Assembly (NCBI GenBank): GCA_032622095.1
Contig: CP136061.1
Coordinates: 84,976,324 to 85,040,323, forward strand
DNA: 64,000 nt
From: Siphonodentalium dalli
Lineage: Eukaryota > Mollusca > Scaphopoda > Gadilida > Siphonodentaliidae
Direction: 5' to 3'
Positions 1 to 64,000 of the stretch are shown here, piece after piece. A program made the position numbers and the translations under genes. The notes under the pieces are model-generated. The model was not told the origin of the DNA. It did not search any database and was given only the letters and a program-made list of their open reading frames with translations. How positions within the stretch are numbered: position 1 is the first letter of the stretch; each line of letters opens with the position of its first letter.

Positions 1-1290
1 ACAATTGCACGATAGGAAGAGTATTAGTCAGAGGTTACATGTATGTCACGTCATGTTTATACAGGTAGTGAATGGAATCAGGATAGATGTATTAGACTGT
101 TATTTTTAAATCGGCCACCAATTTCCCCACATATCTTCTGAAATTATAATAAACGCTCTTTATTCATCATATAATCTATAAGTCCCACTTTAGTTCATCT
201 GAAGTCAAAGGTAAGTATGTAATGTGTTATTCTCAGCCATTATTTATGGATGGAACATGAGAAGATGCACCTATCCCATGCCATTCCCCTGGTCAGGTGA
301 CTCATCAGTACCAATTTTCCTCCATATTACTCATAATCGCCCCGTTAAGTCGTCTGAGATCAACGTCATCTATCTCATAACACTCTACGGGTAAATTTAT
401 CCCCATGTTTCAATTTTCACTGACCAGATTGCAACCATTTTGTGTATATAATTGATTATTTAAATAAATATTAGTGCCCTTTTAAGACATCTGATGACAA
501 TGGGACCTATATAATAAGATTCCCCGGGTCATATTTCCCATATGTACATATTTTCAGCTCCGATGGTCCAGCCGTTTCTGTATAAGCAATAAGTAGGTCA
601 AATTTCAAGTTTGACACTACGAGTCGCAAGTAGTCCCTCATGTGACATCACATGAAAGACAATTAATGATTCAGACTGCATAATCAAATATTCAATTGCA
701 TGAATCGCCATAACTTCAGTTAGGGGCGGCCTATCCTAGCATATCACCAACAAAAAAAGACTGAGAAAAAATACACCTGTGTAATCTTTTAATACATATA
801 AGGTAGACAACTCTGCACATATGGTGGTTTAGATACATGTAAGGTAGATAACTTTTCACGGATGATAGTTTAAAGGTACTCAATCTGATCAGACGCTCCT
901 AAATTACTATTTCTTTGGCTTCGGGGGTAAACAATATCTGATTCTAGTCAAGGAACCCACCTATCAAAGCTCAGAGTGATCAGATATCCATTTTTGAAGT
1001 TTGTTATTTCTCGAGATGTCAATAATATGTGGCCCAGAAATACGGATGAAGATGGATAATCTAAAATCAAGTGGTTATTATTACCACTTGATATTAGAGT
1101 TATCATGTTGACGGTATGACATAAATATCGTGGTCAAGGAATTATGTATCGTGAAGGATTTGCGTATCTGCCAATATAAATATAAGTATCCACTTTGGCA
1201 GGGATATGGAAAAGAAAGAAGTCATATCGCCATGGCAGGTTGGTTTCATTTACAAATACACAATATTATATTTTAGTCATTCACAAGATT
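1..1290. other. non-coding AT-rich sequence
   Basis: I see no exon with usable splice sites and no long open frame here. Faint similarity between stretches near 190, 345 and 485 (each with a variant of AAGTC..TCTGA) hints at a very degenerate repeat. Near-identical short phrases (AAGGTAGA-AACT) recur near 800 and 840. A small hairpin at 1055-1104 is listed separately. Confidence 0.5.
1055..1104. repeat. short imperfect hairpin
   Basis: The left arm starts GATAATCTAAAATCAAGTGG and the right arm is nearly its reverse complement, with a 7-base AT loop between. It may be a small fold-back relic. No target duplication is clear. Confidence 0.55.
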
Positions 1291-1566
1291 TTAATAACAT
1301 AATCCCTTGTGTTCAATAACATAATCCCTTGTGTTCAATAACATAATCCCTTGTGTTCAATAACATAATTACATGAGAATCATTCCCATGTGTTCAAAAT
1401 CTGACTAATCATTACCATGCGATCAATAACATAGTCTCCAGCTAATCATTCCCTTGTGTTCAATAAATATAATCCCATCCTAATCATTCCCATGTGTTCA
1501 GTAACATAATCAACAGAGAATCATTTCCATGTGTTCCAATAACATAATCAACTTATAATCATTAAT
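1291..1566. repeat. 22-bp tandem repeat, decaying
   Basis: Three almost perfect 22-bp units containing CATAATCCCTTGTGTTC lie at the start. About seven looser copies follow (CCCATGTGTTCAATAACATAATC variants). The gradient from perfect to degenerate copies suggests recent expansion at the left end. Confidence 0.8.
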
Positions 1567-2255
1567 TTTTATTTAGATTTAATTCCTTGCTCCATTAATA
1601 AAAACTAACACCATTATAACATCCACTAGGATGACCAAACCAAATTTGGTTTAAAGCAGTCTAAAATCAAGAACATGCAAACAGTATATACTCGGAGCTA
1701 TATAAGATATGAGATATGAGGAGGGTGCATGTTAACAGAGAATATTTACTTAGCACCATATAGAAGTCACATTGTGCTGGCTGAGGTGATTATAAAGTAA
1801 TTAATGAGATGGCAGTGTTAACAAAATCTGCTTGGAGTGACAGCTCTGTTGATTGATATCCCAGAGCTCTCTGCCTGGTAGGGAGTTAGTATATAACTGA
1901 CCTATGGATTATGATAACAAACTACCTGTTTTCTCAAGCAACTACATATGGGAAACTGAGATGAATAATTTAGTGATATTTGGTGTGGATGGTGACCAGA
2001 CCTGTTAAGTTTTGAAAATGTCAATCCATGAGATTTTTGCGGGAGGTATGCCCAAATATGTTCATGTTCCAAAAATAATTTTTATGATGAAGATTGCATA
2101 GTTTTTATGAGTTTCTATTTTATAAATATATAGACCTAAATAAAATGGCAATGAATGTCCTGTTGGTAATTGTAATAGAGCTGCTCTGTGTGGGAGATAC
2201 CACCATTTATTGAAAAGAAAGAAGCAGATCACACTTCGTAAAAATACTCAGAATT
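1567..2255. other. non-coding sequence, nothing recognised
   Basis: AT-rich with many stops in all frames. No repeat family, RNA or exon could be recognised. Confidence 0.4.
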
Positions 2256-2257
2256 CC

Positions 2258-2525
2258 ACCGGATACAGCCGGATATGCGCGAAACCGAAAGTACAACATC
2301 GTAATAAACGACAAAATGGACTCGTCTTACGGTTTAACCCACAAAAGAAATGCACACATTCCAACATTTATTAACAAATTTTAAGAAGCAGAAACTTTGT
2401 TTAAAATTAGTCAAAACGAACCCGAGTTACACAGGTTACAACCAGACATGTATGCGTGAAACCGAAAGTACAAAATGACCCGTCTTAAAAGTTTTACCTG
2501 CAAAATAAAAGATACATTCCGTTCG
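2258..2525. repeat. degenerate direct repeat, two copies
   Basis: Stretches at about 2272-2350 and 2451-2520 share GCGTGAAACCGAAAGTACAA-type sequence, then a CGTCTTA..GTTTAACC segment and a CATTCC end, about 180 bp apart. The 61-residue frame overlapping the second copy has no protein family signature. Confidence 0.5.
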
Positions 2526-2660
2526 CAATGCATACCACTATCAGTACTACCACTACCATTGGTGACTGGAATTCAGTTCTGTTCAAATGGGGTCACAGAG
2601 TCAAAAAGTGGTATACATGTAGCTAGGGAAGTAACTCTTTCCATCCATAGTAATTATTAA

Positions 2661-3640
2661 AACATCTTCTCAAGAACCATCAGGGCTATTTAGCTTATAT
2701 TTCATATGGAGGATTCTTGTGTGACAGGGAAACATATCTCCGTCAAAGGTATCTTGCCCAATGAACTATATGGTATATTATCCCAAGTAGGAGGGGTTAA
2801 CTCTCCGAGTTGAAAAAACGGTACGAAATTCTATGGTACATATCCTCTGTCATGTTCATGACACGTGTAATCGCGTGATTTCTGACACGTCGTGAAGTAT
2901 TCGCCATATTTTTATCCCTCCTCAAACTGGACGGACGCAAAAAGAATCTCTCCTACGAAGCTAAGTTGCAGTTTGTATAGCAAAAACAGTTTTGTTTTTG
3001 TTTTATACAAACAACATTATTTCTTTGCTTATAGTTGATAATTATGTACAATTCACATAAAGATTACGCGGTTTGTTCCGAATATAATATCGGAATCGGA
3101 TGACTCGTTTCGTTTTAACGGACTTTGTCTTCCATAATTTTAATCGGTCAATGATTTAATATCCGTGTTTATGCCGACAATATCAGAGTTTCTGGCCTAT
3201 TAACGGCAGAACATTCGAGGCACCATTGGATATGACTAAAGACGCTGATCGTTTTCTTTATAACAAATCTATGGCATACAGGTGACGTATTATTTAAGTT
3301 ACCACGTGCGTTGACGGTGGTTAAAGGTATCACGAAATTAGGTGACTTACTTTCGAGTTCATTTTTTCGTTTTACGGCTTTATTTAGACGTTGACAATCA
3401 TCGTCTGGTGTACAACTGAAGACAAAAGCACTGTTTTAACGCTTGTGAAATAGGCTGATAGGATTGTAAAATCCTGAATGTCAATTTGATCCTTTTTAAC
3501 CCTGGATGATTAACAATGGAGCCGTTACTGCCTTGGTTGACACAGGCATGGTAACATAACACAACAGGTGTATTTGTGATTGTTCGTAATCACATTAATT
3601 ACTTTCACAGGACTGCTAATCGAGGTAAGAACAGGTTCAT
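2661..3640. other. non-coding sequence, nothing recognised
   Basis: No exon or repeat unit could be supported. There are only short frames and scattered poly-T. Confidence 0.4.
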
Positions 3641-3724
3641 GAATCGCCTTCCCCGTAGCTCCCCTTGACGTCGCTTCCCTCGTTTCGAGGTCCCAAGAAT
3701 AGAGAACGAAAGTCCATATATAGG

Positions 3725-3835
3725 GTTCCTCTAATTGGCGTAATTAGCACTCGGAGCGATAGTCACACCACACAGGCCGCGGGTTGGGGCTAACCATCGA
3801 ACCCGTAGCTCACACGAGTTGCTTCCCCTAGGACA
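3725..3835 (+). repeat. copy 1 of three-copy dispersed repeat
   Basis: Shares TGGCGTAATTAGCACTC, then CGATAGTCACACCA, then CGCGGGTTGGGGCTA and ATCGAACCC with copies near 4200 and 5190. The GGGTT..AACCC part can form a stem. The compact ~110-bp conserved core and its GC content resemble a SINE head, but I cannot assign tRNA boxes with confidence. Confidence 0.65.
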
Positions 3836-4195
3836 CGGACAAACTTGCCGCAGGGAAGGATCCAGAGAATTTTTGTTTGGGGACACCTGTTCTGTATTTG
3901 AGTATGTGCCCATATAAATTTGGATGTTAAAATATTCAGTACTGGATACTTGATTGTGCAAATAAAGGCTCCATATTTATATATAATATAGACTATATAT
4001 CATCTGCGGGCTGATGATTTGCATTACTAGTACATTTTGTTGAATTATAGAAAAATTCCTTGAAAATATGGAAGATCCAACTTGAATAAATACTATCTAC
4101 ATGGAATTTGGGGACATTTGGGTCTCTATAGTTTGGGCACCCAAACCTGTAACAGGTATCAAAACATCCCTGGATCCTTCTCTGACTTGCCGATA

Positions 4196-4345
4196 TATCG
4201 TGTTCCTCTAACTGGCGTAATTAGCACTCAGGGCGATAGTCACACCAAACAGGGCGCGGGTTGGGGCTACCCATTGAACCCATTAGTCACATTGGTGCGC
4301 TCCCTGGACTATCGAACGGGACGTCAATCTGCTTCCTCTGGTCGA
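4196..4345 (+). repeat. copy 2 of three-copy dispersed repeat
   Basis: Same core as copy 1 (TGGCGTAATTAGCACTC, GCGCGGGTTGGGGCTACCC). The similarity continues to GACTATCGA, a tail shared with copy 3 only. Open frames across it are not protein-like. Confidence 0.65.
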
Positions 4346-5149
4346 CCGTTGGCTGTTGACGTGCCCAGGACGGCTGTGATTCAGCTCTACTAACACTCGA
4401 CACACGCCGTCCATCGCTACAAGTCGTCATCTCGGGGTAAGCGCGGCTGGGGGATACACCCTCAGTGGTCCCTGACCATGCTCTCCGGTGCCTTATGATC
4501 ATAGTGTGTGGAAATTTGGGCTAAAATTAGTAGTCGAATGGCCATTTTACTTTGTCTCAATTCAAATTAGGAGACATTTTCTCTAAAAAATTATTACATT
4601 TACGCTATTATTTGGCACCTGAAAGTTTATCCTCCATGCCTTCTGCCCCAGCTGGGCTTGGAATGGGATCACAGTTCACAGGCTTGTTTCCTCCTTATTA
4701 TAAGCCACCACTTCCAGGGGCTTGGCAGACAGGTTACTGGCCGCATTCTGGCCAACAGCTGCCAGTAACTTCGGGTTTGATTTTAAATGAAAACAAAAGA
4801 TCTTATTCCCTGACGCCATTATAGCAGGAAGCTTGCTTGGGAACTGGTACCTACTAACCTCCCATCGCCAGTTCGGTCGGTTGGATATCGGGATCGGTCG
4901 AGCTGCTGCTCCATCCCCGAGATGTACAGGCTCTGGACATTCCTCCGGGGTCCCCAATGACCAGCACGAGGTGAAAGGGCTTTCGACATTCCTTTCGGGT
5001 CACCTTTACATGCGCTTACGAGGGAGCTCAGTTAGTTGTTCAGTGTTCTCTGATGCAGCCAAGCGCAGGAAAAAAATTAATGTCGAATTTTGATTAGCAA
5101 ATAACCTCAGATTGACATGATTTGATAGCAGAGTGCTTTCCCTTGTTTC

Positions 5150-5315
5150 GAGGGTTCCTTTACGACCAGGACACTGTCACTTGTCGATGTATAGTGTTCC
5201 CTTCATTGGCGTAATTAGCGCTCAGGACGATAGTCCCACCAAACAGGTCGCGGGTTGGGGCTACCCATCGAACCCATTGGCCGCATTTGGTGGGCTTTCT
5301 GGACTATCGACTCCA
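5150..5315 (+). repeat. copy 3 of three-copy dispersed repeat
   Basis: Core TGGCGTAATTAGCGCTC and GTCGCGGGTTGGGGCTACCC, then TTTCTGGACTATCGA as in copy 2. A CCCTTGTTTCGAGG stretch upstream matches one upstream of copy 1, so the repeat unit is longer than the core. Confidence 0.65.
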
Positions 5316-6316
5316 AGTCGGATACTCTGGACGACTGTTGGCATACCCTGGGACAGTCAAATGAGAAAATAGGATCCAAGTTGCATGGCTTTTGTTCGCA
5401 TTTGGGTAGCAACTTGCCCTGTGATGCCGGTCAATTTGTACCCTGCCTAACGTCGGAGCTGGGTGGTTATACCATCGGACTGCACACTTGGCGACCTGGG
5501 ATCGACCATCCTGAGAGGTATTCAACCATTTTACTGTTCTCGGGTTGGGATGTGTTCAACTTCTTGCTTCTTTCCATGTTCCATCCAGCTCTTTCGTGGT
5601 CACAGGCTTTGCTGGAGAATAGATACGAATGACATATCTTTTGTCTTCAGGTTGCTTTCAGTTCTAACTCAACATGGATTTCACTTTTGTTGTCCAGTCA
5701 TACATCCATTATCCATGTTCGACATATGCTCAATTTCAGAACGCTGTTGACATGAGGTCTAGTTCAGCACCCCACTCGGGCTTAATGGGCAACACGGCGT
5801 ATTAGCAGCGTGGAAAAGAAGAACGAAATGGCTTCTGTGATATCGGCCTTTGCGTCTAATACGTCATTCTTCTTATGGGCTCGGTTGTCGGTACATAATG
5901 GTTTTGTTTTCCCTGATAGTGCTTGATTCGCCTAGTGCTCATTTAATATACTAAGGCAGGTCCTTTGCTGACCTCAGCGATTGCCAATGCAGGATAATGT
6001 TGCACCTATGGGGCAGCATATGAATCATGGTGGGCACACTTCATAAAGCCGGATGAAAATTCTTGCCAGATGCTTCTCCTCGTGTGAGTAAATGGGGGAT
6101 GCCCAATGTCACTTGAGTCCATGAAAAGAGGTACTATGTCTTGCCCACCGGAAGCTGACATATGCTAATGATAGGCAGAGCTGTATAGGAGAAAATTCGA
6201 TGACGTCACACAAACACGTGTTAATTTTGCTGGTGGGCAAAACAAAGCCAGCCTCTTTGTTTACATCGTAGAGTATAGTATAGCGCAGCGTTGCAGATTT
6301 TTTAACAACATCAAAC
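5316..6316. other. non-coding sequence between repeats and THAP gene
   Basis: Several frames of 70-125 codons stay open on both strands near 5250-5640 because the GC content is higher, but none shows a domain. The last ~250 bases before 6317 would hold the promoter and terminal repeat of the transposon carrying the THAP gene. I looked for a matching inverted end beyond 14.4 kb and did not find one. Confidence 0.4.
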
Positions 6317-6515
6317 ATGCCTATGTCTTGTATTGTCGGCGACTGTGCCAATCGACATGACCCGAAAGTAAAAGTGTCATACCATCGAATACCAAAGACG
6401 GAACCGCGAAAATCAATGTGGACAAACCCAATTCGAAGAGTTTGTAGCGATAATCCATCGAAGACCTGGATTCCTGGAGATGAGGACAGAGTCTGCGGTC
6501 GACATTTCATAACAG
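6317..6515 (+). CDS. exon 1: THAP zinc-finger domain
   Basis: Starts MPMSCIVGDC, giving the THAP C2CH pattern: Cys5, Cys10, Cys60 and His63 (CGRHF), with conserved Trp35, Pro26 and Trp51. The start is the ATG immediately before the P-x-x-C motif, as in THAP proteins. Ends phase 1 at a GTAAAT donor after HFITG. The domain itself looks intact. Confidence 0.85.
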
Positions 6516-7177
6516 GTAAATACCCAATTTATTTTTCAATTAGGAATTTATTCAACCGAGTTAATTGCTGAGAAAGATATCCCCGATAAATGTTTCCATT
6601 AACAGTACCATTTTATGAACTATTACTAATCCGAAATTGCGTAATATCTAACGGCATTTCCTTTCTTCGAGCTATTGTTTACATTCCGACTGACCACATA
6701 AAAGCGAATTAAATGTAGCCTCTTCAAAAGAATTTGTTTAAATAGAACAGGGAGCACTCAATAATGTTGGATTCTTCACAAGATGTTGATCGCAGGGTCG
6801 TACTGATCATGTAATGGAGGGGGGAGTCTTGGAGGTGACATATTTTTTAACTTTTTCAAATTAGTTCCAACTTTCCAATTGCGATTTTTGCAGTAGGCAT
6901 ACAGAAAAATAGTGGTTGTCTTTTAATAACTGTTTTAATATTTGAATTACAGTTGTCAAGTAGTGGACTAATTAGTTACATGTATGGAAGATTGGGTTTC
7001 CTTAGATCATGCCATGAATTTCTGCTCTGGCTAACGCCTGTCAACACTTAAAAAGTTCCCAGGTTTTGTACTGGGGGAATACGATATCTACGGGTGTTTG
7101 CCAGATTTGAGATTCATGGCATGATCTAGTGTCTCCTGTATCCATTATTAACCCTTTCATATAATTTTCACTTACAG

Positions 7178-7432
7178 GCAGCAGGCACGATGATTCCACT
7201 CATCCAGACTATGTACCATCACAAGAAATGGTGTATTCTAAAATGAGCTTGACAACACCTGAATCAAAGATTGGTCGTGAGAAGAGGCACCGAAAGAGGA
7301 ACTCAGCCAAATTACTTATATACGACAAAGAAGAAGCTGCACATGCTCTATTAAACCTGTCGTTTAATGAGACCCCTGCATCAACCTCATCTGACAACAC
7401 AACAGTCTCAACAGATGGCCAGCAAGTTGAAG
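7178..7432 (+). CDS. exon 2: THAP C-terminus and linker
   Basis: Acceptor CTTACAG. The frame continues SRHDDSTHPDYVPS, the usual sequence just after a THAP domain (HPDYVPS), then a basic stretch (GREKRHRKRNSAK) and a Ser/Thr-rich linker. Donor GTGTGT, phase 1. No stop interrupts it. Confidence 0.75.
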
Positions 7433-7774
7433 GTGTGTTAACTGTATTATACATGATACCTACTGGTATATACTGGTATTCTAAAATCCCATCATTGTTT
7501 GCTAAACCATGACCATCCAAGATATACCAGGACGAGGTAGATGCTTATCATTCACCTCTTTTAATGTCAGCCCATTTGAATAATTGTTATTACCATAGTT
7601 TGGATACTGAAATAAGTTTACTACAAGATGACACAATAACATGTAATTTATCTATATATATATGTACATGATATGGACATATAAAACACATATATCAGCA
7701 GAAATATATGTTGATTAAAATACATAAACAACTTGATAATAGTTGATAACCAACCACAAAATTATTTAATAAAT

Positions 7775-7898
7775 AGAGCATGGCTTGGAGTGAAATACGC
7801 CGATATAGTGCATAGTGAGGTTGTGTAGTTCACGACGCGAAGCGGAGTGAACTACACAACCGCACTATATCGGCGTATTTCACGACAAGTCATGCTCT
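7775..7898. mobile_element. fold-back MITE, ~124 bp
   Basis: Near-perfect palindrome. The left arm AGAGCATGGCTTG, GTGAAATACGCCGATATAG and GGTTGTGTAGTTCAC is mirrored on the right, with a loop GACGCGAAGCGGA. It lies in intron 2 of the THAP gene relic. Arm identity is high, so it is younger than the gene around it. Confidence 0.85.
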
Positions 7899-7954
7899 AA
7901 TTATTATATTGTATCGAACAAATGCAGAAATTAAAGGCAAACCAGTGGGCAAAC

Positions 7955-8563
7955 ACCCTTTTTTTTTAAAGAAAAAAAAATAATATGTAAAAAAAAAAAA
8001 AAAAATTTAAATTCCGCTTTGTTCAGGTTTGTTTGTTTGTTTGTTTTTAATTAATTCTTTGTAAATTTTTTTTTTTTCAATGTTTGTTTTCCTGTTTTTT
8101 TAAAAACTTTGGCTGCCTGTTTGTTGTTTTTTTAAGTTATTTTTTTTTATTATTTTTATTTGTTGTAAATGTTTATTTATTGTTTGTTTATTTTTCATGT
8201 TTGTTTTCCTGTTTTAAAAAAAACTTTTTTTTTTAAATTCCCCTTTGTTCAGGTTTGTTTGTTTTTTTAAATTAATTTTTTTTTTTGTAATTTTTTTGTT
8301 TTTTCAATTTTTTTTTCCTGTTTTTTTTAAAACTTTGCCTGCCTGTTTGTTGTTTTTTTTTATTGTAAATTTGTCATTTAAATTTTTTTTTTTTTTTAAA
8401 TTCCCCTTTGTTCAGGTTTGTTTGTTTGTTTTTGTTAAACTTTTTCACCTGTTTGTTTTGTTTTTTTTTAATTATGCCTGTGTTTTTTTTTCAATGTTTG
8501 TTTTCCTGTTGAACTTTGTTGGTTTTTTTTTTGTAAATCTTTATCTATTTTGTTTATTTTTAG
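7955..8563. repeat. T-rich low-complexity tract with internal duplications
   Basis: Runs of T broken by GTTTG. Longer phrases recur (CCCCTTTGTTCAGGTTTG near 8240 and 8402; CTTTGCCTGCCTGTTTGTTG near 8110 and 8335), so it grew by local duplication. A 136-codon frame here is almost all Phe, Leu and Val and is not a gene. Confidence 0.85.
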
Positions 8564-9385
8564 ACCAATGTCAACACATTTCAACCACTTACCCACTCTT
8601 AATTGGTGCCCAGACGAACGAAGAATGTATTAAATTTGGTCATTTATTAGTATAAGTCGCTCTTATACACGGAAATATCAGAATAATTGAGCCGCGAAAT
8701 TATTGATTATTTTCGAACCGAGCAGTCACGTGACTGATCGGAAGCAAAGAATTTACAGCTACAAAAAAAAGTGTACCCAACTCCGGAAACATGAACGTAT
8801 GATTGGTGTTATTGGGCCATGAAAATCTGCAGTAACGTGTTTTTTCAAACGCTTAGTATACAGCATAGGGGTATTATTTATTTACAAGAGACAGCTAAAA
8901 CAAGCTGTAATGGGCAAATTGTATTCTCGGTTCATTTTATTAGTTGTTCGGGTACGGCAACCGATCACACGTTTTAGTGTTACCGGTATAGGAATGGGGT
9001 ATCGCGAACTTAGGAAACGCAACGGGACTCCAGAGAAAACCTTTGTAATTTTGATTTAGCAGTAGGAAACTACTATTTTCAACTTTTACTAAGTTCAGAC
9101 AATTGATGTTCGCCTTACTGAAGCTTTAATTTGGATCAGCGGCGAAATAACAAGTAGTTTCAGAACAAAGTTTGATGTAGTGTTCGTTACTATTTTTAGT
9201 AGTCAAAACTACATATGCATAGTGCACGATGGGAGAGACTTGAAGGCGTAGTATACAACTACGACTAATAGAGTCGAGTAGCCAACCAATCGGAAAGCTT
9301 GATTTCAATAACAAAGTCACGTGAGATACAATATATAACTATAGATCATAGCATTAAGCTGACTTATGAATTTATTATGTTTCAG
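8564..9385. other. intron sequence of THAP relic
   Basis: No other feature seen. CACGTGACT-like phrases occur near 8727 and 9318. It is bounded by the T-rich tract and the exon 3 acceptor. Confidence 0.4.
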
Positions 9386-9883
9386 ATGTCCACGACTCTT
9401 ATATTAGGAATATGGTGTCTCTCAAAAAAGAAAAGGACAATTTACATAAGGAGATTCAACTTTTGCGATACGAGAGAGATCAGCTTAGAGCAGAAAACAC
9501 CAAAATGAAGTTTGGTGTTAACACCATAACCAACGATGATGCCAAAACAACATTTTTCATCGTTTGGTGTATTCCTCTGGCTGGTGAAATTGTGTGATTC
9601 TGTTCTGCCAGCTTCAAACGTTATTACCAACCAGGAAGTTGTGATGGTTATTCTTATGAAGCTGAAGTTGAACTTAGTTCATCAGGACGGTGCAGATTTG
9701 GTAATTCCTTACTTCACAAGAGGTAAAAAACAGTTGAGTCAAAAGGAAGTCGAACTGACAAGAAGAATTGCGAACGTTCGGATACATGTTGAAAGGGCAA
9801 TTGGCAGATTGAAAACGTTCAAAATAATGTCAAGCATTATGGGCCTGAAAATTCATTGCCATAATTTGTGGTGCTATATCTAA
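9386..9883 (+). pseudogene. exon 3: coiled coil and broken DDE transposase end
   Basis: Acceptor TTTCAG at 9385. The first part (to about 9570) reads NMVSLKKEKDNLHKEIQLL and ENTKMKFGVN, a coiled coil like those between THAP and transposase domains. After a frame change the second part (about 9570-9883) gives the C-terminal transposase block with [16 protein letters not shown], ending at TAA. An internal deletion has removed the catalytic core. Confidence 0.75.
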
Positions 9884-10028
9884 CATGCATACAAAACTTA
9901 TAAAATAATACTACAAATGTATGCAGATGAACTGCGTGTGTTTGATACAGCTTGAGATTAGAATGCCATTTTCCTGTAATAAGAGCTGCTCTTTATTATT
10001 TTCCAACCAAATACTAAATACTTTTATT

Positions 10029-11218
10029 GTCCCCCGAAAAAAAAAGTTCGGGGGACTATTCAAATAGCCGGTGTCCGTGTGTCCGTGCGTCCGGGAAATG
10101 GTTTCCGGATGATAACTTTAGTTTCGGTTATTAGATCAAAAGCAAATTTCATAGGTGAGTTTATCAGACCAAAATAAAGGTCAAGTTCGAATATGGGTTT
10201 GTTCCGCCCATTTTTGCGAGAGTTATGGCCCTTTTTTTACTTAGAAAATCCCTGAAAGTTGGTTTCCGGATGATAACTTTAGTAGAGTTAATCGGATTCA
10301 AATTTGTTATATTACTTTCTCCCAGCAAAACACAGGTCAAGTTCGAAAATTCAGTTTTTCTTCTGTTTTTTGGTTTCCGGATGATAACTTGATTTTGGAT
10401 TGTTTATATGCAAAACCCGTTTTTTTTGTGGATTACTTATATCAAAATACAGCTCAAGTTCGAATTTTTGCAAGAGTTATGGCCATTTTTTGTCCGCCGA
10501 CCCGACATATAAAACCCCAAAAGTTGGTGTCCGGATGTTAACTTTAGTAGAGTAATCAGATTTAAACCAAATTTGGTATGTGTCTTTCTCCCAGCAAAAC
10601 ACAGGTCAAGTTCGAATTTGGGTTCCGCCCGCCAATTTTCACCAGAGTTATGTCCCTTTTTGACTTAGAATTTTTGCCAATTTGAGGTTTCCGGATGATA
10701 ACTTTAGTAAATGTGTACTGAATGAAATTAAATTTGGTATATGTAGGTTTACTAGCACAAAAGACAGATCAAATTCGATTTCGTGTTCCGCCATGCCAAT
10801 TTTTATACGCAAACAACGGTCGTATCAAGCCGACGCTTAGAGGCGGACATGAGGTCTACCGACCTTTTATTCGACTTGTTTTACTTAGAAAATTTCTCAC
10901 TTTTTCGGTTTCCGGATGATATCTCAAGTTTGGATCCTTTAATTGCAAATACCGTTTTTATGTGGATCAGTCATATCACGATACAGGTCAAGTTCGAATT
11001 TTCTCAGAGTTATGGGCTTTTCGACTTAGAAAATTCAGTTTTTCTTGTAATTTTCTTCATTTTGTGCCAATTTGAGGTTATATTTTTACTTTAAGAGTTT
11101 TTTTAAGATTTGGTTATTTGTATGCATGTCAGTAATGAGACAATGCACAAGTGTCTTATCCATATAGTATACTTCTACAAAGCCTCCGCTCCAAATGAAG
11201 CCACTGGTTCGGGGGACA
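10029..11218. mobile_element. repeat element with TGTCCCCCGAA ends and internal repeats
   Basis: Ends are inverted: TGTCCCCCGAA at 10029 and TTCGGGGGACA at 11208. Inside, the phrase GTTTCCGGATGATAACTTTA recurs at intervals of roughly 120-180 bp together with CAGGTCAAGTTCGAA and AGTTATGGCC. No coding frame. A related body (AAGACAGATCGAGTTCGAA, GAGTTATGGCCC) occurs at 45.5-45.8 kb. It lies between the 3' ends of the THAP and YqaJ genes. Confidence 0.8.
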
Positions 11219-11583
11219 CTGTGGCCAAGCGGCCTTTTATTTTACTTGTATAAACATAGCTAGGATATATTCATAACTGCGTGCATGTGTGATACAGCAT
11301 AATATTACAATTCCATTTTCCTACACAAAATAGAAGCTCTTTAGTATTGTATAACCAAATACTAAACGCTCTTTAATCGCTTTTTATTCTACTTCCATAA
11401 TCATAGCTAAGTACCAGATTATTGTTTTAATCTTTACATTTATATGATAAACGCTCTTCACTATACATGTATGTATCCCAATATATCCATGAAGTTCAAG
11501 CGTTTTATCATAACTTTGGTGATTGACTAGGGAACATGATGAATATATGGTAATTACATTGAAAATGGCATTCCAATCTCAGT
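11219..11583. other. spacer between convergent gene relics
   Basis: AT-rich. CCAAATACTAAA and the phrase AACGCTCTT occur more than once, and similar phrases flank the neighbouring element on its left (about 9990-10025), so the spacer carries a short duplicated flank. No gene. Confidence 0.4.
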
Positions 11584-12714
11584 TCATTTTGCACATTGAG
11601 GACAGAACCATTTCTTTCTAGGTTTACGTTTCACTGACATACAAGGCCAGTGAAACCACACAGTTGGGCAAGCACAAGCATAGTTTGTCCTCTGTGATAT
11701 CAACATCTTTACTTTCTGGTGCTGATTTACTCAATTTGTTCGTGATCAGCTCAGGCAGAACGTATTTAAGAAATATGTCCTCACACTTGGCAACAACGTT
11801 ATAACAGAACCCATCGTTCCTTGGAATGGTGTTCACTGGGAACTCTTTTGTTGTCCATACAACAAAATTGCACAGAGACAAGTCACATGCAAACATCTGC
11901 ATTTGAACTTGCGTATAATAGCGATGGGTCTGTTTGAGTCGCAAGCTCTCATATCATCAAGGCAGAAATTTGGATCTTCAGCCACACTTTTCAACATATT
12001 GTGGCGATGTTTGAACGGGCATTTTATTTCCAGGACACCTCTACAGTTAATAACACCATCTGGTGAGCATCCAATGAATGGTCTATCAAGTGGCACTCTC
12101 AATCCACCCGGGCGACATGTAAACTTATTATGATTACTAGTCATATACGATATATAACATTTTCTTGCGACATCTTCATTGTCAACACCCCATGATACAG
12201 CTGCATTGTTCTTGAGGTCATATGTTTGATAACCCATTATCCTTTTAAATAAATTACATGGGTCAGTACTTGGTTTTAAAGTAAAAACATCATGGGCTTT
12301 TGAAGCTGTAATGCGACCGGCTCTATGCTCATACCACCTCTCACATATTGCTTGAGTCCTAGTCTGTAATTCCAAATCATCAAGCTGTGGTTTGGTGAGA
12401 GATGCTGTATAAGATGCCCAAAGCTCACCAGCATAATTGTTGACATCCTGGTCAGTCATGGTATCAGTTTCATCATCATAGAATGACGACAATGTTGTTG
12501 GCAATAGGTTCTCATCCTCAGTTTCAGAAGCAGAGTCGGTGTCATCATTCAAGGGGGGAATTGTAGTGAAATACCCTGCATTAGGGCACAGGGACTTCAA
12601 TTCTTTCAACATCTCAACCGATGGAACTTCAGGCTCACTGTCGACACGAGTCACATCTTTCGTTCGTTTTCCTCGAATTGTCTCCTCAACTTCACACAGT
12701 GGAACATAATCTAC
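11584..12714 (-). pseudogene. YqaJ gene last exon: nuclease domain, two frameshifts, PHD-like end
   Basis: Begins after TTTGTAG. An acidic Ser-rich linker precedes the YqaJ fold: GRITASKAHDVF, AVSWGVDNEDVARKCY, FIGCSPDGVI and VLEIKCPF, so the Asp of SPDG and the Glu-x-Lys of EIKCP are present. Near 11950 the frame must shift to continue ESLRLKQTHRYYTQVQMQMF. Near 11695 it shifts again into CPTVWFHWPC and RKPRKKWFCPQCAK before TGA (11584-11586). That end matches the second half of a PHD finger; its first half seems deleted. Sequencing error cannot be excluded for either shift. Confidence 0.75.
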
Positions 12715-13048
12715 CTACAAAGTAGAATTTCTCATCTATAGTACAAATTCAAATAGACGGATGGAATCGCTTCTATCTTCTTTTTTTTTACAAAATTTTT
12801 ATTGATCGTAAAGAAATGTTACATATATGTACTTTAATATACTCAGAATTTACTATAGACTCGATAGAAGACTTGAATATTACTTAAATATCCATGGAAT
12901 TTAATATACTAGTAAGTCTTGACATTTATTTGTGAAATTTTAAAATCAAATATTTGCATAAATAAAACATTTTCCTTCATCGTGCCACTACAGGTAGATT
13001 GTGAAAAATTGTGTACTGCAGGCTACTCACATTACCGTGTAAACTTAC

Positions 13049-13175
13049 CACTTTGCTAGATCCTTGATTCCATGCACATAGTTCACTGGTTGATGAGTTG
13101 ACAGCCAAAGCAAGTCTGGATACTGCATCCACTTGAAATAGCACTGCAGCAACATGACTACACACTTCACCTAAT
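13049..13175 (-). CDS. YqaJ gene exon with second half of SWIM finger
   Basis: Acceptor AAAACAG. Begins LGEVCSHVAAVLFQVDA, supplying the CxH half of the SWIM site, then STSELCAWNQGSSKV, the usual Cys-x-Trp-Asn segment. Donor GTAAGT, phase 0, joining to VDYVPLCEVEE in the next exon. Confidence 0.8.
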
Positions 13176-13513
13176 CTGTTTTTAAAAAAGATTGTGTCAT
13201 TATATGCATCATATATATGCGCTATGTGTATTTATATGTACATTATACATATTATACCATTATACCCATATTCATGTTATGCCTATCTTAATTTATTTAA
13301 TAATAGTATGGTCAGATCCATATGTACATTCTAGTTCAAATATTGTTTAATTACATCTACCGTATATCTGAATTTTATTTGCTAATAAATATTTCACTGT
13401 TATTGTGCTGAGAGTAGGCCTACTTCCCTCGTCAGACTGTACAAGACTTCCGAGAAGTTATGTTCACGCGACATAAGTCGGTGTCAGTAAACAAACTCTC
13501 ACAGATGACTCAC

Positions 13514-13699
13514 CCTGCCATGCATGTGCAATGAGCACAAAGTATATGCCCGTCTTTCTTTGATATGTAAATCCATGGCAAATGTGGCGTGTCAGCAATT
13601 CTTTGGGAAGGGATGACATCGGCTTTCAATACGCAGTAAAGACTGTCACTGGATACTGGGTGTTGGTATATTGTTTTGACATGGCCACTTTTCACGTAA
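13514..13699 (-). CDS. YqaJ gene exon with first half of SWIM finger
   Basis: Acceptor TGTTTCAG. The junction codon completes SYVKSGHVKTI. Continues LPWIYISKKDGHILCAHC and ends CTCMAG at a GTGAGT donor (phase 2), giving the CxC half of the zinc site. No internal stop. Confidence 0.75.
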
Positions 13700-14117
13700 C
13701 TGAAACATTGTGTAAAAATGTGGGATTAGAGCTTGAAAAAAATGATAGCATCGAATTGATACAGGTAGGCCCTATAGCTAATGACAATGTATAATGTGTT
13801 CATGAATTAAGTAGTTGATTTTTTTTTTAAATAAACAAAAATGGCATTCACCAAAAAAAACAAACAAATATTTAAAACAATTGTTTTGGCTTTTCAGATT
13901 GGTGACATAAATGTTGTTGTTGTACACAAACATTAAGATGAAAGTTAGTGATAGCTCACAGGGCGACTAAACTATGTAATTTATTGCACTCGAAACTTTG
14001 TTGTTGTCAACACTGGGCAAAATTGATGCACGAATTATGGCAACACGTCATAGGTTACGCAGTGATAAAATAACAAATAAGTCACAAATTGTGACCCAAA
14101 AAAATGGATTTACTAAC

Positions 14118-14330
14118 CTCCATGCTTCTAGGGATTTGTGTGCTTTGAGAGCTTCTTTGGTATATATTCCCGGTGTGTCGATCAAGTAGCTGTAAATGTC
14201 TGGGTACGTAACCGGTGGCCATGTTGATACTTCTGAGTTCCAACCATCGACCAATGTGTACGGATCGGGAAGTTTTCTTGTGCCCTTGTTGTACGCAAGT
14301 TTGTTTGTATATCTCGCCTGTGCCTCGGTC
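14118..14330 (-). CDS. most 5' recognisable exon of the YqaJ gene
   Basis: Reads RKLPDPYTLVDGWNSEV, WPPVTYPDIYSYLIDTPG and KAHKSLEAW, the conserved lead-in to SWIM domains in this family. Donor GTTAGT on the minus strand, phase 2. The upstream boundary is uncertain: the frame stays open to about 14344 but no convincing acceptor or ATG was found. Confidence 0.7.
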
Positions 14331-14344
14331 TTACACACAAACAC

Positions 14345-15738
14345 ACAGGATTATCAATTTAGAAAATACATTATAACGACAATGTAAGTTATCCATTGAG
14401 GTCCGGTGACCGACCGTTATTTACCGCAAAGATCTTTAGGTCATCGCATGTGCTGCGAAACGTTATGTCATGATTAAAATAATATATTCCTATATAAGCA
14501 TTGTATTCCCGCAACACTCATTGGTTGACCAACTATATGCACTCCCGAGCATTCAATCAAAAGATTGGTCCACTTATGAGCGTTACTGATATGCGCTGTG
14601 ACATTAAGTTTTCTTACAACAAGCAAATGCAGGGACGTATCGACATAGAATGCGGGGAGGCGACACATCATGCCAAATATTTAAATGTTAATAATCCAAA
14701 TCAGTTTGTAATGCCAATTACGCCACATTAGAACTTAAGTGGAATAGTTACGTTGATTACATGGAATTTCATAAAATGTTAAGAATTTGCAAGTCAAAAT
14801 GCGGAAATTGAAGATCGTTTTACACAGCCAGCGACTACTATATATTTACAGTAAATAAAGGTCTGATAAATGCGTCACCAGACCTCATTCGATAACTTAC
14901 GCTGGTCAAGAACTGCTTGTAAATCCATCCTCGAATTCATGGAATAAATAAATCCGATAAGCAGGAATACGAAAACGGCTCCTCGGAAGAATTTCTATTA
15001 TTTTTTAGTCCAATATTAACGGAAAACATCAGTTGGATCATCGGCCGGGCTTTGTGATGTTTATTTCGCTTATAAAACAGTTGCCATGCTGATAACATAT
15101 AACTATATATGTAATATCAATTTAGATAACGTCGACACAGAAAGTTTAGAAAATTACTTCGTTCTTCTACGTCGGACGAAAATAGCACTATCAAGTACAC
15201 ATTCAGAATCAGTTTTGACAATAAGTCAAACATTAATTATCTAGAATGCTAAGTCCAACTTTAATTCCGCCTTTCGAATGTGGAGTGTGGTCGAGTCACG
15301 TTTTCAACAAATGTCCTATTCATGTTCACGTTCGTGTGTGTCCACATTCTGAAAGTTTTGGAGAAAAATTAGCAAACTAGTGCAACGTATATGCCGGGAA
15401 GTATTTTGTGACATGTGCATACTGTAACTGAGTTATACTCAGTCTATGATATTGGCAAAATTCACTCTTCTCACCCGTGCTTGGATGGAAATGAGTAGCT
15501 GATTGGGGACATTCAATGGGCAAATGCGCACGACAACAATGTGTTAATTAATGCGTAGATTATAATGCGTGGGGTAAGCTAATCGCCGACATAGACAATA
15601 TTATGCTTGGGGTAATAGAATATCTAAATTTCATTTCTCAAAGTTTATATATTACACAATCAATTAACATGATTTGCTTCTTTCTGGTATCTGGTTTCTG
15701 ACATCTTGAATGACCAGACGATAAGAAATGTTCTAAGT
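14345..15738. other. non-coding sequence 5' of the YqaJ gene
   Basis: Would contain the YqaJ promoter and the right end of its transposon. I compared it by eye with the sequence left of 6317 and found no convincing inverted repeat. No exon recognised. Confidence 0.4.
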
Positions 15739-15740
15739 AA

Positions 15741-15851
15741 GATAGACACCTCGGTGAAATTTGATATGTGGGAGAAACAACCCCGTTTTGGGCCTACGGC
15801 CCTCAACAGTGTTGTTTCTCTCGCATATCCAATACCAACTTGGTGTCTATC
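15741..15851. mobile_element. small fold-back element, ~111 bp
   Basis: GATAGACACC at the left is mirrored by GGTGTCTATC at the right. Inner arms also pair (GATATG.GGGAGAAACAAC with GTTGTTTCTC.CGCATATC), and the centre contains GGGCCTACGGCCC. Confidence 0.75.
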
Positions 15852-15859
15852 TATAACAT

Positions 15860-16626
15860 AAACACCTAAAAAACAAAAAGTCCCCCCTAATATATACGGT
15901 AATATATGAGATATTGGATAGATTTTGACAAAACTTTACACAAATGTTTAGTGGTATCTGTCAAGACACAACCTGTATGAGGCACGGTCCTGTGAGTTAT
16001 GTTATAGCCGACTGAGCATGAATTGAATGGAAGAGGGGTGCTTTTCAAAAGTTGCAAAACACTGACATAGAGTGGACAGACACTCCAGTGTTCCATTGTT
16101 CACACAAGTTTTTACTGGCTGTAGATGTGGTCCAAAAGTGACACTGTGAGTCCACGATTACATGCGTGTCATTTTGAGGACACAATGTGCCCGCTGCATG
16201 CCCAGTCCATTCAGGCTAACCACATTCCTTTGGAATAACACCTTGAAGTTTCATGCCGTGAGCAACACAGTTATTGAAATCAGTCTCTTTGAAGCCATTT
16301 TTCAGTAAACCATGTTTCCCGCCATGTAGGCCTTTGAGGTACCAACAGATGCAGATGTTCCATGCCTGTGTGAGATGTGGGGTCCAAGCTACAGTTGAAT
16401 GACTGTGATCACTCTACCTGTGTTTTTGCAACTTTTGAAAAGTGCCCCTCTTCCATTCAATTGGTGATCACTCAGCCATATATCACCTCACAGCACAGTG
16501 CTTAGCACACTTGATGTCTCTGGGACCACAAATCATTTGCGGAAAGTTTCATCAAAATCCAATTAAATATCTCCGAAAATATTACAGAATATATTAGGGG
16601 GGACTTTCTTTTTTTGAGGTGTTTTT
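15860..16626. mobile_element. long-inverted-repeat element, 0.77 kb
   Basis: Outer ends AAACACCT and AAAGTCCCCCCTAATATAT are inverted at the right end (ATATTAGGGGGGACTTT and AGGTGTTTTT). A second inverted block lies inside: GAATGGAAGAGGGGTGCTTT near 16025 against its complement near 16440. No coding frame. It is probably a non-autonomous DNA element with long arms. Confidence 0.75.
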
Positions 16627-17565
16627 AAAGCACTAACAGCTAATGGGTTCCATCTTTTTTCTGTTGATATCTGACGTTCATCAAACAGTTAATCAACCAA
16701 CAGTCAGAAGAAAAAGAGATGTTTTGTAAATTGAAGCTTGTAAAGTAATTTGTGTGTAATAGGATCTCACAATAGATTATGTCACTTTGCACAAAACAGC
16801 AAAAGGAAATTATCAATTTTTTTGGTTTTCAGTAAATCCCTGAATTTTTGGATACAGTCATTATGATAATGCATATTACATTATACACCACGCATTTATG
16901 ATATCGGTGTTATACGACAACAGGTTAATCAGTTGAATTGAATAGCGAGCGATGGATTAATTTGTGGCTTGCTTTATTGCCAACAAAGATCGAGGACAAA
17001 TAATATGTATGCTTTGATGACATAGTTGTAGCTTGATAACTGTCTAGAAATATTAAAAATAATTTCCTGGGGTCATTAGATATTTTATAATGCTACTTCA
17101 GTTGGCTAATCAACCAATGAACACTGGATGGTGTTAGAGTTCTTTGGATTTGTATACTTACAAGTAGATAATATGTAGTTTAAAATAAACGTAATACTGC
17201 ATAAACTTCGTCAACTTGAACTAGATAATATGCTGGTGACACGAGTACAACACTTTTCTATTTTGTATTCCATCTCGCATATTTCTTGTACTTTTATATG
17301 CACAATATTAGAGTTAGACTAACTTGGTATAGTTATACAGAACTTATCAATCATGCATGCAACATTTCAACAACAATACTATCTATTGTTCTTTCTTTCA
17401 TATTTTATGCTAAATATGCATATTAAAACTATTATTTATACTTTATGTAACCATCTGTTCTCAGACCGCTTTCCAATTTGGAGCTTTCTATTTGTTCAAT
17501 AAATCTTTTAATCTTTAATAATATTAGCTTACTTTACTAGCTCATATTAATAATACTAGCTTGAT
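16627..17565. other. AT-rich non-coding sequence
   Basis: No exon, RNA or repeat family recognised. Many stops in all frames. Confidence 0.4.
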
Positions 17566-17568
17566 TTA

Positions 17569-18470
17569 GGGTACGTTCATACGCTGGGAAGTTTTCACGG
17601 TATGTTTTTGCGGGCATTTCGTCATAGAAAACCACATGGTGCCATAATATGAACGGAAACATGCACATAGTATGCATCTTTACCAAAGCGAAAGACATGA
17701 GAAGTAAAATTTATATAGTTCCACTTGTAACGGTGCTACTGGAATTTTCCTTCAAATACCTGTATGATTTATTTTTGTGATATAATTGCATGCTATTTAC
17801 AGGCAAATTCCGGTAGCATCGCTACAGGTGGAACTACATAGATTTTACTTCGCACGTAGTTAGCTGTGTTACAGATGCACTTTATGTGCTTGTTTCCGTT
17901 CATGTTCTGGCACCATATCGTTTTCTACGACAAAATGCCTGCAAAAGGAGCGGATAGCTCAGTTGGTTTGTGGGCCGACCTCTGAGCTACACCTTCGACA
18001 CGGTCGAGGGTTCAAATCCGACAAAATATCGGTCGGACTTTGTGTCGCCATCTGCATTCCCAGTACCATGGGCATCACAAATCAATCATCGATGCCACGA
18101 TCAGTGATCTGAGAAAGATTCCGGAAGCCAAAGAGTCTCAGACAAAATTTGAAAAAATGTGTACTGGACTAACTTCGTACCTCTGCTCCTCTCGTAATGT
18201 CATGACCAGGGATGACACTACACTTGGCACACCGTCGGATCGGGAGCCGACGCTAATGGCTGTCCCGTGTGCAACAATGTATGCACGTTAAAGATCCCTA
18301 CCGTGGCGAAGAAGTCACAGGTTCAGCAAAAAAACTTCCTGGAAAAATTATGGATCTACTTGATCCCGTCCTGTAAAAGCCAGCCTTGGTCACTAGGACG
18401 TAACAACTACAGATACAGAACTACAGATACAGAACCATACTTTGCAAACCTGCCAGTGTATGAATTACCC
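17569..18470. mobile_element. Harbinger-like fold-back element split by a SINE
   Basis: Left end GGGTACGTTCATACG is mirrored by TGTATGAATTACCC at the right end, each flanked by TTA (17566-17568, 18471-18473), the 3-bp duplication typical of PIF/Harbinger. Long inner arms pair (GGTGCCATAATATGAACGGA with TCCGTTCATGTTCTGGCACC). The right arm stops at 17948 and resumes at about 18436 (CCATACTTTGCAAA), so the sequence between was inserted later. No transposase. Confidence 0.8.
17949..18435 (+). mobile_element. tRNA-derived SINE inserted in fold-back element
   Basis: The head has an A-box-like TAGCTCAGTTGG (17955) and a B-box-like GGGTTCAAATCC (18009) at tRNA spacing, so RNA polymerase III promotion is likely. 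A ~380-bp body includes GCACGTTAAAGATCCCTA, a phrase seen in many invertebrate SINEs, and the 3' tail is a tandem ACTACAGATACAGA. It interrupts the right arm of the Harbinger-like element. The head does not fold into a full modern tRNA. Confidence 0.8.
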
Positions 18471-18684
18471 TTACTGGCTCATTTACCTGAGTCTTTGGTT
18501 TGTTTTTACATTATATAATAACGACCCAAAAAAATGAGAATTTCCTTCAATTTCTCCTATTCTCAATAAAATTTGTCAAAATCAATTTGAAATTTGGTAA
18601 AAATTTCATTTGGCAAATATTTTGACAAGAGAAATTTGTGTCCAGCGCCAACCCTGCTTGATTATCATTCCCATGTGTTCAATA

Positions 18685-18812
18685 CAGTAATGCCTAAAGT
18701 AATCCCCGAGAGCTTTCCGATGAATGGCAACAAGCCATATTTCCAACTAAATCCTGAAAAGTTACCCATAATTCTGCTGTAGTTAAAGAGTCGATTACTT
18801 TGGGCATTACTG
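18685..18812. mobile_element. CAGTAATGCC MITE, copy a (left arm shortened)
   Basis: Ends CAGTAATGCC and GGGCATTACTG with TA on both sides. One full arm (ATCCTGAAAAGTTACCCATA, TTCTGCTGTAGTTAA) remains; most of the other is deleted. Member of an eight-copy palindromic family in this window; TA duplication and CAG ends suggest Tc1/mariner mobilisation. Confidence 0.8.
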
Positions 18813-18814
18813 TA

Positions 18815-19190
18815 CCATAATGATTTATATATCCTATTTCATAATTCAAATCTCACAAATATAAATTACATTAACGTCTATCAGCAAGGGAATATTTAAA
18901 ATACATTACACTATTTTGTCACACATGACAACATGTTATAACATACTGGTAAATTCTTGGTAGTACCACCCAAATATGCAATATGATACATATATATGAA
19001 ACTTATATTATAACAATATTATATATGTTAAACATACGGGCAGCCTTCACGTGGGTATAGTTGTTAAAAGAGTTACATCTGCTAAAACCGCCAAAAACAG
19101 AAAGAATATTATCTAATAGACATATGTTGTTCTTATACCAATCATAAATATCGCGTACATTGCATGTTATTGTCATGTTTGTATGTTTTT
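18815..19190. other. AT-rich spacer
   Basis: Nothing beyond A/T-rich sequence seen between the MITE and the array start. Confidence 0.4.
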
Positions 19191-21352
19191 TTAGCTCAAC
19201 TTTACTTTGTAAAGTTTGAGCTATTGCCATGGCTTGGTATCCGCCTGTGTGTGTGTGTGTGCGTGATTCGTCAACAATTTCCTTTAGCACGGGCTACAGT
19301 TCGTACCTTTGGTCCGATTATCATGGATATTGACATTGACATGTAGATGGGAACGAGTCATTTTGGGGTCATTCGGAAAAAAAACATGGCCACCAGTGGC
19401 CATCTTGGATTTCAAAATTCAATCCATTAGCACGGGCTACAGGCCGTACTGTTCGGCTTATTGTCATGAGATTTGTCATGGATGTTAATATTGACATGTA
19501 GATGGGAACGAGTAATTTTGGGGTCATTCGGCCAAAAAAACATAGCCGCCGACAGCCATCTTAGATTTTACTCTTTGCATGACTAAATCCTTTGACACGG
19601 GCTACAGGTCGTACCTTTGGTCGGATGTTCAAAAAATTTGTCATGGATGTTAACAATGACATGTAGATGGGAACGAGTCATTTTTGGGTCATTCGGCTAA
19701 AAAACATGACCGCCAGCAGCCATCTTGGATTTTACTCTTTGTATGACTAAAACATTTAGCACGGGCTACAGGTCGTACCTTTAGTCTGATCATCATGAAA
19801 TTTCTCATGGCTGTTGAAATTGGAATGTAGATGGGAACGAATCATTTTGGGGTCATTAGGACAAAAAACATGGCCGCCAGCGGCCATCTTTGATTTCAAA
19901 ATTTAATCCATTAGCCCGGGCCACAGGTCGTACTCTTCGCCTGATCATCATGAAATTTGTCATGGATGTTAATATTGACATGTAGATGGGAACGAGTAAT
20001 TTTGGGGTTATTCGGCCAAAAAAACATGGCCACCAGCAGCCATCTTGGATTTTACTCTTTGTATGACTAAATTCTTTAGCACGGGCTACAGGTCGTATTT
20101 TTAGTCTGATCATCATAAAATTTATCATGGATGTTAACAATGACATGTAGATAGGAACGAGTCATTTTGGGGTCATTCGGCCGAAAAACATGGTCGCCAG
20201 CAGCCATCTTGGATTTTACTCTTTGTATGACTAGATCCTTTAGCACGGGCTACAGGTCGTACCTTTAATCTGATCATCACAAAATTTGTCATGAAGGTTA
20301 ATAATGACATGTAAATGGGAACGAGTCATTTGGGGGCATTCGGCCAAAAAACATGGCCGCCAGCAGCCATCTTGGATTTTACTCTTTGTATGACTAAATT
20401 CTTTAGCACGGACTACAGGTCGTACCTTGAGTCTGATCATCATGAAATTTGTCATGGCTGTTGAAATTGGAATGTAGATGGGAACGAGTCATTTTGGGGT
20501 CATTCGGACGACACCAGCGGCCATCTATGATTTGAAAATTCAATCCATTAGCACGGACTACAGGTCGTACTGTTCGTCTGATCATCATCATGTCATGGAT
20601 GTTAATATTGAGATGTAGATGGGAACGATTAATTTTGGGGTCATTCAGCCAAAAAACATGGCCGCAGCAGCCATCTTGGATTTTACTCTTTGTATGACTA
20701 AATCCTTTAGCACTGGCTACAGGTCGTTCCTTTAGTCTGATCATCATAAAATTTGTCATGGCTGTTAAAATTGGAATATAGATGGGAACGAGTCATTTTG
20801 GGGTCATACGACCGAAAAACATGGCCGCCAGTGGCCATCTTGGATTTCAAAATTCAATCCATTAGCACGGGCTACAGATCGTAATGTTCATCTGATCATC
20901 ATGAAATTTTGGGGTCATTCGGCCAAAAAACATGGCCGCCAGCAGCCATATTCGATTTTACTCTTTGCATGACTAAATCCTTTGGCACGGGCTACAGGTC
21001 GTACCTTTGGTCGGATCATTATGAAATTTGTCTTGACTTTTGACATTGACATGTAGATGGGAACAAGTCATTTTGGGGTTATTCGGCATTAAAAATGGCT
21101 GCCAGTGGCCATCTTGGATTCTACTCTTTGCATGACTAAAGCTATCAAATGTTTTTGAATTGTTGGAAAACATAGCCGCCAGCAACCATCTTAGATTTTA
21201 CTTTTATATACATGTATATATATATCTCTTCATGTTGATAAACTAGTATTAGACATTCAACTTTCCACATTCCTAATCACTCCATCGACAGTAACACATT
21301 AAATTATTCCCTTTCCAAGTTGAGCTACAGTGTCATTGACACTTTCATTTAT
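19191..21352 (+). repeat. array of ~150-165-bp units, copy I of composite element
   Basis: Opens TTAGCTCAACTTTACTTTG, GAGCTATTGCCATGG and a GT run, and closes AAGTTGAGCTACAGTGTC, ATTGACACTTTCATTT. Between lie about 12 units with GGGCTACAGGTCGTAC, AAATTTGTCATGGATGTTA, TAGATGGGAACGAGTCATTT and GGCCGCCAGCAGCCATCTTG. Two unit types occur, one with TTCAAAATTCAATCCATT and one with TTTTACTCTTTG.ATGACTAAA. Frames of up to 118 codons are by-products of repetition. The opening and closing GAGCT/AGCTC phrases are partly inverted. Confidence 0.9.
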
Positions 21353-21605
21353 GTAAACAAACATCAAAAAGTTTACAGAACCATTTGTTATAAACAAACA
21401 CTTCTAAATTATAACCTACAATGAAGGCCACCAGTCCCTTTAAAACAATTGCTGCACTGGGGATTGTTGAATTGATGCTATTTGTTATGATAAAATTCAT
21501 TGTGGTTCATTTGTACTTTTTCGCGTTACTGTTTTGTTTTATATTACATCTACGATGTTTCTATGCTGTATATTTTGTTAATTCTGTTGATGACTGTATC
21601 TGTAG
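21353..21605. other. sequence upstream of PTP exon 1 in window
   Basis: Intron or flank with a T-rich run before the acceptor. The preceding PTP exon (expected to carry DYINA..) was not found anywhere upstream in the window. Confidence 0.45.
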
Positions 21606-21703
21606 ATCCAGTTGCTGGGCATTTAGAAGACTTGTGGTCAGTTGTGTGGAACATGAACTGCCAAATCATTGTTATGCTAAATGGAGCGAATGATTCAGAA
21701 CAG
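21606..21703 (+). CDS. PTP exon 1 in window
   Basis: Acceptor CTGTAG; phase 1 entry as is common at the ..Q|GP boundary of PTP genes. Reads PVAGHLEDLWSVVWNMNCQ then IIVMLNGANDSEQ, the classic V-x-D-F-W..VW..N..IVML block. Donor GTTTGT after CAG, phase 0. Confidence 0.8.
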
Positions 21704-24700
21704 GTTTGTAATACAAAACGTGTTGACGATTCATGGCCAAACCCCAGTCAACAGACAACATAGTGTGCATGTTTCACTCTTCAATTAAATTTGTTGTGTT
21801 ATTAACACGCCTGTCTGAATCACAACCGTCTTTAGACGAATTTAATGAATTAAATTTCATGTGTCATTATCACGTCTTTCTGAATTGGGAATTATTATCG
21901 GCTGTTTATAACGGAAAAGGCAGTTTCCCCGAAGATATCCAAGATTGCTGTTTTTTGCTAGCCCAAAGCTTACAGTAATGCCCTAAATAATTGACTCCTT
22001 AATCACAGCAGAATTATGGGTAATTTTTCAGGATTTAGTTGGAAATTTAGTCAGTGAAAGCTATCCGATGAATGGCAACAAGCCATATTTCCAAATAAAT
22101 CCTGAAGAATTACCCATAATTCTGCTGTGGTTAAGGAGTCGATTATTTAAGGCATTACTATTTATCTGGCAAGGATATTACAGTCACAATTCAGCTAAAA
22201 GAGACATTTCTGTGCAGTTTAATGGAATGATCTTTTGATTAGAGTTTTGAATGGAAGCTTATGATAATGGGATGTAAGGCATTTGTAGTGAGTATATAGA
22301 TGTTAGAAATCATAAAACATCTGTAAATCGATTAGGGTCCTGCGAATTGGAGATTTTGATCGAATATCGAATCGAATTGAAGAATTCGAATCGAATATCG
22401 AATCGAATTATACATGTGTGTAGCATTCTAAATTAGGCATGTTTTGCCAACGTTTAGATGATGTTTGAAACGTTCTATGAACTTCATAACTTATGTGGCG
22501 ATCAACCGTCGATCGCGATACTATTAACTTCAATTGATTATTGTCGAGAAGAAAAACAAAAGATCAACACGTCCATGCGGACGTCATGACGATTAATATA
22601 TAACCGGCCTATCGGAACTAAAATCACGCAAAGTTTGTACAGTTTGCATGTACATGCAAAATTGCAAATGGGCATTCGGAAACACCCGTTGTTGTAAACT
22701 TGAAGATGCAACAACAGTCGCAGGGTAGCATGTTTATGTAGTACTGGATTCTTCTGGAACTGATGATTCCATAGATGGGTCGTTGTCCTAGATGCTTGCG
22801 ATTTATACACCATGTTGTATTCGTCACACGTGTAAGTTCTTGCACTGCCTGAGAAGCTTATCATGTTTAAAATAAACATGGATAACGGACGACTTATTGT
22901 CAAGTGCCAAAGGAACGCTCCGAAACTGACAGTCAACTTCAAAAGAAAACTCCACCAACATGCACTTTTCGACCCAGCGATAACGCTAGCAGTTGCTCAG
23001 TCTCATAGTTATTATAATTTACGTGCGTCGTCGGTCCAACGGCGATTTCAGAGCTTTTGGCAACCATGTTCAAAGCTAGAATTCAGACGTATTTAGTGGT
23101 CCTAATCTGGTGGCTAATTACTGGCCATAAATATATTTAATAGCATGCGTACATTCGTGATGTACAATAACAATTATAAAGCGCACATATTCATAATTTT
23201 AGGGAATTAAATGGCACAGAAACAACTAAGACCGACGTGTGTACGTGTTCGTAAGCAGCTAATAATTTCATCCATATATATTCAAAATTTCGAGTTGGAA
23301 ATTTCGACTCGAATTCGAACCGAATTTGACTTTCGAATCGAATTTGACTTTCGAACCGAATCTCGAATCGAATATCGAATATTCGCAGGACCCTAAAATC
23401 GATCCTCACCAAAACGAACATGGAAAAACAGATTGACCAGATTGATTATATATATAATTCTCCATTAACGATTGTTCATTTTTAGCTCAACTTACTTTTG
23501 TAAGTTTGAGCTATTGCCATGGTTTGGCGTCCGTCGTCCGTGTGTGCGTGTGTCCGTCAACAATTTCCTTTGGCGCGGGCTACAGGTTGTACCTTTGGTC
23601 TGATCTTCATGAAATTTGTCATGAATGTTGACATTGACATGTAGATGGGAACGAGTCATTTTGGGGTCATTCGGCCAAAAAACATGGCCGCTGGCAGCCA
23701 TCTTGGATTTCAAGATTCAATCCATTGGCGCGGCCTACAGGTCGTACTGTTCATCTGATCATCATGAAATTTGTCATTGATGTTAACAACGAGTGATTTT
23801 GGGGTCGTTCGGCCAAAAAACATGGCTGCCAGGAGCCATCTTGGATTTTACTCTTTGCATGACTAAATCCTTTGGCGTGGGCTACAGGTCGTTGTTTTGG
23901 TCGGAAGTTTATGAAATTTGTCATGGATGTTAACACTGTCATGTAGATGGGAACGAGTGATTTTGGAGTTGTTTGGCCAAAAAACATGGCCGCCAGCAGC
24001 CATCTTGGATTTTACTCTTTGCATGACTAAATCCTTTGGCGCGGGCTACAGGTTGTACCTTTGGTCTAATCTTTATGAAATTTGTCATGAATGTTGACAT
24101 TGACATGTAGATGGGAACGAATCATTGTGGGGTCATTCGGCCAAAAAACATGGCCACTGGTGGCCATCTTAGATTTCAAAATTCAATCCATTGGCGCGGG
24201 CTACAGGTCGTACTGTTCGTCTGATCATCATGAAATTTGTCATGGATGTTAATATTGACATGTAGATGGGAACGAGTCATTTTGGGGTTGTTCGGCCAAT
24301 AAACATGGCCACCAGCAGCCATCTTGGATTTTACTCTTTGCATGACTAAATCCTTTGGCGCGGGCTACAGGTTGTAGCTTCGATCGGAACATTATGCAAT
24401 TTGTCATGGATGTTAACAATGACATATAGATGGGAACGAGTGATTTTGGGGTCTTTCGCCCGAAAAACATGGCCGCCAGCAGCCATCTTGGATTTTACTC
24501 TTTGCATGACTAAATCCTTTGGCCCGGGCTACAGGTCGTACCTTTGGTCTGATCTTTATGAAATTTGTCATGAATGTTGACATTGACATGTAGATGGGAA
24601 CGAGTCATTTTGGAGTCATTCGGCCAAAAAACATGGCCGCTGGCAGCCATCTTGGATTTCAAGATTCAATCCATTGGCGCGGGCTACAGATCGTACTGTT

Positions 24701-27700
24701 CGCCTGATCATCATGAAATTTGTCATTGATGTTAATAATGACATGTAGATGGGAACGAGTGATTTTGGTGTCGTTCGGCCAAAAAACATGGCCGCCAGCA
24801 GCCATATTGGATGTTACTCTTTGCATGACTAAATCCTTTGCGCGGGCTACAGGTTATACCTTTGGTCTAATCTTTATGAAATTTGTCATGAATGTTGACA
24901 TTGACATGTAGATGGGAACGTATCATTGTGGGGTAATTTGGCCAAAAACATGGCCGCTGGTGGCCATCTTAGATTTCAAAATTCAATCCATTGGCGCGGG
25001 CTACAGGTCATACTGTTCGTCTGATCATCGTGAAATTTGTCATGGATGTTAATATTGACATGTAGATGGGAACGAGTCATTTTGGGGTCGTTCGGCCAAT
25101 AAACATGGCTGCCAGCAGCCATCTTGGATTTTACTCTTTGCATGACTAAATCCTTTGGCGCGGATTACAGGTCGTACCTTTGGTCTGATTTTTATGAAAT
25201 TTGTCATGAATGTTGACATTGACATGTAGATGGGAACGAGTCATTTTGGGGTCATTCGGCCAAAAAACATGGCCGCTGGCAGCCATCTTGGATTTCAAGA
25301 TTCAATCCATTGGCGCGGGCTACAGGTCGTACTGTTCGTCTGATCATCATGAAATTTGTCAGTGATGTTAATAATGACATGTAGATGGGAATGAGTGATT
25401 TTGGGGTCGTTCGGCCAAAAAACATGGCTGCCAGCAGCCATCTTGGATTTTACTCTTTGCATGACTAAATCCTTTGGCGCGGGCTACAGGTCGTTGTGTT
25501 GGTCGGAAGTTTATGAAATTTGTCATGGATGTTAACACTGACATGTAGATGGGAACGAGTGATTTTGGAGTCGTTCGGCCAAAAAAGATGGCCGCCAGCA
25601 GCCATCTTGGATTTTACTCTTTGCATGACTAAATCCTTTGGCGCGGGCTATAGGTTGCATTTGGTCTAATCTTTATGAAATTTGTCATGAATGTTGACAT
25701 TGACATGTAGATGGGAACGAATCATTGTGGGGTCATTCGGCCAAAACACATGGCCGCTGGTGGCCATCTTGGATTTCAAAATTCAATCCATTGGCGCGGG
25801 CTACAGGTCGTACTGTTCGTCTGATCATCATGACAAATTTGTAGGTCGTAGCTTTGGTCAGATCTTCATAAAATTTGTCCTGGATGTTAACAATTATACG
25901 TAGATGGGAACGAGTTCTTTTGGGGTCAATTGGCCAAAAAAAATGGCCACCAGCAGCCATCTTGTATTTTACTCTTTGCATCACTAAATCCTTTGGCGCA
26001 GGTTAGACATTTCAATTAGCACCTTTTCTATTCCTCCATTTACTGTCAACCATTAAATTATTCCCCTACCTAAGTTGAGCTACAGTGTCATTGACACTTT
26101 CATTTATTGGATTTTGATATTTTATTGGACTAATTGAACTTTGATAGGTAAAGTACATGTATCAGTAACAATAATGATTTTCCAATTTATATCTATTTTA
26201 TTTTTTTTATATTGGATTTTGATATTTTATTGGATTATTTGGACTTCGATCGGTAAAGTACATGTATCAGTAACAATAATAATGATTACATAGCAATGGA
26301 CATGCATAGTTGTTTTGCAGACTGTGAACATTTTGAGTCTCTTTAATGCTGGTTACACATTTTGACCATGCTACCTTAATTGTCTTGTGGAAACATTCTT
26401 GTTGAAGTCTGCCTGGGTACAATCCTGCTTCCACTGCCTGACATAGAAAGACATATTTATTATGACTGATCATCAACGTTCTACTTGTTGTGTATTCTGT
26501 GCTTGTCAGTTGCTTGTTGACTATTTTGTAATAATTTTCTCTGACACATACTGAAAGAGTTAGTCTTGACAGGCTTCTAGATTCGTACTTACAGTAATGC
26601 CCTAAATAATCGACTCCTTAACCACAGCAGAATTATGGGTAATTTTTCAGGATTTAGTCGGAAATATGGCTTGTTGCCATTTATTGTAAAGCTCTCACTG
26701 CGATTATTTAGGGCAATACTGTAGTTACAATTATCAGTGAGTTGACAGTGACTTGATGGGGCCCTTCCATCTTGACAGGCTTCTAGATTCGTATTAGCTT
26801 AGTTCGCTATTTGTATTTGTGTGATAATCAGATTTTCAGTGACACATACTGAAATATTGATTCTTCACTGTCTTCTAGATTTGTATTTTAGTTACAATTA
26901 ACAGTAAATATATTGACTTGCTGAGGCGTGAGCAGTCTAACCCTTTGGACACTGCAGGAGAGCAACAATAGTTACTGTTAAATCAACCAAGAGTATAGAC
27001 ATACATGTATCTCCAGGAATGATAGAATATAGTGTATAGAATGTTAAATTTTTTATTATTTTGTCTGATTTGAGAAACATGGACCAATATACAGTTATCG
27101 CCCGCGATTGAGTGAGACACGGGGATTTGTCGCCCGCTGGAGACCTGGAATGTCACCCGAGGGTGACATTCCAGGTCGAGAGTGGCGACAAATCCCTGTG
27201 TCTCACGAAAACAAGGGTGATAACTGTTTTGTTATCTGACAAAGGAGTACACACGAACCTCCTTAATAGCAGGCATAAATGCGCGCATATATTCTTTAAT
27301 CCAGTTCGATAAGTTAATTTTATGTTGGAATCATCGATATTTAGAAAATAAAACATTCATAATCTGGATCAATTAACAGACCCGTCATTTGCGCAGCTAT
27401 TCTCTGGTCAGTTTGCTGGTTGCATGGTGGAAATCGGTTCACGGAAAGATGAGTAAAGCAATTTCGAAGTTGAGTAGCCATGCAGCGAAATGTTCGGTTT
27501 CGTTTCAAATGTCCGTGAAGACGCCGACAGACGTATTCATTTCCAGATTGCTAAAATGTGAAACTAACACGTAGTAGCGCAAAAAGAAATTGACATATGT
27601 CACAGATTGTTACGCAACATCCGGGTATTCTCTGAAGTCTGAGGAATGTATTGAAGAAAAGAAATAGTCAATTGATAAACAGTAAAGAGTGGCTATTTGA

Positions 27701-30700
27701 ACTAGTACATAAACGTATTTGTAACGTATGTACATCGTATGTGCGATTGCCTGCAGCACACACCAACTGCATAATAAGGTTTATCTATTTGTCCCACGGT
27801 CTTTATTATTGATATAAAAAGGTCCAATAGGAAAATTACACATTATAACGGATTTGTGTCCGCGATAACACCACTTATACATAGCGTGCTTTATTTGCAA
27901 CTAAAAAAACACACAATTATGCAAATTAGCAAACACCACAGTTCGCGGTTGTTATGATATAGTGGGGTTTATAAAAACAGTGTTTTCGAAAATTGTTAGA
28001 GAGCTGTGAGATTGTCTCTGCACGTTGAGTTCTTCGCAGATCTATGTTTACTGGTAATAGCTGAGCGGTCAATAACTGAGACAATGTTACCCTCGAGGGT
28101 AATAAGGTGATTTACGGCCCGACATGTGACGCACTCTCAGCCAATCAGAAGAGAGGAAAGTGGGATGAAATGTGATGAAGGATAACAAGATGTTTTATTG
28201 GTATAATAATTGACTTGCACTTGTAATACAAAGGCACAAGTTCTACTTATTTAAATGTTAATTGTGGGGAGCCCTAATAGTTAACACAGACGAGTAATTA
28301 CCACCTCCTTATTTAATATATGCCGTCCTTATTTAATTACTGCCCTCTTTATTTTGGTTTTAAGGGGGGGGGGGGGGGGGGGGTCAATGGGTCCTGGATA
28401 AAATACCTTTAAAATCATAGTTTGCTATATTGATACAGCATGACAAGCGGTTCATTTTAAATCACATTATTTAGAATTGCAACCAAAAATAAACAATGTT
28501 TTATTTCAGATATACAATAACTTGCTTCATTCTATATGTCATTGCATTATTTACTGCATATTATTTACAGCATGCTTGTCCCGCCTATTGGCCTAAGAAG
28601 ATGGATGTACCAATTGCCTTCGGGAAAACAGCAATAGTTCTGAAATCAGAAGAAAGGATGACATCTTTCACATTAAGAGAACTGACAATTTGGAAAGTGA
28701 GTACAGTGATTATGCTGTGAAAATTTCGCATGTGTAAAGTTACTGATGGCTCATATGTTCAATAATCATTGGTATTATTATTAACTTTAGAAACTTATGG
28801 GATGAGCTGGTGTCTGTTTTGTGACAATACGTTTTATAATATTTGCTGATTAGACATTGGCATAACAGTTTAATGCAATAATATTAATATTACATATGTG
28901 ATATGCAAATATGTGATTAAACAAAGCTGACAAATCAGTGATGCTGTGCAGAAAATACACGTAGTCCACACTTCAGAGTGAATGAATATAAAATATGACA
29001 TACATAATGATGAATACCATGTCTGTAAAATGATACGTATATCAATGGTTTAAGACAAACAATAACCACATGTATTTTATTCATGGATCATTTTATGTCC
29101 AATATTTGAAGGTCACCTTTATGTAAACGTGTGTTCAGTTGCAGAAAGTTCATTGACTGAAAGTAGTCAACCTCCCCAACTTATTGGCTCCATATGTTGC
29201 CTGAAATTATTTGTTCTGTCTGACAGACCAGTGATTTGACAGTAGCTGTACGCATGTCGCAGCGGAATGGCCAGCGGAATCATCGATATACAGTAATGCC
29301 CTAAGTAATCGACTTCTTAACCACAGCAGAATTATGGGTAACTTTTCAGGATTTAGTCAGAAACTAAATCCTGAAAAGTTACCCATAATTCTGCTGTGTT
29401 TAAGAAGTCGATTACTTAGGGCAATACTGTATGCGAATTCAGATGATGATGAACATTGTTTATGGGAGACATATTTCATGCCTGATCAAGTCTGCAAATA
29501 GGGTGTCTGTCATTTGCAGAATGAGGTCCCCAGAGGGTGAATTTAGTGATGCTATCCCGCACAGTGGGCTAGCATCACCAAATTCACCCTCTGTGGACCT
29601 CATTCTGCTTAGAATCATTTTCTGGGAAGTATCTATAGTCTCAAATTAACTTTGTTTTTAGTTACTTTTTTCCTTCTGGGAAGTTTCTATATCCCCTAAT
29701 TTGCAGAAGATAAAATGCATAATTGAGGTGTCCAATGGGTGAACATCACCAACTTCAACTGGGGAACTTCAATCTGATCCTAGGACTCCCATAGAAGTTG
29801 AGGCCTAAGCAGAATGAAGTCCCCAGTAGGTGAATTTAGTGATGCTAGCCCGCTGTGCGGGATAGCATCACTAAATTCACCCTCTGGGGACCTCATTCTG
29901 CAAATGACAGGCACCCTATTTGCAGGCTTGTGCCTGATGCAATAACTGGGCTTACTTTATACATAGAAATTAAAAATTATAGTATTAACCCTTCCATGAC
30001 TGGAGCTTCCTCAAATTCTGTTAAAACCATGTATCACAGCAATCTCTTATATGCCAGTATCCCATAGAGCCTCGCATATATAAGAGAATGCATTAGCCTA
30101 ACACCATATTTACTTTGACCTTGTAAACCAGTGCATTCTCATATATGCAAGGGTCCCTAAAGCACTGGCACATGATCTTTAATGCCGCACCAGTGTGGCT
30201 CCAATCATGAAATGGTTAACAGACAACCTATGTCTATATTGATTGAATAGACTCACAAAATGGCATCAATAAGTTAAGAAGATTATACTCTGATTTGTAT
30301 TTTTTTGGACGGGTTTTGTACAGAAATGAATATCTGCTCTCAAACCTGCATATTTTTGAGTGAATGAACTTTTTTACAAATTTAACTATACTCCAATAAA
30401 CTCCATGATCTTTAATGCCGCACCAGCGTGGCTCAAATCACTCAAATAAACTCCATGATCTTTAATGCCGCACCAGCGTGGCTCAAATCACTCAAATAAA
30501 CTCCATGATCTTTAATGCTGCACCAGCGTGGCTCAAATCACTCAAATAAACTCCATGATCTTTAATGCCGCACCAGCGTGGCTCAAATCACTCAAATAAA
30601 CTCCATGATCTTTAATGCTGCACCAGCGTGGCTCAAATCACTCAAATAAACTCCATGATCTTTAATGCCGCACCAGCGTGGCTCAAATCACTCAAATAAA

Positions 30701-33700
30701 CTCCATGATCTTTAATGCTGCACCAGCGTGGCTCAAATCACTCAAATAAACTCCATGATCTTTAATGCCGCACCAGCGTGGCTCAAATCACTCAAATAAA
30801 CTCCATGATCTTTAATGCCGCACCAGCGTGGCTCAAATCACTCAAATAAACTCCATGATCTTTAATGCCGCACCAGCGTGGCTCAAATCACTCAAATAAA
30901 CTCCATGATCTTTAATGCCGCACCAGCGTGGCTCAAATCACTCAAATAAACTCCATGATCTTTTACCTATTGGACGCTCATGTTAGTACTTAATTTCAAA
31001 GTATTACATTCTATCTTGGTGTAAACAGTATTTAATCCATATAATTCATAAAGTAATTACAATATAATAACAAGTTATGGTATGGAGGGGATTCGACAAC
31101 AAGCTGATAGCTCACATGTGTCCAGGGGCGCCGGAAGCATCCAAGGGCAGGAGGGGCAGAGCCTACAAAAAGGGCACTTTTCCCAGCTTTTCCGCAAAAA
31201 AGGGCATTTTCTCCGCAAACTCGGGAAAATAACCATAAATTCATTGTGGCAAAAATTCCTATTTTAATGGTATTTGTCGGTTTTTATGGCCGTTTTGTGA
31301 TAAAATTGACAAAAAATTAATATTCCTTGTGAAATTGGTGGTATTTGGACCAAAAAAGTCACATTTTGCTATAAAAACACAAGATTAAACACACAAAAAG
31401 CATTTTCTGTCTCCAGAAAAAGGGCAAGTCCTGCCCCCGCTCGCCCCCCTTGGTCAAGGGCAGGGGGGTCAGCTGCCCCCCTCTTCCGGCGCCCCTGCAT
31501 GTGTCGTCTCTGGTTATGGTGTGACTGAGTCTATCTTCGTCATTCAGTTGAATTAAATTACCTTGTGTTCTGTTCTCTTTCTCCAGGATGAAAGTAGTCG
31601 AGAAATTACTCACATTCAGTTCTTATCGGGCTCTGATTTCACCAACACGGCCAGTCTTCATGATTTCCTACTGCTGCTATCGGAGGCGAGAAGTTATCAA
31701 CAAATCAATGGGCGATTCCTGGTTCATTGCAGGTTAATTTCAATCAGCAATTTTATATATAATCAATCTACCAACAACCCATCAATATGTTGTTTTAGTG
31801 TCCATCGATGGTTGATTCCTGGTTCATTGCAGGTTATTTTCTATCAGCACATATATTTGTAAACAATATATGAACAACCCGATCAATACATGTACATGTA
31901 TATCAATACATGTACATGTATATTGTTTTACCCTTACCAAATTTCCCTTCCCTAATTTCTCATGAGTTTCTCCTGTGAAACTCATGCTAGTTTCTCACAT
32001 GAGTTTCACAGTAGTTTTTAAGATGCAAATGAGGTGGGTGGAGCTCTAATATATAAGTGTACATTACACTGTTACAGGTAATTTTTAATCAGCAATTATA
32101 GTTATTACACACTTAGCCGTGATTTATAAGTATTTCTTGATGAATTAAAAGTGATAATGTCACACCTGTGAATTACGTCACCGGTGAGAGCACGCGATTA
32201 TTGACAGTTCCGCTCTAAGCCGGGACTATTTTCACTTTCTATGGCTCAAACATGGTTGAAGTTGAACAGAAACGAACTTCTAACGATGATGCAGAAGCAG
32301 TTAATAAACCGGTATATGAAGAAGAATCTTATGTCACGTTATCATCGAAACCACTAATTTTGACTCCGATGATCCAGACGATGTCATATTCCAGTCAAAT
32401 GAACTATAAAAAATTCCATGTGAACTATAAATTTATCCAGTTCCGAGCTGAATTTCCACGTCTTGCTCTTCGAGTGTTTGTTTATGTCGATGATTAAAAT
32501 ATCGTCACTTCAAAACATAGTTTTCTACTTTTAGCACGAATTTCAAAATATCCCGTCCCAAGTGCCATGCTTGTTCGGTCAGAATAAACACAAATTCAAC
32601 AGAAAATTTCCGAAACTTTAAAAAATGAATCGCACCAAAGTGAATCAAAATAATGAGGTCAATCTGTATCGTTACATCACAATTATTTTAATTATGTGTC
32701 CTTCCGCGTAACTGCACTCGCAACTGTACGTTGGGTTCAAAATGGGAGAATCAGTTGATCTGGGCTAATTTTGTCACATCTTCTCTTTAGAATTAGCAAC
32801 TTTTAGTGGTTGATAGTGTGTAATAAACAGAATAATCTATTGGTTTCGATGATAACGTGACATAATTCACTCGGGTAGCTGGTCCTATTGGTGAAACCCT
32901 CGTTCGATCCGCTCACTGGTAGTAGGGCGGCTAAGTGTAAAATTATGGTAAAATCGTTCAGTTGGTGATACAAGCATGAAACTTGGTATGCATGATCAAT
33001 ATATATTACTAAAACAAATTGCTCGACAAACCAATCAAAATGGCCACCGGATTTACGATGGCCGTCATTTTTCAAAATGGCCACCGCATTGAACTTCTAC
33101 CCAATATATAAGATACACTAACCACTTTTCGGTTCTTTCTTTGTTACGATATATAAGTAAATCATCTCTTTAAAGGTTGCGTTATCATAAGTATGCAAAA
33201 TTATTATTATTTTTCGGAATTTGTTGATTATTTTCATATTTTTAACCTGTTTTTTTCCTCAAAATTCTTCAAAAAATATTTAGATGACTACTTTTTCAGC
33301 AACTGCAACTATTGTATAGGGCTTTTTGTGGTATAACATAGATACTTAGTTTAAGGCATGTGATTTCTTTGGTACTACTCTTCTGGAGTTATTGAATTTT
33401 GTTAAATGATATGTGTAAATAGGTTGTTAACATACATGTGCACGTTGGTATAGTGTGAGTTAAAATGTTTAAGTTATGCTTGGTGTTGATATTATTGACA
33501 ACACAATTGCTAATATTAATAGTGTATAATCGATTGTATGCATTTCATATTTGAAGTCATTAAATACTGTTGACATCACTGTCATTCCATATTTTGTACA
33601 AATCGGTCTTCCATACTGTATTGATTATTTTCTTATGCAGATGACAAATTTCTCTGAAGGAGGAGCACAAACATGGTCACGATGAGCTTATGAATTTCTC

Positions 33701-36700
33701 GGACACAGTTAGTTCTGTGCTATCTCAAGCTTGTAAATATAATTAAGTGCTACACATTGCTGGAGCAGCAGAAATCATTCGTAAACATATGCTTGAACAT
33801 CGTACCAAATTTGACAACAAGTTTGAACAAGGATGTGTACAAAGTTCTGTATCACAAAACCTTCTGCAATTTGTATGTATGATCGAGCATGGTGCTGACA
33901 TCAAGTCACAGCTTACAGTTGGTGCAACAAAGTCTGATTTAGCAATCGCGCAGTTATTACAATTCAACTGTTTCTCCTCTAGATATAAGGACAAAGCCTT
34001 TTATCATCGCCATTGTCAAGACCGTGAAACAACATTCCCTATATACACTGGCATCACTTTGTACACAAAAAACAAGGAAACGAAAACTAATTTTAAATGT
34101 TCTATGAAAACTGACTGAGTATATCTTATGATCGTGTCATGGACATCTCAAACCAGCTTGGAGAGGTTGTTGTTAAACAGTATCAAACAGATGGAGTTGT
34201 GTGTCCACCTATATTGAGAAAAGGCTTGTTCACCACATCTGCTTTGGACAATATTGACCACAACCCTACATCAACTACCAGCACATCATCTTTCCACGGG
34301 ACAAATATTTCCATGTTTCAGCATCCGCATCCAGATAATCAAGGCGAGTAGCGACCTATTGACTTCAGTTCTGGAAAAACTGCAAAAGGTCTCGTCAACA
34401 GAAGTCATTGATGGTAATCCATCAATAACGTGGTCAGCTCATCATGCGACTCAAAAGAGTGGTCATCAGTTTGATGTAGCAATAAACTCAATGTTACCTC
34501 TGTTGCGTGATCAGGCTCACTCATTAGCCATGAAATGACATTGCATGCGCAAAATTCATGAATCCGTTCAACTTCTAAACTCAGAACGGACACCGGTCAT
34601 TGGCTAAGCAGATACAGTGGCAGTGGCCAGACTGATATGGTGAGGACAAATATGTTGTTATGCTTGGAGGGTTACATCTCGAATTGGATGCTCTAAAAAT
34701 GGTTGGTTCAGTGCTTCAGGATAGCGACTGGACGAGTGCTCTCGTAGAAGCAGGTATAGCATGCCCAGGCACAGCAGATTCATTCATCAAAGCTTCACAT
34801 ATTACAAAAACCCGACAGGCATATCATATAACAGCGTGTAGTCTTTTCAAACTCATGAAATTTGCACATTCAGAATACAGCAGTCGGGATTTATCCGATG
34901 TTGATAGTACGCACTCAAATGTCAATGACTGGTGTAAAAGTAAATGTGCTGTTAGTCCACAGTTCTAGTTCTGGAGTTTGGTGCTTGACATTGAATTCAT
35001 AAAAGGAATGGGAAACCAAAATAAATGTACTTTCTATGATCTAATCAAAAGAAATTCCATTTCCATTTTTCGGTCTTCCCCAGCTGAAATCAAATCAAAG
35101 AAAACAAGTACGAAAGATGATTGCAACTCTTCTCTCGATTGTTCATTTCTTTTCAGACAAGAGAATGTGACCTTTATGACCTTTTTGCACATGAGAACCA
35201 GATTTCTCTAGCATCAATCAGTAACGATGGAAAACTTCTCAATTGATGAATATATTTGAAGCAGAGTTAACACTGCCTGAGGAAGCACCCACTGCAGATG
35301 CTGTGATAATTATAGATGGTTCTGACATAATAAATGTTCTTAAACCTAATAGTGTGAAAACATTTGATGAATATGCACAAGACAATGTCATTCCTAAAAT
35401 ACAGACATATTGCCATAAATATAAGAGAGCTGACATCATGTTTGACGTGTACAAGACAGGTAGCCGCAAACAGGAAACTAGGTCAAAGCGCGGAAAAGGG
35501 ATCAGGAGAAGGGTACCAGGATCTTGCAAAACTCTAGCAGACTGGCATAGCTTTCTTCGCGATGACAACAACAAAACAGAGCTACTAGTATTTCACTTCC
35601 TTGCTGACAGGATCGTAACTGTTAATACGGACAATGGCATTGTTGTTACCAAAGGTGAACATGTACAAAGTAACCATGAACTTGATTTGGATATATTCTT
35701 GCACCATGTATACACGAAGAGGCCGATACATGGATATTTGTGCATGCAAAACACGCAGTTATCAACCAACACAACAGCATCATAATCCAAGCCACCGACA
35801 CTGATATAGTGATTATAGCTGTAATTGTATACTCAAGTTTGAAATCATTCGGTCATAGAAAGACATTCAGAGGGATTCCGATACATGAGATTGTTTCATC
35901 AATAGGTACAACAAAATGTTATGGAATTCCCTTTTTCCATGCAATTACTGGATGTGATGTGGTATCTGCATTTCGCGGGAAACGAAAACAATCTGCATGG
36001 CAGGCATGGAATGTATTTCCAGAAGCTTTATCAGTTTTCTCCAGACTTGGCAATTCTCGAGTGTCCATCACAGACCATGACATTGCAGTATTCGAGAGAT
36101 TCGTTATACTAATGTACGACCGTTCAAATACATCCAATGGCATTAATGAAGCCAGACTAGACTTTTTTTGCACGGAAACAGAGACCATACAATGCTATTC
36201 CACCTACAAGGTCTGCGCTGTTGCAGTATGTCAAGCGAGCCGCATACGAGGCAGGGCATATATGGGGACAATCATTGGCACGTAAACCAGCTTACCCGAG
36301 TCCTGCAGATTGGGGATGGGCAGAAAATGGCAGTCACTGGGAACCATTTTGGACGGAGCTTCCACCAATTGCAAAATGTTGCAGTCAGTTGACCAAATGT
36401 GGCTGCAATAAGGCGTATAGTGGGTGATGCACATACTACCATATTGGGCTTCCATGCACCACTTTATGCAGTTGTTGCTGCCAAGTTTAAAAGACTCTAA
36501 GAACTGATAGTAATGAATGTGTGTAGCTATCCCAGTACTAACATCATATATAGTGTTTGAAATTGAATTGTTTTTCACAATTTTAAAAATGCCATTTGTG
36601 TTGAAACGAAACAAGTAATTTGTTACAATATATTGTTTTAACATACTCAGGTTGTGTTTTAATTTCAATTCAGCTTTTAGAAATGACATAAGAGCTCTTG

Positions 36701-39700
36701 TTTGAGTGATACATCGATAAAATCGGTTAACTTCTCAAAATTCGAAAACTGACATAGCTGAAAATGGCGGCCATCTTGAAAATGGTGGCCATCTTGGATT
36801 TTCGCCTGGTTTGTCGAACAATATTGTTTAGTGGCCCATACTGATCATTCGTGCCAAATTTCATGCTTGTATCACCAAGTGAACGATTTTACACTTAGCC
36901 GCCCTACTATGGGGTTTTACCAGGCCCGGCTCCCCTCATGAATTATGTCACGTAATCATCGACTCCAATTGACTACTTGCATATAGTCAATCGACGAACA
37001 ACCGAATCAATTTGTTGCTGAAGTCCAAGGATTAATGTTTGTCTTATTAAAAGATATAAATTTATTGAATAGCGATGCAGAATGAAATTTATTGAATAGC
37101 GAGGCAGAACGATATTTATTGAATAGCGATGCAGAATGAAATTTATTGAATAGCGAGGCAGAACGATATTTATTGAATAGCGAGGCAGAATGATATTCAT
37201 TGAATAGCGAGGCAGAATGGTAATTATTGAATAGCGAGGCAGAATGGTATTTATTGAATAGCGAGGCAGAATGGTATTTATTGAATAGCGAGGCAGAATG
37301 ATATTCATTGAATAGCGAGGTAGAATGATATTCATTGAATAGCGAGGCAGAATGGTATTTATTGAATAGCGAGGCAGAATGGTATTTATTGAATAGCGAG
37401 GCAGAATGGTATTTATTGAATAGCGAGGCAGAATGGTATTTATTGAATAGCGAGGCAGAATGGTATGTATTGAATAGCGAGGCAGAATGGTATTTATTGA
37501 ATAGCGATGCAGAATGTTATTTATTGAATAGCGATGCAGAATGGTATTTATTGAATAGCGAGGCAGAATGGTATTTATTGAATAGCGATGCAGAATGGTA
37601 TTTATTGAATAGCGAGGCAGAATGGTATTTATTGAATAGCGAGGCAGAATGGTATTTATTGAATAGCGATGCAGAATGGTATTTATTGAATAGCGAGGCA
37701 GAATGATATTTATTGAATAGCGAGGCAGAATGATATTCATTGAATAGCGAGGTAGAATGGTATTTATTGAATAGCGAGGCAGAATGGTATTTATTGAATA
37801 GCGAGGTAGAATGGTATTTATTGAATAGCGAGGCAGAATGGTATTTATTGAATAGCGAGGCAGAATGGTATTTATTGAATAGCGAGGCAGAATAATATTT
37901 ATTGAATAGCGAGGCAGAATAATATTTATTGAATAGCGATGCAGAATGGTATTTATTGAATAGCGAGGCAGAATGATATTTATTGAATAGCGAGGCAGAA
38001 TGGATTTTATTGAATAGCGAGGCAGAATGGTATTTATTGAATAGCGAGGCAGAATGGTATTTATTGAATAGCGAGGCAGAATGGTATTTATTGAATAGCG
38101 AGGCAGAATGATATTTATTGAATAGCGAGGTAGAATGATATTCATTGAATAGCGAGGCAGAATGGTATTTATTGAATAGCGATGCAGAACGATATTTATT
38201 GAATAGCGATGCAGAACGATATTTATTGAATAGCGATGCAGAATGTTATTTATTGAATAGCGAGGCAGAATGTTATTTATTGAATATCGAGGCAGAATGT
38301 TATTTATTGAATAGCGAGGCAGAATGTTATTTATTGAATAGCGAGGCAGAATTTTATTTATTGAATAGCGAGGCAGAATGGTATTTATTGAATAGCGAGG
38401 CAGAATGGTATTTATTGAATAGCGATGCAGAATGTTATTTATTGAATAGCGATGCAGAACGATATTTATTGAATAGCGATGCAGAACGATATTTATTGAA
38501 TAGCGATGAAGAATGTTATTTATTGAATAGCGATGCAGAATGATATTTATTGAATAGCGAGGCAGAACGATATTTATTGAATAGCGATGCAGAACGATAT
38601 TTATTGAATAGCGATGCAGAACGATATTTATTGAATAGCGATGCAGAATGTTATTTATTGAATAGCGATGCAGAATGATATTTATTGAATAACGAGGCAG
38701 AACGTTATTTATTGAATAGCGATGCAGAACGATATTTCTTGAATAGCGAGGCAGAATGATATTTATTGAATAGCAATGCAGAATGTTATTTATTGAATAG
38801 CGATGCAGAATGATATTTATTGAATAGCGAGGCAGAACGATATTTATTGAATAGCGAGGCAGAACGATATTTATTGAATAGCGATGCAGAACGATATTTA
38901 TTGAATAGCGATGCAGAATGTTATTTATTGAATAGCGATGCAGAATGATATTTATTGAATAGCGAGGCAGAATGATATTTATTTCACAAGTATTGCTTTA
39001 TTTTCTTTTTTATTTACTGCAAAATTCAGAAGATTTCAAAACGTTAAATAACAATATTTGTCTTCTTGCACAAATGCAAACTGATTATATAGACAACATC
39101 ATTGATGACGTCAGCAATAACTGAATATGTCTTCACTAAATTATGAAATATATGCTACATAAATAATACATGTTCAATTTAGTAAAGCAATAATGACCTA
39201 AATTTCCGTAGATTACAAGCTAGGCGTGCAATTAACAAAAAACAACACAGATATATGAGCAGGTTAATGCTATAACAGTCGTTTGTCATGCCACAACATA
39301 AAACTCAAAACCTATTGTTCTCGTATTAACCTAACGTCATGACAAACTTGTGCAATAGCATTAACCAGTAAACATGTTTGTGTCATTATACCCCCTTTTT
39401 AAAAAAAAAGGGGGGTATACTGTTTTGCACCTGTCCGTCCGTCCGTGCGTGCGTCCGTGAGTCCGTACGTCCGTCCGATGTCTGTTCGTGTCATAACTTG
39501 AAAAGTAGTTCTCGGATCTCAATGAAATTAGGTATGGATGTTCACTATTATGAGGACATTAAATAGAGGGTTCCATTGTTTTGTTTGGATTTTCCATTCT
39601 AGAGTTATTCATCTTTGGTTATCCGGAAATAGTGGCTTTTTGATCCGTCTGGTGTCTGTTCATGTCGTAACTTCAACAGTTGTGCTGGGATCTCAACCAA

Positions 39701-42700
39701 ATTTGGTGTGGATGTTCACAACTATGAGGACATTAAATAGAGGGTTCCATCGTTTTGTTCGGATTTTCCATTCTAGAGTTATTCATCTTTGTTTATCTTG
39801 AAATGTTGGATTTTTGGTCCATCTGTTGTCTGTTCATGTCATAACCTGAACAGTAGTGCTCGGATCTCAATGAAATTTTGTATGGATGTTCACTACTATG
39901 AGGGCATTCAATAGAGGGTTCCATCGTTTTGTTCCACTTTTCCATTCTAGAGTTATTCATCTTTGTTCATCTGGAAATGTTGGCTTTTTGGTCCGTCTGG
40001 TGTCTGTTCATGTCGTAACTTCAACAGTTGTGCTGGGATCTCAATGGAATTTGGTATAGATGTTCACTGCTATGAGGACATTCAATAGGGGGTTCCATTG
40101 TTCTGTTCTGCTTTTCCATTCTAGAGTAATTCATCTTTGTTTATCTGGAAATGTTGGCTGTTTGATCCATCCGATGTCTGTTCAGCTCATAACTTGGAAC
40201 AGTAATGCTCGGATCTCAATGAAATTTTGTATGGATGTTCACCACTATGAGGACATTTAATGGCACATTCAAATGTTTGTTTTGGTTTTTTGTTCTATAG
40301 TTATTCATCTTTGTTTATATGAAAATGCTGATTTCTGGGTCCATATGTCTGAGTATAGCCATCATAAGTTATAGATGTGCCCACACTAGGCGGTATGCCA
40401 TGAGGGGGTATGCACCGGACGACAGTCCATCTCTTGTTCGATTTATATACAAATACAGAAGAGAATGAAGACGATCGATTAGACATTTAGCCTCCTATAC
40501 CTCTATTGTGCACACTCTTAAAGATATGTCAGCATGCATTCAGAACTTACAATATAACACAAGGAACTAAGTCGGGACATATTCACACACCTAGAGAATA
40601 TGTGAGGAAAATCTCATGATGTGACTCAAGGGTCACTCATGTGCTAAATATTGATCGTTTGAAATGTATAGAACGTACAGTAATGCCCTAAATAATCGAC
40701 TCCGTAACCACAGCAGAATTATGGGTAATTTTTCAGGATTTAGTTGGAAATATGGCTTGTTGCCATTCACCTGAAAGCTCTCATTGAGCAGGGGATGGGG
40801 ACACCCCTTCCAAATCTTCTCAGGTCCATTCCCAAACCCCATATAAATAAATAAAAATTGCTTATCTTTCAGTGACGGTATTGGTGCTACTGGGGTGTTC
40901 ATTGCTGCCTGCTACCTCGTAGATCAGGGCAGGGTGGAAAATAGCGTGAATGTGTTTAGTTGTGTCGAGCAGCTACGTGGACAGCGGGCGGACATGGTTC
41001 CCAAGCTTGTAAGTGTTATTGTCCGATATAGGACCGACATGGTTCCTAAGGGTGTTCGTCATATCTCATATAGGACCGACATGGTTCCTAAGGGTGTAAG
41101 TCTTATCTCATATAGGACCGACATGGTTCCTAAGGGTGTTCGTCATATCTCATATAGGACCGACATGGTTCCTAAGGGTGTAAGTCTTATCTCATATAGG
41201 ACCGACATAGTTCCTAAGGGTGTAAGTCATATCTCATATAGGACCGACATGGTTCCTAAGGGTGTAAGTCATATCTCATATAGGACCGACATGGTACCTA
41301 AGGGTGTAAGTCATATCTCATATAGGACCGACATGGTTCCTAAGGGTGTAAGTCATACCCTTGTCATTTTATAAAGAACCAACATGGTGCCATCGCTTGT
41401 AATTCATATCATCCAATATCGGACCGAAATGGGTCCAAAGCTTGCATATCATCTCATATATGACCAACATGGTTCCTAAGGGTTTTAGTCATATAATTCC
41501 AAACCGGGTTGGCATGGACCCTTGGCATCTACTATCAAGTGGACATGGGGCCCTAGGCTTGTATGCCATATCTCCTACTACCGGGTGGACATGGGACATA
41601 TACTTTTAAGCCATATCATATATGGTGGAGATGGGCCATAGGGTTGGAAGTCATATCATATACTACCTGGTGGAGATGGCCATAGGCTTGTAAGCCATAT
41701 CATCTACTATCAGGTATGGAAACCATACATACATGTATGGTGATCTTATAAAAAATTCCAATGATTGCCATCAAGTCTTATAAAGACTGCATGTTCACAT
41801 TCTGTTTCCCAAAAGCAGTAGATTATAAAGAGCTCTCATATCAAACAGTGCATCTTTTAGTTTAACCCTTTCAGTGCCACTGATGTTAGAGCTCTTTCCA
41901 TCAATGTATCACATTATTATAATCAATAAATTTGAAAAATTATCAAGGAAATATGGGTTGATACAAAAAATGGATTTGGCACTGAAAGGGTTAAAGATCT
42001 CATATCAAACAGTGCATCTTTTAGTTTAACCCTTTCAGTGCCAGTGATGTTAGAGCTCTTTCCACCAATGTATCACATTATTATAATCAATAAAATTGAA
42101 AAATTATCAAGGAAATATGGATTCATACAAAAATTGGACTTGGCACTGAAAGGGTTAAAGATCTGACAACAAAGGACTGATATGGTTTGTAATCTTTTTA
42201 TTTCTCACACACAATCTGGTAAATTACAAAATCACTGAGTATACTATAGATAAAAGGTTAATTATCAGGAGGGCGCAGGGAGGAGTTAATTATCAGGAGG
42301 GCGCAGGGAGGAGTTAATTATCAGGAGGGCGCATGGAGGAGTTAATTATCAGGAGGGCGCAGGGAGGAGTTAATTATCAGGAGGGCGCAGAGAGGAGTTA
42401 ATTATCAGGAGGGCGCAGAGAGGAGTTAATTATCAGGAGGGCGCAGAGAGGAGTTAATTATCAGGAGGGCGCAGGGAGGAGTTAATTATCAGGAGGGCGC
42501 AGATAGGAGTTAATTATCAGGAGGGCGCAGGGAGGAGTTAATTATCAGGAGGGCGCAGAGAGGAGTTAATTATCAGGAGGACGCAGAGAGGAGTTAATTA
42601 TCAGGAGGGCGCAGAGAGGAGTTAATTATCAGAAGGTCGCAGGGAGGAGTTAATTATCAGGAGGGCGCAGAGAGGAGTTAATTATCAGGAGGGCGCAGAG

Positions 42701-45700
42701 AGGAGTTAATTATCAGGAGGGCGCAGGGAGGAGTTAATTATCAGGAGGGCGCAGGGAGGAAATAATTATCAGGAGGGCGCAGGGAGGAGTTAATTATCAG
42801 GAGGACGCAGGGAGGAGTTAATTATCAGGAGGGCGCAGGGAGGAGTTAATTATCAGGAGGGCGCAGGGAGGAGTTAATTATCAGGAGGGCGCATGGAGGA
42901 GTTAATTACCAGGAGGGCGCATGGAGGAGTTAATTATCAGGAGGGCGCAGGGAGGAGTTAATTATCAGGAGGGCACAGGGAGGAGTTAATTATCAGGAGG
43001 GCGCAGGGAGGAGTTAATTATCAGGAGGGCGCAGGGAGGAGTTAATTATCAGGAGGACGCAGAGAGGAGTTAATTATCAGGAGGGCGCAGAGAGGAGTTA
43101 ATTATCAGGAGGACGCAGAGAGGAGTTAATTATCAGGAGGGCGCAGGGAGGAGTTAATTATCAGGAGGGCGCAGGGAGGAAATAATTATCAGGAGGGCGC
43201 AGGGAGGAGTTAATTATCAGGAGGACGCAGAGAGGAGTTAATTATCAGGAGGGCGCAGGGAGGAGTTAATTATCAGGAGGGCGCAGGGAGGTGTTAATTA
43301 TCAGGAGGGCGCATGGAGGAGTTAATTATCAGGAGGGCGCATGGAGGAGTTAATTATCAGGAGGGCGCAGGGAGGAGTTAATTATCAGGAGGGCGCATGG
43401 AGGAGTTAATTATCAGGAGGGCGCAGGGAGGAGTTAATTATCAGGAGGGCGCAGGGAGGAGTTAATTATCAGGAGGGCGCAGGGAGGAGTTAATTATCAG
43501 GAGGGCGCAGGGAGGAGTTAATTATCAGGAAGGCGCAGAGAGGAGTTAATTATCAGGAGGGCGCAGGGAGGAGTTAATTATCAGGAGGTCGCAGAGAGGA
43601 GTTAATTATCAGGAGGGCGCAGGGAGGAGTTAATTATCAGGAGGGCGCAGGGAGGAGTTAATTATCAGGAGGGCGCAGGGAGGAGTTAATTATCAGGAGG
43701 GCGCAGGGAGGAGTTAATTATCAGGAGGGCGCAGGGAGGAGTTAATTATCAGGAGGGCGCAGGGAGGAGTTAATTATCAGGAGGGCGCAGGGAGGAGTTA
43801 ATTATCAGGAGGGCGCAGGGAGGAGTTAATTATCAGGAGGGCGCAGGGAGGAGTTAATTATCAGGAAGGCGCAGGGAGGAGTTAATTATCAGGAGGGCGC
43901 AGGGAGGAGTTAATTATCAGGAGGGCGCAGGGAGGAATTAATTATCAGGAGGGCGCAGGGAGGAAATAATTATCAGGAGGGTGCAGGGAGGAGTTAATTA
44001 TCAGGAGGGTGCAGGGAGGAATTAATTATGAGGAGGGCGCAGGGAGGAGTTAATTATCAGGAGGGCGCAGGGAGGAGTTAATTATCAGGAGGGCGCAGGG
44101 AGGAGTTAATTATCAGGAGGGCGCAGGGAGGAGTTAATTATCAGGAGGGCGCAGGGAGGAGTTAATTATCAGGAGGGCGCAGGGAGGAGTTAATTATCAG
44201 GAGGGCGCAGGGAGGAGTTAATTATCAGGAGGGCGCAGGGAGGAGTTAATTATCAGGAGGGCGCAGGGAGGAGTTAATTATCAGGAGGGCGCAGGGAGGA
44301 GTTAATTATCAGGAGGGCGCAGGGAGGAGTTAATTATCAGGAGGGCGCAGGGAGGAGTTAATTATCAGGAGGGCGCAGGGAGGAGTTAATTATCAGGAGG
44401 GCGCAGGGAGGAGTTAATTATCAGGAAGGCGCAGGGAGGAGTTAATTATCAGGAAGGCGCAGGGAGGAGTTAATTATCAGGAGGGCGCAGGGAGGAGTTA
44501 ATTATCAGGAGGGCGCAGGGAGGAATTAATTATCAGGAGGGCGCAGGGAGGAAATAATTATCAGGAGGGTGCAGGGAGGAGTTAATTATCAGGAGGGTGC
44601 AGGGAGGAATTAATTATGAGGAGGGCGCAGAGAGGAGTTAATTATCAGGAGGGCGCAGGGAGGAGTTAATTATCAGGAGGGTGCAGGGAGGAATTAATTA
44701 TCAGGAGGGTGCAGGGAGGAATTAATTATCAGGAGGGCGCAGGGAGGAGTTAATTATCAGGAGGGCGCAGAGAGGAGTTATTTATCAGGAGGGTGCAGGG
44801 AGGAGTTAATTATCAGGAGGGCGCAGGGAGGAGTTAATTATCAGGAGGGCGCAGGGAGGAGTTAATTATCAGGAGGGTGTAGGGAGGAGTTAATTATCAG
44901 GAGGGCGCAGGGAGGAAATAATTATCAGGAGGGCGCAGGGAGGAGTTAATTATCAGGAGGGCGCAGGGAGGAGTTAATTATCAGGAGGGCGCAGGGAGGA
45001 GTTAATTATCAGGAGGGCGCAGGGAGGAATTAATTATCAGGAGGGTGCAGGGAGGAGTTAATTAGCAGGAGGGCGCAGGGAGGAGTTAATTATCAGGAGG
45101 GCGCAGGGAGGAGTTAATTATCAGGAGGGCGCAGGGAGGAGTTAATTATCAGGAGGGTGTAGGGAGGAGTTAATTATCAGGAGGGCGCAGGGAGGAAATA
45201 ATTATCAGGAGGGCGCAGGGAGGAGTTAATTATCAGGAGGGCGCAGGGAGGAGTTAATTATCAGGAGGGCGCAGGGAGGAGTTAATTATCAGGAGGGCGC
45301 AGGGAGGAATTAATTATCAGGAGGGCGCAGGGAGGAGTTAATTATCAGGAGGGTGCAGGGGGGAAATAATTATCAGGAGGGCACAGAGAGGAGTTAATTA
45401 TCAGGAGGCCGCAGGGAGGAGTTAATTATCAGGAGGGTGCAGGGAGGAGTTAATTATCAGGAGGGTGCAGGGAGGAGTTGTGATACTCGATAAGAAATTA
45501 GACTTAATCTCTGATTATTATACCCCCTTTTTATGTTTACCCATACCATAGTATGGTAAACATAGTGTCGTTGTCCGGATTGACCACTCGTCGTTAGTCC
45601 GTCCGTCCGTCTGTCTGTCTGTCTGGCTGGCTGTCTGTCTGTCTGTAGACACTTTACGCATGGTGCGATAACTCGAACATTTTATATCTGATCGGAACCA

Positions 45701-48700
45701 AATTTTGTATATGAATTTCTCAGCATAAAAGACAGATCGAGTTCGAATATGGGTTTGATCCGACTATTTTTAACTGAGTTATGGCCCTTTTTCGAAAAAA
45801 TATTCACTCTTTAAAAAAAAAAGATTTAATTCCTTGCTCAATCTAGCAAAACAAAATAACATAATTAAATAAATAACAAACAAAAATAATAAAATATTTG
45901 TTTTTAAATAATTAAAAAAAAAAAAAAAAATTAAATAACTAAATTTTAAAAACTAACACTATTATAACTCCACCAAGGGTACCCTGAGTCAGCACACCAA
46001 ATTTTGGTTTAAATCGGTCCAAAATATTGTCATGTACTGGTGAATTTGTTTGGATTCATATTCATCAATTCCATCCCATGCCTTTGGACTACTTGGCTAT
46101 TAATATGGCTATATTATTTTCTGATGTCTCTTATGCCAATGTGCAGATAAAAGCTATGGTATCTAATTTTTTTTTAAAGTTTCAACAATACACAGCACAT
46201 GCTGTTTAATAAAGGGTTTTGTAGGTTAAGTTACCAAAATGGGCTTTAGAACATTGCTAAAATCATTTAGCTAATCTTGAGATTCAAGCATCTTTATGCA
46301 ACTGGGGTTCAGTTATTTGATCAATTTAAATTTAATGAGAATTCCATAACTTCTGATTTTATATATATATCCTCTCTGGAATTTTCTAAACTAACTGCCA
46401 TTTGAGAAAATTAATGAGACATGGGTCAGATTTTAGAACACTGTTGATAAATGAAACAAAGTGATATGTTTTTAATCACTTCATGTCATCTGCCATGTAG
46501 AGAATGATTTGTTTGTTATCACAAGAGCCAGCCACTTTCAATGCAATGGCTATTTAGGCATCTGTTATCAGACCCAACACATCACAACCTAACATGTAAC
46601 TACCAGAGAAAGCTGCACAACTGAGATCTATAAGGATATTTTGCAGAGAACACTTGATCACTCTTGCTTGGATATTCTTGATTCTACATGTTAATACCTG
46701 TGTGCAGATTCTTGTCTTGCTTGGATATTCTTGACCCTCTTGCTTGGATATTCTTGATTCTACATGTTAATACCTGTGTGCAGATTCTTGTCTTGCTTGG
46801 ATATTCTTGATCCCCTTGCTTGGATATTCTTGATTCTACATGTTAATACCTGTGTGCAGATTCTTGTCATGCTTGGATAATCTTGATCCTACCTGTTCAT
46901 ACATATGTGAAGATTCTTGTCTTGCTTGGATATTCTTGATCCTCTTGCTTGGATAATCTTGATTCTACATGTTTAATAATACCTGTGTGCAGATTCTTTT
47001 CTTGCTTGGATAATATTGATTCTATCTGTTCATACCCGTGTGCAGATTCTTTTCTGCAGAATGTTCTTCTTTCTACTCATCAATACTTAGGATGTATCTT
47101 GACAAGACTATGGCTTATGGATTTTCGCGTTCAAACTGAAAATAGCTGATCACTGTCGCCAAGGTATGGGTTAAACATCTGCCGATCGTGATCGGCCTCT
47201 CGTTTAAAAAAAAAGGGGGTATACTGTTTTGCACCTGTCCGTCCGTACGTCCGTCCGATGTCTGTTCATGTCATAACTTGAACAATAGTGCTCGGATCTC
47301 AATGAAATTAGGTATGGATGTTCACTACTATGAGGACATTAAATAGAGTGTTCCATCGTTTTGTTCAGATTTTCCATTCTAGAGTTATTCATCTTTGTTT
47401 ATCTGGAAATGTTGAATTTTTGGTCCATCTGGTGTCTGTTCATGTCGTAACTTCAACAGTTGTGCTGGGATCTCAATGGAATTTGGTATGGATGTTCACA
47501 ACTATGAGGACATTAAATAGAGGAGAGGGTTCCATTGTTTTGTTCGGATTTTCCATTCTAGAGTTATTCATCTTTGTTTATCTGGAAATGTTGGATTTTT
47601 GGTCTGTCTGGTGTCTGTTCATGTCATAACTTCAACAGTTGTTCTGGGATCTCAATGAAATTTGGTATGGATGTTCACTACTATGAGGACATTAAAAATA
47701 GGGTTCCATCGTTTTGTTCGGATTTTCCATTCTAGAGTTATACATCTTTGTTTATCTGGAAATGTTGGCTTTTTGGTCCGTCTGGTGTCTGTTCATGTCG
47801 TAACTTCAACAGTTGTGCTGGGATCTCAATGAAATTTGGTATGGATGTTCACCACTGTGAGGACATTCAATAGGGGGTTCCATTGTTCTGTTTGGCTTTT
47901 CCATTCTAGAGTTATTCAAGTTTGTTTATCTGGACATGTTGGCTGTTTGGTCCATCCGATGTCTGTTCAGGTCATAACTTGGAACAGTAATGCTTGGATC
48001 TCAATGAAATTTTTTATGGATGTTCACCACTATGAGGACATTTAATGGCACATTCAACTGTTTTGTTGTTTTTTTTGTGCTATAGTTATTCATTTGTTAT
48101 TAATTTAGCAGGCATTCTGGCTGGACAGTAGATAAGACAGACTTTCACATGAACAAAAACTAAAACAACATGCGGAAATATATATAAAACCATACAAGAT
48201 CATACAACACGTACACAAACCAAAATCAACATGACAAATTTAGCAATACACTGACATACCATGCATAAACATTACAACAAAGATAAGTGGGATTCGGAAT
48301 ATATTGATGTGTGACCAGATTAATGAGGTCTTGTCAATTACTGAGATAAATTGAAAAGAAATGATTGATGAATAATATTCCGCTTAATGAATATCGAAGA
48401 GGTCGAATTTGAGGCACTGCAAATGACTAAATTTAGGGCCGGTTTGGTGGGCATTTTAAATTCACGAATGTCCGTCTTGTCAGCGTAGCGACAGAAATAA
48501 AAGTGCCTGAAAACTTAATTACCGCCAAAATGAATGACTATAGTTTAGACAGTGAATCATACAGTAATGCTCTAAGTAATCGACTTCTTAACCACAGCAG
48601 AATTATGGGAAACGTTGCAGGATTTAGTCGGAAATATGGCTTGTTGCCATTCATCGGAAAACTCTCACTTTAAAACAAACTTCAGCCCAAAATTTACTTG

Positions 48701-49815
48701 ACGGGGAAGTCGTGTGAGATTGCCATTTAATCATATAGCGTGAATTCCAATCATAAAACCACTTTAGTGTCGGGGAAAATCGGATACATCTTCCCATTAT
48801 TTTCTTGAAATAAACACGCCAGATCGGAAGTTGAAGGGACGTAACTAGCATGACAATAAACAAGATCTAGTTTCCGGGCGGCGAACCGATAATGAACTAG
48901 GCTTCTCATTATCGGCCCGCTGTTTAGGTAACAATACGCTATTTGGAACGCCCCGAAAAACATCAATGGCCTAGAGAACGCCCTATAAAGTGGTAATAAT
49001 AATTATTGATGCATGCTTACCACCTGAGAATTAGCTTATTTGTAAACAAATAATGACCATGTATGTTAAAATGTCTGAATACATGGTTAACGACGTTATA
49101 TTGGACATGTTAATTTGTAGATCATTAAGATATCATGCGATCTGTTAGATGGAAACTCACTTATTTTGATGTGTTAATAAACTCAACCTGGACGAGTACA
49201 AGAAAAACTCATACTGTACACAACATTGTATAATGACATTTTTATTATCCATCTCTATGTTTATCCAAATTTTGGGAATACAACTTTTGTGGTTATTTTT
49301 GGTATTTGTCGGCACTTAATTCTCTATAAAAGCCTGTATTATGATCATCAGAAAGCATGATTTGGAATAGTAAACACGGAAATGAAAACATCTGCTAAAT
49401 CCAACAGTGTTGCGCGTGCATCACAATTTCACCGATTCATTTCGCAATAGAGTTAATTCGTGACATCACAGAGTCCCGATAAAAAGTCATATTGCACACT
49501 TGGGAGTCCAATATGACATTCAGGAGTCCAATATGACTTTTTCCCTGATTATCACGTGGCAGCTTTTGCCCAATCAGAAATAGTGTTAGTTAAGGGATCG
49601 ATAATAATATATATATCTGTTTCCAATTTTTTCAGGACCAGTATAAATTTCTGCATGAGGCAGTTAACAAGGCATTTATAGACAGAACGTATGACACATT
49701 TCCAAACCCAACACCGGCTACTTACTACCAAATGAAGAGGCATGAATCTGCTGACATGTATACGAATGTGACACAAGATGGAGACAATGTGTATGATGAA
49801 CTCAGTGCTGTCTGA
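21606..49815 (+). CDS. receptor-type protein tyrosine phosphatase, C-terminal part (degenerate catalytic domain)
   Basis: Five exons with matching phases encode ~226 residues covering the last two-thirds of a PTP domain and a cytoplasmic tail. Order: HLEDLWSVVWNMNCQIIVML; CPAYWPK; SREITHIQFLSGSD; VHCSDGIGATGVF (assembled across intron 3); DQYKFLHEAV; tail. PTP domains hydrolyse phosphotyrosine through Cys and Arg of CX5R and Asp of WPD. Here Cys and the Asp position remain, but Arg is Ala, WP is GS, and the Q-loop start MVQT is MVPK, so catalysis is unlikely. Best fit is a membrane-distal D2 domain or pseudophosphatase acting as a phosphotyrosine reader or regulator. Introns are 6.9, 2.9, 9.1 and 8.6 kb, full of repeats. 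No upstream exon was found, so receptor type and ligand are unknown. Clean splice sites and open exons suggest a live gene. Confidence 0.8.
21973..22159. mobile_element. CAGTAATGCC MITE, copy b
   Basis: Left end CAGTAATGCCCTAAATAA, palindromic arms with GGATTTAGTTGGAAAT and its complement; right end degraded (GGCATTACTA). In PTP intron 1 of the window. Confidence 0.8.
22333..23395. mobile_element. non-autonomous hAT-like transposon, 1063 bp
   Basis: Terminal inverted repeats TAGGGTCCTGCGAAT (22333-22347) and its exact complement (23381-23395). The flanks are a perfect 8-bp duplication AAATCGAT (22325-22332, 23396-23403), the hAT hallmark. Subterminal zones at both ends are rich in TCGAATCGAAT-type motifs, plausible transposase sites. 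No transposase frame inside. Confidence 0.9.
23482..26106 (+). repeat. array of ~150-165-bp units, copy II of composite element
   Basis: Same opening (TTAGCTCAACTTACTTTTG), GT run, unit sequence and closing phrase (AAGTTGAGCTACAGTGTC, ATTGACACTTTCATTT) as the array at 19191-21352, in the same orientation. It has about 16 units, with GGCGCGGGCTACAGG replacing AGCACGGGCTACAGG. The two arrays flank PTP exon 1 and the hAT-like element. Confidence 0.9.
26106..26287. repeat. 105-bp-spaced direct duplication
   Basis: 26106-26179 and 26211-26287 share ATTGGATTTTGATATTTTAT, GGTAAAGTACATGTATCAGT and AACAATAATGATT with few differences, separated by AT-rich sequence. Confidence 0.75.
26530..26900. repeat. 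degenerate repeat interrupted by a MITE
   Basis: CTTGACAGGCTTCTAGATTC occurs at about 26567 and 26772, with a looser third copy near 26867; GACACATACTGAAA also recurs. A CAGTAATGCC MITE (26592-26721) lies between the first two. Confidence 0.55.
26592..26721. mobile_element. CAGTAATGCC MITE, copy c (right arm mostly lost)
   Basis: CAGTAATGCCCTAAATAATC at the left, ATTTAGGGCAATACTG at the right, centre deleted. TA-like flanks. Confidence 0.75.
27091..27227. mobile_element. fold-back MITE, ~137 bp
   Basis: ACAGTTATC at the left pairs with GATAACTGT at the right. Inner arms include TGAGACACGGGGATTTGTCG and GACCTGGAATGTCACCC against their complements, with a 2-base loop. Confidence 0.8.
27228..28363. 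other. intron sequence, no gene seen
   Basis: PTP intron 1. A short palindrome TACCCTCGAGGGTA lies at 28089. No exon or full repeat family recognised. Confidence 0.4.
28364..28383. repeat. poly-G run (20 G)
   Basis: Uninterrupted G tract, also an error-prone spot for sequencing. It lies about 190 bp before PTP exon 2. Confidence 0.9.
28571..28696 (+). CDS. PTP exon 2 in window
   Basis: Acceptor TTATTTACAG. Reads HACPAYWPKK (the conserved C-x-x-YWP), then FGKTAIVLKSEERMTSFTLR and ELTIWK. Phase 0 at both ends; donor GTGAGT. A 74-codon frame running in from 28496 is intron read-through. Confidence 0.8.
28697..29288. other. intron sequence, no gene seen
   Basis: PTP intron 2 before the next MITE. 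AT-rich; nothing recognised. Confidence 0.4.
29291..29429. mobile_element. CAGTAATGCC MITE, copy d (compact perfect hairpin)
   Basis: CAGTAATGCCCTAAGTAATC to its near-exact complement, with a minimal loop at GTCAGAAACTAAA. TA duplication at 29289-29290 and 29430-29431. The central part seen in the 213-bp copy g is missing. Confidence 0.9.
29487..29930. mobile_element. nested inverted-repeat element, ~444 bp
   Basis: Outer arms (29487-29526 and 29891-29930) are complementary: GCAAATAGGGTGTCTGTCAT against ATGACAGGCACCCTATTTGC. Each side also contains its own hairpin, 29516-29608 and 29809-29901, built on GCAGAATGAGGTCC and GGTGAATTTAGTGATGCTA. It looks like one hairpin MITE duplicated head to head. 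Confidence 0.75.
30158..30205. repeat. single-copy relative of the 50-bp satellite unit
   Basis: CATGATCTTTAATGCCGCAC then CAGTGTGGCTCCAATCATGA matches the core of the 50-bp unit expanded 220 bp downstream (there CAGCGTGGCTCAAATCA). It may be the ancestral sequence. Confidence 0.7.
30391..30963. repeat. 50-bp minisatellite, ~11.5 copies
   Basis: Unit contains CTCAAATAAACTCCATGATC then TTTAATGCCGCACCAGCGTG and GCTCAAATCA. Copies are nearly identical except a CCG/CTG site that alternates in the middle of the array, pointing to expansion by two-unit steps. In PTP intron 2. Confidence 0.95.
31123..31497. mobile_element. hAT-like MITE, 375 bp
   Basis: Ends CAGGGGCGCCGGAAG and CTTCCGGCGCCCCTG with a perfect 8-bp duplication CATGTGTC on both sides (31115-31122, 31498-31505). 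GC-rich tips with GGGCA repeats; no coding frame. It sits 90 bp upstream of PTP exon 3, so it could affect the branch point or acceptor region. Confidence 0.9.
31587..31732 (+). CDS. PTP exon 3: degenerate WPD loop and VHC
   Basis: Acceptor CTTTCTCCAG. Reads DESSREITHIQFLSGSDF; canonical PTPs have HFQ(F/Y)..WPDHG, so W and P are lost. Continues SLHDFLLLLSEARSYQQING then RFLVHC, which includes the nucleophile Cys. Donor GTTAAT (weak), phase 2, so AG plus T of the next exon makes Ser. The exon end and donor are duplicated 100 bp downstream. Confidence 0.8.
31708..31907 (+). repeat. 100-bp tandem duplication of PTP exon 3 end and its donor
   Basis: 31708-31732 (end of exon 3) plus the intron start is repeated at 31808-31832 and beyond: GATTCCTGGTTCATTGCAGG occurs in both, followed by TTA-T-TTC-ATCAGCA and later AACAACCC.ATCAATA. 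A looser third relic, ACAGGTAATTTTTAATCAGC, lies near 32077. A donor used in the second copy would shift frame, as 100 is not a multiple of three. Confidence 0.85.
32110..32836. other. intron sequence with an orphan open frame
   Basis: A frame from ATG at 32252 reads MVEVEQKRTSNDDAEAVNKP then VYEEESYVTLSS and stays open to about 32497. Its acidic start looks protein-like, but no family, splice sites or partner exon were found. The rest is AT-rich. Confidence 0.3.
32837..33083 (+). repeat. left terminal inverted repeat
   Basis: Pairs with 36745-36975. Contains GTAGGGCGGCTAAGTG and a tip ending in repeated AAAATGGCCACC motifs. Arm identity is clearly below 100 percent, so the insertion is old. 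Confidence 0.75.
33640..36430 (+). pseudogene. PIN/FEN1-like nuclease family gene of a transposon, multiply broken
   Basis: Conserved blocks appear in order, with several frame changes and stops: VGATKSDLAIAQLLQFN; ETTFPIYTGITLYTK; QYQTDGVVCPPILRKGLF; IDHNPTSTT..SFHGT; (stop) YGEDKYVVMLGGLHLELDAL; GTADSFIKASHITKTRQAYH; (stop) FWSLVLDIEFIK; VIIIDGSDIINVLKP; FDVYKTGSRKQETRSKRGKG; NKTELLVFHFLADR; IIQATDTDIVIIAVIV; FHAITGCDVVSAFRGKRKQS; YVKRAAYEAGHIWGQS; CCSQLTKCGCNKAYSG. I recall this family as common multi-copy hypothetical proteins in cnidarians and molluscs. The DG.., D-x-Y, TDTD and TGCD..SFRGKRK pattern resembles PIN/FEN1 nucleases (metal-binding acids, then the GCD-Y..GIG-K loop); that link is my inference. 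At least three frameshifts and two in-frame stops make it inactive. Confidence 0.65.
36745..36975 (-). repeat. right terminal inverted repeat
   Basis: Complement of the left end. Plus strand reads GGCGGCCATCTTGAAAATGG, TTTCATGCTTGTATCACCAA, TTTACACTTAGCCGCCCTAC and TGAATTATGTCACGTAATCA. Confidence 0.75.
37056..38983. repeat. 27-bp minisatellite, ~71 copies
   Basis: Unit TATTTATTGAATAGCG plus AGGCAGAATGG. Variants at a few sites (GAG/GAT, TGG/TGA/CGA/TGT) define sub-blocks; the right third is rich in GATGCAGAACGA forms. Because 27 is a multiple of three, long frames stay open on both strands (one of 390 codons on minus, nine-residue repeats), but there is no start context or composition to support a protein. 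In PTP intron 3. Confidence 0.95.
38984..39260. other. intron spacer
   Basis: AT-rich sequence between the 27-bp array and a small MITE. Nothing recognised. Confidence 0.4.
39264..39366. mobile_element. small inverted-repeat element
   Basis: GGTTAATGCTATAACAGTCG, TTTGTCATG at the left is mirrored by CATGACAAACTTGTGCAATA, GCATTAACC at the right, around an AT-rich centre. Confidence 0.7.
39388..40445 (+). repeat. repeat element I: TATACCCCC hairpin, GTCC run, ~180-bp units
   Basis: Starts with the hairpin TATACCCCCTTTTTA.. / ..GGGGGTATA, then GTCCGTCCGTCCGTGCG. Four to five direct units follow with GATGTCTGTTC, CGTAACTTCAACAGT, GGATCTCAATGAAATT, GTATGGATGTTCAC, TATGAGGACATT and CATTCTAGAGTTATTCATCT. 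Same family as 47205-48110. Open frames are repeat artefacts. Confidence 0.85.
40678..40784. mobile_element. CAGTAATGCC MITE, copy e (one arm only)
   Basis: Only the left half remains (CAGTAATGCCCTAAATAATC to AAAGCTCTC). It ends about 90 bp upstream of PTP exon 4. Confidence 0.8.
40873..41008 (+). CDS. PTP exon 4: signature loop with Arg replaced by Ala
   Basis: Acceptor CTTATCTTTCAG. Reads (S)DGIGATGVFIAACYLVDQG, VENSVNVFSCVEQLRGQR and ADMVPKL. With exon 3 this gives HCSDGIGATG in place of HCSxGxGRTG. Donor GTAAGT, phase 0. The last ~25 bases plus the donor have been copied many times in tandem immediately downstream, and the frame stays open through eight copies to 41374. Confidence 0.85.
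41009..41372 (+). repeat. 42-bp minisatellite copying the PTP exon 4 end and splice donor
   Basis: The exon end GGACATGGTTCCCAAGCTT|GTAAGT is followed by eight units of 42 bp, each TAGGACCGACATGGTTCC, TAAGGGT|GTAAGT, then CATATCTCATA. Six units keep GTAAGT (41096, 41180, 41222, 41264, 41306, 41348); two have GTTCGT (41054, 41138). The first copy lies 45 bp on and later ones 42 bp apart, so every donor keeps phase 0 and the frame stays open. Each unit would encode 14 residues ending in DMVPKG. Confidence 0.9.
41373..41716 (+). repeat. degenerate tail of the 42-bp array
   Basis: About eight further units decay progressively: ACCAACATGGTGCC.., GGACCGAAATGGGTCC.., GGTGGACATGGGACAT.., GTGGAGATGGCCATAGGC. 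Each ends with a remnant of the donor region such as CTTGTAAGCCATATCAT. Stops appear here (from 41372). Confidence 0.75.
41866..41990. mobile_element. piggyBac-like MITE, first copy
   Basis: 125 bp; inverted ends CCCTTTCAGTGCCA / TGGCACTGAAAGGG; TTAA at 41862-41865 and 41991-41994. AT-rich centre, no coding. Confidence 0.8.
42030..42154. mobile_element. piggyBac-like MITE, second copy
   Basis: Near-identical to the first copy; TTAA at 42026-42029 and 42155-42158. Since the flank is duplicated too, it arose by segmental duplication rather than a second insertion. Confidence 0.8.
42255..45479. repeat. 28-bp minisatellite, ~115 copies
   Basis: Unit GGAGTTAATTATCAGGAGGG plus CGCAGGGA. Variants (CAGAGA, CATGGA, GTGCAG, AAATAATT, ATTATGAG) mark larger duplications: variant blocks recur exactly 420 bp (42760/43180), 588 bp (43931/44519) and 280 bp (44875/45155) apart, i.e. 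15, 21 and 10 units. No spacers, so it is not a CRISPR-like array. In PTP intron 4. Confidence 0.97.
45511..46020 (+). repeat. repeat element with hairpin and GTCC/GTCT run
   Basis: Begins TTATACCCCCTTTTTATG, then the hairpin TGTTTACCCATAC..GTATGGTAAACA, then a GTCCGTCCGTCTGTCT run, then CATAAAAGACAGATCGAGTT and GAGTTATGGCCC, which resemble the 10.0-11.2 kb element. Ends in A-rich sequence. Confidence 0.7.
46021..46640. other. intron sequence, no gene seen
   Basis: PTP intron 4. AT-rich, short frames only. Confidence 0.4.
46648..47062. repeat. tandem repeat of TTGCTTGGATATTCTTGAT units
   Basis: Short TTGCTTGGATATTCTTGAT units alternate with TCTACATGTTAATACCTGTG, TGCAGATTCTTGTC, giving a composite period of about 95 bp repeated four to five times and degrading to the right. 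Confidence 0.85.
47205..48112 (+). repeat. repeat element II of the TATACCCCC / GTCC family
   Basis: Begins AAAAAAAAGGGGGTATACTG, GTCCGTCCGTACGTCC, then the same ~180-bp direct units as 39388-40445. The last unit (GGAACAGTAATGC, TTTAATGGCACATTCAA) matches the last unit of that copy, so both derive from the same full-length element. Confidence 0.85.
48113..48561. other. intron sequence, no gene seen
   Basis: PTP intron 4; nothing recognised. Confidence 0.35.
48562..48668. mobile_element. CAGTAATGCC MITE, copy f (one arm only)
   Basis: CAGTAATGCTCTAAGTAATC to GGAAAACTCTC; left half of the palindrome only, as in copy e. Confidence 0.8.
48669..49635. other. intron sequence before PTP last exon
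   Basis: Contains a short direct repeat GAGTCCAATATGAC near 49505 and 49522. Minus-strand frames of about 70 codons near 48.7-48.9 kb have no recognisable domain. Confidence 0.4.
49636..49815 (+). CDS. PTP last exon: Q-loop helix and tyrosine tail
   Basis: Acceptor CCAATTTTTTCAG, phase 0. DQYKFLHEAVNKAF is the end of the PTP fold (second Q-loop Gln retained). The ~45-residue tail contains YTNVTQDGDNVYDELSAV before TGA (49813-49815). YTN fits the Grb2-type pYxN rule and YDEL is YxxL; the two tyrosines have ITAM-like spacing (YxxV, seven residues, YxxL). Decayed copies of this tail follow the stop. Confidence 0.8.
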   Translation, partial: DQYKFLHEAVNKAFIDRTYDTFPNPTPATYYQMKRHESADMYTNVTQDGDNVYDELSAV

Positions 49816-49820
49816 TAGAG

Positions 49821-50092
49821 GAACCAGTCTTTATTTTCCAGCTTATATTAACATGGCTAAAGATGCAGACAGTGCATATAATGATATCCGCATAGTAAGA
49901 TAGAGGAAGCAGCCTATACTAAAGTGGTCGGTGATGTAGGCACTATATAGGATGAAATCAGCATTGCCTGCATGCTTATGAAACCAGTCTATATTAACAT
50001 CACGGGAGATGGAGAGACAATATATAAATGAAATCCATTTTAATTGACTGGATATTGATGCAGACAGTGTCTATAATGTGGGGATACAAGAT
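49821..50092 (+). repeat. decayed tandem copies of the PTP tyrosine tail
   Basis: After the stop, four units spaced about 50-85 bp echo the tail. Unit 1 translates PAYINMAKDADSAYNDI, unit 2 AYTKVVGDVGTI then stop then DEIS, unit 3 PVYINITGDGETIYK, unit 4 DIDADSVYNV, in differing frames. They align with YTNVTQDGDNVYDEL in the live exon. Probably now 3' UTR. Confidence 0.75.
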
Positions 50093-50217
50093 GAATGTTT
50101 TTGATGAATAAGGGATGTTGATCTGCATCATGTGTGAGTTAAATACAGAACCGCCGCCTCCTCTTCAGTTATTAATCTGATATATCAGATTACTAATCTG
50201 CTTTCACATATCACTTA

Positions 50218-51449
50218 TGGCGCGTTCACATGTAGCTGCAAGAAAATATCTGCAAGAAAATATCAGGTACAATTGCACACTGATATTTTCTTGCTGCAAA
50301 GATTATGCCCGTGAAAACCCGGCGGTTTAGACGGCATTGATTGAGCTCAATCAGAACAGTATTAGTCATGCTGGTTCAAGTGAATTGCGTCCGGTAAACA
50401 ACCTATAGTCCATTTTGGCAATTCATAGCTTTATGAAGTTTCCAAACCAACTGTTGACATGTATTACCGAAGTCGGGTGGGATGAGGCACCCACCGACCT
50501 GTAGCAACGTTACTGATCCCATGCATAAAGACCTTCTACATAATGAGAAAGTGGTCACGTTATTAAGAAATTTGGAAATGTTATAATTTCATAGTACATG
50601 CATGTGGGGTGACAAAAGTTATTATGGTTTTGTGGCAAATCGGATGACCCCACCACATATGAAGTTTTCCAGAGAATGTTGCTTGTTTCATAGGGCTGTA
50701 GTGTATATTACGTTACCGAACTTACATGGGTGCATGTGGGGACATGAGTCCCCCGCCAACTATGGTCAAAGTTTTCACCAGTTGGAAACAATGTTAGTTG
50801 TAAATTTCACACCAACAATGGTTTGAGATTGTTCTGGTAGTCTGATTTTTCAACCATTAATGTATGTGGAATTAGTGGTTTTAGACCAACATTTGCATTT
50901 CTTTCTACTTTGATCAAAATATTGGTTTGGAATTTCTTCTAGGCCCCTCCCTCGCCAGTGTCCGTCCAGTCAAAATTCAAGGCATGTGAGGTACCAGATG
51001 GGAAATTCAAAGACGATGGGAGGTGTGCAAATTGAATTATGTGATCTTGGGTCTTTGGCCTGATTCAAGAGGGGGTGCAGTTGGAAATCCATGGACATCC
51101 TCCATCAGCGGAAACCCTCAAAAGATATACGTCCCCATACATATCCATATAATAGTTCAGCGATTATGTCAAACAATCCAAAATGGAATTACGAAGTCAA
51201 TTGTTGAAACAGGCGTTAATATTGATGGATCATAACTCGAGTGAGTGAACGGTTACCAGCGTGTCCATTATAGAGATTATTTAATAGATACCTATGACCA
51301 CCAATCGAGTTGAACATATATTACCCACAGACGATAACACCAGATTATTGCCTCCATCGAATATGTTCCTGTATTATTATTTTTTTCATTGGTCAAGTAA
51401 TCACATGGGACATACCTGATATTTTCTTGCCCGTCATGTGTACGCGCCA
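50218..51449. mobile_element. Harbinger-like non-autonomous element, 1232 bp
   Basis: Left end TGGCGCGTTCACATG, GCAAGAAAATATCAGG; right end CCTGATATTTTCTTGC, CATGTG.ACGCGCCA. Flanking TTA on both sides (50215-50217, 51450-51452) fits PIF/Harbinger. An internal fold near 50240-50300 repeats the GATATTTTCTTGC arm. No transposase frame. Confidence 0.8.
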
Positions 51450-51453
51450 TTAA

Positions 51454-52730
51454 CTCTTTCGCTGCCACCCGCCACCACAGACGTACCCCCCAGTGCCACG
51501 CATCCTGTACATATATCCATGTATTTCAGGTATATATGGGTAATACATTATATCTCAAGCAGTTTCTAATATAATTAGTTGAAACTTCACATGTATATAG
51601 ACATAGGTATACCCTGTCAAATGCCGCCGTGGACACGCCCACCAAGGTCACGTGACATTGGCGGCCATCTTGGATTAGTGGCTATTTGCCAGTATATGTA
51701 CAGTTTGTGTGGGTATGAATGGGTGTGTTGTTTGTTTTCTAATTTTCAACCCAATTATACGATGTCCAACAGTAAGGTACACAGGAGTAACCTATATGAA
51801 CCCACTTTGGACATAAAATAGGTCACGTGACCTTGGCGTCCATCTTTTATTTATGCAAGTTGCCACCTATTTGTAGCAAAATGGGATACAATGGCGCACT
51901 TTGTTGAGTTCGTGCTTTTGTTGCTTGATTATTCCCTGATAGGTACAATTCCAAATATATATATATATAACCATACCCATATGTATATATACCTGCAGGG
52001 GGGCATATGACCCTGCTCTGCCCCTTATAAGTTACGTTATCTTGACGGCCATATTGAATTTCAGGAAAATTGGGTTTTACGATGATTTATGTGAATTATA
52101 TAGGTCATGCGGGCGTACGAATGGTCAACTCACCAGCATAATTAATTTAGTTGCCTGTTATCACCACTGGAAAACGATACAATAGACAAGGGTTGTTCAA
52201 AACCAGTAAAGGTGTATTATAAATAATAGGTATAAGTATCTTATGCGCCGCAGGCGCCCCTCGATCATTAGAGTATAGAGGTTAGTTACCCACCCGCCAC
52301 CCATAGTATCTTATGCGCCGCAGGCGCCCCTATAGAGGCTACTGCCACATAAATAATAGGTATAAGTATCTTATGCGCCGCAGACGCCCCTCGATCATTA
52401 GAGTATAGAGGTAATAACAATAACTTCTTCAGTCCTGAGTCTTTTATGAGCAGCCATTTTCGACTGATAACCACGTGCTAACAACAATGATGCAATATTC
52501 CGGCTCTGACTGTACTCCCATAACGTCAGAAATAGCATGACCTTGAGGACATTTTCGCTTTAAATTGTTCGCAAGCAACAGTACTACAGATAAATACATT
52601 GTACACTGTCAAACATGCCGGAAAGAATAGAGTTATATCCCATACATTAGACTACATACCAAATTCGCAAAAATGCGCGATTGGCAGCGTCTTCGAAGTT
52701 CGCATTTATGCTCGTTTGGCAGCGAAAGAG
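51454..52730. mobile_element. piggyBac-like non-autonomous element, 1277 bp
   Basis: Ends CTCTTTCGCTGCCA and TGGCAGCGAAAGAG with TTAA on each side (51450-51453, 52731-52734), matching the piggyBac pattern. No transposase. It abuts the Harbinger-like element on its left, sharing the TTA/TTAA bases. Confidence 0.85.
52215..52415. repeat. internal tandem repeat in the piggyBac-like element
   Basis: AGTATCTTATGCGCCGCAGG, CGCCCCT occurs three times (near 52235, 52303 and 52365). Two copies continue CGATCATTAGAGTATAGAGG, and AAATAATAGGTATA precedes two of them. Confidence 0.85.
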
Positions 52731-52734
52731 TTAA

Positions 52735-53235
52735 TCTGATGTTGAATACCATTGTAGAATTGACGAAATACTATCCATATGACATATAAACAAGGTGAAT
52801 TATTGACTGAATAGTGTTTGAACGATTAACTTATATGGTAAACATTAACGCAGATGTGATAATGAGAATGATGTTGATGACAGATGATGAAAATTAAATT
52901 CATTAAATACCAGCATTGTATATGTGGATTATATTGCACTTAGCACATTCTATATACATCACATATCTCTTCGTAACATGTGAATTCATGTCATATAGAG
53001 AAATAAAACAACCATGACACCATCACCGAAAATATATCTTATATCTGCATGTATCATGTTTTTCTTTGTTTGTTCACGTTTTGTACATATAACAGGTTCC
53101 ATACATTCCAGCTCAATTTTTATAAAGACTTAAATCATCATCTATTGTTAAGAAATGTCTTACTAGAGCCTTATATTCACTGCAGGTCATTTCAGTCCCC
53201 AAGTTGTGGAAAACTAGATTCAAATACCATGCCTA
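52735..53235. other. non-coding spacer
   Basis: AT-rich; no exon or repeat recognised. Confidence 0.4.
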
Positions 53236-53448
53236 CAGTAATGCCCTAAGTAATCAACCCCTTCACCACAGTAGAATTATGGGTAACTTTTCAGGATTTA
53301 GTCGGAAATATGGCATGTTGCCATTCATCGGAAAGCTCTCGGGGAGAGCTTCCCGATGAATGGCAACAAGCCACATTTCCGACTAAATCCTGAAAAATTA
53401 CCCATAATTCTGCTGTGGTTATGGAGTCGATTAGTTAGGGCATTACTG
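53236..53448. mobile_element. CAGTAATGCC MITE, copy g (full length, 213 bp)
   Basis: The best full palindrome of the family: CAGTAATGCCCTAAG through GGATTTAGTCGGAAATATGG, CATTCATCGGAAAGCTCTC, then the mirror arm ending GGGCATTACTG. TA at 53234-53235 and 53449-53450. Confidence 0.92.
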
Positions 53449-53450
53449 TA

Positions 53451-55108
53451 ACTCCTTGTTTCAAAATATTTCAATCCCCGCATGCAACTCAATATATTGT
53501 GACGATCGGCATCACTCAATAATCGGCTATTACGCTTTATCGGCTTTTCTCAGCCTTTTCTCTATATTGGGATTTCCGTACAGCGAAATGTTTTAACTTT
53601 ATTCTAAGAGTATGATTATGTCTATTTAAAATAAATTGTGCAAGGTTGCGGCCATTTTTAAAGTTACGTAACTTGACCGTTACTATTTCACGCGCTTTGT
53701 GGAAATAAATAATTCTATAGATCTTTGCGTTTAGTTATGCCATATCAGTCACTTTCATCAATACCATTATATTAATGAATTAAGTGAATGCTGTACATGA
53801 AAGTGTCATCACATTAATTAATTTACATAATGTACCATTGTGAGCCAAAGTCACTTAACATCTACATTCAACCCATTTATCCTCATTGTTGTGTTGAATC
53901 CATTATGCATATAACATTACCTGTATATCGTGTGACTGGCGGTCCTTTATGTGGAGTTACGTTCCTTTGGTGAACCACTCATTACCATTATATTACCTAG
54001 TAAAAACTAGGGCATTATTGGAGTTGGCAAAAGGTATCAATTATAGACACAGAGATTACCTGGCTGATGAAAACTCATTTTCTCATAATTGGACATACAG
54101 TGCAGAGGTTACCTGGCTGATGAAAACTCTTTTTCTCATAATTGGACTTACAGTGAAACCTGCTTTGAGCTTTGTATTCATATTCATTTTTCATTATTCA
54201 TTGTTGATTTTTCTTGAGCTTGTTAGTAAACTTATCAATCAATTGTTATTCATTACATGCAATCAGACAGATAAGTTATATTTATACATTGCAAGTTATT
54301 CTTACATAAATTATATATTTTTTCATGCATCTCACTGATTGTAGTTCATGGGGGTCGGTTCCCATTACAGGGTTGGAATAGCAGGTCCTCATCATCTCTC
54401 TCATTTGCAACAGCAATAATCTTATTTCAATGTGAATTTCCTTCACACATTGTATGCTATAGATGCAATTGTAATTTTATCTGACAAATATGGAAAGTTG
54501 TATAGAATTTACATGAAGCATTCATATATTGCATTTCCTTTATCCCGTTGACTGAGGGGAGGGGCTGTTTGTAGATACAGTCATAACATACTGGTGTCAG
54601 ATTCTGATTTTAAATTGAGTGAAACTGCAAGGCTTGTGAAATTAATACATGGCCACTGGTTATTCATGTCATAGTAAAAATGCTTGAGAAACATCGGTCA
54701 ATAGATCGGTTTCACTTAAATGAATGCATTTAATCTCTGATCAAAAAGATATTGAGAAATACAAGTGGAAGAAATATACAACAGATTGAGAATATTACTT
54801 AGCACTTATCCATTACATTATAATTGGAGCTGCAGTTGGCATCTAGCAAAAACAAATTTAAACAAAGGATTACTTAATGTAAAAACAATCATCAAATGTG
54901 GGCCCGAATATACATTCTGTTATTTTATATTTTATGGTTTTGCTCCTTGTAATTTTGACATCGATGTTTTTGAGCATTTTTGTGAGGGTTTTTATTTGTT
55001 TACCCCTCTATTTTTCCCCGTACACCTGGTAATAAAAAAACATGCTATTACACATAGCTAGTTCGGTAAGTTGCTTGCTTTGTTCCTGGAAATTTAACAG
55101 CGAGAGAT
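53451..55108. other. non-coding sequence with a 53-bp tandem duplication
   Basis: 54052-54104 and 54105-54155 are near-identical (ACCTGGCTGATGAAAACTC, TTTCTCATAATTGGAC). A 129-codon frame spanning it and a 98-codon frame at 54765 are hydrophobic and show no family signature. Confidence 0.55.
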
Positions 55109-55700
55109 GTTGCCACTTATTGCATATCAAACGTGTCAAACAAACTACCAATTCTGGAGAGCACGTGTGAAAAGGATCTCGGTGTTAATGTGGATAACAA
55201 ACTGAAATTCGACATTCACATATACTCGATATGCAATAAAGCACATTTGTTCATCAGTGTTCTAAATAGAACGTTCATTGCATTAGATCCGAACATGTTT
55301 ATTAGTTTTTATACAAGCAAGGTTAGACCAATTCTTGAATATTGCAATGCGGCATGGGACTCTCATTCCAATATAATTGCACACCTTTGGATAAAGTGAA
55401 GCCTCGTGCAACCAGACCTCAGCTCAGACAACTTAACTACAGAGCTCAACTCGGTCGTCTGAAGTTCAAAGTACAGGTGTCTGCACAGTGATTTAGTAGA
55501 GACATACAAGTACTTACATAATCATTATAACGTTGACACAGATGAACTTTCCAGAAAGCATCATATTCTAATACGAGAGGACATAATCTCAAGAAAATAC
55601 TTCTTCACACGCGTTGTAGTTCATTGGAACAAACTTCCCGAACATGTTGTCAATGCCACTTCACTAACAGAGTTTAAATAACAGCTGGACTGCCAGTTAT
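55109..55700 (+). pseudogene. non-LTR retrotransposon reverse transcriptase, C-terminal fragment
   Basis: Three frames together give the end of a CR1/L2/Jockey-type RT. First block (to about 55395): CEKDLGVNVDNKLKF, ICNKAHLFISVLNRTF, SKVRPILEYCNAAWDSHS, i.e. kDLGV..D..L.F, KA...l..i.R.F, VRP.LEY....W. Second block: LDKVKPRATRPQLRQLNYRA. Third block (from about 55490): DLVETYKYLHNHYNV, FFTRVVVHWNKLPEHVV, TSLTEFK then a stop. Endonuclease and RT core are absent, as expected from 5' truncation on insertion. Confidence 0.8.
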
Positions 55701-55717
55701 ACAGTATGAAGTACCTA

Positions 55718-55897
55718 CAGTAATGCCCTAAGTAATCGACCTCTTAACCAAAGCAGAATTATGGGTAACTTTTCAGGATTTAGTCGGAAATATGGCTTGT
55801 TGCCATTCATCGGAAAGCTCTCGGCGAGAGCTTTCCGTTGAATATGGCAACAACAATTCTGCTTTGGTTAAGAGGTCGATTACTTAGGGCATTACTG
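55718..55897. mobile_element. CAGTAATGCC MITE, copy h (180 bp)
   Basis: CAGTAATGCCCTAAGTAATC with complementary right end ATTACTTAGGGCATTACTG and TA on both sides; the right arm has an internal deletion. It lies just after the RT fragment. Confidence 0.88.
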
Positions 55898-56469
55898 TAT
55901 ATGGTGACTGATTTATTGTGACACTATATATAACCAATTTATGTATATCCGTCATACTATATCGGAACCAAAAGTCAAATGACTTGTTCTGAAACATGAT
56001 ATCTTAGTGTGAAATTTTATCATCAGATGAATTGTACTTAAGATTGCATTTTCAATTTTCTTTCTAAAAAATTAAGATATTGTATATTTTTTAAATCAGC
56101 TGCATCACAGATAGATGCACTTAAACAATCTACAATGATATTTTGATCATATGCCACAAAAAGATACATACTTTTTTGGTAAAGATCTCGCAGAAAAGCT
56201 AACCCTACCCTCACCCTTGCTGATTTCACGACTGGTCAGATTCCTTTGGTCGAAAAACATGGTCGCTAACGGTTTATATATCAATAGCATGTCTACTGTC
56301 ATAGTCTACCTGTTTCGAGTTTAAATTTTAGTGGGAAAAGATTTATTGGATTGTTTTAAGAATTTAGAGAGCGTTTACTTATTATAAAATATTAATCATC
56401 ATAGTTAGTCTTCTCGTGGTCTGTATGAGTATAAAAATGTATCAAGTATGGCAGTCTACTTTCAGAGTC
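55898..56469. other. non-coding spacer
   Basis: AT-rich. A phrase GCGTTTACTTATTATAAA near 56370 is echoed after the satellite (AGCGTTTCCTGGTTATAAA near 56972), with TTGGA.(T)GTTTTAAG before each, so the satellite may sit inside a duplicated flank. Confidence 0.45.
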
Positions 56470-56935
56470 TACATGTATACTGTGTTCAGTCTGACATTTA
56501 TACTGTGTTCAGTCTGACATTTATACTGTGTTCAGTCTGACATTTATACTGTGTTTAGTCTGACATTTATACTGTGTTCAGTCTGACATGTATACTGTGT
56601 TCAGTCTGACATTTATACTGTGTTCAGTCTGACATTTATACTGTGTTCAGTCTGACATTTATACTGTGTTCAGTCTGACATTTATACTGTGTTCAGTCTG
56701 ACATTTATACTGTGTTCAGTCTGACATTTATACTATGTTCAGTCTGACATTTATACTGTGTTCAGTCTGACATTTATACTGTGTTCAGTCTGACATTTAT
56801 ACTGTGTTCAGTCTGACATGTATACTGTGTTCAGTCTGACATTTATACTGTGTTCAGTCTGACATTTATACTGTGTTCAGTCTGACATTTATACTGTGTT
56901 CAGTCTGACATTTATACTGTGTTCAGTCTGACATT
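56470..56935. repeat. 23-bp minisatellite, ~20 copies
   Basis: Unit TATACTGTGTTCAGTCTGAC plus ATT, nearly invariant; rare ACATG and TGTTTAG variants. High identity suggests recent expansion. Confidence 0.95.
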
Positions 56936-57630
56936 TTAGAAGTTTTTTGGACGGTTTTAAGCAATTAAAGAGCGTTTCCTGGTTATAAAAGTAGGAATTA
57001 ACAGGATTAGCCTTAACATGGATTGTGCAAGTTTAAATTTGGTACTCGTATCAAGTATGACTCTGAAATGTATTTTTGAGAATTCCAATTTCAGGAGGCT
57101 TGAGTCATGTATGGATCAATAGAGCAGCAGTATTGTTTGGACTCTTTCATTGTTGTCCACTGAACTGTTCAGCAGAGTGTAGGATATGTTGTTAACTGTT
57201 AACACAAATACACCCATGATAATTCCAACAAAGAGCCTTAAAAACTCTGGATTGAGGATAATTTTGCTATGATATGCTAGGCTGTAGGATATGTAGTTTA
57301 TTGCAGTAGATGTGAATATTTTTTTTCTTCTGCAACCCCTTCCTAAACCTGAAAAAAGGCATCGCTAGGGCATGGCAAAATATGCCTGTGGTAATTCCAA
57401 CAAAGGGCCATAACTCCGGTGAAAAATGGACAAGTTGCATAAATAATCAGTGCCATGTCAAACTAAGTTAATCACATAACGATACACAACCTGTAATAGG
57501 TAGGTAATAGGAAACGCATTAGTAAGTGGTGAAAATTATAATATTCTTCCAAAAAAGGGCCGAAAAAAAATTACATGCTAAAACTTAACAAATTTTGGGT
57601 CAAGGGGTGGATGGGTCCCAATAATGGGTC
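56936..57630. other. non-coding sequence before 20-bp satellite
   Basis: Two loosely similar stretches (ATAATTCCAACAAAGAGCC near 57220, GTAATTCCAACAAAGGGCCA near 57392) suggest an old repeat. No gene. Confidence 0.45.
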
Positions 57631-57635
57631 CAGTT

Positions 57636-58245
57636 ACTAAAGGCATAGTATGGTTATTAAAGGCATAGACTGGTTACTAAAGGCATAGTCTGGTTACTAA
57701 AGGCATAGTCTGGTTACTAAAGGCACACATGTAGTCCAGTTACTAAAGGCATAGTCCGGTTATTAAAGGCACACATGTAGTCTGGTTACTGAAGGCATAG
57801 TCCGGTTATTAAAGGCATACATGTAGTCTGGTTACTAAAGGCACACATGTAGTCCGGTTACTAAAGGCATAGTCTGGTTACTAAAGGCATAGTCTGGTTA
57901 TTAAAGGCATACACGTAGTCTGGTTACTAAAGGTATAGTCTGGTTACTAAAGGCATAGTCTGGTTACTAAAGGCATAGTCTGGTTACTAAAGGCATAGTC
58001 TGGTTACTAAAGGCATAGTCTGGTTACTGAAGGCATAGTCCGGTTATTAAAGGCATACATGTAGTCTGGTTACTAAAGGCACACATGTAGTCCGGTTACT
58101 AAAGGCATAGTCTGGTTACTAAAGGCATAGTCTGGTTACTAAAGGCACACATGTAGTCTGGTTACTAAAGGCATAGTCTGGTTACTAAAGGCATAGTCTG
58201 GTTACTAAAGGCATAGTCTGGTTACTAAAGGCATAGTCTGGTATT
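57636..58245. repeat. 20/26-bp two-unit minisatellite, array 1
   Basis: Two unit types alternate irregularly: 20 bp GGCATAGTCTGGTTACTAAA and 26 bp with GGCACACATGTAGTCCGGTT plus ACTAAA. ATTAAA/ACTAAA and CTGG/CCGG/CCAG variants give it a barcode-like structure. Confidence 0.95.
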
Positions 58246-58395
58246 GACTCTCTAACAACGAGGTTTATATCAAATCATCTAGAGGATCTGTATGGTTTGT
58301 CCTTTTTATTATGTTTGTTCACTCAGGTATGTCGTACTCTATGATAAGGTACACTACAGGACTGTGGAGTTTATGTGCAGTATGTGTGCATTGTC

Positions 58396-60700
58396 CAGTT
58401 ATTAAAGGCATACACGTAGTCTGGTTACTAAAGGCATAGTCCAGTTATTAAAGGCATACATGTAGTCCAGTTACTAAAGGCATAGTCTGGTTATTAAAGG
58501 CATAGTCTGGTTATTAAAGGCATACATGTAGTCCGGTTACTAAAGGCATACATGTAGTCCAGTTACTAAAGGCACACATGTAGTCCAGTTACTAAAGGCA
58601 TAGTCTGGTTATTAAAGGCATAGTCTGGTTATTAAAGGCATACGTGTAGTCCAGTTACTAAAGGCATAGTCTGGTTATTAAAGGCATAGTCTGGTTATTA
58701 AAGGCATAGTCTGGTTATTAAAGGCATACGTGTAGTCCAGTTACTAAAGGCACACATGTAGTCCAGTTACTAAAGGCATAGTCTGGTTATTAAAGGCATA
58801 GTCTGGTTATTAAAGGCATACATGTAGTCCGGTTACTAAAGGCATACATGTAGTTCGGTTACTAAAGGCATAGTCCGGTTATTAAAGGTATAGTCTGGTT
58901 ATTAAAGGCACACATGTAGTCTGGTTACTAAAGGTATAGTCCAGTTATTAAAGGTATAGTCTGGTTACTAAAGGCATAGTCTGGTTACTAAAGGCACACA
59001 TGTAGTCCAGTTATTAAAGGCATAGTCCGGTTACTAAAGGCACAGTCTGGTTACTAAAGGTATAGTCTGGTTAATAAAGGCACACATGTAGTCCAGTTAC
59101 TAAAGGCATAGTCCGGTTATTAAAGGCATAGTCTGGTTATTAAAGGCATAGTCTGGTTACTAAAGACATAGTCTGGTTATTAAAGGCACACATGTAGTCC
59201 AGTTACTAAAGGCATAGTCTGGTTATTAAAGGCATAGTCTGGTTACTAAAGGCACACATGTAGTCCAGTCACTAAAGGCATATTCCGGTTATTAAAGGCA
59301 CACATGTAGTCCAGTTACTAAAGGAATATTATGGTTATTAAAGACATAGTCTGGTTACTAAAGGCATAGTCTGGTTATTAAAGACATAGTCTGGTTATTA
59401 AAGGCATACATGTAATCCGGTTACTAAAGGCATAGTCCGGTTATTAAAGGCGTAGTCTGTTTATTAAAGGCATAGTCTGGTTACTAAAGACATAGTCTGG
59501 TTATTAAAGGCACACATGTAGTCCAGTTACTAAAGGCATAGTCTGGTTACTAAAGGCATAGTCTGGTTACTAAAGGCATAGTCTGGTTACTAAAGGCATA
59601 GTCTGGTTACTAAAGGCATAGTCTGGTTACTAAAGGCATAGTCTGGTTACTAAAGGCATAGTCTGGTTACTAAAGGCATAGTCTGGTTACTGAAGGCATA
59701 CATGTAGTCTGGTTATTAAAGGCATACATGTAGTCTGGTTACTAAAGGCACACATGTAGTCCGGTTACTAAAGGCATAGTCTGGTTACTAAAGGCATAGT
59801 CTGGTTATTAAAGGCATACATGTAATCCGGTTACTAAAGGCATAGTCCGGTTATTAAAGGCATAGTCTGTTTATTAAAGGCATAGTCTGGTTACTAAAGA
59901 CATAGTCCGGTTATTAAAGGCATACATGTAGTCCAGTTACTAAAGGCATATTATGGTTATTAAAGGCATAGTCTGGTTACTAAAGGCATAGTCTGGTTGC
60001 TAAAGGCACACATGTAGTCCAGTTACTAAAGGCATATTCCGGTTATTAAAGGCACACATGTAGTCCAGTTACTAAAGACATATTATGGTTATTAAAGACA
60101 TAGTCTGGTTACTAAAGGCACGCATGTAGTCCAGTTACTAAAGGCATAGTCTGGTTATTAAAGGCATACATGTAGTCCAGTTACTAAAGGCATAGTCTGG
60201 TTATTAAAGGCATAGTCTGGTTACTAAAGGCACACATGTAGTCCAGTTACTAAAGGCATGGTCTGGTTATTAAAGGCACACATGTAGTCCGGTTACTAAA
60301 GGCATAGTCTGGTTACTAAAGGCATAGTCTGGTTACTAAAGGCATAGTCTGGTTACTAAAGGCATAGTCTGGTTATTAAAGGCATAGTCTGGTTACTAAA
60401 GGCATAGTCTGGTTACTAAAGGCATAGTCTGGTTATTAAAGGCATAGTCTGGTTACTACAGGCACACATGTAGTCCAGTTACTAAAGGCATAGTCTGGTT
60501 ACTAAAGGCATAGTCTGGTTACTAAAGGCACACATGTAGTCCGGTTACTAAAGGCATAGTCTGGTTACTAAAGGCATAATCAGGTTATTAAAGGCATAAT
60601 ACATTTACTAAAGACATAGTCTGGTTATTAAAGGCATACATGTAGTCCAGTCACTAAAGGCATAGTCTGGTTATTAAAGACCAGTATAGTCCGGTTACTA
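58396..60700. repeat. 20/26-bp two-unit minisatellite, array 2
   Basis: Same units as array 1 over about 2.3 kb, including a homogeneous run of 20-bp units near 59530-59690. The segment right of array 1 (58299-58345: TTGTTCACTCAGGTATGT, AAGGTACACTACAGGA) recurs right of array 2 (60708-60760), so the satellite and its flank were duplicated as a block. Confidence 0.95.
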
Positions 60701-60760
60701 AATTTATGCTTGTTCACTCAGGTATGTGATAAGGTAATATAATAAGGTACACTACAGGAG

Positions 60761-61230
60761 TTTTGTTTGATATATGTTTCTTCTACTAAGTACTAGAATG
60801 TCTTCCATACCCAAACATAATTAGGGAATGATGTACCTCTCCCAAAATGAAAATAATGTTCATAACAAAATGTGGAAAAGGCAAATCACTTTTCCAAGAC
60901 TTTCCCAGCACTTAACATGTTAAAGGCCCATATTATATACCATTTGAAAGAGGAAGCTCCAAAACATTGTATTATTAACTTATCCGGTGTAATAAACTGT
61001 GAACATGCTGTTTTTGTTGAGTTACAATGTGTTTTTGTCATCTAGATTGTAGTAAAAAGTGTATCATTTTCAATGGAGGAGGAATAACTCTATATCTTAA
61101 AGATAGAGTTATTCATCTTCAGTTTGAATTCTGTAGCATTCTGGGAGCCAAAACGGGGGGAATCTTCTTTTGATTTCAGCTGTTTTCTATTACTCTATCT
61201 GACTCTATGGGCACATTCTGAGACACAGAT
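60761..61230. other. non-coding spacer
   Basis: No exon found. AAAGATAGAGTTATTCATCT near 61099 resembles the GAGTTATTCATCT phrase of the 39.4 and 47.2 kb repeats. The TCTATATCTTAAAGATAGAG stretch near 61088 is palindromic. Confidence 0.4.
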
Positions 61231-62587
61231 GTTTCAAATGGTGATGAATTATTGTTTTTTAATAAAATTTTATGGCATAGATTGTTATTAAAACTGTATA
61301 TCAAGTCACTATAAAAAAAATAATCGGTGACTCGAAAATTAAGTGGGCCTATAATCGGTATTGACACTATATTTAGTAGCATAAAATAAATTATTATTTA
61401 CGCCACAGGTGTAAGATGTTTTGGTAATTCTATTTACAAGTGGACCAATGGGCGAATGCATTATGGGTGATTAGCTATATTCGTACTTGAGTAAACCGTA
61501 CCGATAGAGTCACGATAGTCCGACACAGATTAGCACATGTGTTTACGCCACTGGTGTAATTGGGGGACATGTCTCTATTCCGAAGGTTCGCTATCCCGAA
61601 GGTCCACTATTCCGAAGGTTCTCTATTCTGAATATTCACTATTCCGAAGGTTCACTATTCCGAGGTTCTCTATTCCGAAGGTTTTTGTTATTTTAAGGTT
61701 AATTCTATATTCTAAAGTATTGAGAGGGTTCATTATCACGAAGATTCTTTTTATGAAGGAAATAACTTAAAACATTAAATGTGATTTTGTTTTGTTCTCG
61801 CAGGTTTTCTTGAGATTTAATGTCATTACGTGGGCCCAGACCTTTGAATTCTTGGCATATAATATGAATGATGCGGTATATATGGACCCTCCTGCATTGG
61901 GACATGACACAGGTACAGTTGACTTAAGTTCTGTTCTGCGCGGGCTCCAATTTGGGGTTCAATATTTTAAGGGCCAAATTTAGAAATTTATGGGCCCATA
62001 CCTTTGAACTCTGGGCAATATATAATATGAATATTGTTTATTGGGGGGCATGTCTCTATTCCGATGGTTCGCTATCCCAAAGGTTCACTATTCTAAAATA
62101 TTGAGAGGGTTCATTAGTTATCACGAAGATTCTTTTTATGAAGGAAATAACTTAAAACATTAAATGTGATTTTGTTTTGTTTTCGCGGGTTTTCTTGAGT
62201 TTAATGTCATTAAGTATGACCTTATTTCTCATTACATATTCACACCACGCAGCCCACACAATTGCTATGTTTCCATGCGATTTAATGTCATTACGTGTGA
62301 AGTAATATCTTAATAATCTCAGAGGCAAGAATGCGCCAGCTAAAGGCGGATTATAACAGTGGGGCTATAACGCTTAATGAATACTGGAGGCTATAACAAA
62401 CTGCGTAGCAAAATATCGCTGAATAGACAAGTATCAGATGAACCTAACTGCAATTGTGATTTTGTAATGACTTTAAAGGCCCACTTAATTTTCGAGTCAT
62501 CGATTTTTTTTATAGTATATACGGTTTTAATAACAATTTATGCCATAAAATTTGAATAAAATACTGTAATTCATCACCATTTGAAAT
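61231..62587. mobile_element. 1.36 kb element with ~110-bp inverted ends
   Basis: Left arm (61231-61349: TTTCAAATGGTGATGAATTA, TTTTATGGCATAGATTGTTA, GACTCGAAAATTAAGTGGGC) is mirrored at the right (62478-62587: GCCCACTTAATTTTCGAGTC, TAACAATTTATGCCATAAAA, TAATTCATCACCATTTGAAA). No transposase. The interior has an internal direct duplication. Ends do not match the other element families in the window. Confidence 0.8.
61560..62210 (+). repeat. direct duplication and TTCCGAAGGTT tandem repeat inside the element
   Basis: Short units of CTATTCCGAAGGTTC repeat about eight times at 61573-61690. The block from GGGGGACATGTCTCTATTCC through TGAGAGGGTTCATTATCACG to TTTTCTTGAG and GGGCCCAGACCTTTGAA recurs in shortened form at 61994-62205. 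Confidence 0.8.
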
Positions 62588-62690
62588 GCAGAATACTTCT
62601 ATCTCCTAGTTTTAAACACCGTGAAACCGCGTCAAGTCGTGCGTCGTATAACTAGCAATTAGCAACTAGCATGTCCCCTTCGGCTTTCCA
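62588..62690. other. short spacer
   Basis: A GCAATTAGCAACTAGCATG stretch; nothing else seen. Confidence 0.3.
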
Positions 62691-62694
62691 TATA

Positions 62695-63330
62695 TTTCGA
62701 CGTAATTTGATACTTAGGGATACTTGTGTCCGGGAAGTGTTTTGGACGGATCAAATCGTGACCCTGACCTTCAAAATGGTCAATTCAATGTCAAATCGGG
62801 TAAAACGGACGGATTTCGACGAAATTTGATACCTAGGGGTGCCTTTGTCCGGGGAGTATTTTTGACGGGTCAAATCGTGACCCCAACCTGACCTTTAAAA
62901 CAGTCAATGCAAGGTCAATTTGGGTAAAACGGACGGATTTCGACGAAATTTGATACCTAGGGATACTTTTGTCCGGGGAGTGTTTTGAACGGGTCAAATC
63001 GTGACCCCCGGCGTGACCTTGACCTTCAATATGGTCAATCAAAGGTCAAATCGGGTAAAACGGATGGATTTCGGTGAATTTTGATACCTAGGGATACTTT
63101 TGTCGGGGGAGTGTTTTGGACGGGTCAAAACATTACTCCGACCTGACCTTCAAAATTGTCAATTAAAGGTCAAGTCGGGTAAAACGGACGGATTTCGACG
63201 AAATTTGATACCTAGGGGTACTTTTCTCGGGGGGGGGGGGAGTGTTTTGGACGGGTCAAATCATGACCCTGACCTGACCTTGACTTTCAAAATAGTCAAT
63301 TCAAGGTAAAATCGCGCCTTTCGCCGGAAA
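62695..63330. repeat. ~124-bp tandem repeat, about five copies
   Basis: Unit contains ACGGATTTCGACGAAATTTG, ATACCTAGGGATACTTTTGT, CCGGGGAGTGTTTTGGACGG, GTCAAATCGTGACCC and GACCTTCAAAATGGTCAATT. Periods measured between units are 124, 131 and 124 bp. Frames of about 69 codons are by-products. Confidence 0.92.
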
Positions 63331-64000
63331 TCAGATGGGAAACAGCCCGGACAAATCGGGCCCATCAGCTAGTGTAATAAAGAAGACAGTTTGAAGAATG
63401 TAATGTATACTAGTAACACGAGAAACGGGAAAACTCGATATATGGAAGTATGCAAACTTGCCACATGAAATTTGAAAGCTAGTTTATATTATAATTTATA
63501 TTTATGGCTAATAATATGATATTGGTGCCGTTACCATTTCTGTCTATGGTTTTCTTGTTTTCCCCTGTCTTCCATACCCAACAATAATTAGGTCGAACAT
63601 ACATGTGTAGGTCCGGGAGCTATATAGTTCAGAACATGTGACTGATTTCCTCTCTTAATGAACCACCCTTATTTATATTTGTTTTTAATCAATTTTATTT
63701 TTGAAGCAGTACAGATTATTTAATATAGAACCATAATAAAGGCTCAGTTCTCACACTTGAAAATAATATTGATATATTATATTAAAATTAATTTATTCAT
63801 TACTCAAATGAATTGGATCGATATAGATTAAATATATAACAATTCAATGGTGAACATATCTTGTATTATATTTTTTATATTAACATAATCAAATTACCTT
63901 TTTGTTTTCAATGTATTTTAGGGGGGGGGGGGGGTTAATATAGAAATACTGGTGCTATTTGTATTTCTTCTATGTTTTCTGTACCAAAAATAGACAAATA
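63331..64000. other. AT-rich end of window
   Basis: No gene seen. Includes a second poly-G run near 63921-63934. The phrase CTTCCATACCCAACAATAATTAGG (in part) resembles one near 60805, a remnant of a shared repeat. Confidence 0.4.

Follow-up and report, generated by a model that had tools for sequence, protein, structure and literature searches.

The gene considered here raises a simple question: when the splice donor of a coding exon has been multiplied into a minisatellite, do the extra donors extend the exon, or are they the by-product of a duplicated exon-intron junction? The gene encodes a tyrosine phosphatase (PTP) domain and lies in the window, by which we mean the whole stretch of 64,000 nucleotides of Siphonodentalium dalli DNA that was analysed. 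A first-pass annotation had read the array as a row of donors, any of which could replace the normal one and lengthen the protein, and had offered decoy U1 sites as an alternative.

Four exons of this PTP-like gene, a to d, were placed on the forward strand with AG/GT borders. Exon a (28571..28696, 126 nt) has an open frame between such borders and lies within an inferred protein that matches Pfam PF00102, and exon b (31587..31732, 146 nt), whose donor at 31733 reads GTTAAT, has an AG/GT-bordered counterpart in two paralogues, B and C, which are described below. Exon c (40873..41008, 136 nt), the template of the array, encodes DGIGATGVF...RADMVPKL in an open frame, has relatives elsewhere in the genome and ends at the normal donor GTAAGT (41009..41014), a border that is the same in the paralogues. 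Exon d (49636..49815), beginning with DQYKFLHEAV..., is the last coding exon, includes the stop codon and is matched in both array-bearing paralogues; the intron between c and d (41009-49635) measures 8.6 kb. Exon c had earlier been numbered exon 4, a count that the upstream gene model is too incomplete to confirm. Upstream exons were sought by motif only, in the open frames of the first 28.7 kb of the window, where one PTP-like frame was found, starting at 21494.

The inferred product, taken as a second-domain-like PTP domain, matches PF00102 with an E-value of 4.2e-30 over profile positions 83-233 of 234, and it also matches receptor-type phosphatases in the PDB. DQYKF stands directly after the DMVPKL junction, at the place to which the first-pass annotation assigned the Q-loop. 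An active PTP is recognised by CX5R and WPD. Aligned with the first domain of PTPRS, the inferred product has CSDGIGA for CSAGVGR and GSD for WPD, with alanine at the position of the catalytic arginine; because of these replacements, the domain has probably lost catalysis. Exons b to d are constrained, with a dS of 0.219 and a dN of 0.052 against paralogue C; against paralogue B there are 4 + 5 changes (dS 0.041, dN 0.014). Paralogue C is without the exon d stop codon at the equivalent place, and the part of C that was compared yielded no counterpart of exon a.

Tandem Repeats Finder reports the array at 40991-41357, as 8.7 copies of period 42 with 92% matches. Cut into units, it consists in the window gene of a young layer (41032..41367) of eight 42-bp copies of the junction, with the unit GACATGGTTCCTAAGGGT GTAAGTCATATC, followed by an old, decayed layer (41379..41711), traced by a unit-profile search and as repeat families, with eight profile matches, one of which carries GTAAG. 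GTAAGT stands in six of the eight young copies, at 41096, 41180, 41222, 41264, 41306 and 41348, that is, +87, +171, +213, +255, +297 and +339 from the donor at 41009 and in phase 0 every time; copies 1 and 3 have GTTCGT instead, and in both copy 2 and copy 4 the donor is followed by CTT. No stop interrupts the frame between 40847 and a TAA at 41372-41374, so that all six array GTAAGT sites precede the first stop. The layout described in the first-pass annotation (six GTAAGT in eight copies of 42 bp, at phase-0 distances and in an open frame) is thus confirmed by Tandem Repeats Finder, unit cutting and a frame check. Copies 1-2 and 3-4 look like the products of one 84-bp duplication, and the eight copies are therefore not independent samples. 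The first-pass annotation was silent on this pairing, on the old layer and on a second duplicated junction of the gene, described below.

Two further properties of the array were considered and set aside. Its translation scores as Pfam BHD_3 (E 8.5e-9; 36.1 bits against a curated cut-off of 27), but no single stretch passes alone, the best being 13 residues, and the score is taken as an effect of summed repeats. Small GT...AG introns within the array, of 20 + 42k bases as derived from the unit, would shift the frame every time.

The source of the unit is indicated by an array-free paralogue, L014 (C2:70.917 Mb). Its exon ends in GACATGGTTCCGAAGCTT, nearly identical to the unit, and its intron starts with GTAAGTCATATCAT, the first 12 bases of which equal those of the unit. 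A profile of the unit aligns with 35 bases of L014, of which 14 lie in the intron (E 5.4e-10), while at the other seven array-free loci tested it matches only up to GTAAGT (six loci) or not at all (one). Eight old copies and four young ones went into this profile, as did the junction of the window gene itself, which differs in its intron part; only the intron part of the L014 match is independent of the exon. Within the window, the 24-base exon-end/donor junction is matched five times with at most 3 mismatches, by the real junction and four array copies, against no match in 100 shuffles. Since the array-free L014 shares both the exon end and the first 12 intron bases of the unit, it is well supported by sequence comparison that the unit was founded by copying the exon end together with its donor and the beginning of the intron, across a real exon-intron boundary. 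The first-pass annotation had named the exon end and donor as the template; L014, the profile search and the junction match bear this out, and add the intron side to it.

How widely the unit is spread was examined in the whole genome (2.23 Gb in 9 contigs). A DNA search in which very common words were skipped found it, among the best candidates, at three loci, each with the PTP exon in question. Besides the window gene, these are paralogue B (C1:369.9 kb), with 7 young and 8 old copies, and paralogue C (C1:91.107 Mb, minus strand), with one young-type copy and about 10 degenerate ones, three of them weak. The protein sequence of exon c has 76 genomic matches at E <= 0.001, many of them in tandem arrays on C3; 30 of these loci were retrieved and 17 exon copies examined, of which three have the array. 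Among the 14 further loci, none has a duplicate of its own donor junction within ~1.5 kb at the score of the array loci (at least 29); L016, L018, L019 and L024 score 22-23, values reached by 3 to 6 of 200 shuffles, and the remaining loci score lower. Two loci on C3 are organised in another way: in L040 (C3:298.7035-298.7105 Mb) and L041 (C3:300.416-300.423 Mb) the homologous PTP exon and its acceptor TTGTCTTTCAG are tandemly repeated, mostly with a period of 167, the acceptor occurring 15 times in the former and 13 times in the latter. The first three copies of each have GAGAAC and no GT donor after the exon, and these arrays look like a pseudo-exon satellite.

A tree of 14 exon sequences, built without three of the checked loci, groups the window copy, B and C in one clade (support 0.994); L014 is its neighbour, with a weak support of 0.526. 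Inside the clade the tree joins B and C (0.759), contrary to the longer colinear DNA, which joins the window copy and B; the exon is short. The colinearity with B extends over ~26.3-63.5 kb of the window, broken by large gaps into pieces that are 79 to 97.5% identical; noncoding stretches adjoining or inside the old array differ by 0.9, 2.1 and 4.1%, and upstream of the colinear part only one 171-bp piece of 72.5% identity was found in the 60 kb of the B locus compared. Given this limited extent and a distance of ~84.6 Mb on the same contig, B is unlikely to be a second haplotype of the window gene.

All three genes share a short odd copy, GTTGGCATGG...CATCTACTATC, and the old layer therefore predates their split. 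Judged by their sequences, the three paralogues share an old decayed set, and two of them hold 7 and 8 near-identical 42-bp copies where the third has one. The change of copy number that the first-pass annotation had envisaged is indeed seen between two close gene copies, window and B, which differ by one 42-bp unit (8 and 7). Compared across paralogues with one sequence per locus, the young layer is thus unstable in length, with 8, 7 and 1 copies.

Other repeats have also changed between the window and B. Two minisatellites, at 37060-38983 (27-bp, ~71 copies) and 42257-45479 (28-bp, ~115 copies), occupy only ~230 and ~255 bp in B, a change of length that far exceeds that of the 42-bp array. 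A stretch of ~4 kb with several long open frames (32918-36911), perhaps a mobile element insertion, is absent at the equivalent place in B. An interspersed repeat of ~107 bp at 40676-40782, one copy of which ends ~90 nt upstream of exon c, recurs at about 18.7, 22.0, 26.6, 29.3, 48.6, 53.3 and 55.8 kb in both orientations, with some inverted pairs.

The array is, in our judgement, probably a minisatellite that began when an exon-intron junction was duplicated in tandem, within a single clade of the expanded PTP-like family, and its donors are probably not under selection. The founding unit would have taken in ~24 bases of the exon, its donor and the adjoining part of the intron. A single copy of this kind may have given rise to the young copies, although the third gene may instead have lost some, and slippage or unequal exchange would drive the amplification. 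Recency and homogenisation, rather than selection, would then keep GTAAGT in most young copies. Most splicing of the transcript would take place at 41009, with perhaps some leakage to array donors, and the remaining array would be removed together with the intron. Use of an array donor would extend the domain in frame, which may be tolerated rather than selected, because the domain has probably lost catalysis.

The pattern of change within the units agrees with donors that are not maintained. The count of deviations from consensus covered 13 young units, from the window copy and from B; the final unit of each was omitted, as it passes at its 3' end into dissimilar sequence. The donor columns deviate in 6 of 78 cells and the others in 8 of 468 (Fisher p 0.008, for cells that are not independent); with the last units kept, the counts are 6 of 90 and 23 of 540. 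Counted as distinct changes, there are 3 in the six donor columns and 6 in the other 36. As the donor columns deviate no less than the others, the donors are not the protected part of the unit, and these deviations give no signal of selection on them. At the 1.7% rate of the other columns, recency alone would leave about 7 of 8 hexamers intact, and 6 of 8 (window) and 5 of 7 (B) are observed. GTAAG is present in 1 of 8 old copies in the window gene, 2 of 8 in B and 3 of 10 in C. Of the coding changes in the array, 5 are synonymous, against 3 expected, and 9 are non-synonymous, against 11, which is a slight synonymous excess (p 0.20). Maintenance of donors or frame is consequently not upheld: the donor columns are unspared, seven of the eight old copies in the window are without GTAAG, the synonymous excess is within chance, and the intron-derived part of the unit is free of stops in 64% of random draws with the composition of this intron. 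Nothing in the DNA points to a purpose for which the extra splice signals would be retained.

A second donor junction of the same gene has been duplicated as well. The junction of exon b and its duplicate together span 31704-31880; the duplicate itself (31804..31880, 77 nt, forward strand), found by a repeat search, a junction scan and a frame check, is 82% identical at a spacing of 100 nt and has a second donor, GTTATT, at 31833, and a third piece of 34 nt lies at 32072-32105. The frame stays open up to this second donor, but exon c would then start with a stop, the donor breaking the frame because 100 is not a multiple of three. The duplicate scores 62 in the window and 58 in B, which none of 200 shuffles reaches (maximum 25, against 62 in the window), and the junction scan did not detect it in paralogue C. 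Two of the three donor junctions tested (a, b and c) are thus duplicated, against none of the four acceptors, whose best score of 22 is reached by 6 of 200 shuffles. A duplication that is blind to the frame is what would be expected of junction duplication as a mutational habit. As evidence of an excess at junctions these counts are no more than suggestive, because local repeats abound in the window: of 600 random 42-mers, taken from the window outside the listed tandem arrays, 14 have a copy scoring at least 38 within 2.5 kb downstream (at least 2 of these 14 being the exon b duplication itself) and 4 within 200 nt, and at a score of 62 the numbers are 4 and 0. With local copies so frequent among random 42-mers, a single duplicated junction (38 for exon c, 62 for exon b) is only moderately unusual.

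Three observations go against so passive a reading: the computed U1 pairing is no weaker at the array donors, every young GTAAG before the stop is in phase 0, and there is the slight synonymous excess. The first two also favour the view that the array donors are in real use, giving a longer exon c with 29 to 113 residues before DQYKF, and that copy number tunes this length. Pairing with U1 over the nine donor bases comes to -4.9 kcal/mol for the normal donor, -5.9 for the array GTAAGT, -3.7 for GTTCGT and -11.6 for the full consensus, whereas plain matches to CAG/GTAAGT number 7 of 9 for the normal donor and 6 of 9 for the array donors. The core donor sequences do not clearly favour 41009, which is the chief argument for use of the array donors; with scores as simple as these the normal donor and its copies can hardly be told apart, so that such use is physically plausible. 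The phase-0 sites before the stop number six in the window gene, six in B and one in C, and the donors of a minisatellite in human IFI6 (6-16) are reported to be used (PMC4526556). Against this stand the unspared donor columns, and an open frame in phase 0 is not rare by chance, a period of 42 and an open frame being expected together about one time in five (~1/3 x 0.64, or ~0.2). Stops occur in the older layer, which in C has off-phase GTAAG sites as well. Nor was a retrocopy found that would reveal the splice form: in a search of the whole genome with the joined protein, none of the best 80 matches spans exons c and d, and the longest match across their border (residues 1-59, C1:63.96 Mb) is to an exon followed by GTAAGT and intron-like sequence. 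We therefore consider real use of the array donors unlikely, and give only a small chance to their mattering for protein length. In its fullest form, the proposal would make the array a copy-number-dependent exon extender, whose in-phase donors compete with the normal one and through which a pseudophosphatase domain grows or shrinks by a 14-residue repeat with each gain or loss of 42 bp, leading to paralogue-specific families of isoforms; this we regard as a little less likely again.

The copies might alternatively be decoys or a reserve for U1, with a slowing, shielding or buffering effect on splicing or on early polyadenylation in the 8.6-kb intron. The clustering of GTAAGT with pairing no weaker than that of the normal donor, and the length of the intron, would suit such a role, but the donor columns are without constraint, and the corresponding intron of paralogue C is ~1.7 kb long with one array GTAAGT before the stop, which makes a decoy function very improbable. 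That the array is an unrelated minisatellite or part of a transposon, in a window rich in other minisatellites, with a chance likeness to the exon end, is hardly credible in view of the junction match that no shuffle reaches, the intron part of the unit that is the intron start of array-free L014, and the association with a PTP exon at all three loci among the best candidates of the genome search.

The best-matching known system is that of the lancelet 'mirages', minisatellite-like tandem duplications of exon-intron boundaries described for Adh3, the globins BflGb6 and BflGb9, troponin C and PGBD5 (PMC3087553; PMC3902484). They are reported not to disturb regular splicing (PMC3087553; PMC3902484 for Adh and troponin C). 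Like mirages, as these papers describe them, the present array has units that span a boundary, splice signals that are common but not universal among the copies (GTAAGT in 6 of 8 young ones, GTAAG in 1 of 8 old ones), an unstable copy number, and inner copies that are homogenised where the edge copies are not (PMC3087553, PMC3902484). Unlike them, it lies in a PTP-like paralogue, its period of 42 is in phase, and array-free paralogues coexist with those of one and of 7-8 copies.

Two human cases are also instructive. IFI6 is the precedent opposite to the mirages: there, too, the units of a minisatellite carry donor sites of an exon, and for two units downstream actual use as donors is reported (PMC4526556), whereas donor use in the window array is putative. 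Minisatellites at exon-intron boundaries of recent human paralogues are described as changing splicing (PMC2812944). Like the tandem repeats of human segmental duplications in that report, the present array has expanded in recent, often intrachromosomal paralogues, and coding units there are mostly of in-frame length; the changed gene structure is documented by transcripts in the human case (PMC2812944). Minisatellites of abalone, earthworm and nematode (PMC6905558, PMC12783039, PMC4039745) and a further paper (PMC2572611) were considered and, as far as these sources describe them, either are not close parallels or only cite the 1995 IFI6 paper. No paper in the literature searched combines a minisatellite, a tyrosine phosphatase and a splice donor. 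The window array is thus a new case of a kind already known.

It has been proposed that new introns and exon extensions can arise from duplicated splice junctions (PMC3087553, PMC2812944). The genome of S. dalli presents the stages side by side, from an array-free paralogue to one young copy, seven and eight, together with a decayed layer and a junction duplicate that breaks the frame. Taken together, these stages offer a convenient way to see whether the splicing machinery ignores neighbouring donors of equal quality or makes use of them. If the array donors were used, copy number would directly set the length of the protein.
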